IMG/VR virus record: IMGVR_UViG_3300039159_000070
Span: 1 to 37,043 of that record
Length of the DNA stretch: 37,043 nt
Direction: 5' to 3' (one strand)
Source of the DNA: a virus
Under the pieces are notes generated by a model. It did not search any database. It was not told the origin of the DNA and was given only the letters and a program-made list of their open reading frames with translations. A program made the position numbers and the translations under genes. Positions 1 to 37,043 of the stretch are shown here, piece after piece (positions within the stretch are counted from its first letter, which is position 1; the number at the start of each line of letters is the position of its first letter).

Positions 1-3000
1 CTTTCCAGCTAATCCATACCATGATCCAGTAGCGTTCGATGTTGACACCAGATATGTGTCACCGTCCTGTGGATTTGGTGGAGTTGGTATTGTTGAACTT
101 ATTATAGTAATTTGATCCCAATTATTAGACAATGAATTCCATATCACCAGTTGGTTGTCTTTGGCAGTCCACGCTCCAAAACTTTGAATATAATACGTGT
201 CACCGTCTTTTGGTGATGTTGGAGGAATCGTTAATGTGTCACTTAAAACAGGAATAACACTCCACATGTACTCAGATTCATTCCATCGTACCAGCTGTCC
301 TCCTAAACTAGCCCAAGATTTTTGTGCACCAGAAGAAGGTACCAAATATAACACTCCGTCTTTTGGAGTAGGTGGTACAGTTAATGATGAACCCCTTATG
401 TTTACTCGTTCCCATTCATTGGTATCTGCATTCCATAATCCGTAAGCATTACCAAGTCCATACCAATCACGGACAGCTTGTGATGCGTAGATGTAATACA
501 TATCACCCGCTTCCGGGTTCGCATCTCTATAGTTATTGGTCCACTTTATGTCGATCTTGTTCCATTTTCTTGTGGGCTGATCCCACATAACGTGTGAGTT
601 GGCGAACGTAGACCAAACACCGTATGCTCCACCACTAAACACATACATTACCGCTTGATGTTCTGGATTTGGTGGATATCTATTATACGAATCTTTTAGT
701 GGAAATGTCACCCACGCACCTTCCCATATAACAACCTGACCACCAAAGAATTCCCAATCTCCAGTAGCTCCCCACGGCACAATATAACACTCACCGTATG
801 GACGCTGGCTGACTCCAGATGGTAAAGGAGGTGGTTGTGTTAATGTACTGCTTATTATTACTAACTCGTCCCATTTCTGTGAATATTCATCCCATTGCAG
901 ATACCTGTTGTCATATCCAGACCACTCGCGCTGGCTTCCAGCCGGGACTAGATACACGTCTCCGTCAAACGGATTTGGAGGACTATCGTAACCGTAAAAG
1001 GTTGGATAAAGTCCAATAACATCCCACTGGTTTGTATGTTTGTCCCACTTAACGAGATGTGAGCCCAGACCAGACCATCTACCTGTCGCGGCTTCTTGAT
1101 TAATGTAATTAATCTGACCGTGTAATGGATTCGGAGGTACTCCCGTTCCAGAGTATAATATTTTAGATGCAATCAAATCCCAAGATTTTGTTGTTTGATT
1201 CCATCGAACTGCTTCACCAGACCTACCTGTCCATTCACCAGTTCCACCAGTTGGAACTATATACGAATCACCGTCATCTGGATTTGGAGGATAATATACG
1301 TTCATAATAGGATCTAACGTAGTCCACGTAACATTTGTAGCATCCCACGACATATACTTATAATTCTTACCGTACCAAGCCCCGCTATCCGGTATGTGAT
1401 ATACTATTGCAGAGTTAGGTGAAGACGGCGGAATCATAGAGTGATAATACGATTCAGAGAAATAATCCCAACCGCCACTCGTTCCTGATCCCGACCATAT
1501 AGCAACTTTACCAGTCTTTCCTGTCCACTCACCAGTCGGATCAGCTGGTATCACGTAAGAATTCTTATTGGCCGGAAATGTAGGAGGATTCACAGTAATT
1601 TTTATCGTTAAAGAAACCCACGTTGACCCAACTCCTTCTACGATTCGACCGTCTAAACCGTTCCATGCTCCAAGGTCTGGTAATACGTACGCTTTGTTTG
1701 AGTCCAATACTCCTGGAGGAACGACAGGTGACGGAGTAGGAACTACGTCATACTGATCCCAAGCAGATATAAACACATTCCATTTGACAACCTTTCCACC
1801 TATGGTAATCCAATTCCAATCTCCTGTACTGTGAGGTGGAACTTTATATATATCTCCGTCCAATGGTTCAGACGGAGGAGTTAGTTGTACCGAACTAATA
1901 ACAGAACGGACGTCGGATGTTTCAACAAACAATCCGTTCTTATATATGTTTACAGGTTGACGGTCTTTAATGGTGTGTTCCGGACGATATAACACTTGTG
2001 TGCCAGTCGGATTCCTGGAGAATACGTCTCCAATAGACATGTCATCGACGTCACCAAATTTTGCTTGATAGAAAAATGGATACAAAGGAGCGTGTACAGC
2101 TAACACAGGATCTGTATACTCACAAATCATTTTGGGGTTGACGTCTAGTCTAACTGCGGTTGGATACGTTGATACCAATGAATCTGTCGCTGTATTAATA
2201 TTTTTGTAAATTATATTTACTGCGGTTCCTGAAGGTTTTGAATATCGATCCAATTCAACGTTGTCTGCTTGAGATTGCACATACGTGTCCCAATTAACTG
2301 GAAGTACAGGTGACTCAGTCCATTGTAATACATCAAACGAGCTCCAATCAGTAGGTTTACCCCAATTGTAAATCCTATCAGACGTGTCTGGATAAATCGT
2401 TGAATTATTATATGGAATATAATCAAACCCTGACGTCCTTAGCCAGATCTTTCCAACTTCCTGACTATTCCACAATTTATTATTCTCGTATGATGATATT
2501 GGATATATTGTTTTGTCTACACTGGTTATTCCATTATATTGTGCTAAGTCGAATTTTTGAACAACATCAATTGCTCTCATAGGAACATGGTAATGATACC
2601 CAGCTGCCGGATGCCAAATCACTATCTCTGACACCACACTAAGAGTCTTTTTGTCGATGATTTTTGCCGGGTTATACTTCGATTTTGACATTCTCATTGC
2701 ATACGCTGACAAATACACTTGATTATCAAATCCAGTTTGACTATCAAAGTCCGAAAATACTGTCAATGACCTCGTGTTGTTGCGTTCAAAATCGAGATGT
2801 TCCCGTAACGCAAAAGATTTCGAGCTATTCACGTCTTGCGCCACCACCATCAAACCATCAGCATTACGAGCATCAAAAACAATATCGATGTCATCCCCGT
2901 TTACGCCTGGTTCGTAGTGATTTTCTATTACCAGTGTACCTGAACCATCAATGTGTGGGTATTCTGTTACGTTGACTTGTTCAATAACTTCAGCATCAAA

Positions 3001-6000
3001 ATATAGATTTGACGCCGAGTTTATGTTCGACATTTGATCTGGCATATACTCCCAACGAGTTTCATCCCCATACGCCACTTCTCTAAATGTAGTCTCAAGT
3101 GCATTGTCAGCAGTGGTAAAGTGTAGTCTTAACTCGTTTTTACGAACGTCTTCTGGACCTACGTTAATATCATTAAATCGTTTCTTGGTTATATTTCCAA
3201 ATTCTCCAATTTTATAGGCCCAAAACTCGTCAACTTTCGCATCCACGAATAGTCGAGCATTTATGAAAGCTTTTATGGAATTAACAGAACCTTTATTCTG
3301 TATCATTCCTCTCCAGAAAATGAATTTTGATTTTGAACTAATGTTGATATCATCCAAGTAGTCAAGTGGATTGTATCCAAGTAACGCTCTCGCGTGTTCA
3401 AGATAATTTGACGTTTCATTTACACGATATGTATCGTAATAATATCTCATATTATCGATCGTGTGTTCTATGTTCTGAATAGACTCTTTTCCGTGTAAGT
3501 AATAACCGCCAATGTTGGGACGTAACGTGTCGCTTGTGCCTTTTTCAAAATCAAGCATGAACTTATACGCGCTTAATCCTAAGTACGGATCATAAACTAA
3601 GAATCCATCTGATGTATAATCATTAAACTTAATAACATGTTCGTATCCGTCCAGAAATATATGGGCTCCGGACAAATGTGGAACATTATAAGGAAGCATT
3701 GTAGAGTCTTCATCAGAATTGATACGTCCAGACTGTGCATACGTACTTCCACTTAATGCACAAGTACGCAACCTACTCTTTTTATCAGTTCTAAAAATAT
3801 GCAAATTTGAGTTGGGCAAAGGTTGTCCGACTTGGTCGTATAATGTAGTATCCACGCGAATATCAGTGTATGGACCAGTGAAAATATTGGTAATAACTCC
3901 GTGTTTCGGGTGAAACCAAATATTATTCCTGAATGGGTTAACTTCATAATATGAAACTGACGTATCAACTTGTTTAACATCGTCTACTTGCCTAGACACA
4001 ACACCTAAACCAGTGTATATTCTGTTGATTAACTGCTCAATCTCTAATTGCCAACTAACTACTCGATTGGTCGTATGATCAACTTCAACAGCATCAGAGT
4101 CGTTAAATCCCCAACCCAAGTCCTTCAAATATTCAACATACCCGTCGATGACATTGACCAACGTTTGAACCCCTGTGTATATGGTTGGTGTTAAATCTTG
4201 CTGTGTCACTCGTTTATCTATAGAAAAATGTTTCCAGTGTTTAGACGTAGAAGATCCAGTCAAAGCGATAAACGTGGTACCAACTTCTTCAATGTACGTA
4301 GTATCAGTAACAACTGTCGTGATATCAATATGAACACCTGCTATAGCATTTTCGTATGTACCAGCCAATTTAAACGTGTTATCAGTCAATCGTATAACAT
4401 AATACGTGACACCTGGTTTTAACGGCGCGGGATAATGTCCTGTTGACGATACTTGCACAGGAGAACCTGTGAACCATGTTAGTGTATCATCAGGAATATA
4501 GTGAAGATCGTCTTCTGGTGACAGCGACTGTTGAATATTAGCCCAAGGCAATGACAATGTGCCTGGTACTGTTCCAATTCCAGACGTTGTAAATGCACAC
4601 TCATATTGCTTGATGCCGTAATATGTAATTCCATGTTCCAATGGAGCAGGTGTGTTAACTCTAAATTTCCAATCAGCTCCATCATACTTCGGTACTTTGC
4701 TGTTACGATATATAGTCCAGTCGGTTCCTACGGATTCTGTTGTAACTATTAACGAATCTACCCAAAAGTCGCTCATATCAGGAGTTTTCTTGACGATAAC
4801 TTCGTAGTCTTGTTCAATGAGTTGAAAATTCTGAGATGTCACAGTTAACGACTTCGTATTAACAAACGAACTTGTTTGATACGATAATGGGTTGTTCCAT
4901 CCTACCCATTTATCTTTAAAATCTGATATGTTGACATCTAGGTTATTATAACGAAGATAGTTCACGTACCACTGATTTACCCCGTTGCTCTGGAATAACT
5001 GGTTATTTTCGTCCAACTCTCCATGAAATATAGTATCAGCATGTGAGAATACTTTATTTGTGTCTCTATCGACTTGTAAACCTGCCACATCAATATATGA
5101 TGGACCAAATACGTGATGTAGAAATCGAACTGGTTGCATTCTGAATGAGATATGCAACAACCCGTATAAGAAATTCGTTGAATGGACCCATTCAAATTCA
5201 GTAGGACCTTGTGTTCCAAACAAAAACGGATCTTTTAGTGTGGTTGACATTGGTGAAATATGTACACCGTAATTGTTTAAGAACGTTTCAGTGCTACCAG
5301 ACACGTATGGTGGTAACAACGAGTCTGTATGAGTATCTACGCATACAAACAGGTAACCTTCTAGTTGTCCACTTATCCCAGTTCCTGGAATGCCGTCTAC
5401 AGTATCGAAACCTATAGGAATAATTCCTGATTTGATATTCGTCCACATTTGGTCTGACCAACGTCTAGTTCCTAATGTGTCTGCATATTGCGAATCCCAC
5501 CATATAGGTTTATCGTTGTATCCTTGTAACTTCCAAGGAAGTAAATGTGGATACGGAGTTCCAAAGTTTTTCTCAAATATAGACTGCCAACTTGCATCCC
5601 ACAAAGACGGATCTCCAGTAGTACGAACTGGACGAATTGGATTAGCTTGTGTATAATTCCACGTAAACGGATCTGTTAATGAATAATTTGTGAAAAATGG
5701 ATCTTTCCTGTCTGATTGGATATAATCATAATATTGTTCTTTTAAATATTCAACGAATACAGTCTGGTCATCTACATCAGCCAATAGTTCGTTATAATCG
5801 AATACTAAATTGTCAAACGCTGGAACAGCATCGTACAGACGTTGTTCAACTTCCAAAATCACATCACCTACGATATTCACCAAGTCTATCAACATCCAAG
5901 CAATTGCAGGGTCGCCGTTACCTAACACACCAGTAGGATCCTGCGCAGCTATCCAACCAGTGGTAGTTTTTTGAGATAAAATACCGGCGACATTATCTAA

Positions 6001-9000
6001 CCAATATGAATTCAATGGAACCGCTGTAAGAGGCATTGCTGCACCAATATGTGCCACGTTGTATCTATATAATTTACCAGCAGTTGGTCCAACGGTTTCC
6101 GTGCTTCTCCAATATTGACCTTTCACTACAACACTCCAGCTTGGTCTCGCAGCAATAGAACTACTTGTTCCTCCTGTGGATTGAATTACTTGTGTATACA
6201 CATGATCCACAACTGACTTTGGAATAAACAATTGCGAAATATGTCCGTCGTGGTGCATGATACTATTTAAATTGATTGATTCATCCACGAGTTTAATTGG
6301 TTGTGTAGGATATGCCAGTTTCAAGAACGGTACTGTAGCAATCCAACCTTTAATACCTTTACCAGTGATTGGATTATACGTAGTAGAGTCACCATACGAG
6401 AAGTCAAACACGTCGTTAGTCTCAAACTCATTAATCGTAACATCAGCAAAATACTTGTTTAGATCCCATATTACGTCGTTGTTGGTATCTGATAATATAG
6501 AAACAGCATTACGTATGCACAAATCTTTAATAAACGTTAAGTTATACTCATATTGCAATCGAGCAAAGTCTATGATCGAACGAGGAGTGCTAGACGTTTG
6601 AAAAATTGAAGACAATAACGTATCATAACTATCATTGTGTTCCTTAATTGTACCACCTTTGCTATAGTTAGGAACATCTATTAATCGATAATAATCAGAT
6701 GTGACTTCCGGGAAGGCAGTAACTAGATCTTGTGTATCAACGATTGATCGGAAATGTGTTACTAATTCTGAATATTTTAGTATCTTTCGATTCTCATGAT
6801 GCACGTTAAAGAATAATTGATTTGGTATCTCCCAATCGCCATTCGACTCGTCCACACTTGCAGTCTGTATTGTATTATCAGAATCGATGTATTGTTCTCC
6901 GTTTGCCAGTTGGTACTTGTTTACGAATCGTGGAACATATCCGTCGTCGTTTAATCCTTTTCTCCATATAGACTGCAATCCAGTTGGGTTTTCAGTACTA
7001 ACAGACCACAGATCTTTATAACAAAATAAGATTCCGTTATCATTATCAAGTAACGTTTGATCAAAGAAATACTCTTTACCAAATGATGTTACCTTTATTC
7101 GTTTACCAATACGAGGATCGACAGAGGCAGTTGACGTTTCTTGGAACGTAAAGATGGTGCTTACTCGATTGGCAGACGTTCCATCAATGTTGAATACATC
7201 AAATACAGGATATTGTGTGTGGTGTGTTTTTGTTTGTTCTACTTTTCTATATTTGACTAAAGAAGACCACGTTGTTGTATATGAAACATCGTCGAAATCT
7301 GTGCTCGTTGACGTTCTTACTAAGAAATTGGTTAAATATTTGTCCACATCGGCAGCAGGATTAATCTCCATTACTACATTAGCACCAAATGGTGGAGGAA
7401 CAAAGAATCGAATTGCATTTCCAAATACAGTAGAATCGATTGATCCGGTGAATTGGTTGTTGGTGATGCCACTACCTTCTGCGTATGTGCCATACTGACG
7501 TGTTCCGTTAACATAAACTCGTATCGCGTCTTGTGAAACCAAAAACGTTTCATTGTTTGATAACGCAAAGATTGAATTAACACCATCTACTGCAGTAAAT
7601 GTTGTAGTATGTACTAAATCACTCTTTCGTTGTTTGTCAACTGGTACTGGAGTAGCGATATCGACTAACGCCCAATGTTTAACGAAACCGTGCCATTCAT
7701 CTCCCAAACTTGTTGTTGATAACACGACTTGCATTGTAGCACCTGCTGAATATGCAGCATACACAGCAGCAGGTATGGGTAATCTCGGAACAATCGATGT
7801 TATGTCCAGTACTGAATCATACACAGCTGAAACTACCAAGAATTGATAATCAATACCATTGTATGATATCTGAAACTTAGCGTCTTGTGGAAGAATCGCT
7901 TCATGGTTTCCACGAACATCAAAAGAACCTGGATGTAATGTCGTCGTAGGAGGATACACGTCGATCACATCAAACAATGTACCAAGTTCATACATTGAAG
8001 GTTCTGCTTCGGTAGGACCCCATTGAGTTAATTTTGACCCTCTATACGTCCATGTGTATTTTGTATAAGACCATTCATTTAATTCTAAAAATGGATTATA
8101 TTCCAAAATCGGCATTTCGGCTCTGATCGCCAATGTAATATTTGGAACATCATTTCTATGCACCCATTTATTCTGACTCGACCATTCATCTAATTGAGCT
8201 GTACACACCATGCCAGTAACATCATCCCAAGGAAATATGCCTTGCGAATTTCTTGCAGGAGTGTACTCACTCCATGTACTACCAGTGTAATACTTCAACG
8301 TCAGTTCATACGGTGTAGAATCAAACCACAGATCGCCAACCCCTGGCAGTGAAGGCTCTACTGCACTTGGGTTTATCAGATGCCACCACTCAGCTGGTGA
8401 ATCGTCCCATTGTGTTTTATCCCAACCAACACTACCGTTCCGACAGTTACAATCTCTTACTACCTCTAATAAAGACAACGATACTAATGAATCTGCAATC
8501 TCTGATGCGGTTGCAGTTCCACCTGCAACCAGTTCGTTGTGCGCTTGTTGTTTAACGTTTACCCTAGACGTTACCAATGCACACATGTTTTTTATCGTGA
8601 TATATTGTGGATCAGAGCTAGTATCAGCAGGGTCATACCAATAATACTTCTCCCAGTTGACCAACTTATCAAAGTCTACTGGAGGAGCAAAGTTAAACTG
8701 ATCTGTGTTACCCCACTTCGGTAACCTATCTGAATTAACTCCCAACCGTTTCAGTTTGTTGAGTACATCGTAATATGACATCATGTAATCTACTGTAGCC
8801 ACTTTTTTGTGTAACAGTGGCTGCAATTGGTGTGACTGACGGTGAACTGATGGTTCTAATAGTCTGGTGTTTAATTTGAATCTAGGAGACTGTTTTCCAA
8901 TCGATCCAAACGTAGGAGTTAACTCTGATTTGGTTAAATATCGGTTGACTACGTTTTCCAAGAACGCTTCATTGGTATCTGTTTTCAGTGTCTCCGGTAG

Positions 9001-9051
9001 AAGATCGAGCAGATTTGTTCTAGGAAGAGAATAGTCAGAATTGTTAGCCAT
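1..9051 (-). CDS. Giant virion/baseplate protein with C-terminal tandem repeats, 3' end outside window
   Basis: The reading frame is open from an ATG at 9051 (MANNSDYSLPR) to the window edge, 3017 codons without a stop, so the C-terminus is missing. It follows gp6, where T4 carries gene 7, so a baseplate-wedge or tail-fibre role is likely by position; I see no clear gp7 homology. The middle contains modules common in phage tail proteins, such as a VYVNGTRQY segment and a TYYVIRLTDNTFKLAG segment. From about residue 2388 to the edge there are at least 13 repeats of about 48-55 residues built as PPNP-x-DGD-x-Y-x-VP, then GxW-G, then a V-x-W core; these resemble DUF2793-type phage tail repeats (from memory). 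A late-type promoter lies 29 bases upstream of the start. Existence of the gene is certain, the role is inferred. Confidence 0.85.
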   Translation of the reverse strand, partial: MANNSDYSLPRTNLLDLLPETLKTDTNEAFLENVVNRYLTKSELTPTFGSIGKQSPRFKLNTRLLEPSVHRQSHQLQPLLHKKVATVDYMMSYYDVLNKLKRLGVNSDRLPKWGNTDQFNFAPPVDFDKLVNWEKYYWYDPADTSSDPQYITIKNMCALVTSRVNVKQQAHNELVAGGTATASEIADSLVSLSLLEVVRDCNCRNGSVGWDKTQWDDSPAEWWHLINPSAVEPSLPGVGDLWFDSTPYELTLKYYTGSTWSEYTPARNSQGIFPWDDVTGMVCTAQLDEWSSQNKWVHRNDVPNITLAIRAEMPILEYNPFLELNEWSYTKYTWTYRGSKLTQWGPTEAEPSMYELGTLFDVIDVYPPTTTLHPGSFDVRGNHEAILPQDAKFQISYNGIDYQFLVVSAVYDSVLDITSIVPRLPIPAAVYAAYSAGATMQVVLSTTSLGDEWHGFVKHWALVDIATPVPVDKQRKSDLVHTTTFTAVDGVNSIFALSNNETFLVSQDAIRVYVNGTRQYGTYAEGSGITNNQFTGSIDSTVFGNAIRFFVPPPFGANVVMEINPAADVDKYLTNFLVRTSTSTDFDDVSYTTTWSSLVKYRKVEQTKTHHTQYPVFDVFNIDGTSANRVSTIFTFQETSTASVDPRIGKRIKVTSFGKEYFFDQTLLDNDNGILFCYKDLWSVSTENPTGLQSIWRKGLNDDGYVPRFVNKYQLANGEQYIDSDNTIQTASVDESNGDWEIPNQLFFNVHHENRKILKYSELVTHFRSIVDTQDLVTAFPEVTSDYYRLIDVPNYSKGGTIKEHNDSYDTLLSSIFQTSSTPRSIIDFARLQYEYNLTFIKDLCIRNAVSILSDTNNDVIWDLNKYFADVTINEFETNDVFDFSYGDSTTYNPITGKGIKGWIATVPFLKLAYPTQPIKLVDESINLNSIMHHDGHISQLFIPKSVVDHVYTQVIQSTGGTSSSIAARPSWSVVVKGQYWRSTETVGPTAGKLYRYNVAHIGAAMPLTAVPLNSYWLDNVAGILSQKTTTGWIAAQDPTGVLGNGDPAIAWMLIDLVNIVGDVILEVEQRLYDAVPAFDNLVFDYNELLADVDDQTVFVEYLKEQYYDYIQSDRKDPFFTNYSLTDPFTWNYTQANPIRPVRTTGDPSLWDASWQSIFEKNFGTPYPHLLPWKLQGYNDKPIWWDSQYADTLGTRRWSDQMWTNIKSGIIPIGFDTVDGIPGTGISGQLEGYLFVCVDTHTDSLLPPYVSGSTETFLNNYGVHISPMSTTLKDPFLFGTQGPTEFEWVHSTNFLYGLLHISFRMQPVRFLHHVFGPSYIDVAGLQVDRDTNKVFSHADTIFHGELDENNQLFQSNGVNQWYVNYLRYNNLDVNISDFKDKWVGWNNPLSYQTSSFVNTKSLTVTSQNFQLIEQDYEVIVKKTPDMSDFWVDSLIVTTESVGTDWTIYRNSKVPKYDGADWKFRVNTPAPLEHGITYYGIKQYECAFTTSGIGTVPGTLSLPWANIQQSLSPEDDLHYIPDDTLTWFTGSPVQVSSTGHYPAPLKPGVTYYVIRLTDNTFKLAGTYENAIAGVHIDITTVVTDTTYIEEVGTTFIALTGSSTSKHWKHFSIDKRVTQQDLTPTIYTGVQTLVNVIDGYVEYLKDLGWGFNDSDAVEVDHTTNRVVSWQLEIEQLINRIYTGLGVVSRQVDDVKQVDTSVSYYEVNPFRNNIWFHPKHGVITNIFTGPYTDIRVDTTLYDQVGQPLPNSNLHIFRTDKKSRLRTCALSGSTYAQSGRINSDEDSTMLPYNVPHLSGAHIFLDGYEHVIKFNDYTSDGFLVYDPYLGLSAYKFMLDFEKGTSDTLRPNIGGYYLHGKESIQNIEHTIDNMRYYYDTYRVNETSNYLEHARALLGYNPLDYLDDINISSKSKFIFWRGMIQNKGSVNSIKAFINARLFVDAKVDEFWAYKIGEFGNITKKRFNDINVGPEDVRKNELRLHFTTADNALETTFREVAYGDETRWEYMPDQMSNINSASNLYFDAEVIEQVNVTEYPHIDGSGTLVIENHYEPGVNGDDIDIVFDARNADGLMVVAQDVNSSKSFALREHLDFERNNTRSLTVFSDFDSQTGFDNQVYLSAYAMRMSKSKYNPAKIIDKKTLSVVSEIVIWHPAAGYHYHVPMRAIDVVQKFDLAQYNGITSVDKTIYPISSYENNKLWNSQEVGKIWLRTSGFDYIPYNNSTIYPDTSDRIYNWGKPTDWSSFDVLQWTESPVLPVNWDTYVQSQADNVELDRYSKPSGTAVNIIYKNINTATDSLVSTYPTAVRLDVNPKMICEYTDPVLAVHAPLYPFFYQAKFGDVDDMSIGDVFSRNPTGTQVLYRPEHTIKDRQPVNIYKNGLFVETSDVRSVISSVQLTPPSEPLDGDIYKVPPHSTGDWNWITIGGKVVKWNVFISAWDQYDVVPTPSPVVPPGVLDSNKAYVLPDLGAWNGLDGRIVEGVGSTWVSLTIKITVNPPTFPANKNSYVIPADPTGEWTGKTGKVAIWSGSGTSGGWDYFSESYYHSMIPPSSPNSAIVYHIPDSGAWYGKNYKYMSWDATNVTWTTLDPIMNVYYPPNPDDGDSYIVPTGGTGEWTGRSGEAVRWNQTTKSWDLIASKILYSGTGVPPNPLHGQINYINQEAATGRWSGLGSHLVKWDKHTNQWDVIGLYPTFYGYDSPPNPFDGDVYLVPAGSQREWSGYDNRYLQWDEYSQKWDELVIISSTLTQPPPLPSGVSQRPYGECYIVPWGATGDWEFFGGQVVIWEGAWVTFPLKDSYNRYPPNPEHQAVMYVFSGGAYGVWSTFANSHVMWDQPTRKWNKIDIKWTNNYRDANPEAGDMYYIYASQAVRDWYGLGNAYGLWNADTNEWERVNIRGSSLTVPPTPKDGVLYLVPSSGAQKSWASLGGQLVRWNESEYMWSVIPVLSDTLTIPPTSPKDGDTYYIQSFGAWTAKDNQLVIWNSLSNNWDQITIISSTIPTPPNPQDGDTYLVSTSNATGSWYGLAGK
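228..1890 (-). repeat. Tandem protein repeats (DUF2793-like) in the giant gene
   Basis: Read on the minus strand, about 11 complete repeat units of roughly 140-165 bases lie here and two more continue to position 1. Each unit starts with PP(N/T/S)P followed by a DGD-like turn, a hydrophobic Y-x-VP strand, a G-x-W motif and an aromatic V-x-W strand with a final W(D/N). The DNA copies are well diverged, so this is an old protein-level repeat and not a recent DNA amplification. Such arrays usually form rod-like or lectin-like tail structures; binding activity is not shown. Confidence 0.7.
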
Positions 9052-9079
9052 ACGTCACCAATACCTCGTAATATAAGAC

Positions 9080-9087
9080 TATTTATA
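9080..9087 (-). promoter_or_regulatory. Late promoter TATAAATA for the giant gene
   Basis: The minus strand reads TATAAATA, an exact match to the T4 late promoter core, 29 bases upstream of the giant gene's ATG. An RBS-like GAGG follows in the leader. Two bases of the motif (9086-9087) belong to the end of the transposon-derived element. Confidence 0.6.
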
Positions 9088-9090
9088 AAA

Positions 9091-9117
9091 CCCATTCATC
9101 GCTTTTGCGTGGATGGG
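9091..9117 (+). repeat. IS200/IS605 left-end hairpin
   Basis: Stem of 11 pairs with one bulged T at 9099 and a TTTT loop; the core CATCGC/GCGTG matches that of the right-end hairpin at 9372-9391. Confidence 0.75.
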
Positions 9118-9194
9118 ATTTAAGCGACAAATGTAGTTAAATTACCATTGACTTAAAATATATTTACAAAATACTTGACAATTCGTATAAAAAT

Positions 9195-9398
9195 GTGCAT
9201 CTTTACAAAATATTAGACAAGAATGGTCATAAATTAGACCGTGATTTAAACGCAGCAAAGAATATTTTAAATGAAGGATTAAAAATATATCGTCAGGAAC
9301 TGGCGATTACAAAGGTGGAGAGGAAATTATACGTTAGTAATAACGCACCCTCTATGAAACCCGAAGCCCATCCCATCGCCTCTGGCGTGGGTGGGTAG
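9195..9398 (+). pseudogene. tnpB: C-terminal remnant of TnpB (IS605 OrfB)
   Basis: A 67-codon frame with the C-terminal TnpB signature LDRDLNAAKNILNEGL (the last RuvC-like motif) at residues 14-29 and the typical tail PSMKPEAHP near its end. The zinc-finger CxxC pairs, the other two RuvC motifs and the whole N-terminal half are missing; full TnpB is around 350-400 residues. The sequence upstream of the ATG is left-end DNA, so this is a deletion join and not a gene broken by point mutation. A short peptide could be made but would have no nuclease activity. The 3' part of tnpB plus the right end normally encodes the omega (guide) RNA scaffold, and this part is retained. Confidence 0.8.
9372..9391 (+). 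repeat. IS200/IS605 right-end hairpin
   Basis: Eight-pair stem with a bulged T at 9376 and a TCT loop, overlapping the last tnpB codons and followed by GTGGGTAGTTCAC, which contains the tnpB stop. Confidence 0.7.
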
Positions 9399-9478
9399 TT
9401 CACAATGCCATTACAAATACGAAATCAACGATAAATCGTGGAACACATTCAACTAACCAGATTCACACAACTTGATCG

Positions 9479-12400
9479 TTATCCTTTTTGTTTAATAGCA
9501 AGTCTTCCAATCGAACTAATGATTTCAACGTCATTAACAGTTACATCTGATATGAACAATTCATCTTCTTTCGAATATACTTGGAACAGATCACCGAAAT
9601 GGTTCGTGGAATACAACGGAACTAATACAACGGAATCAATGTCCACCGGGAGAGCTGAATGAATGACTGCTGCTAATTCTGTATAATAGAACGTTTCACC
9701 GAATTCCCATTTAGTTATATCAAAGAAACTATTAATTGCTGCAATGACATGAAGTTTAATTTGATTGTCGGTTAGAGTCGATGTAGTAGAACGAATGACT
9801 TTAAATTTAGATCGTAATTCTGGAGGAGCATTGGCCCCAAACAATATCTTAAACTTACCTGAATGCAATATGACACTATCAGATATCATTTTATTATCGA
9901 TCAAATAAGCATATGACGTTTTTAAATCTAACGGAGTTGGAACAGACGGAGCATTCGGTAGATATCCGTCTAACCATCGTCTCATACTAATATAATACCC
10001 TCTAGTAACGATGAACGTATCGATTATATTCATCGCTGCTGGATCTACTAGATGATGGTTCGGCGTCTTGTGCATCCACAAGAAATTCATTGGGAATCGA
10101 CCTTCGTTCCTATTATACATGAACTCTGTGTCTGTAATATACTTAAACAGTGTAGTTTCATTTGTTGGCATTATAGTCCAATAATGGTCCACAGATATTC
10201 TGGTTGTGTATACATATTCTTTCAATGTAACCGTAGCAGGAGCTTTTAAGTGTACACCAGTTATAACACCTGTTAGTGGTTCTCTGAAGCCACCAATTCC
10301 CAATGCAGTATCAATCGATGTAGATGGTAGTACTGTAATATCTGCCATTAACACTGGGAACGGGAATTCATATAACCCCGCAGGACAGACGACAGACGGG
10401 CCAATCAAATCACTCAACGGCACATATGACGGTGCTGGTAGATTTGGAAGCATATCACCATCTGTGTCTTCATATACTACGTTGATTTGGTTTATGTTTG
10501 GTAGACCAATGTCTGTAAGTGGACCATTATCTCCTGATACGTGTTCAGATCCAATAACAATCATGTTCGTATTCGAAGATAAAACACCAGTTCTGTCTTT
10601 GTTTGTGTTGGCTTTTAATACTACAACCACATCATTACCTGGTGTCAACGAATCGTAATTTATAACCTTGTACTGGTTGGAAAACCAAAATTTGGTGCTA
10701 GGACTCTCTGCAATCATTCTAGTTATATTGTATGATACAACCCATGGAATTGTGTCTGCTCCTTTCGTAATTCGGATGTACCAAGGTTGTGCAGAGTCCT
10801 TTTTATGTAACAAACCTTCAGGGTCTCCTGATGGCATCTCTATAGGAGATCCAGCTGGAACAGCTTCTACCATCCAGTGATATGTGGTAATGTCACTGGA
10901 TTCGTCATTTGACGTATCTCTCGTCAAGACCCAACCAGACGAATTACTACCTAAACTGGTGAGTCTATATAATCCATTTTCGAATTTATTGGTTTGATTC
11001 TTGACCAAGACTAAAGCGTCCACTTGCCATCCTGCAAGTACACCATCGATTCCAGTCCAAGCACCAATACCGGTCAACGTTGCTCCAACACCGAACACTC
11101 CGTTGTTGTATACTGATGTTAGGTTGCTGCTGGTCATCGCTCTCACCTCAGGTGACGTTGCGCCTACCACTGCTGTCCACTCAATATCATCCACACCGAT
11201 TTCGAATTTCGATGTGTTGTCTCCGGATACGACACCAAAAGATGATCCCCATCCTGTTCCAGCACCCGTAGTACCTTCTGTGACATACACATACCTGGGA
11301 ACATAACTCAGATATATCGTATGGCTATCAACACGGTCTTTTAACGTGGATACTATAGCAAGAAATTCGTCATTCGTAAATGTTCTAATCTTTGCACCAG
11401 CACCTATACCATTTGCAGCCCTATTTAAAAACGATCCAGGGTCTGATAATATTGGTTCAACGAAGTTACGAACAACTGTAGTTGCATCCAACGTAGGATT
11501 AATCTCTGGCAATGACATCGTCTCATTCTTTAAGAATACTGCAAGATCATCACCGAATATCTTGACATTATCATAAGCACCGCTTGGATCGTTGAATGTC
11601 ACATATGTTACATAATTCGATTCTCCAGCGAACGTTCTGTTGAATGATCGAATCTTTAATATCGTCTGGTCTTGTAACATGAATGTGTTATAATCTCGTC
11701 CGTTTACCATACGATCTTGAGTGTAGTACACTGACGGAGCCATTCGACGAATGTGTTCTATATCTTCCGATTGAGCCGCATTCTGTAGTGTGTTCGTTAC
11801 CGAAAACGTAAAACTAAACGTTCTGGATATTCCAGACATATCAATGTAGTTGAAACTGGCAAGCGAATTATATATCGAACTTTGTGGGATTACTAAATCA
11901 GCATTTTCTGAGGTTCTTGACCAAAAATGAAACAGACCACTTGGAATGCTTGCGAATTCACCGTCTCCAAATATGAATCTAACATCATCGTTTTCCAATG
12001 TTTCAATTTCATACTTGTTTCTGACTACGTTAGTGTTGTATATAATGTTCTGTGCCTGTGCTAAGTCAACTTGGATCCACTCACCAAATCTGTCATTACG
12101 GATATACGTCTCGTTACCAGACACTATATCATGAGTGTCTGGATCGACGTTGTTTACCCAAACATCAATCTCATTAACATTCGTTAATCCTAAGTCAAAC
12201 GTTTGATTAGGAGTAATTCCATCAAACGTACGAGTCGTTAACCGGAGTTCTCCTTGTTTGGTAAACATGAAAAATCCAGTACCAATTGAACTATCTCCAA
12301 GCCCATCGGAACCATAAACTAGAGTCATAGGAGCGTTATATTCAGGACGTTTTTCGTAAGGTCCATCCTCGTTTAGAGCAATCGGTACTAATTCCATTGG

Positions 12401-13018
12401 ATACGTCTGTCCAGATACAACTGCAGAGTACCCAATTACTCCTCTATCAAAAGCCACGTTATTCAAATTATATAATTCGAACAAGACGTCTTGTACTTGT
12501 ATTCTATCCGATGGTTGAACACTTCCGAATGGTTGTTTCAACACACTGTTCGTGATCAACAAAAACTGGTCCTTCCAGTATGTATTTGAAGTATCATTCC
12601 ATGTTACTTTAGCTCCTGCTAAATTCAATCCTCTTGAATCATATATTGGTTCTGTCGTTGACACCGACGTTATTTTTACTAAACCACGAGCAGGAATGTT
12701 TCTTGACGCACTGTATGATATTAATTTAGCAAGTCGAAGTACAGATTGTTTTCTTTGTGCAGTTGGAAGAAAGTTCTCATGAGATGCCATATCAACACGA
12801 TACGCCATAATCTCACCAAGATAAGCGAATAACTCCAGCAATGCAATGAACTCTGAACTTTCTATAAAGTCGTTGAACGTTTCCGGAAAGTATAACTTGA
12901 GATAATCAATCATACTTTGTTTGATTGATTGATAATCAAACGCAGTAAAGTTTATATTTTGAAACGCTTGATAAACGGTTTCCCAACTCTCTGCTCTTGA
13001 AATTATTCTTCCACTCAT
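9479..13018 (-). CDS. gp6: Baseplate wedge subunit gp6-like, enlarged
   Basis: 1179 residues; T4 gp6 is 660. The N-terminus (about 15-110: FTAFDYQSIKQSMIDYLKLYFP, then ELFAYLGEIMAYRVDMASHENF) is the conserved gp6 opening, and the C-terminus (WEFGETFYYTELAAVIHSALP) is also typical. gp6 dimers link the wedges into the ring around the tail hub. Much of the extra length is a block at roughly residues 575-790 with a DGV...DALVLVKNQTN..ENGLYRLT module of a kind seen in other phage tail proteins. It follows gp25 as in T4 and has its own late-type promoter (GATAAATA, 13043-13050). Identification is firm; the function of the inserted block is unknown. Confidence 0.92.
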   Translation of the reverse strand: MSGRIISRAESWETVYQAFQNINFTAFDYQSIKQSMIDYLKLYFPETFNDFIESSEFIALLELFAYLGEIMAYRVDMASHENFLPTAQRKQSVLRLAKLISYSASRNIPARGLVKITSVSTTEPIYDSRGLNLAGAKVTWNDTSNTYWKDQFLLITNSVLKQPFGSVQPSDRIQVQDVLFELYNLNNVAFDRGVIGYSAVVSGQTYPMELVPIALNEDGPYEKRPEYNAPMTLVYGSDGLGDSSIGTGFFMFTKQGELRLTTRTFDGITPNQTFDLGLTNVNEIDVWVNNVDPDTHDIVSGNETYIRNDRFGEWIQVDLAQAQNIIYNTNVVRNKYEIETLENDDVRFIFGDGEFASIPSGLFHFWSRTSENADLVIPQSSIYNSLASFNYIDMSGISRTFSFTFSVTNTLQNAAQSEDIEHIRRMAPSVYYTQDRMVNGRDYNTFMLQDQTILKIRSFNRTFAGESNYVTYVTFNDPSGAYDNVKIFGDDLAVFLKNETMSLPEINPTLDATTVVRNFVEPILSDPGSFLNRAANGIGAGAKIRTFTNDEFLAIVSTLKDRVDSHTIYLSYVPRYVYVTEGTTGAGTGWGSSFGVVSGDNTSKFEIGVDDIEWTAVVGATSPEVRAMTSSNLTSVYNNGVFGVGATLTGIGAWTGIDGVLAGWQVDALVLVKNQTNKFENGLYRLTSLGSNSSGWVLTRDTSNDESSDITTYHWMVEAVPAGSPIEMPSGDPEGLLHKKDSAQPWYIRITKGADTIPWVVSYNITRMIAESPSTKFWFSNQYKVINYDSLTPGNDVVVVLKANTNKDRTGVLSSNTNMIVIGSEHVSGDNGPLTDIGLPNINQINVVYEDTDGDMLPNLPAPSYVPLSDLIGPSVVCPAGLYEFPFPVLMADITVLPSTSIDTALGIGGFREPLTGVITGVHLKAPATVTLKEYVYTTRISVDHYWTIMPTNETTLFKYITDTEFMYNRNEGRFPMNFLWMHKTPNHHLVDPAAMNIIDTFIVTRGYYISMRRWLDGYLPNAPSVPTPLDLKTSYAYLIDNKMISDSVILHSGKFKILFGANAPPELRSKFKVIRSTTSTLTDNQIKLHVIAAINSFFDITKWEFGETFYYTELAAVIHSALPVDIDSVVLVPLYSTNHFGDLFQVYSKEDELFISDVTVNDVEIISSIGRLAIKQKG

Positions 13019-13042
13019 GCAATATCACCTTGACATTTTATC

Positions 13043-13050
13043 TATTTATC
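13043..13050 (-). promoter_or_regulatory. Late promoter GATAAATA for gp6
   Basis: One mismatch to TATAAATA, 25 bases upstream of the gp6 start in the 75-base gap between gp25 and gp6. Confidence 0.5.
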
Positions 13051-13093
13051 ATTTACATGAACAGTGAGAAGTGGTGTAACTTATACAGGCGAT

Positions 13094-13477
13094 CTATTCA
13101 AATTGAATGTTTAAGTTGAAATTATCCACCATATTTAACTCAATGTACTGAAGTAACACGTTAACGTTAATGTTATTAGAATCATAATTTGGTAACAGTT
13201 CCAAGTTTAATAACTCTACCCTAGGATCGCTACTAATGACACGAGTGATTTCTTCTTCTATAATGGAAATACTATTAGAATCAAACGGTTCAAACAACAT
13301 TTCAGGAATAATTGTACCAAACGAAGGTTGCATCACTCGCTCGCCCTTCCCTGTAAAGATATGATTTAATAAATCTTGTTTAATCAACTTCACGTCTGCG
13401 AGGGAAAATCCTGAATTGGTGCTGTACGCATTGCACTTTCCATAGAACTTAGTCGAAAAACCTTTATATAGAGCCAC
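13094..13477 (-). CDS. gp25: Baseplate wedge subunit gp25-like
   Basis: 127 residues, close to T4 gp25 (132). The family core is clear: DVKLIKQDLLNHIFT at about 29-43, GERVMQPSFGT at 46-56, EMLFEP at 59-64 and DPRVELL at 84-90. gp25 is the core wedge protein that joins gp6 to the sheath and is shared with type VI secretion (TssE). The start is GTG with an AAGGA nine bases upstream. A possible late motif (AGTAAATA, 13502-13509) precedes it. Order gp5-gp25-gp6 in the direction of transcription groups the baseplate genes in one late block. Confidence 0.93.
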   Translation of the reverse strand: MALYKGFSTKFYGKCNAYSTNSGFSLADVKLIKQDLLNHIFTGKGERVMQPSFGTIIPEMLFEPFDSNSISIIEEEITRVISSDPRVELLNLELLPNYDSNNINVNVLLQYIELNMVDNFNLNIQFE

Positions 13478-13501
13478 GATATCAATCCTTAATTGTAATC
13501 G

Positions 13502-13509
13502 TATTTACT
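13502..13509 (-). promoter_or_regulatory. Possible late promoter AGTAAATA for gp25
   Basis: A weaker match to TATAAATA, inside the last codons of the gp5-like gene region/gap, 25 bases upstream of the gp25 start, the same spacing as at gp6. Confidence 0.3.
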
Positions 13510-13512
13510 AGA

Positions 13513-14901
13513 TTATCGTCTCCAGTAGCTTCCTCTGGTCTTATCTTCAGACCCTGCACTCGGATCATCATATGGATATTTGGGCTCGTGGGTATAATCA
13601 TTTAACGTGGTGCTTCGCATGTAAGGTTCATGTGCTGGTATTCGGTTCGTCCATTTCGCTGGATCTTCGTTTGCTGCAGCAGCAGGCTGTGCGGGTGGAC
13701 CATTAAAGTGGACGAATGTACATTGTCCTATTATATCCCCACTTGCCTTCAGATATAACGTCCCACCTGTTGATATGTGTCCATGTTTGGAAACCTTAGT
13801 GTGGAAGTTTGAATCTGTTTGTAGCAACATGTCCCCAACAGAATGAATTCTTGCTTTCGCTCCAACCCTCACATGATAATCTTTAACTGCTTGAATGCGG
13901 ATGTCGTTTGTATACATGTGTATTGATTCATCTGCATACATACGAATAGACTTGTTTGCTGTGAAGTTGATATCACCCTCAGATCTGATGTTTACTTTGG
14001 TCGTAGCATACACGTCGATATTACCATCTTGATCTAATTCTATCCAATTTTTCCCTTCACTGGTATTAATGTATATGCGTTCATTCGTGTCATCCATTAT
14101 AATCTGATGTCCAGCGGTTGTTCTGATCTTTACTCTACAATTTTCCTTTCTATCATCCATTGAAATAGAGTGAAATCCAGGAGTTGTCCATGAATATACT
14201 TGTGAATCGTAATTAGATCCGGTGTTCTCGGATGTCAGATGGGGTTCAATTTGACTTAGCCCATACCCTTGACGAATAGCCACTGACTTACCATCCGGTG
14301 AATCTAAAGTTACATCTTTATCATCAGCTACGTTATTAATTCCGTCGTTTATATAGAATCCTTCTGTGTTTGCAGCAGCAGAATAATCAGCTCCACGTGT
14401 TCGCCATTCGTAGTTTCCGGATTTTGAACCAAATGCAGTTTGTTGATTCCCGTATAATGGCTGTATAGGTGATTCATACGAATCTAACGGACCATCGGGC
14501 TCTCCATCACTGTTAACCATATACCGTCCATGTGGTAATGTGTGTCCAAGTCGTTCAGTATGTAAACATCCAACCCAAACTCTAGTCATGGGATTACCAT
14601 CAATACACGTAACAATTACTGTCGATCCTAATTTCGGAATATTCCAAAACCCATAACCAACTGGACCATCAGACTCAGATTGTTCTGTACCTCGCTTGAT
14701 CCTGTCGTTGTTTACTGTTCCTCCAAATGGAGTCACGTACATTGCCCATGGTAGCTCCTTTACAGCAGCTTCAAACCTATCTCCATATGCCGGGACACAT
14801 ATTCTTAATCTACCAGTTTGTTGAGGATCGTTTGTATCTACTACTGTACCGACAGTAAATCCTGTAAACGACGGTTTGTTTAAGTGTGTCGCTTGAAACA
14901 T
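13513..14901 (-). CDS. gp5: Baseplate hub/central spike protein gp5-like
   Basis: 462 residues. The N-terminal OB-fold is visible: FTVGTVVDTNDPQQTGRLRI near 14-33, LPWAMYVTPFGG near 49-60, then GFWNIPKLGSTVIVT and RVWVGCLH. The C-terminal half (about 255-400) is a run of short alternating beta strands (IYINTSEG, IELDQDGNI, VNIRSEGDI, IRMYADESI, IRIQAVKDY) that fits the triple-stranded beta-helix needle of T4 gp5. It forms the membrane-piercing spike under the tail tube. I see no lysozyme domain between the OB-fold and the needle, unlike T4 gp5. It directly abuts the stop of the upstream oxygenase-like gene. Confidence 0.88.
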   Translation of the reverse strand: MFQATHLNKPSFTGFTVGTVVDTNDPQQTGRLRICVPAYGDRFEAAVKELPWAMYVTPFGGTVNNDRIKRGTEQSESDGPVGYGFWNIPKLGSTVIVTCIDGNPMTRVWVGCLHTERLGHTLPHGRYMVNSDGEPDGPLDSYESPIQPLYGNQQTAFGSKSGNYEWRTRGADYSAAANTEGFYINDGINNVADDKDVTLDSPDGKSVAIRQGYGLSQIEPHLTSENTGSNYDSQVYSWTTPGFHSISMDDRKENCRVKIRTTAGHQIIMDDTNERIYINTSEGKNWIELDQDGNIDVYATTKVNIRSEGDINFTANKSIRMYADESIHMYTNDIRIQAVKDYHVRVGAKARIHSVGDMLLQTDSNFHTKVSKHGHISTGGTLYLKASGDIIGQCTFVHFNGPPAQPAAAANEDPAKWTNRIPAHEPYMRSTTLNDYTHEPKYPYDDPSAGSEDKTRGSYWRR

Positions 14902-15525
14902 TTACGAAACGTCCTTAAACCAAAATCTATAATCACCTGGAAAATTCTTTGCATCAAACAAATACGTTTGTTGAGCAGCCATATGCATTCTAACTTGAAA
15001 TAATTCACCGACATTGATTTTGGTAGTAACATTAACGAAATGAGGACCACTTGGGAACACTATCAAAGTACCTCTTTGTGGATTGAAACCGAATCCCCAT
15101 TGAGGGAATTCTAATACTCCACCAAACACCTCAAATTCTGCATCAAAAGGCACAGTATTTTGGTAATCTGACAAAAACAACACACACGAGAAGTCACGGT
15201 CTTTCGTCTTGACCCACTTCTTTCGCAAGAAAGAACTACTTTCACATTGTGGTTCTCCTTCAGACTCTTCGGGATACCATTCAACAAACATAGGTTCAGT
15301 CCCACGATACTCTATGTTATAGTATTCTTCGATTTGTGGAATTATTTGTTCAAATTTTTCAAATAGCAATTGTTCCGCTTTTTCATTTCGTTTGATTGTC
15401 CGTACAGGAAATCCTTTGGTGTTAACGTCAGGAACTGTATAATCAGCGGAATCGACGATGTGTTCACACATTAACGGAGATATAAAATTCTGAACAACAA
15501 GGAATGGAGATTTAACTTCTGTCAT
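14902..15525 (-). CDS. 2OG-Fe(II) oxygenase (prolyl 4-hydroxylase-like) family protein
   Basis: 207 residues. The C-terminal double-stranded beta-helix is recognisable: RDFSCVLFLSDYQ at 110-122, EVFGGVLEFP at 132-141, GFNPQRGTLIVFPSGPHFVN at 146-165 and a final Q-VRMHMA. H162 and R179 match the distal iron-binding His and the 2-oxoglutarate-binding Arg. At the place of the proximal HxD the sequence reads Q93-C94-E95, so two metal ligands seem to be replaced. Similar proteins sit next to baseplate genes in cyanophages and other T4-like phages. It may be a catalytically altered enzyme or a structural protein; the fold call is firm, activity doubtful. Confidence 0.8.
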   Translation of the reverse strand: MTEVKSPFLVVQNFISPLMCEHIVDSADYTVPDVNTKGFPVRTIKRNEKAEQLLFEKFEQIIPQIEEYYNIEYRGTEPMFVEWYPEESEGEPQCESSSFLRKKWVKTKDRDFSCVLFLSDYQNTVPFDAEFEVFGGVLEFPQWGFGFNPQRGTLIVFPSGPHFVNVTTKINVGELFQVRMHMAAQQTYLFDAKNFPGDYRFWFKDVS

Positions 15526-15528
15526 ATT

Positions 15529-16467
15529 CTAAGATTCTAAATGTTCTACTACTTGGATTGTGTGTTGTTTTACATGTCGTAATAAATCAGCGAAAGATAT
15601 GTTTTGTTTCATTAGTTGTTCATATAGTCGATGAATCGCCTCAGAATCATCATGGGTATCATGTTGTGGACAATCAAGATTAACTTGTTCCAGTATCCAG
15701 TTCCATTCATCAGCAGAAATAACATCATCGTTCACGACCGCTTCCATTTTAGGATCTATCAGTAACCCCAATTCATCCAATAGGTTCATACCAATCAATA
15801 GTTGATCTTCCATACCAGATCTATCGTTCAGGTTGAATAACACATCAGGGACAACCGTCTCACCATGTTTTACTGTGAATTTAATGACAGGACGATACTC
15901 AACCCCACCATCAGCAGATTGTACGGATTGGTGTTGTTCGAGTCCAATAACATATTTGGCGTCGTTAAAAATAAATGACGCTACTTGTTCATCTGGTTCG
16001 TATTGATTGCTCTTAATGTCGATGTGTTCTGCGTGAAGTGAACAAATCGTAGCACCTGTATCAACTTTTCCTCTAATCGGTTTGTCTTGGTTAAAAGACA
16101 TTAAAACAACTTCGATATGACCTCCAATCGTCGGTTCTTTTTCTGCGGCTTCTCCTTCTTTCATCACCGTATCTGATGTATTAGCTCTATACTTTCCGAT
16201 AAGTTTGGCTACTAAAGGAGAGATTACGAGACCATCTCGCATTGACCACACCAACGCAATTCTTTCACTCTTTGTACCGGCAGCAGCGGTGTATAACGAA
16301 ATGACTTTCTTGTGTTTAGTGACCATTTCAGATACGTTGTCTGGCATTAAACTTTCTCTTGGATTAAAAGTCACATCATTTAGCACAATTTGATCTGGTA
16401 ACACATTGAGTTTGTGTCCCACAAACTCATCATTCAAATCAGTTATCGATTCATACGTACTCATCAT
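15529..16467 (-). CDS. Retropepsin-like aspartic protease (RimK-associated 'zinc protease' family)
   Basis: 312 residues. Residues about 112-240 match the family formerly called ATP-dependent zinc protease (PF05618, retropepsin-like): IRGKVDTGATICSLHA with the catalytic D136-T-G-A139, then YRPVIKFTVKHG at 191-202, LNDRSGME at 213-220 and LIGMNLL at 224-230, which corresponds to the (I/L)LGRxxL motif of retropepsins. One DTG per chain implies a homodimer. The N-terminal 110 and C-terminal 70 residues are unrecognised. The neighbours are a scaffold-like protein and baseplate genes, so a role in virion maturation is a fair inference, not shown. A late-type promoter lies 19 bases upstream; ATG at 16464 is an equally good start. 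Confidence 0.8.
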   Translation of the reverse strand: MMSTYESITDLNDEFVGHKLNVLPDQIVLNDVTFNPRESLMPDNVSEMVTKHKKVISLYTAAAGTKSERIALVWSMRDGLVISPLVAKLIGKYRANTSDTVMKEGEAAEKEPTIGGHIEVVLMSFNQDKPIRGKVDTGATICSLHAEHIDIKSNQYEPDEQVASFIFNDAKYVIGLEQHQSVQSADGGVEYRPVIKFTVKHGETVVPDVLFNLNDRSGMEDQLLIGMNLLDELGLLIDPKMEAVVNDDVISADEWNWILEQVNLDCPQHDTHDDSEAIHRLYEQLMKQNISFADLLRHVKQHTIQVVEHLES

Positions 16468-16485
16468 AGGTCTCCCACTTTATAT

Positions 16486-16493
16486 TATTTATC
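16486..16493 (-). promoter_or_regulatory. Late promoter GATAAATA for the retropepsin-like gene
   Basis: Same octamer as before gp6, 19 bases upstream of ATG 16467, in the 57-base gap after the nuclease gene. Confidence 0.5.
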
Positions 16494-16524
16494 TAAAGTA
16501 TATAGGAGCAGTAATTGAACCATC

Positions 16525-17193
16525 TCACACGTGTTTTGTGTAAAACTCGTCTATTCTACGTTTTAAAGGAATAATATATGGAATTATTTGTTTTTTGAAT
16601 ACTAACGGGACAGCACCTTTTTCTACAGCTGTTATGGTAACGATTTGATTTATTTCTTCACCAAACATTTCCAAGTATGCCAGCGCATAAAACGTTTCTT
16701 GTAGAAAGTAATCTTCAATCATTGCTTCAGATTTGTTGTTGTTTGAAGTTTTGAAGTCAATAACAGATAACACACCATCAAATTCCCCAATGCAATCAGT
16801 CCTACCGGCTACCATAAACTCATCACTATACAATGGAATTTCTTGTATCCGAATGTTGTTGATTCTATGCAACCCAAATTTAAGTTGATTGAACAACTTG
16901 ATATAATCTGCTGGTTGGTTTTCCGTTGGATTAGGATCATTATTAAGATACTTTTCCGCCATCAAATGAACAGCAGTTCCTCTAGTGGCACATCGAGCTG
17001 TTTCCTTTTTAGCTTTGTCAACTCCCAACATTTGTCTCCATGCTTCCAGATGGGGTTTCTCCTTAGACCCCAGTACAGAGGTTATTGATGGGTAATAAGA
17101 TCCCTCAGGAGTCTTATACCACCGCAATCCCTTTATCGTCTTAGTTGTTAATTCTACGAACTCGGGGACGGCTGTATGAGTAAATTCCCTCAC
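16525..17193 (-). CDS. PD-(D/E)XK exonuclease, RecB/Cas4-like
   Basis: 222 residues with the full set of RecB-family nuclease motifs: GTAVH with H76, QEIPLYS with E118, AGRTDCIGEF with D133, VIDFKTS with D146 and K148, and QETFYALAY with Q165/Y169. Such phage enzymes degrade single- or double-stranded DNA ends and often act in recombination. No CxxC cluster characteristic of Cas4 is seen. It sits between a scaffold-like gene and the retropepsin-like gene, so late expression together with head and tail genes is likely, which would suit a role in DNA processing before packaging; that is inference. Confidence 0.85.
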   Translation of the reverse strand: MREFTHTAVPEFVELTTKTIKGLRWYKTPEGSYYPSITSVLGSKEKPHLEAWRQMLGVDKAKKETARCATRGTAVHLMAEKYLNNDPNPTENQPADYIKLFNQLKFGLHRINNIRIQEIPLYSDEFMVAGRTDCIGEFDGVLSVIDFKTSNNNKSEAMIEDYFLQETFYALAYLEMFGEEINQIVTITAVEKGAVPLVFKKQIIPYIIPLKRRIDEFYTKHV

Positions 17194-17197
17194 TTAA

Positions 17198-17443
17198 TTA
17201 TTGAGGCCGAGTTGTTGCTGGTTGTTGTTGTTGCGCTGGAGTTGCCGTCGGAGTAGCTTGTTTTTGTTGTGACAGTTGCTGTTGTTTCAATTGTAACGCT
17301 TTGGTTAGACTAATAATTTGGTTATCTATTGGTCTATCAATATTAGCTTTACGTGATTGAAGACTTGCGATCCGACCTTGTAAAACAAGTACGTCTCCTG
17401 CTAAATCTTCAAACAATAAGAAGTCTAAAAAGGTTGGCTTCAT
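17198..17443 (-). CDS. Small Gln-rich protein, possible prohead core (gp68-like) component
   Basis: 81 residues. N-terminus MKPTFLDFLLFED resembles T4 capsid-targeting peptides, with an L-x-E site (LFE) at residues 10-12. Residues 18-60 (LVLQGRIASLQSRKANID..) look helical and coiled; the tail is Q/P/T-rich low complexity (about 52-81). The start overlaps the end of the acidic 320-residue gene by four bases, so the two are translated together. T4 has small prohead-core proteins (gp67, gp68) of this size beside the scaffold genes. The assignment rests on size, N-terminus and place, not on a clear homology. Confidence 0.5.
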   Translation of the reverse strand: MKPTFLDFLLFEDLAGDVLVLQGRIASLQSRKANIDRPIDNQIISLTKALQLKQQQLSQQKQATPTATPAQQQQPATTRPQ

Positions 17444-18402
17444 TGTGACATCTCCCCAGTATCCTCATCATCATCGTCGACTTCATCATCTTCATCATCG
17501 TAACCGTTTTTTGCGTCCAACGCTTTTTCGTGTCTCCATCTTGCCAGCTTTGCTAACTTCTGTGTTTCTTTCTTTTCATCGGTTTGCTTTTTGAAAAAAG
17601 CTTCCATGTCAAGAACGTCTTCTTCTCCTTTTATCTTAAACTCCGCTGCTTTCAACGCGTATTCTGCTTCTTTCGCATTTGCCTCAGCTGTTTTCGCATT
17701 CGCCTCAGCTGTTTTCGCTTCTGCATCAGCTTTTAGCATTGCAAGTACCTTATCGAGGGCAGATTCATTTCCAGCCGCTGCATCCATGTCAGCATTCATG
17801 TCAGGTTCATCTGGATCGCCTTGCACATCCTCATCGTCATCTTGTTTATCATCAGGAACATCCGTTGAATCATCTGTAGCATCTGGCACCTGTGTTGGCT
17901 CTTCTTCATCTTCCTCAACATTACCCCAATCTACATGAATTATTTCAAACTTATCTTTTAAACTGAACAAGATTTCAGGAATCTCTTTCAAATCCTGTTC
18001 CGACGAATAATCGTGTAGAATTTCAGATAACGCCTTTTCAAACTCGGCTGCTTGTGTTGCTCGTACATATACTTTAACCGTATTCCCGTTATCATCCTCG
18101 AGACCGAACGAAACGGAATCTTTATCAAAGTTGAAAGTTTTTTGAGCTGATTTTAATTTTGACATAATGTCAGCAGTTTTGAAGCCACCAGTGTTAGTTT
18201 CTTTTAATAATTTATTAAGAACGCTCTCACGCAAACGACCTCGTGAGTCATGGTGGAATCTGATTACACGAATTTTAGGAACTTCCGTTTTTTCGCGTTT
18301 AATCGGACGAGAAAATAAAGATCCACGAACTCCTGCAACGTCTCCGCCTGAAGTTGTTCCTGGTACTGCCGTTTCTCTTAATAAGTCACGAATGTGTTTC
18401 AT
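17440..18402 (-). CDS. Acidic, coiled-coil scaffold-like protein
   Basis: 320 residues, unrecognised by family. The N-terminus MKHIRDLLRET resembles a capsid-targeting peptide with an L-x-E site (LRE, residues 8-10); further L-x-E sites occur near 57 (LRES) and 66 (LKET). Residues about 165-205 and 300-318 are strongly acidic (E/D runs), and 215-290 is an Ala/Lys/Glu helix with AEANAKT repeats. Acidic, helical, repeat-containing proteins of this kind are typical of prohead scaffolds and internal proteins. It starts a late unit directly behind a terminator and a late-type promoter (18443-18450). The call is by composition and position. Confidence 0.55.
   Translation of the reverse strand: MKHIRDLLRETAVPGTTSGGDVAGVRGSLFSRPIKREKTEVPKIRVIRFHHDSRGRLRESVLNKLLKETNTGGFKTADIMSKLKSAQKTFNFDKDSVSFGLEDDNGNTVKVYVRATQAAEFEKALSEILHDYSSEQDLKEIPEILFSLKDKFEIIHVDWGNVEEDEEEPTQVPDATDDSTDVPDDKQDDDEDVQGDPDEPDMNADMDAAAGNESALDKVLAMLKADAEAKTAEANAKTAEANAKEAEYALKAAEFKIKGEEDVLDMEAFFKKQTDEKKETQKLAKLARWRHEKALDAKNGYDDEDDEVDDDDEDTGEMSQ
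17671..17732 (-). repeat. 21-base tandem repeat in the scaffold-like gene
   Basis: About three imperfect copies of a 21-base unit coding for (K/E)AEANAKT-type heptads. The first two copies are nearly identical, so heptads were probably gained by slippage in a coiled-coil region. Confidence 0.65.
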
Positions 18403-18442
18403 ACATCAAATCCTTTTGCAAAGTGTAACAGGGATGTTAACG

Positions 18443-18450
18443 TATTTATG
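18443..18450 (-). promoter_or_regulatory. Late promoter CATAAATA for the scaffold-like gene
   Basis: Reads TTCATAAATACG on the minus strand, just behind the terminator at 18459-18482 and 41 bases before the start codon; an AAAGGA lies close to the ATG. Confidence 0.5.
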
Positions 18451-18458
18451 AATAAGAA

Positions 18459-18482
18459 AAAGGAGACCTAAGTCTCCCTTTT
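18459..18482 (-). terminator. Rho-independent terminator after the helicase unit
   Basis: Stem GGAGAC / GTCTCC with loop TTAG and a following TTTTTCTT on the minus strand; it ends the unit whose last gene stops at 18496. Confidence 0.8.
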
Positions 18483-18495
18483 ATACTCTATCACT

Positions 18496-18792
18496 TTAAA
18501 CCATCTTCATGTTACTGCTTTTGAACGTTCTCCACTTATACTGGAGTTGTTCTCCTGAAGTATGTTCTACCCATTCTTGAAACGCAAATAACGTACGTGC
18601 ATGTGTATCTACGTATTGTTGATATTGCAAATACAAATCACACATGTGGTTTTGATCGGATTCATTTAAATCAGATACATCCAACGCACGTATGTTACTT
18701 GGAATTGTCACTGCCGGAATTATACGACGTGTAGACCTTTCACCAGAATCTTTCGTATATTCGATATCAACGGGAATGCATTTAGTGTTCAT
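18496..18792 (-). CDS. Small protein with possible WYL-like motif
   Basis: 98 residues. The first half reads VDIEYTKDSGERSTRRIIP, followed by IRALDVSDL and, near the end, YKWRTFKSSN. The order 'I-x-Y...G..R-x-I-x-P...RTF' recalls WYL-type ligand-binding domains found in phage and bacterial regulators, but the protein is short and the match is weak. It is the last gene before a terminator and lies ten bases behind its upstream neighbour. Function unknown. Confidence 0.6.
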   Translation of the reverse strand: MNTKCIPVDIEYTKDSGERSTRRIIPAVTIPSNIRALDVSDLNESDQNHMCDLYLQYQQYVDTHARTLFAFQEWVEHTSGEQLQYKWRTFKSSNMKMV

Positions 18793-18801
18793 TGTGATTC
18801 C

Positions 18802-19056
18802 TTATTCGTTGCCTACGACTTCGACTTGAGTATCAGCCTCTACTGCTTCTGTCTTTGCCTCAGCTTCCTCACGAATCAATGTCGTAATTTCCGTGGAAAT
18901 CTGTCGCAATGCAGCAGATACCATAATGTGTTCATTTTCAAGCTCAACTCGCTTGGTGTGCGTTAGTTCGTATACACCAACCAATCGTTGTGCGACAGGG
19001 GATAAATCTGCTACTTTTAATTCGTTTCCATCAATGTTTAGTGTTTCAATAGCCAT
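18802..19056 (-). CDS. Conserved small phage protein (DUF6447-like)
   Basis: 84 residues, start ATG with an AAGGAG nine bases upstream. It begins IETLNIDGNELKVADLSPVAQ and continues as a helix (VELENEHIMVSAALRQIS), a layout I remember from small T4-like cyanophage proteins of the DUF6447 type; no function is known for them. The last 20 residues are Glu/Ala/Thr-rich. It lies between the helicase gene and a small gene in one transcription unit. Confidence 0.65.
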   Translation of the reverse strand: MAIETLNIDGNELKVADLSPVAQRLVGVYELTHTKRVELENEHIMVSAALRQISTEITTLIREEAEAKTEAVEADTQVEVVGNE

Positions 19057-19070
19057 TCGTGTTTCTCCTT

Positions 19071-20399
19071 TTAGATATCAATTAAATCAGATAGTTTAGA
19101 ACCCCGCTGTTCTAAAACTATTTTATTATTTCCAGACTTATTATCTGGTTTCTTACCAACAAATGTCAAGGATTTATTTCCGCGACTTGGATTTTCAATC
19201 CTCAATGCTCTGTTATTCCACTTCATTTCCACTCGTTTTCCCACACCATCTGCAGATCGGGTTTTTAGAAATTCCCAATGCATTTCACCAGCAGCTTTTA
19301 ACGTTTCATTGAATATAATAGACACGTATATATCTGTTGTATTAATCTTGCTTATTCCACCCGCGATATGACTGTGATTTAAATCGGAAGCAGTTACTGC
19401 CGATCTGTTTTGTTGAGAAGCCGTAATACCGATCATATTATAATCAACTAAGATTTGACACAATTGTTCAGTAGTCTGTTTATCTTTCTCGAACACATTA
19501 TCAGCTGATATTTTTTCATTTGGACTCAATAAATCGATATAATCGACAATGATCAGATCAGGGATGTGTTTTCTTCTAATTTCATACTCTCGTAAGAACG
19601 CCCTAATCTGATTGGGAGTAGTTCCGACCGGCAATCGTTCGATCACTAAATCATTGTCAAGATGTTTATGTAGCTTGGACATAACCTGCTCGATTTTGGT
19701 GTGATTTTCCATCAAATCACGCTGAGTAATCTCAGTTATCATACTCAAATACCGCTTTGCGATCATCTCAACTGGCAATTCAAAACTCAAATATAAAACT
19801 CTTAAACCGCTTAAACAATAGTTTAAACCGAAATTAGCCATTGTGATTGATTTACCACCGCCTGAGTTTGCAGACAATAATAACAGTTCTTTTCGTCTAA
19901 GTCCCCCACCCAATACCTCATCAAATTCATCATACCCGCTCGGTAATGCAGGATGTTGTTTTAATCTATCTAATAAATCGGTAATATCCTCAAACAATCC
20001 AACCCCTGCTCGTTTAAACACAGACGTGGTAATCGCATTCTTAAAATTTGTCTCAATCTGTCCATAATTATCTTTCTCATATAACGAGACAGAATCTAGA
20101 ATCGCTTTTTTGATTGCAGACCTTTTACAAAAAGACTCTATCTCTTTAATCGAATATTCAATCTGATCACGTGTTAACTCATGAATTACTGTTTGCACCC
20201 CAGTCTCTGCTCTTATTTGTTCCGGAGACGGTGTTGCCCTGTATTCGTTATAGTATTCTAGCAAGAATTCTATAGTTTTTTCAAGCGTAGGATCAAAGTA
20301 TTCAGCTTGAATAATTGGTTGACATATACTAAAGTTATCAGCTGATGATATCAAATATTCAATTAATAGCTTTTGTTTCTGTACACTCTCTAGTTCCAT
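19071..20399 (-). CDS. Replicative DNA helicase, DnaB/gp41 type
   Basis: 442 residues (T4 gp41 is 475). RecA-like core: a linker GYDEFDEVLGGGLRRKEL at 155-172, Walker A SANSGGGKS at 176-184, Walker B LIIVDYIDL at 282-290, the TASQQNRSA motif at 327-334 and HIAGGISKINTTDIYV after it. N-terminal residues 1-130 are a helical domain as in DnaB. It unwinds DNA at the fork as a hexamer and should work with the primase at 34084-35139, which lies in a distant operon. A sigma70-like promoter just upstream (20424-20451) suggests expression before the late phase. Confidence 0.93.
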   Translation of the reverse strand: MELESVQKQKLLIEYLISSADNFSICQPIIQAEYFDPTLEKTIEFLLEYYNEYRATPSPEQIRAETGVQTVIHELTRDQIEYSIKEIESFCKRSAIKKAILDSVSLYEKDNYGQIETNFKNAITTSVFKRAGVGLFEDITDLLDRLKQHPALPSGYDEFDEVLGGGLRRKELLLLSANSGGGKSITMANFGLNYCLSGLRVLYLSFELPVEMIAKRYLSMITEITQRDLMENHTKIEQVMSKLHKHLDNDLVIERLPVGTTPNQIRAFLREYEIRRKHIPDLIIVDYIDLLSPNEKISADNVFEKDKQTTEQLCQILVDYNMIGITASQQNRSAVTASDLNHSHIAGGISKINTTDIYVSIIFNETLKAAGEMHWEFLKTRSADGVGKRVEMKWNNRALRIENPSRGNKSLTFVGKKPDNKSGNNKIVLEQRGSKLSDLIDI

Positions 20400-20423
20400 T
20401 TATTATTCTCAGTGTTAACTTAC

Positions 20424-20451
20424 ATTATACAATGGTATTATATCTATGCAA
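20424..20451 (-). promoter_or_regulatory. Sigma70-like promoter for the helicase unit
   Basis: On the minus strand TTGCAT, a 16-base spacer, then TATAAT, partly inside the end of the 409-aa gene and 25 bases before the helicase ATG. Confidence 0.6.
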
Positions 20452-21673
20452 CTATTGAAGGATATACTGTCTGTTTTAAGTTATCTTTCACATATAGCTG
20501 ACCTTTAAGTTGGTAAGCAGGCACGTTCACAGTGTTGGTAGGTGATAATTCACCTAAGTTTATCACTTCTGTTAAGTTTTTATCAAACGACGAGTGTGGT
20601 GGTCGAGATAACAAAGCGTATATCAATGGAGATCCAATACCAACGGGGTAATTTAATACAATCGCACCACTCACACTGTTATCTAACAACGTTTCTCTCA
20701 CTGTGAATGTCGTAGATTTGTCCACGTTTATAATAGCGTTTACTATGGTAAACGTTTTATTATTGTCAATTGATCCTGTGATAGCAAAACTTAACACAGG
20801 AAGCAATGATATATCTATCGGTTCGTTTACGGTAAACGTTCTATTTGTCTGGTTTACGTTAGTGATAGCGCATAATCTTGTGTTAGTAAAGAAAAATGGA
20901 GATCCGTCTGTAACGGTACGGTTGTCTAATATATCACCATCAACACGAGCAGTCACGATATCCCAGGATTTACCCGAGAAGTACGCTCGTGTATAATAAT
21001 CATTACCGTGCAATTGTTTCCACCAAGGAGAGTTTGACGAAGTTCGAGATGTGAACATTATTCGGCGTTTAAATATTATGTTATTCGTTGTCGCTGAACG
21101 AATCCATAACGTCAACCCACCTAATGCATGTAACTGATTCCAGTTCGACGACACTGCTAACGACAAAATACTACCACCAGTTAACATCGTATAACTGTCA
21201 GGAGCAATAACAGACTTGGTTAATATTAATTCTCGTTTTTCGTCTGATACAGAAGACCGAGCAAAACATTGAGCAACTCCTACACACGGATCTTGGAACG
21301 TAACTTCTAACTCAAACGGATTAACTACTGTCATCGTGTAATCAGAAGTTTCAAGGAGCGTGCCATCTGCTAACTGCACGTGAACTTGTAATGATGGAAT
21401 AGTTCCGAGATTATGTATTATATTCCAAACTCTAAGAGCAACTTTTTGTTCTACTTTGTAATACACTCTACGTGGTACCCAGTCTTGAAGACCAGACGGA
21501 TCAGGAGCAGGCAGTTTTCCTCTCAGATATGACGTCTTGGTTCCAATTTGTACTAAATTACCTTTGCATCCATTTGTTATTACACAATGAGACACGACTT
21601 CCAAACCACGTATGACTTGGACTAATTCTATCTCTCGGTTGCAGGTATCACACTTATAAACGATTACTGACAT
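20444..21673 (-). CDS. Zinc-ribbon protein with long beta-rich region, probable structural protein
   Basis: 409 residues, no family recognised. The N-terminus has four cysteines arranged as a zinc ribbon (C8-x2-C11 ... C30, C36), followed by a long beta-rich part with many Thr, Val and Asn residues. Two short repeats of the type (R/T)TFTVNEPIDI / TTFTVRETLLD occur at about 280-340, a pattern common in phage tail proteins. It follows the Sm-like gene by three bases and precedes the helicase promoter. A virion or assembly role is a guess from composition. Confidence 0.7.
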   Translation of the reverse strand: MSVIVYKCDTCNREIELVQVIRGLEVVSHCVITNGCKGNLVQIGTKTSYLRGKLPAPDPSGLQDWVPRRVYYKVEQKVALRVWNIIHNLGTIPSLQVHVQLADGTLLETSDYTMTVVNPFELEVTFQDPCVGVAQCFARSSVSDEKRELILTKSVIAPDSYTMLTGGSILSLAVSSNWNQLHALGGLTLWIRSATTNNIIFKRRIMFTSRTSSNSPWWKQLHGNDYYTRAYFSGKSWDIVTARVDGDILDNRTVTDGSPFFFTNTRLCAITNVNQTNRTFTVNEPIDISLLPVLSFAITGSIDNNKTFTIVNAIINVDKSTTFTVRETLLDNSVSGAIVLNYPVGIGSPLIYALLSRPPHSSFDKNLTEVINLGELSPTNTVNVPAYQLKGQLYVKDNLKQTVYPSIVA

Positions 21674-21675
21674 AG

Positions 21676-21963
21676 TTATCCAGTGACTAATTGAATCCCA
21701 GTCGTTTGTCGCAAGAACTCTTGTTCCACTTCTATGATTGGAGTGAATAATGCAATAACCTTATCAGCGCCAATTTCGAATGTGGTGTGTTCATCTGCAC
21801 TCATGATCCAAGGAATCAAACCTATCGTGTACTGATTTCCAACTTGTTTAGGAATCAACAACATAGGTTTCGTGAATGTGTATTTATGGCTATCACCTTG
21901 GTCATTATTCCAACGTACCAACAATTCTTCACCGGTTATCAACTTCAATCCTTTTACCATCAT
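21676..21963 (-). CDS. Small Sm-like (LSm fold) phage protein
   Basis: 95 residues. The strands read KGLKLITGEELLVRW, YTFTKPMLLIPKQ, YTIGLIPWI, then KVIALFTPI followed by a helical VEQEFLRQ tail. This layout (strand - TGEE - strand - P - strand - G-L-x-PW - strand) matches small Sm-like proteins of T4-like cyanophages as I remember them; their function is not settled, RNA binding being one option. The leader is unusual: the copy of the transposon left end stops 17 bases before an AGGAG-containing leader. ATG at 21960 is an alternative start. Confidence 0.65.
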   Translation of the reverse strand: MMVKGLKLITGEELLVRWNNDQGDSHKYTFTKPMLLIPKQVGNQYTIGLIPWIMSADEHTTFEIGADKVIALFTPIIEVEQEFLRQTTGIQLVTG

Positions 21964-21980
21964 AATATGATTCTCCTATG

Positions 21981-22075
21981 TGTCAAGTATTTTGTAAATA
22001 TATTTTAAGTCAATGGTAATTTAACTACATTTGTCGCTTACATCCCATCCACGCAAAAGCGATGAATGGGTTTTA
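21981..22075 (-). mobile_element. Solo left end of the IS200/IS605-type element
   Basis: 95 bases that, read on the minus strand, equal 9086-9180 with a single difference (G for T at the position of 9120). It includes the left-end hairpin (22044-22070) and the following about 60 bases but no tnpB and no right end. It lies between the stop of a membrane-protein gene (six bases away) and the leader of the Sm-like gene. Confidence 0.8.
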
Positions 22076-22080
22076 CGCTC

Positions 22081-22401
22081 CTATAACAAATACTGATTCA
22101 AATGTTCAACAAATGAACGAACAGCTACTAACGAATCAGTTCCCGTGATTCGTGAATGTATTAATAACATGTCATATGTTGCAAATATAACACAAGACCA
22201 CACCCATGGATATTGTTTATGGTATGTAGCATCGACGATCCATATAATATTGCCTATTAAAAACATCGTCCATGGGTATACAGAACGTGCCGCCACTTCC
22301 GGACTTATTAACATAATAGCCGCCAGTAAAAAACATGAATTTATAACCCATTTTGTCTTTCCGGTGTGGAGAAACACGAAACCTTTGAATCGGTCATGCA
22401 T
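22081..22401 (-). CDS. Small three-helix membrane protein
   Basis: 106 residues with three hydrophobic segments: about 19-38 (VINSCFLLAAIMLISPE), 43-60 (PWTMFLIGNIIWIVDA) and 65-82 (YPWVWSCVIFATYDMLLI). Basic residues at the N-terminus suggest the N-terminus is inside. It overlaps the LysM-like gene by eight bases, so it is translated in the same unit. No family recognised; it could be a holin-like or nicotinamide-transporter-like fragment, but nothing supports either firmly. Confidence 0.7.
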   Translation of the reverse strand: MHDRFKGFVFLHTGKTKWVINSCFLLAAIMLISPEVAARSVYPWTMFLIGNIIWIVDATYHKQYPWVWSCVIFATYDMLLIHSRITGTDSLVAVRSFVEHLNQYLL

Positions 22402-22612
22402 TACAGTGATCTATATATTCTAACGGAATCATTACTCGATCTCCTGGATGTGGAAGAGTGAATCCGTTCATTATATTATATAATTCTAACAGGTCGCTCA
22501 AAACTTGTCTATCCATCGAATGACTGTTATACTTTTTGATAATCGCTCCAATTGTTTCGCTTGGACCAAATATATGATACACAAAAGACACTCCCTCTAC
22601 GTGCTGTGTCAT
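22394..22612 (-). CDS. Small LysM-like protein
   Basis: 72 residues from the ATG at 22612, which shares its A with the upstream stop (TAATG); GGAG lies seven bases before it, so this start is better than the in-frame TTG at 22624. Residues about 16-65 fit a LysM fold: SETIGAIIKKY, LSDLLELYNIMNG, HPGDRVMIP. LysM modules occur in phage tail proteins near the baseplate hub (for example the gpX type) and bind peptidoglycan or scaffold the tube. Translation is coupled to the 197-aa gene. Confidence 0.65.
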   Translation of the reverse strand: MTQHVEGVSFVYHIFGPSETIGAIIKKYNSHSMDRQVLSDLLELYNIMNGFTLPHPGDRVMIPLEYIDHCNA

Positions 22613-23205
22613 TACACTCTCCAAATATGCTTTTTTAACTGTTCATAATCGGGAAAACCATCACGACTAATTGCAAAGTAGTATGGAATATTATATATTA
22701 TTATTTCACTACCTTCAACGATCCCTTTGTTCAAATCAGTGGAAACGTATGTATAGATCATCAAATCTTTTACCATTTCAGATGCCTTGCCATCTAGCGC
22801 TGCACTGTTTTCACGGAGAGAGTCAAACGTGTCTTTAAATTGTTGTCTCGAGTTTGTCACTTCTTCGCTATACATAAACTTAAATCCGTTGATAGGAAAA
22901 ATGTAATACGAATTCGTGCCAGTGTCATCGAACGACGATTCACCATTAGCAAATATTGCTCGTTGATGGATGTTCATAATTTGGTACTTGCTATATAACG
23001 CTTCGTTGAATATATCAACCATATCACTCTTTCGTTTGTGAAAGCGTACTTTGACTTTTAAAAAAGTTTCATCTTTTTCAGGAAGATATTTTAGTAAGGG
23101 ATCCGACGTTAAGTCGAGAAACTCATCACAGTGTGCTCGAATTAGTGAAGAACACTCGTTACTGAGTGAATTGCCATCATTGTGGAACAGTTCCTGTATT
23201 TTCAT
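22612..23205 (-). CDS. Hypothetical protein, 197 residues
   Basis: Start MKIQELFHNDG. The body mixes helices and strands (FLKVKVRFHKRKS at 48-60, SYYIFPINGFKFMYSEEV at 99-116, SEIIIYNIPYYFAISR at 166-181). No motif of an enzyme is seen. The N-terminus is similar in form to MKLIDLFE in the 185-residue gene at 30162 but lacks the L-x-E site. It begins a unit with a LysM-like and a membrane protein, behind a 34-base palindrome and a small TACTA/TAGTA hairpin next to its start. Function unknown. Confidence 0.7.
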   Translation of the reverse strand: MKIQELFHNDGNSLSNECSSLIRAHCDEFLDLTSDPLLKYLPEKDETFLKVKVRFHKRKSDMVDIFNEALYSKYQIMNIHQRAIFANGESSFDDTGTNSYYIFPINGFKFMYSEEVTNSRQQFKDTFDSLRENSAALDGKASEMVKDLMIYTYVSTDLNKGIVEGSEIIIYNIPYYFAISRDGFPDYEQLKKHIWRV

Positions 23206-23239
23206 ATTTAACTCAATTTACTATATTTAGTATAACAGA

Positions 23240-23273
23240 ATAAGAGGAAACATTGTACAATGTTTCCTCTTAT
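23240..23273. terminator. 34-base perfect palindrome, likely terminator
   Basis: Each arm of 17 bases, ATAAGAGGAAACATTGT and its complement. It lies between the stop of the 101-aa gene (23291) and the start of the 197-aa gene (23205). On the minus strand it is followed by TCTGTTAT, so only a weak U-tract; it may stop transcription partially or be an RNase III processing hairpin. Confidence 0.6.
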
Positions 23274-23290
23274 GCACTACACTGAGTTAA

Positions 23291-23596
23291 TTACTCGTTT
23301 GAGGAATATTCCCGAATTTCCTCGATTAGCTTATTACAGTCTGCGACTGTCTTGGGTACGATATAAGAAGGGCCACGTTGGATGTTGTTGACCATATAGG
23401 CCATTTCTGTTTGCCATTTCATCAACCGCTCACCATCCTTTTCTCGGGTGGTTGGATTTTCCCATTGAACTCGTTGAGCGACTGGAAACCCGCGTGTTGC
23501 TCCTTGAAAAGCTCGACTTAGGTACTCAATCGTCTTCCCGGAATTTACTACTTTAACTTCCCGCTCTCGTGCTTCAGCCATAACATGTGTACTCAT
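23291..23596 (-). CDS. Hypothetical protein, 101 residues
   Basis: Start chosen at ATG 23596 (MSTHVMAEAREREVKVV), because the promoter at 23655-23683 lies inside the longer reading frame, so codons upstream of it cannot be translated from this promoter. A second ATG at 23581 is also possible. The protein is charged, mixed helical, with SGKTIEYLSRAFQGATRG at about 19-36 and a repeated 'TREKDGERLMKWQTEMAYMV' type helix; no family recognised. Its leader holds a CCCGG/CCGGG hairpin. It is transcribed away from the dCMP deaminase gene. Confidence 0.6.
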   Translation of the reverse strand: MSTHVMAEAREREVKVVNSGKTIEYLSRAFQGATRGFPVAQRVQWENPTTREKDGERLMKWQTEMAYMVNNIQRGPSYIVPKTVADCNKLIEEIREYSSNE

Positions 23597-23654
23597 AAAA
23601 GTTTTTAAACCCGGATAACCGGGAGCAATAACGATCAACTTCAACCGTATAGAT

Positions 23655-23683
23655 ATAATAATACGATACACGTTGAAAGTCAA
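23655..23683 (-). promoter_or_regulatory. Sigma70-like promoter for the 101-aa gene
   Basis: On the minus strand TTGACT, 17 bases, TATTAT; a near-consensus host-type promoter that drives the gene at 23596. Confidence 0.7.
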
Positions 23684-23696
23684 CAGTAACAATGTG

Positions 23697-23726
23697 TTGA
23701 GGGAACGACCATATATTGTATATAAT
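23697..23726 (+). promoter_or_regulatory. Sigma70-like promoter for the dCMP deaminase-RNR unit
   Basis: TTGAGG, 18 bases, TATAAT, divergent from the promoter at 23655-23683 and 72 bases before the dCMP deaminase start. Confidence 0.6.
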
Positions 23727-23797
23727 ATGTTTTAAAGAATTATTATAAAAACAAAGGTTTACAAAATTATAAATTATGTTCACTAAATAGAACCCAC

Positions 23798-24217
23798 ATG
23801 AAAGAAAAATTCATACAAGCTCACATGAAGGCAGCGTTCGTATATGCTGACCTGTCACACTGCAAAAAAAGAAAAGTTGGTTGTGTTATAGTCAAAGAAG
23901 ATTCGATCTTATCATTTGGATACAACGGAACTCCAGCAGGTGAAGACAATTGTTGTGAAGATGAATTTGGAATCACAAAACCAAACGTTAAACACGCGGA
24001 GTACAATGCGATCAAAAAATTAAAGCAACACAATATACAGGCGGATGGTGCTGCAATTATTATAACCAAAATCCCTTGTATCAAATGTGCATATAAAATA
24101 ATAAAAGCACGAATTACGTCAGTGTACTGGTTGGAGGTTTCGCGTTCAAATAACATTACGGGAATTCAACTACTAGACCGATACCAAATACATAACGAAC
24201 AAGTAACAATAAAATAA
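23798..24217 (+). CDS. Deoxycytidylate (dCMP) deaminase
   Basis: 139 residues of the zinc-dependent cytidine/dCMP deaminase fold. Catalytic motif H66-A-E68 (KHAEYNA) and the metal pair P93-C94-x2-C97 (PCIKCAYK) are intact; GYNGTPAGEDNC at 41-52 is the substrate-loop signature of dCMP deaminases. The enzyme makes dUMP for thymidylate synthesis. It heads a plus-strand unit with the ribonucleotide reductase 20 bases downstream, under its own promoter. It is shorter than T4 Cd (193 residues). No strong Shine-Dalgarno sequence is seen before the ATG. Confidence 0.92.
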   Translation: MKEKFIQAHMKAAFVYADLSHCKKRKVGCVIVKEDSILSFGYNGTPAGEDNCCEDEFGITKPNVKHAEYNAIKKLKQHNIQADGAAIIITKIPCIKCAYKIIKARITSVYWLEVSRSNNITGIQLLDRYQIHNEQVTIK

Positions 24218-24237
24218 TAATTATCAGGAGAATAATA

Positions 24238-26850
24238 ATGAAACAACAGTTAGCACATACAGTGTTTGAAGATTCGTTCGCCGAAGAAGTTTGGTCTTCG
24301 ACATACAAGGATCACACTGATAATAATGTCGACGACATGAATATGAGAGTAGCTACCGCAGCGGCAAGTGTAGAGACCACAGACACACTTAGAATACTTT
24401 GGCGGGATACATTTTACGAAATGTTATCCGGATTTAACGTTACTACAGGAGGGCGGATATACTCCAACGCGGGAACAGAGTGGAACGGAACTACATTAAT
24501 GAATTGTTTCGTGAACCCACGTAGTTCGTATGATATTGATTCACTAGACTCTATTATAAGCGGTGTTCGCAATCAGTGTCAAACACTGAAGTCGGAAGGA
24601 GGGTGGGGTGAGAATTTTTCTTTTATTCGTCCTAGAGGATCTTTCATTGAGGGAATCGGCGTGGAGACCCCTGGTGCCGTAAAGTACATGGAAATATTTG
24701 ATAAAACTTCCGATGTTATAACAGCCGGTTCTGGTAAGAAGAATTCAAATAAGAAGTCCAAAGGAAAGATCCGTAAAGGAGCAATGATGGGAGTTATGGA
24801 TGTATGGCATCCAGACATCGTCGAGTTTATTACAGCAAAACAACAACCAGGTAGACTGTCAAAATTTAATTTGTCTGTTAATTGTACGAATAACTTTATG
24901 GACAAGGTAATTCGTTTGCAAGATATTGATAAGTCGATACACGATGAATTATTATTCGACGAACCGAATAGCGAAAAAATTAAACAACTAGAAACAGAAA
25001 AAGAATCTTTGGATACATGGGATTTGATATTCCCGGATACCACACATCCACAATATAGAGAAGAATGGCAAGGAAGTATCAGTCAGTGGAAGTCTAAAGA
25101 TTATCCTGTTACTATCCATCGTACATTGAAAGTTTCGTGGTTATGGAATTTGATAATGGAGAGTACATATAACAGAGCAGAACCTGGAGTGTTATTCTTA
25201 GATAGAGCAAACCACTTTGGCCCATTAAACTACTTAGAAACTATTTCAGCAACCAATCCGTGTGGAGAGCAAACACTCGCTCCGGGTGGAGTGTGTAATC
25301 TCGGTTCTGTAAATCTAACACAATGTATTAATAAAGACGGAACTGGGTTTGATTTAGCTAAGATTAAAAAACACACAAGACACCTCAATAGGTTTCTTGA
25401 TAACATAAATTCATTATCAAATGCGCCGTTACCAGAATATATAGATTCGATGAAAAACAAAAGAAGAATCGGAATAGGAATTCTTGGATGGGGATCTGCG
25501 TTGTTCATGTTGAAAGTTCGATTTGGTAGCGAACGTGCTGCTCAACTTCGTGAAGATGTGATGAGTACTATTGCGAGAGAAGCATACATGTCATCGATTG
25601 ATTTAGCTGAGGAAAAGGGTATGTTTGAATACTGCATTCCTGAAATGCACGCTAAGGGAGTATTTGTAACTAGCTTAAATCTTCCGGAGTCTTATATGAA
25701 TAAACTCAGAAGTACTGGGATTAGAAATTCGTCATTGTTATCGATCCAACCTACAGGAAATACCAGCATTCTTGCTAATATAGTATCTGGTGGATTAGAA
25801 CCAATATTCATGCCTGAATATATCAGAACCGTTATAGTCGGTCAGATGCCTGATGAGATTATAGATGTGTGTCCGACATGGTACGAGGGAGCTTGGCATG
25901 AAACTGATATGTTTAAATTCACCAAAGAAGGTGATGAAGAAATCTTGAGAGGGGTTGGACCTAGTGGCATCGTTTACAAGATTGATAAAAACCGAGGACT
26001 AACGAAAGAAGTATTGTGTCAAGACTATGGGGTGCGGTGGTTATCCAAACGTGGCGAGTGGGATCCGTCGGCAGATTGGGCGGTAACGACAATGAACCTA
26101 TCTGTACAAGATCACGTAGAAGACTTGAAAGGGTTTGCACGTTGGGTAGACAGTGCAATGAGTAAAACCGTAAACGTTCCAAATGATTATCCGTTTGAAC
26201 AATTTCAGGACATTTACACCGATTCATACCGAAGTGGATACGTGAAAGGTGTCACTACATATCGGTCTGGTACAATGACGACAGTTTTATCGGCTGCAGA
26301 TGCTACCGTCCGTAAAGATCAAGAAGAAATCATAGTAGATGATGTTAAAGTGCCGATACAAGCTCCTGCAATGGTATCTACCATACGAGCAGATGGGAAA
26401 AAATGGTATTTGACGACTATACTTGACAACGCTGGTGAGCGTCCTATCGCGTTCTTTGTCCACACGAACCATTACGAAAAATCAGTCACGACACATGACG
26501 CGGTTGAGCGACTGATTAAATTGGCAACTGATAGAGGTATACCAGAGCGTTGGATTGCTGACACCGAGCGTAAAATGGAAGCAGATAACAACCCAACCAA
26601 GATAGCACGCGCCATTAGTTTAAACCTTCGACATGGAGTCCTCATCAAAAATGTGGTCGCTGTATTGGATCGTGTTGATGACATTTACGTTGGATCGTTC
26701 TTATTTCAAATCCGAAAGTTTTTAGGGACGTATGTCAAAGATGGCGAAAAGGTTGAAGGTGAAAAGTGTATGGCTTGTGGAAGCACACAAATCGTATTCA
26801 GTGAAGGCTGTAAGAAATGTATGTCATGTGGTTCGAGTAAATGTGGATAA
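24238..26850 (+). CDS. nrdJ: Adenosylcobalamin-dependent (class II) ribonucleotide reductase
   Basis: 870 residues. The class II pattern is clear: LMNCFV with C90, EGGWGENFSFIRPRGS at 120-135, TPGAVKYMEIFD at 144-155, the active-site N340-P-C342-G-E344 (NPCGEQ), CNLGSVNL with C353, and a C-terminal Cys-rich zinc-ribbon tail (C844, C847, C858, C861, C864, C869) that recycles the active-site disulfide. C90 and C353 would form the redox pair and C342 carries the thiyl radical. It reduces ribonucleotides using coenzyme B12, so the host must make or import cobalamin. No NrdB is needed or seen. A GGAG lies seven bases before the ATG; a strong hairpin terminator follows. Confidence 0.95.
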   Translation: MKQQLAHTVFEDSFAEEVWSSTYKDHTDNNVDDMNMRVATAAASVETTDTLRILWRDTFYEMLSGFNVTTGGRIYSNAGTEWNGTTLMNCFVNPRSSYDIDSLDSIISGVRNQCQTLKSEGGWGENFSFIRPRGSFIEGIGVETPGAVKYMEIFDKTSDVITAGSGKKNSNKKSKGKIRKGAMMGVMDVWHPDIVEFITAKQQPGRLSKFNLSVNCTNNFMDKVIRLQDIDKSIHDELLFDEPNSEKIKQLETEKESLDTWDLIFPDTTHPQYREEWQGSISQWKSKDYPVTIHRTLKVSWLWNLIMESTYNRAEPGVLFLDRANHFGPLNYLETISATNPCGEQTLAPGGVCNLGSVNLTQCINKDGTGFDLAKIKKHTRHLNRFLDNINSLSNAPLPEYIDSMKNKRRIGIGILGWGSALFMLKVRFGSERAAQLREDVMSTIAREAYMSSIDLAEEKGMFEYCIPEMHAKGVFVTSLNLPESYMNKLRSTGIRNSSLLSIQPTGNTSILANIVSGGLEPIFMPEYIRTVIVGQMPDEIIDVCPTWYEGAWHETDMFKFTKEGDEEILRGVGPSGIVYKIDKNRGLTKEVLCQDYGVRWLSKRGEWDPSADWAVTTMNLSVQDHVEDLKGFARWVDSAMSKTVNVPNDYPFEQFQDIYTDSYRSGYVKGVTTYRSGTMTTVLSAADATVRKDQEEIIVDDVKVPIQAPAMVSTIRADGKKWYLTTILDNAGERPIAFFVHTNHYEKSVTTHDAVERLIKLATDRGIPERWIADTERKMEADNNPTKIARAISLNLRHGVLIKNVVAVLDRVDDIYVGSFLFQIRKFLGTYVKDGEKVEGEKCMACGSTQIVFSEGCKKCMSCGSSKCG

Positions 26851-26857
26851 TGTAAGT

Positions 26858-26890
26858 TTTGATGGTTACTCTGACGGGGTAACCATCAAA
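26858..26890 (+). terminator. Terminator after nrdJ
   Basis: Twelve-pair perfect stem (TTTGATGGTTAC and its complement) with a nine-base loop, followed by CATCTTTT. Confidence 0.75.
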
Positions 26891-26928
26891 CATCTTTTAC
26901 AAATATCATAATCTAAAGGACAAAATTG

Positions 26929-27168
26929 ATGTGTGATGATAAATTATTGCAACAACTAAAACACCTTCAAGTAAAACCACCAATCGTTGAATGTACTCAA
27001 AGTTCCAATTGTTGGTGCAATGAGATATCATTTCGATTTCCGATGACTCAGATACAGGATGAGTGTATGAGTCCAAAACAATTACTGGATACATATAGCG
27101 ATCAGATGTCCACATCCGACAAACAATATCTAACTAATATGTCAAGATATGAATTTATTATATATTAA
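26929..27168 (+). CDS. Small cysteine-rich protein (CWC-like)
   Basis: 79 residues. Start at ATG 26929 (AAAGGA nine bases upstream) rather than the TTG three bases before. The arrangement VECTQSSNCWCNEISF, then QDECMSPKQLL, resembles the small Cys_rich_CWC family found in bacteria; those have no assigned function and probably bind zinc. Cysteines at residues 2, 22, 28, 30 and 47. It lies downstream of the nrdJ terminator and converges on the gene at 27191, sharing a terminator with it. Confidence 0.6.
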   Translation: MCDDKLLQQLKHLQVKPPIVECTQSSNCWCNEISFRFPMTQIQDECMSPKQLLDTYSDQMSTSDKQYLTNMSRYEFIIY

Positions 27169-27195
27169 AAAAGGGGCCTAGGCCCCTTTTTTAAT
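27164..27195. terminator. Bidirectional terminator between convergent genes
   Basis: Perfect 32-base palindrome with a GGGGCCTAGGCCCC core, A and T tracts on both sides. The TAA stop codons of both flanking genes (27166-27168 on plus, 27191-27193 on minus) lie within it. Confidence 0.9.
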
Positions 27196-27433
27196 ATTCG
27201 TCATCGTATTGTCGGTGTTTTTTACTATACACATCATCTGCAGGTGTATAGTCATCGTCGTTGACCACATTCATCGCCCACTCGGATAACGAATTGAATG
27301 TTTTACTTTCCACCTCATCAAACAACTTACCTGACGGTAATTGTTTGACCCCATAATCTTCTAACAACTCTTCAGGAGTGGCCGTTTTTGCGTACTCTAC
27401 CAACCGAACAACTTCAGTGCTAACACGTTTCAT
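27191..27433 (-). CDS. Hypothetical protein, 80 residues
   Basis: Starts MKRVSTEVVRLVEYAK with a GGAG about 13 bases upstream. It is acidic toward the C-terminus (VNDDDYTPADD, QYDDEY) and has a helix-forming N-terminal third. No family recognised. It is the last gene of the minus-strand unit that begins with the topoisomerase medium subunit and contains the candidate structured RNA. Function unknown. Confidence 0.7.
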   Translation of the reverse strand: MKRVSTEVVRLVEYAKTATPEELLEDYGVKQLPSGKLFDEVESKTFNSLSEWAMNVVNDDDYTPADDVYSKKHRQYDDEY

Positions 27434-27458
27434 TTCTTACTTATCTCCAAAAATATTA

Positions 27459-27653
27459 TTAGTTAAATAACGAATAAACAAAAGCTGCAATCGTGACAGC
27501 ATTCATAACAACGGCTACTGTTACCATGATACGTACAAATTTCATCTGTTCTGTTACTGCTTTGACGAAAAAATCATTCTGTTGGTTGAATGCCACCTGA
27601 ATCACATCAGTTAACACTGCTGGAGTGATAATATCTTCACTATATGTTTTCAT
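27459..27653 (-). CDS. Small single-pass membrane protein
   Basis: 64 residues from ATG 27653 (MKTYSEDIITPAVL). I prefer this to the upstream ATG at 27704, because an AAGGA sits 11 bases before it and the 17 extra residues look like leader. The C-terminal segment (about 39-62, IMVTVAVVMNAVTIAAFVYSL) is a clear transmembrane helix; the N-terminal part is soluble and contains NQQNDFFVKAVTEQMK. A role at the host membrane (lysis, exclusion) is possible but unsupported. Confidence 0.6.
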   Translation of the reverse strand: MKTYSEDIITPAVLTDVIQVAFNQQNDFFVKAVTEQMKFVRIMVTVAVVMNAVTIAAFVYSLFN

Positions 27654-27719
27654 ATTTAAATTGGTCCTTGTTATGTTAAAATTGTTTAGTGGTAAATATA
27701 TCATATAATCCTTACTTAA

Positions 27720-28060
27720 TTATAAACCTCTAAATTTCTTAGAGTAGTTGATATAGTATTTGACAATAAATACTACACCTTACCGTGACCTTGGCATCAC
27801 CTTAGGATATTAGAACTGGTAATGCATTCTAACGCTCTTAGACTAATTAATAGTCAATGTATACCTTCTACAAATCTTTAAGCTCCTTGAGTTTAAAACT
27901 AAGCTATATTGCCTTTCAAAGCTTAGGTGGTCTAATCTACTAACTCCTATAGTCACCCTTTGGACATATAGAACCTACGCCAACCTTTTGAATTGGTTAA
28001 GTACCTCAGAACTGAAAGCGTAAATAAAACTCTATTCACGCCCGAAGTCCCTGACGAGGG
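27720..28060 (-). ncRNA. Candidate structured RNA with about nine consecutive hairpins
   Basis: A 341-base stretch without a usable ORF, directly after the stop of the 69-aa gene. On the minus strand the stems are, in order: 28049-28060 (CCCT/AGGG), 28018-28041 (nine pairs, GCGTGAATA/TATTTACGC), 27982-27998 (AACC/GGTT), 27947-27971 (CTATA-bulge-GTC/GAC-TATAG), 27899-27926 (CTAAGCT/AGCTTAG), 27818-27865 (closing GGTA/TACC and CATT/AATG around two adjacent hairpins), 27785-27800 (GTGA/TCAC), 27754-27775 (TAGTATTT/AAATACTA) and 27728-27744 (CTCTAA/TTAGAG). The 28018 stem has a G-U pair on the minus strand that would be an A-C mismatch on plus, favouring minus. Phage ncRNAs such as ROOL/GOLLD or T4 RNA C/D are comparable in kind; I recognise none of them. 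I found no clear promoter or tRNA in it; a weak plus-strand promoter (TTGTTT, 16, TATAAT at 27682-27709) leaves the strand open. Confidence 0.5.
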
Positions 28061-28270
28061 TTAGTGACTTATAACGCTATGAATAATTGAAACTATTTCT
28101 GCAAACATTGCTTTTTGTTCCACAGTAGCAACTAATTTTTTTACTCGATCAATATCCCACAAATCTTCTGTGAGTTCTTCAAATTCTCGTTTGGTGATGG
28201 TGCCTTCAAAATACGCATCTCGCAAACGTTGAACTTCGCTTTTAACTTCTACCAGTGTTAATTCAGTCAT
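28061..28270 (-). CDS. Small SHOCT-like protein
   Basis: 69 residues, helical. Residues about 13-33 (EVQRLRDAYFEGTITKREFEELTEDL) match the SHOCT pattern: helix, G-x-I-T, then EF helix. SHOCT segments mediate oligomerisation in many membrane or secreted proteins. It lies two bases after the lipoprotein gene and just before the structured RNA candidate. Function unknown. Confidence 0.65.
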   Translation of the reverse strand: MTELTLVEVKSEVQRLRDAYFEGTITKREFEELTEDLWDIDRVKKLVATVEQKAMFAEIVSIIHSVISH

Positions 28271-28272
28271 AT

Positions 28273-28662
28273 TTATTGAGTCCTTTTAGAGTATACAGCA
28301 TCCATTGCTGTTTCTGAAACAGTCATTATTGTATTCAATTTAAATTTACAGTAAGCCGGGGTCATCTTACTATTAGCAGCACTTTCAAACTCATCAGCCA
28401 GTTTTGCAATTTCTACTGCGATTGCATGCATCTCTGTATTGTTAGGTTGGTGTTTGAGATACAACTCCGAATATTTAGCGGAATCGGCCAATTTTGCTGA
28501 CACGACAACCATACGATCATGATCATTACAGTTTGACATAGATGTTTTTGCTAAATGTGCAACTTGTGCAAACGTCTCATATTCGTGTTCATTGAACACC
28601 CCACCGAACATGGAACATCCAGACAACGCCGTTATCATCATTACTGACCCGATTATTTTCAT
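28273..28662 (-). CDS. Small lipoprotein
   Basis: 129 residues with a type II signal peptide: MKIIGSVMMITA and lipobox L-S-G-C with the lipidated Cys at 16. The mature part is helical with two further cysteines (about 44 and 103), which could form a disulfide in the periplasm. Phage lipoproteins often act in spanin complexes or in superinfection exclusion (compare Cor-type proteins); there is no evidence to choose. It lies 25 bases behind the topoisomerase gene in the same unit. The lipobox indicates a Gram-negative (or at least diderm-type lipoprotein-processing) host. Confidence 0.75.
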   Translation of the reverse strand: MKIIGSVMMITALSGCSMFGGVFNEHEYETFAQVAHLAKTSMSNCNDHDRMVVVSAKLADSAKYSELYLKHQPNNTEMHAIAVEIAKLADEFESAANSKMTPAYCKFKLNTIMTVSETAMDAVYSKRTQ

Positions 28663-28687
28663 TTTATATCCTCATGTAAGTCCATAT

Positions 28688-30043
28688 TTATCCGAACTTT
28701 TTCAATACTTCTTTTAATTCAGTTATGTAAATGGTTTTTCGTTTACCTTCATTAGATAACAAATCCAAATATACGTTCTGTTGAACTACTGCATCATCCA
28801 GTTTGGTCTGTGTCTTCTGTTTTTCTTCTTCGGTGAGTCTGTACACAGGAAGGGCCACAATATATTCAATATTAATAATTCCTATATATGATAAAAACTC
28901 CTCGAGTTCAGCCTTGTTTTTTGTTTTGATGGCTATACCACCAACGTTATTATTAATGGACAGTATGACATCTTTATACCGTTGAATGTCTATTTCTAAT
29001 AACTGAAGTAGTCGTGTGTACCTGTTATGGTAATATTGGAGTCTCCACTCAGTAAATCGTGTAACGACTTCTGTGAATGATGTGTTTGTTACAGACTCTC
29101 CATTGAAGTCAATAACATTCATGTTATCTGTTTCCGAGTTGGAAAGCTTCAATAACCGAATCAAATCAGGTCGCGCTGTACTTTTAAGTATTCCACGTGC
29201 GAACTTTACGACTACATCGATTGAGTCTTTTGATGCGTCATCGTATCCAATAATTTTGTAATCTTCTTCTAACTTGTCTAAGTATGAAACGTATTTTGTG
29301 TGTTCTGTTCCATATGGTAGTTTGTTAATACGAATTTCTGATGAATTTAATTGAACATAATCACCTTCGAATGTGTATCGATTGTTAGTAGTCTTCGGAT
29401 CTTCTACTTTAGATACAGCTTTACAATCAATTGGTTTAAAATACGGCATCGCTTCTTCGAATTTTTTACCTTCAAGATGAGATATTTGAGCATTTATGAT
29501 ATCTTTAAGATCGTGTGGTAGAATGTTACACTGAAATCCTCCAGCAATACCAAACGTTGGGTTTAACAATACGATAGGGACTAACGGGAGAAAGTGTAAT
29601 GGTTCTTCCAGTGTATCATCATAATTCGGTTGCATCGGAATGAGCTCAATATCTCGAAACACGACATCTTTGGTAAAATCAGATACTTTGACAGAGGTGT
29701 AACGAGGTGCACCGAAACTGGAAGGAGCTAATCTAGTACCGAATGCTCCGATTCCAGTGAACAACGGAATATTATTACACCAAGGTCCCGCCATGTTACT
29801 GATAACATCAGATATATCAGCATGAGGATGAATAGGCATTACAGCGCCGGCAAGAGTAGCTGTCTTAGTCTTATCTCCGTTCCTGCCTATCCACAAGCCA
29901 CGCCTTTGGCTTGGTTTAAATCCGTCTGATAACGCAGGCAATGCTCGATTGTTTATCGTATACAAAAAGTAAACCCGTCGTTGTTCTTTAATGTAATCTG
30001 AACTAACAGGTTGAGTACTACTAGCCACACGTTGAATTGACAC
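28688..30043 (-). CDS. 52: Type II DNA topoisomerase, medium (GyrA-like, gp52) subunit
   Basis: 451 residues (T4 gp52 is 442). GyrA/ParC-type breakage-reunion domain: LPALSDGFKPSQRRGLW at 35-51, the TATLAGAVMPIHPHAD helix-turn segment at 61-76, and FGAPRYTSV at 110-118 with the catalytic Y115. Like T4 gp52 it lacks the GyrA beta-pinwheel C-terminus. It pairs with the large subunit at 32205-34100 to relieve torsion during replication. Start is GTG with AAAGGA eight bases before it, under a sigma70-like promoter at 30083-30111. Confidence 0.95.
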   Translation of the reverse strand: MSIQRVASSTQPVSSDYIKEQRRVYFLYTINNRALPALSDGFKPSQRRGLWIGRNGDKTKTATLAGAVMPIHPHADISDVISNMAGPWCNNIPLFTGIGAFGTRLAPSSFGAPRYTSVKVSDFTKDVVFRDIELIPMQPNYDDTLEEPLHFLPLVPIVLLNPTFGIAGGFQCNILPHDLKDIINAQISHLEGKKFEEAMPYFKPIDCKAVSKVEDPKTTNNRYTFEGDYVQLNSSEIRINKLPYGTEHTKYVSYLDKLEEDYKIIGYDDASKDSIDVVVKFARGILKSTARPDLIRLLKLSNSETDNMNVIDFNGESVTNTSFTEVVTRFTEWRLQYYHNRYTRLLQLLEIDIQRYKDVILSINNNVGGIAIKTKNKAELEEFLSYIGIINIEYIVALPVYRLTEEEKQKTQTKLDDAVVQQNVYLDLLSNEGKRKTIYITELKEVLKKFG

Positions 30044-30082
30044 AATGATATCCTTTGACTATACGTATTTCATTTTATAAGT

Positions 30083-30111
30083 AGTATACATCATTAGAGC
30101 GTATAGCACAA
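30083..30111 (-). promoter_or_regulatory. Sigma70-like promoter for the topoisomerase medium subunit unit
   Basis: TTGTGC, 17 bases, TATACT on the minus strand, divergent from the late-type promoter at 30130. Confidence 0.6.
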
Positions 30112-30129
30112 TGTGTTTTCATTGCTCGT

Positions 30130-30137
30130 CATAAATA
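30130..30137 (+). promoter_or_regulatory. Late promoter CATAAATA for the 185-aa gene
   Basis: Same octamer as before the scaffold-like gene (18443-18450), here on the plus strand, 25 bases before the ATG; GAGG follows at the right spacing. Confidence 0.5.
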
Positions 30138-30161
30138 CTAAACACCTGAGGAAATTATAAC

Positions 30162-30719
30162 ATGAAACTTATCGACCTATTCGAAGTCACATTTGACTCT
30201 GAGAAAAAGAAATCTGCAGCACTTCAAAAACTTCGCGATGTTAAGAGTCAAATTAAAACGTTACGATCAAAAGCCAGTTCAGGACACTCAAGTGGAATTG
30301 CACCTCAATACCAACAGCAATGGGATCGTTTACAGCTTGCTAAGAAACTAGCACAAGATGAGTACGATAGTGTTGATACTAAGGCCCAAGCACACGCGAC
30401 ATCACATAATTTCCATCAAGCTCATGCAACGAAACGTGCTAATGAAGTTCCTGAAGAGAAGAAAGATCGGTTTGGTGATGCCGTCAGTGCAGGATTGACT
30501 CATACAAACGATCTACGTTCTAACGTTGGTGGACATGCGGGTGTTGCAGAAAAGATGCTGGCATATGCCAAACTAGCATCGAAAGATGGTAGTGTTAAAG
30601 TAACCGCAGAGGATCTTGCTCATCAATTTGATACAACGGCAAGAACAGTCAACCGTTGGCTGAACCGTCCCGAATTCCACCAAGTTGCCTTATTGTTAGG
30701 ACGAGGGGTAAGTCGATAA
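30162..30719 (+). CDS. Late helix-turn-helix protein with capsid-targeting-like N-terminus
   Basis: 185 residues. N-terminus MKLIDLFE resembles T4 head-internal proteins (Alt MELITELF, IPs MKTYQEFIAE) with an L-x-E site after residue 8. Residues 14-75 form a basic coiled coil (KKKSAALQKLRDVKSQIKTL). A helix-turn-helix is visible at 147-170 (VTAEDLAHQFDTTARTVNRWL). It stands alone on the plus strand in a minus-strand region with a late-type promoter; the last 24 bases overlap the 3' end of the convergent phosphoesterase gene. A DNA-binding protein packaged in the head is the inference; an ordinary late regulator is the alternative. Confidence 0.7.
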   Translation: MKLIDLFEVTFDSEKKKSAALQKLRDVKSQIKTLRSKASSGHSSGIAPQYQQQWDRLQLAKKLAQDEYDSVDTKAQAHATSHNFHQAHATKRANEVPEEKKDRFGDAVSAGLTHTNDLRSNVGGHAGVAEKMLAYAKLASKDGSVKVTAEDLAHQFDTTARTVNRWLNRPEFHQVALLLGRGVSR

Positions 30720-31349
30720 TTTAAGAAGTTCAGCAAGACTGATTGGTTTATAGTCTTGCTGTTCTACACTTACGTTGATGTGTTGACTATTTTTTGTGGT
30801 CTTGTTGTGAATATGACCATGAATTTGTACCCACCCAGTTGGAACATCCCACCATGGATGATGAGCGATTATGAAATTCTTGAACGTTTTAATCAAGTGA
30901 ACCTCGTCAAAATCGTATAATATCGGTGTTTTGTGATGATGGTCGAAATCATGGTTACCCATTATTAAGATTTTGTATCCAGGTAATGTTTCTAATATTG
31001 AATCTATACGAGTTTTACTTCTCATACAAACATCACCTACCCAAACAACAACATCGTCGGCATGTACGTGAGCCATATAATTCTTCACCATAACGTCAGT
31101 CATGTGACCAATATCGTGAAAGGGTCGTTCACAATATTTGATGATATTATGATGAAAGAAATGAGTATCGCTCCAAAATTTCAGTTTACTTGGATCAACT
31201 AATGCGAGGTCAACCTCTGAATGTTTTACCCGGGATACAAAATCTTTATATGGTTTAATACGCTTTACCATTGGACTGAAAGGTAAACTCGGATCGACTT
31301 TCTGTAATTGGTCTAATAACATCTGACGTTCGTCTAATATTGTTTGCAT
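30696..31349 (-). CDS. Calcineurin-like metallophosphoesterase
   Basis: 217 residues with all five metal motifs of the family: FWSDTHF with D61/H63, WVGDVC with D106, MGNHD at 130-134, IIAHHPW with H163/164 and HGHIH at 177-181. An N-terminal helical stretch of about 55 residues is extra. Phage members of this family act on nucleic acid ends, cyclic nucleotides or 2',3'-cyclic phosphate; the substrate cannot be told here. It ends the replication operon and overlaps the convergent 185-aa gene by 24 bases. Confidence 0.88.
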   Translation of the reverse strand: MQTILDERQMLLDQLQKVDPSLPFSPMVKRIKPYKDFVSRVKHSEVDLALVDPSKLKFWSDTHFFHHNIIKYCERPFHDIGHMTDVMVKNYMAHVHADDVVVWVGDVCMRSKTRIDSILETLPGYKILIMGNHDFDHHHKTPILYDFDEVHLIKTFKNFIIAHHPWWDVPTGWVQIHGHIHNKTTKNSQHINVSVEQQDYKPISLAELLKLSTYPSS

Positions 31350-31352
31350 GTG

Positions 31353-31562
31353 TTACTGGTCATCCTGGTCGTGTTGTGGTTTATTCGATTCATTCATAAT
31401 GTCCAACATATCAGCATACTCTTTTAAGAGTTCGTCCATCGATAACGATAAAATGCCCACATGAGCCATTAACACATTGAAATTTAACGGATTTTTCTTA
31501 ATGGCATCAAATGATTCTGCAATTTTTAATGCTCTGTCACGAAACATCTCTGCTTTTTTCAT
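31353..31562 (-). CDS. Hypothetical helical protein, 69 residues
   Basis: MKKAEMFRDRALKIAESF opening, helical throughout, acidic C-terminus (KPQHDQDDQ). No family recognised. It starts one base after the stop of the possible nuclease and stops three bases before the phosphoesterase start, so the three are translated in series. Confidence 0.65.
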   Translation of the reverse strand: MKKAEMFRDRALKIAESFDAIKKNPLNFNVLMAHVGILSLSMDELLKEYADMLDIMNESNKPQHDQDDQ

Positions 31563-31563
31563 A

Positions 31564-32208
31564 TTACAACTCTCCTCGCAATACCATATATTTATTCACA
31601 TGTTGCTTAATGGAATCAAGCGAAACCGACACTTCACGAGAGTTTAGTTTGTTTTGGTAATAACGTTTAAACGACGGGTAGTCGATTTGAATCATCATGT
31701 TGTTTGTTATATCTATCATGACAAATCTATGTAATATCAGTTCGTCGTATTTAAACCATTCAGTTCGAAGTTTCACACGATCCGTTAATTTAAGTACTTT
31801 CGCTTGTGATGTGTAACTACCTGCCCATCTGTCGTTTATCACTCTAAGATCGATCCCGTTAACTTCGTCTTCTTTATTGCCTCTTCCGAGTATGTATCGA
31901 GTATTGGAATTTTGAGAATTCCACATGCCTGCCACCGCTATTTCACCACAAAATCCTTTAACAGATTTGTACTGATGCCTAATGTTGAACTTACTCCACG
32001 GCATTCGCAGGAGACTGTATTTGTGTTCAGGATCGAATTTACCTTCACTATGCATGTCTTCGTAAAAATTTATAGACTGTTTGATGTGCGTTGCACCATC
32101 TGGGTCGTAGTGTGCCTTGTAACGATCGAATACATCAATTACTTCGTTAATACACTGTCTACCTTTAAGTTGACTTGATTTATCATAACTTTTCAATCTT
32201 AGATTCAC
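31564..32208 (-). CDS. Possible PD-(D/E)XK-type nuclease
   Basis: 214 residues from a GTG at 32208 that overlaps the topoisomerase stop (GTGA) and has GAGGA nine bases upstream; the ATG at 32238 would need a 34-base overlap. Residues about 85-165 read GEIAVAG, then LGRGNKEDEVNGIDLRVI and SYTSQAKVL, the order E...GIDL...QAK seen in restriction-endonuclease-like folds with Gln in place of the usual Glu. No other domain is seen. A nuclease in a replication operon fits, but this is a pattern match only. Confidence 0.5.
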   Translation of the reverse strand: MNLRLKSYDKSSQLKGRQCINEVIDVFDRYKAHYDPDGATHIKQSINFYEDMHSEGKFDPEHKYSLLRMPWSKFNIRHQYKSVKGFCGEIAVAGMWNSQNSNTRYILGRGNKEDEVNGIDLRVINDRWAGSYTSQAKVLKLTDRVKLRTEWFKYDELILHRFVMIDITNNMMIQIDYPSFKRYYQNKLNSREVSVSLDSIKQHVNKYMVLRGEL

Positions 32209-34100
32209 GTTAATGTATCCTCTGTAGTGGATAACCACACTTTTCTAGCGTCAGAGTCATCACTAAACAATAAATGCATTACTTCTTTCATATGTGCGTC
32301 CCCTGTTATCGGTAGATAAAATCGGTCGTCATTGATAATCATTTCCCAATCTGATCGTTCCATACTACCAAGACCTTTGTAATATTGTATAGTCCAGCCT
32401 TTATACTTGTCGCGTTGCGCTACGTATTCCGGTCTATTTTTGAAATGAACTCTTTTATTGCCTTTAACGGCAACTACGTTAGGAGCAATTAACCTATAAA
32501 AGTAGGAAGGTTGTTTAGGATCAAATAGCTCTGGCCAAAATTGATAAAATAAACACAACAAGGTCGTGATGATATCGTCTCCGTCTGGATCTGAGTCAGT
32601 CGCAATTACGACACGCTTTCCAAATCGTAGTTCGTGTTTATACGCTTTCTGACCAGGTACCAATCCGACAGCCGCCAGCAAATCAGTCAACTTACCCATT
32701 TTTAACACTTGGGCTACTGTGGATCCGTATACGTTGTTTATCTTACCACCTAATGGAAAACTTCCCATAGTTGCTGGTGTCCTTACTTCCACCAAACTAC
32801 TTGCGGCTGATAACCCCTCTGTCACAAATATACTACATTTAGAACGATCGCGTTCGGTCGCATCTAACAATCCAGGAACCTTCTTTCGTAATGTTTTCTT
32901 GAACTCATCACTAGCCTTCTTATTTGCATTCTTGTGATGGCGTTCGTTTGCTTTTTCTAATACAGAGTCCAGCCATTCACGATTGCGTTTTGCGAATAAC
33001 GTCCACCCAGCCGCTATAATACCATCTAACTCTTTTCGTAGATTAGGTCCGATTAACCTTGTCTTACTTTGACTGTCATACACTGGATCTGATACCTTGA
33101 GGGATCCTAATATCAACAAGTTTTGTCTGATGTCGTTCTTTGTGATTTCTGCCCCGAGTTTCTTAGCTTCTTTTTTAAGATGTTCTGTCGTAGCGTCTAC
33201 GAATGCGTTCACGAATTGAGTGTTGCACATCCCTCCGTCGTACAACAATGAACTGTTTACCCATGTAAATACTTGTTCGTCCATGCCTTCATATTGATCC
33301 AATATTACAAAAAATTCAAAACCAGATATGCCAAATTTGAAATATTGTTTGGATATACCTTTTACAATATCCTCCAATCCATTTTTGTATTGAAATTTTT
33401 CGTTGTTGTATGATACTACTGTTCCAGGATTGTTAAATGCTATTTCAATAGACTTGTTTCGTAACAATTCTGTTGGTAATGAAGTATCAACTACCACAGT
33501 GTTATCTAATGTGTACGAGATCTTCGTGCCTGACTTACTCGCTGCGTGTTTTTTAATAACTGGTTCTGTTATTTTTGCAGCCCCATCACTAAACGTTTGT
33601 GTATACTTTTTCCCATCACGGACGATTTCGATATCAAATTTTTCTGAACAAAACGCAACCATTGAACTACCAATTCCGTTTTGACCTTGAGTTCCGGCCT
33701 CTTTACCTGTCGCAAAGTTACGGCCAGATCGCAAAGAAGCAAATACAACTTCCGGTGTCGGTTTTCCTGAACTATGTGTTTCGATCGGAACCCCTCTTCC
33801 GTTATCTTCTACGGAATATATTCCGTTATCCGCAGAGTATGTTATCGTAAGTGTTTTGTCAGTCTTGGTAAGCTGCGAGAACTCATCATTACTGTTATCC
33901 ACTATCTCTTGAAACATACGAAGTACAGCAGGGACAAACGTAGTTTGTGTAATTTCTATTTTGTCTGATTTAAAATACGGAAGGTTAAATTGGGTAGGAG
34001 ACGTGCTCCCACCATACATCGATAAACGTAGTCTAACGTGATCTCTATCACTCAGAATCTGAATATCATTCGCCGTATATTCTTTATTTATTTTTGACAT
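32205..34100 (-). CDS. 39: Type II DNA topoisomerase, large subunit (gp39 + gp60, unsplit)
   Basis: 631 residues. GHKL ATPase: EIVDNSNDE with E65/N69, VEDNGRGVP with D99, GTQGQNGIGSS at 136-146. TOPRIM: FVTEGLSAASSL with E428 and ATDSDPDGDD with D502/D504/D506. T4 splits these functions into gp39 (516 aa) and gp60; here they are one chain. It forms a complex with the subunit at 28688-30043. It overlaps the primase gene by 17 bases, consistent with translational coupling. Confidence 0.95.
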   Translation of the reverse strand: MSKINKEYTANDIQILSDRDHVRLRLSMYGGSTSPTQFNLPYFKSDKIEITQTTFVPAVLRMFQEIVDNSNDEFSQLTKTDKTLTITYSADNGIYSVEDNGRGVPIETHSSGKPTPEVVFASLRSGRNFATGKEAGTQGQNGIGSSMVAFCSEKFDIEIVRDGKKYTQTFSDGAAKITEPVIKKHAASKSGTKISYTLDNTVVVDTSLPTELLRNKSIEIAFNNPGTVVSYNNEKFQYKNGLEDIVKGISKQYFKFGISGFEFFVILDQYEGMDEQVFTWVNSSLLYDGGMCNTQFVNAFVDATTEHLKKEAKKLGAEITKNDIRQNLLILGSLKVSDPVYDSQSKTRLIGPNLRKELDGIIAAGWTLFAKRNREWLDSVLEKANERHHKNANKKASDEFKKTLRKKVPGLLDATERDRSKCSIFVTEGLSAASSLVEVRTPATMGSFPLGGKINNVYGSTVAQVLKMGKLTDLLAAVGLVPGQKAYKHELRFGKRVVIATDSDPDGDDIITTLLCLFYQFWPELFDPKQPSYFYRLIAPNVVAVKGNKRVHFKNRPEYVAQRDKYKGWTIQYYKGLGSMERSDWEMIINDDRFYLPITGDAHMKEVMHLLFSDDSDARKVWLSTTEDTLT

Positions 34101-35139
34101 TGGTTACCTTATTTTTAAACTTTTTGAGTTTAATGCCTTTTTCACACAAAAGATCCACCCGCACAGTAGCTTCAAATCCCGATACTATATTATCGATTAA
34201 CGTTTTGATTACAAACAACTTACCATACCTGACGATTGCATCATTCACGTCTTTACATTCATTGAATGGCAATACAGAAACACTCCAACCTTGGTTTAAT
34301 CCTTGCATTGCCAATAAACCACCATCTCCTGTTCTATCTGGAATTACAACTTTTTTTCTAGGTGATGAATTTAGGTATAATATTTGTTGTTGAGTCATCT
34401 CATTCCCAAACACCGCCACACCTTCGATATGAATAGCGTCAAAAAATCCTTCCACGACGAACAACGGTTGATCAACGTCAGTAAATAATCGATCAAATCC
34501 GTAGAGTATTGAACCTTTTGACACTGATTCAGTACTTAGATATTTAGGATCTAACGTATCTGTCAGGTCTCTCCCTTGAAAAAACACTAATTGATTATTC
34601 CTATATATTGGAATAATTAATCGTTTATCCCACTTACGGTCTTGTTTATTAGTACCCTTTGACAAATAAAATTTATAATCATCGATATCAATCGACCTAG
34701 ACAATAGGTACTCTTGTGCGATTTTACTCCATATATCATCTTCATCTTGAATTAAACGATAAAAAGTTTTCGGGAGAATTAGATGCTGTGTAGTATCATT
34801 ACCTACTCGTGGTACGGTTGTGGAACCACTTGGAGCAGCTTTTTTCCTTTTCTTAAAAGATTCAAATTGTAACTGTTTAATAGTGTTTTCGGGAACACCA
34901 AATGCGTTCAATACTTTAACCATTCCTGTTGACAGAAATGATTCTGCATCATCATACATCGCATCAGCAGTACAATTAAAGCAATGATATGACGTCTTAC
35001 CGTTTTCAAATTTCCACCCACCTCGCTTCTTGTGTTTATGATCGTCACACACAGAACATCGTATAGCATACCAACCGCTGGGGGTAGTCTTGTTGGGTAG
35101 CAACACGTACTGCCTAACAATTTGTTCAAACGAATTCAT
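34084..35139 (-). CDS. DNA primase, DnaG/gp61 type
   Basis: 351 residues (T4 gp61 is 342). N-terminal zinc ribbon with C28-x2-C31 and C53-x2-C56 (IRCSVCDDH, YHCFNC). TOPRIM domain: LFVVEGFFDA with E230, FGNEMTQQQ at 244-252 and PDRTGDGG with D268/D272. It makes RNA primers for the helicase. Its start overlaps the ClpP-like stop by four bases (ATGA), and its end overlaps the topoisomerase. Confidence 0.92.
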   Translation of the reverse strand: MNSFEQIVRQYVLLPNKTTPSGWYAIRCSVCDDHKHKKRGGWKFENGKTSYHCFNCTADAMYDDAESFLSTGMVKVLNAFGVPENTIKQLQFESFKKRKKAAPSGSTTVPRVGNDTTQHLILPKTFYRLIQDEDDIWSKIAQEYLLSRSIDIDDYKFYLSKGTNKQDRKWDKRLIIPIYRNNQLVFFQGRDLTDTLDPKYLSTESVSKGSILYGFDRLFTDVDQPLFVVEGFFDAIHIEGVAVFGNEMTQQQILYLNSSPRKKVVIPDRTGDGGLLAMQGLNQGWSVSVLPFNECKDVNDAIVRYGKLFVIKTLIDNIVSGFEATVRVDLLCEKGIKLKKFKNKVTNVKNK

Positions 35140-35804
35140 TGTTGTACAGATTCCTTATTTTTCTTTGCCTTTTTGTTCGATGCTTCGATTACAGATTCCT
35201 CTATAATAGAGTTTTCATTAATCTGTTTCAATCGTTCACGAATTTCATCTGAATCCATCCAATAATCTTTACCTTCGATAATTCCATCCACTTCATCATT
35301 AGTTAAGAACGGAACACAAATACTTTTTAGTAGTTTATTGTATAATTGCAATGTATTCGTTAGTTCTTTAAACTGTTCATTGCCTTTTCCGCCGCCTGCC
35401 CCTCCAGAAAAATCATGAAACATCATCCTGCAATTATCATGCACAATGTGTTGATCAGCCGCTAGAAATAGAATTGATCCCATAGATGAAGCTTCTGCTT
35501 CCAATACAGTAATGATAACAGCTTGAGATGATCTCATCGCGTTCAGTATTTGGATGCCTGTATCAAGTCTTCCACCTGGAGTATTAAGACAAACATAGAT
35601 AACATCCTCAATACTAGCTGTTCGTATTGTGTGAATCATATCTGTATATAAACCTGGTTCCAGAATAGGAGTGCTAAGATAAAACCAGTGCTCGTTTGTG
35701 TGGTATGTGGTAGTTACTTGTTGATATGCAGGTTGTGGATTTCCCAGTCCTTCTTCATAATTATCCGAATTTGACGTATATTGTTTCGCTTTCAGCCGAC
35801 TCAT
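35136..35804 (-). CDS. clpP: ClpP-like serine protease
   Basis: 222 residues. ClpP/crotonase fold with the complete triad: S107 in EASSMGSI, H130 in MMFHDF, D180 in GKDYWM (compare RDxFM of ClpP); NTPGGRLDTG at 74-83 is the oxyanion strand. A Gly-rich loop follows H130. The C-terminal 30 residues are Lys/Glu-rich. It heads the replication operon. In phages such proteins serve as prohead proteases or modify host proteolysis; here the neighbours are replication genes. Hydrophobic Clp-docking residues cannot be judged by eye. Confidence 0.88.
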   Translation of the reverse strand: MSRLKAKQYTSNSDNYEEGLGNPQPAYQQVTTTYHTNEHWFYLSTPILEPGLYTDMIHTIRTASIEDVIYVCLNTPGGRLDTGIQILNAMRSSQAVIITVLEAEASSMGSILFLAADQHIVHDNCRMMFHDFSGGAGGGKGNEQFKELTNTLQLYNKLLKSICVPFLTNDEVDGIIEGKDYWMDSDEIRERLKQINENSIIEESVIEASNKKAKKNKESVQQ

Positions 35805-35972
35805 TCAATTCTCCTTATTCGTCAGCGTATCATACTTGAGTATTCAATTCATTGCTACAACAAAAAAGAGAGTCTTTCGACTCTCTTTTAGACGTTTGAT
35901 AATAAGGTGTCTTACGCCCCACTAACAGTTAAGCTGCTAGACGGATCTCTCCGTAAGTTTCATCGTTTGCAT
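35805..35972 (-). promoter_or_regulatory. Intergenic region before clpP: 11-codon minigene, hairpin and terminator
   Basis: Behind the 59-aa gene stop an ATG follows at once (TAAATG) and opens an 11-codon frame (MQTMKLTERSV, 35937-35972), with an ACGGA/TCCGT hairpin at 35941-35954. Then comes the terminator. The last 60 bases hold TATGAT as a possible -10 and an AAGGAG before the clpP ATG, but no good -35. Confidence 0.35.
35864..35889 (-). terminator. Strong terminator between the DHFR and clpP units
   Basis: Minus strand: AAAAGAGAGTC, GAAA tetraloop, GACTCTCTTTT and further T residues. Confidence 0.9.
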
Positions 35973-36152
35973 TTACATGCTTGCTTCATTTACGTCGATC
36001 GCCTGACGACTCCTAATCAATACTAATTGCTGCGCAATCGACATGTCTTCATCCCCGTTAGACGTACTCGTTGCATTGGTGGAGATGGTCGGAATCCCAC
36101 CGACTTCTTGCTCAACTTTCATAATGACTTCAAACAGAATTCTTAATACCAT
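35973..36152 (-). CDS. Hypothetical protein, 59 residues
   Basis: Start chosen at ATG 36152 (MVLRILFEVIMKVEQEVGG), since starting at 36239 would require a long overlap with the secreted protein gene. ATG 36122 is an alternative; neither has a convincing RBS. The middle is Thr/Ser/Asn/Asp-rich and the end (SIAQQLVLIRSRQ) helical. No family recognised. A 26-base palindrome ending at 36176 covers the leader. Confidence 0.5.
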   Translation of the reverse strand: MVLRILFEVIMKVEQEVGGIPTISTNATSTSNGDEDMSIAQQLVLIRSRQAIDVNEASM

Positions 36153-36176
36153 ATTCATAAATTTATTTATGAATAT
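36151..36176. repeat. Palindrome with 11-base arms between small genes
   Basis: ATATTCATAAA and its complement around a TTTA loop. On the minus strand one arm contains CATAAATA (36164-36171), a late-promoter-like octamer, so it can be a promoter, a processing hairpin or both. Confidence 0.5.
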
Positions 36177-36177
36177 G

Positions 36178-36555
36178 TTAATACTGATAATACCGACACC
36201 AATATGCTTCAATACGAATGAGTTGCATATACGTTTCATGTTTCTCTAGTCGTTCCTTCATTCTAAAAGTATCTCTTATTATTCGTTGAACGTCAATGAA
36301 TACTTCATGTGAAAATATATCTGGAGATAATGCAGTTAATTCATCAAAGCTATTATCCCAATTCGTTAATGTCTGATCGACACTTAGTTGATGTTTATTT
36401 TCTTTAGCGTTTATAAGAGTTATTATTTTTGTGATACACAACGTTTCCGTTTCACCGCTAGTTAACCGAGTAGACGGGACAGAACTTAACTCCTCCGCAC
36501 TAAATACAGGACTAACAGTAAATAACACTCCTATTATGACAAAAACGTACCGCAT
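36178..36555 (-). CDS. Secreted/periplasmic protein, unknown
   Basis: 125 residues with a classical Sec signal peptide (about 1-20, MRYVFVIIGVLFTVSPVFSA) and a predicted cut before EEL. The mature part is helical with two cysteines (about 39 and 120) that may form a disulfide. No enzyme motif. It follows the 62-aa gene by three bases. Export suggests a role in the periplasm such as lysis control or exclusion; nothing more can be said. Confidence 0.7.
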   Translation of the reverse strand: MRYVFVIIGVLFTVSPVFSAEELSSVPSTRLTSGETETLCITKIITLINAKENKHQLSVDQTLTNWDNSFDELTALSPDIFSHEVFIDVQRIIRDTFRMKERLEKHETYMQLIRIEAYWCRYYQY

Positions 36556-36558
36556 CGT

Positions 36559-36747
36559 TCAAGATTCCACGTGTATCAATGAATGCAGTTGATCTCTTAC
36601 CCACCTGTCTGATTGATTTCTGGTACAATGAACGTTTTCGACCTTAACTTTCGACCCTCGATAAATTTGTGTTTGTACTTCCTTTCCCTCAGTTCCGCTA
36701 ACATATACCAGATATGGACCAACTTTTTCTGAGTGCACAAACGTCAT
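36559..36747 (-). CDS. Hypothetical protein, 62 residues
   Basis: The ATG follows the DHFR stop directly (TAAATG). The chain is beta-rich (VGPYLVYVSGTEG, VQTQIYRGSKVKVENV), with a single Cys, and ends in a basic helix. No family recognised. Its tight placement shows it is co-translated with DHFR. Confidence 0.7.
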   Translation of the reverse strand: MTFVHSEKVGPYLVYVSGTEGKEVQTQIYRGSKVKVENVHCTRNQSDRWVRDQLHSLIHVES

Positions 36748-37043
36748 TTAGATTCTCCTAAGTTTTAGAAAAAACAGATCGTCTGTTTGCTCTCCCTCCT
36801 CAATGGAAAAGAATTGGTTGACATACTGGAGAGGAAAGACACGATCGCCTTTGTATATACGTCTTACCACAGACATGTATATATTAGTTGTCCAAGGTAA
36901 CGCTTCGATGAACAATTTTTCTCCACCTAATACAAAGACTTGTCGCTTGTCCTCATTTTCTAAATTTTCTACAGCTGTTCTAATATCAGGAACAAAGACC
37001 ACAGAAGGTGTTACATTCAATTCTGTGACTTTATTTGATATTA
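36748..37043 (-). CDS. folA: Dihydrofolate reductase, C-terminal part
   Basis: The frame is open to the right edge, 98 codons, so the N-terminal part with the active site lies outside. The TTG at 37020 is not the start, as codons ISNKVTE upstream remain open. Visible DHFR features: QVFVLGGEKLFIEALPW (the GG of the cofactor-binding turn), then IYMSVVRR and KGDRVFP, which match the conserved GD-x-x-FP strand of the family, and a terminal beta strand FFLKLRR. The enzyme regenerates tetrahydrofolate for thymidylate synthesis, together with the dCMP deaminase on the other strand. Confidence 0.88.
   Translation of the reverse strand, partial: ISNKVTELNVTPSVVFVPDIRTAVENLENEDKRQVFVLGGEKLFIEALPWTTNIYMSVVRRIYKGDRVFPLQYVNQFFSIEEGEQTDDLFFLKLRRI

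Follow-up and report, generated by a model that had tools for sequence, protein, structure and literature searches.

The replication operon of a phage represented by a 37-kb virus record (the window, analyzed over its full length of 37,043 bases) contains an insert of about 400 bases, which has no coding signal, is missing from relatives and folds to a degree beyond chance. Among the explanations for this insert, a functional folded RNA ranks first: we tentatively propose, at somewhat short of an even chance, a lineage-specific element that is transcribed with the operon, folds into a compact multi-hairpin RNA and is most likely cut out as a stable folded RNA. That the insert is inert or decayed is nearly as likely.

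The window features a jumbo-phage-like replication operon, and recognizable genes across the window include:

24238-26850: ribonucleotide reductase
28688-30043: T4-type topoisomerase subunit
32205-34100: T4-type topoisomerase subunit
34084-35139: primase
35136-35804: ClpP-like protease

Judged by both topoisomerase subunits, the closest phages with a name are jumbo phages (Phosso and Atu_ph07 among them) and T4-like phages of rhizobia, with identities of about 34-35%. A closer clade is found in IMG/VR: the records L003, L008, L009 and L010 show 67-69% identity in the topoisomerase subunit, and more than 20 further records 46-55%. Searches with the topoisomerase subunit and the ribonucleotide reductase found no relatives nearer than 67-69% and 84%, respectively. 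Reassignment of a stop codon was rejected, since the long ORFs are read in the standard code; one ORF, spanning 1-9051 and at least 3017 aa long, is uninterrupted in all of the codes tried.

The operon runs on the minus strand in the order topoisomerase subunit, lipoprotein-like orf129, orf69, insert, small hydrophobic protein and orf80. The genes on both sides of the insert are co-oriented, and the other members of the operon are spaced by 2-25 bases. The insert and the genes bounding it are:

28061-28270, minus strand: orf69, the upstream gene, conserved in the clade by profile matches in relatives
27654-28060, minus strand: noncoding insert of 407 bases separating orf69 from the small-protein gene downstream, delimited by ORFs, coding signal and comparison with relatives
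27459-27653, minus strand: downstream small-protein gene of 64 aa, starting MKTYSEDIITP and hydrophobic in its C-terminal half, its start placed by alignment to four relatives

The protein encoded by orf69 belongs to no PHROG family, and all its Pfam matches are below threshold. The initial annotation had placed a gap without ORFs at 27720-28060. This gap is real: it has no ORF of at least 45 aa, and none of the six frames gives a coding signal. Its bounds, however, need correction to 27654-28060, because the alignment to relatives puts the start of the downstream gene at 27653. In 10 of the 11 sub-windows across the insert, even the best of the six frames falls short of the 5th percentile for true genes (0.06); in the remaining one it gets no higher than 0.1. 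With neither a coding signal nor similarity to proteins of the clade, the insert shows no sign of a protein-coding gene or a recent pseudogene; no promoter is recognized above chance, and the insert contains no terminator-like site. The only other sizeable gap in the window, at 35805-36177, houses a tmRNA. Further along, a plus-strand open frame (26932-27168) with 59% identity to a relative and a CTQSSxCWCN motif is kept in the nearest relatives and matches no known family. The two strongest-folding 120-base stretches of 22000-37043 lie at 27100-27279 (z -6.3) and 23200-23319 (z -6.2); the former, at a point where genes of both strands converge, is likely a bidirectional terminator.

The order topoisomerase subunit, orf129, orf69, small hydrophobic protein and orf80 is kept in L003, L008, L009, L010 and L012. 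The spacing between orf69 and the hydrophobic gene is 13 bases in L002/L003 (one contig) and 9 in L009, and the two genes overlap in L012. In L008 and L010, a gene for a 109-aa protein occupies the slot (L008:8138-8467, and at the corresponding position in L010); its product starts MTGRILTCVYCGHEYP, has a possible metal-binding CxxC and lacks a Pfam match. This gene resembles the insert in length and in its position between orf69 and the hydrophobic gene, but it is protein-coding and shares no sequence similarity with it. The insert-free slot in relatives implies that the insert is added sequence rather than an ordinary spacer. Comparison of these loci is explained most simply by an addition in the window's own lineage, and the slot between orf69 and the hydrophobic gene behaves like one that takes cargo. 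Elsewhere in this region, L002 has a ribonucleotide reductase frame with an intein-like sequence (L002:9358-11346) and, in its topoisomerase-reductase region, two similar endonuclease-like ORFs of 323 and 379 aa (L002:8396-9367 and 3863-5002).

No homologue of the insert was recovered by DNA searches of phages, plasmids and 18 related virus records, by exact-pattern scans of IMG/VR and bacterial genomes, or by profile DNA searches of the relatives' loci, in collections that may lack the records closest to the window. Three single-sequence covariance models, jointly spanning 27720-28066, match the window alone, two of them having been run over 26 whole related records; such models are not sensitive, and distant relatives could therefore escape them. 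A 19-base piece found in 13 bacterial genomes is a chance match, since none extends beyond 19-20 bases. A weak 37-base match in L008/G002 is likewise at chance level and concerns an AT-rich spacer and the part adjoining the downstream gene. The insert contains no tandem duplication (self-alignment 14.0 vs 14.07 in shuffles), and no other stretch of the window, the tmRNA included, is duplicated in it.

To what extent does the insert fold? Energies were compared with those of dinucleotide shuffles, with several cut-offs and end choices tried. The minus strand passes this comparison moderately, with z of -2.1 to -2.8 over several end choices and 0-2.5% of shuffles as good; the plus strand reaches z -1.8 to -3.1, with 0-5.5% as good. 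For 27720-28060, z is -2.3 to -2.7 on either strand. By the same procedure this phage's tmRNA gives z of about -2.4, and of 30 control segments elsewhere in the window five have z of -1.9 or lower and one is below -2.3, the latter spanning a terminator. The first hairpin alone (28070-28001) is the strongest single piece (z -3.17; 1/300 shuffles), and the middle part alone (27935-27826) is like shuffles (z -0.25). The claim that stems of six to nine pairs are frequent is upheld for the longer ones: six stems of at least 7 pairs with loops of up to 20 are observed against 1.84 +/- 1.1 in shuffles, none of 300 reaching six. For stems of at least 6 pairs, however, the excess is weak, with five observed vs 3.1 expected at loops up to 12 (45/300 shuffles reach five) and seven vs 4.6 at loops up to 20 (27/300 reach seven). 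On moderate evidence, then, the stems are real and somewhat beyond chance.

The same annotation had favored the minus strand. Energy does not do so, as both strands fold about equally well, but the sharpness of the fold does: over 27792-28086 (folding z -2.33), bounds picked after viewing the prediction, the positional entropy of the minus strand is 0.575 vs 1.11 +/- 0.28 in shuffles (1/120 as low), whereas that of the plus strand is unremarkable (43/120). The predicted minus-strand fold comprises:

27792-28086, minus strand: best-defined part by positional entropy, a predicted closed multibranch domain and one adjacent hairpin
27826-28084, minus strand: predicted closing stem P1, 11 pairs, 28084-28073 with 27836-27826 (mean pair probability 0.91)
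27934-28069, minus strand: predicted stem P2, 10 pairs, 28069-28060 with 27944-27934 (mean pair probability 0.92)
28004-28059, minus strand: strongest predicted hairpin, stacked helices of 4, 6 and 12 pairs (pair probabilities 0.68-0.94)
27946-27972, minus strand: predicted hairpin, 9 pairs
27876-27926, minus strand: two abutting hairpins, 27926-27899 (7 pairs) and 27898-27876 (9 pairs), from the hairpin count and predicted ensemble
27841-27855, minus strand: predicted hairpin, 5 pairs (pair probability 0.98)
27794-27832, minus strand: hairpin, 8 pairs, 27825-27818 with 27801-27794, from the hairpin count and predicted ensemble
27750-27779, minus strand: predicted hairpin, 12 pairs (pair probability 0.98)
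27728-27744, minus strand: hairpin, 6-7 pairs, from the hairpin count and predicted ensemble

In the predicted ensemble, P1 encloses P2 and the hairpins 27926-27899, 27898-27876, 27872-27858 and 27855-27841, and within P2 in turn lie the strong hairpin 28059-28004 and two smaller hairpins. Beyond P1 lie the predicted hairpins 27825-27794, 27779-27750 and 27744-27728. The fold is predicted to extend upstream to about 28084, into the end of orf69: the 5' strand of P1 falls within its last codons and that of P2 takes in its stop codon. Further, TTAGAA (27832-27827) could pair with TTCTAA in the loop of the 27825-27794 hairpin, a candidate pseudoknot found by eye that competes with P1.

The phage's other structured RNA offers a comparison from within the same window:

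35929-36138, minus strand: permuted (two-piece) tmRNA, Rfam RF04321 at 93 bits, missed by ARAGORN

The tmRNA lies just upstream of the ClpP-like gene, and the sequence at 35970-35929 gives its tag as ANDETYGEIRLAA; L008, L010, L104 and L022 have a tmRNA as well, with tags such as ANDSFYGETRLAA and ANDAFYGEMRLAA. Like the insert, it occupies a comparable gap, has a similar folding z and lies on the same strand as its gene neighbors. Unlike the insert, it scores 93 bits with its Rfam model, carries a reading frame for a tag and recurs in relatives.

Scanned with cmscan against Rfam 15, the insert matches nothing at gathering scores, and whatever appears once E is relaxed to 10 is at chance level. 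Hence the suggested Infernal check for ROOL, GOLLD, tmRNA and group I introns yields no family for it; the models for group I and group II introns also fail to match. No tRNA gene was found across the 37-kb window with tRNA models or ARAGORN, and a reading of the insert as a tRNA array was rejected, as relaxed and mitochondrial ARAGORN settings give low-score matches only. ROOL and GOLLD are large, ornate RNAs found in phages and prophages that often lie near tRNA islands, and many GOLLD RNAs exceed 800 nucleotides (PMC12286853). They resemble the insert in being long, folded and noncoding and in residing in phage genomes (PMC12286853). They differ in several respects: at 300-400 bases the insert is half the size of many GOLLD RNAs (> 800) or less, its window has no tRNA, and the two families are defined by covariation over many genomes, whereas no relatives of the insert were found. 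Formation of homo-oligomers is a trait of ROOL and GOLLD. The stable RNAs C and D of T4 are short noncoding RNAs encoded in a tRNA cluster; they share with the insert their noncoding nature and a T4-like phage, but not the tRNA-cluster setting, there being no tRNA here. The likeness in kind to ROOL, GOLLD or T4 RNAs C and D drawn in the initial annotation is thus not supported: the insert has no model match at E 10, is smaller, and has neither tRNA nor conservation. The comparison with ROOL and GOLLD holds solely in the sense of noncoding and folded. The broader proposal of a folded noncoding RNA is reasonable: the insert is indeed noncoding, folds like the tmRNA, sits on the operon's sense strand and falls in no Rfam family.

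What, then, is the insert? Several observations count for a folded RNA: the noncoding frames, the tmRNA-like z, the excess of long hairpins, the sharp minus-strand fold, the co-oriented flanks and the insert-free relatives. Counted against it are the missing homologue, which leaves neither covariation nor any trace of selection, the moderate folding, the equal strands, the chance-level middle part and the lack of a promoter or terminator-like site. A real, if on balance doubtful, contender is a neutral or decaying insert, that is, foreign DNA or an unrecognizable former gene lodged in the cargo slot, whose folding reflects composition and chance. The slot varies among relatives, holding nothing, the 109-aa gene or this insert; no conservation was found, and the significance of the folding reaches only 1-2%, all of which speaks for such a sequence. 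The long-hairpin excess, however, argues against it, as does the coding record: the insert shows no piecewise coding signal, and its best match to the 109-aa gene is a piece of 15 aa, so that decay from that gene was rejected. Moreover, 400 useless bases are rarely retained by phages whose genes lie a few bases apart.

The use of the orf69 end by the 5' strands of P1 and P2 (28084-28060, covering its last codons and stop) would also suit a cis-acting intercistronic structure that governs translation or decay for the small genes downstream, with both stems opened by a terminating ribosome. So would a predicted pairing of the 3' part near the next ribosome-binding site, between GGTC (27790-27787) and GACC (27666-27663), the latter in the AAGGACC that precedes the downstream start. 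This pairing has four pairs only, 400 bases are long for such a role, and the downstream gene and its neighbors manage without the insert in relatives; we regard a cis-acting role as rather unlikely. Least probable is that the insert works at the DNA level, for example as a non-autonomous transposon whose ends are palindromic, or as a replication origin. Absence from relatives and an imperfect inverted repeat at the ends (27720-27733 and 28061-28074, 11/14) point in that direction, but equally good inverted pairs occur elsewhere in the same stretch, there is no second copy in the window or relatives and no convincing direct-repeat family, and the GC skew tracks gene orientation without a turn at the insert.

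Returning to the folded RNA, the orientation of the surrounding genes suggests that the insert would be transcribed within the minus-strand operon. The operon transcript would fold at the insert into a compact multi-hairpin RNA, which may then be cut out as a stable RNA and would presumably act in its folded form. The insert may thus be a lineage-specific RNA, which is unproven as no relative carries the sequence. From its size, and from a structure far beyond what a regulator at a ribosome-binding site needs, we would guess at a trans-acting role. An improbable, more far-reaching version is a new class of structured phage RNA of about 300-370 nt, a recent acquisition that is freed from the transcript of the replication operon and works in trans in the infected cell, perhaps to counter host defence or to alter the host's RNA metabolism. 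Should the insert not be an RNA, it shows how an orphan insert yields moderate folding scores and many short stems. If it is a true RNA, a poorly charted group of phages would gain a large noncoding RNA, and such operons would be seen to take RNA cargo where relatives have a protein gene.
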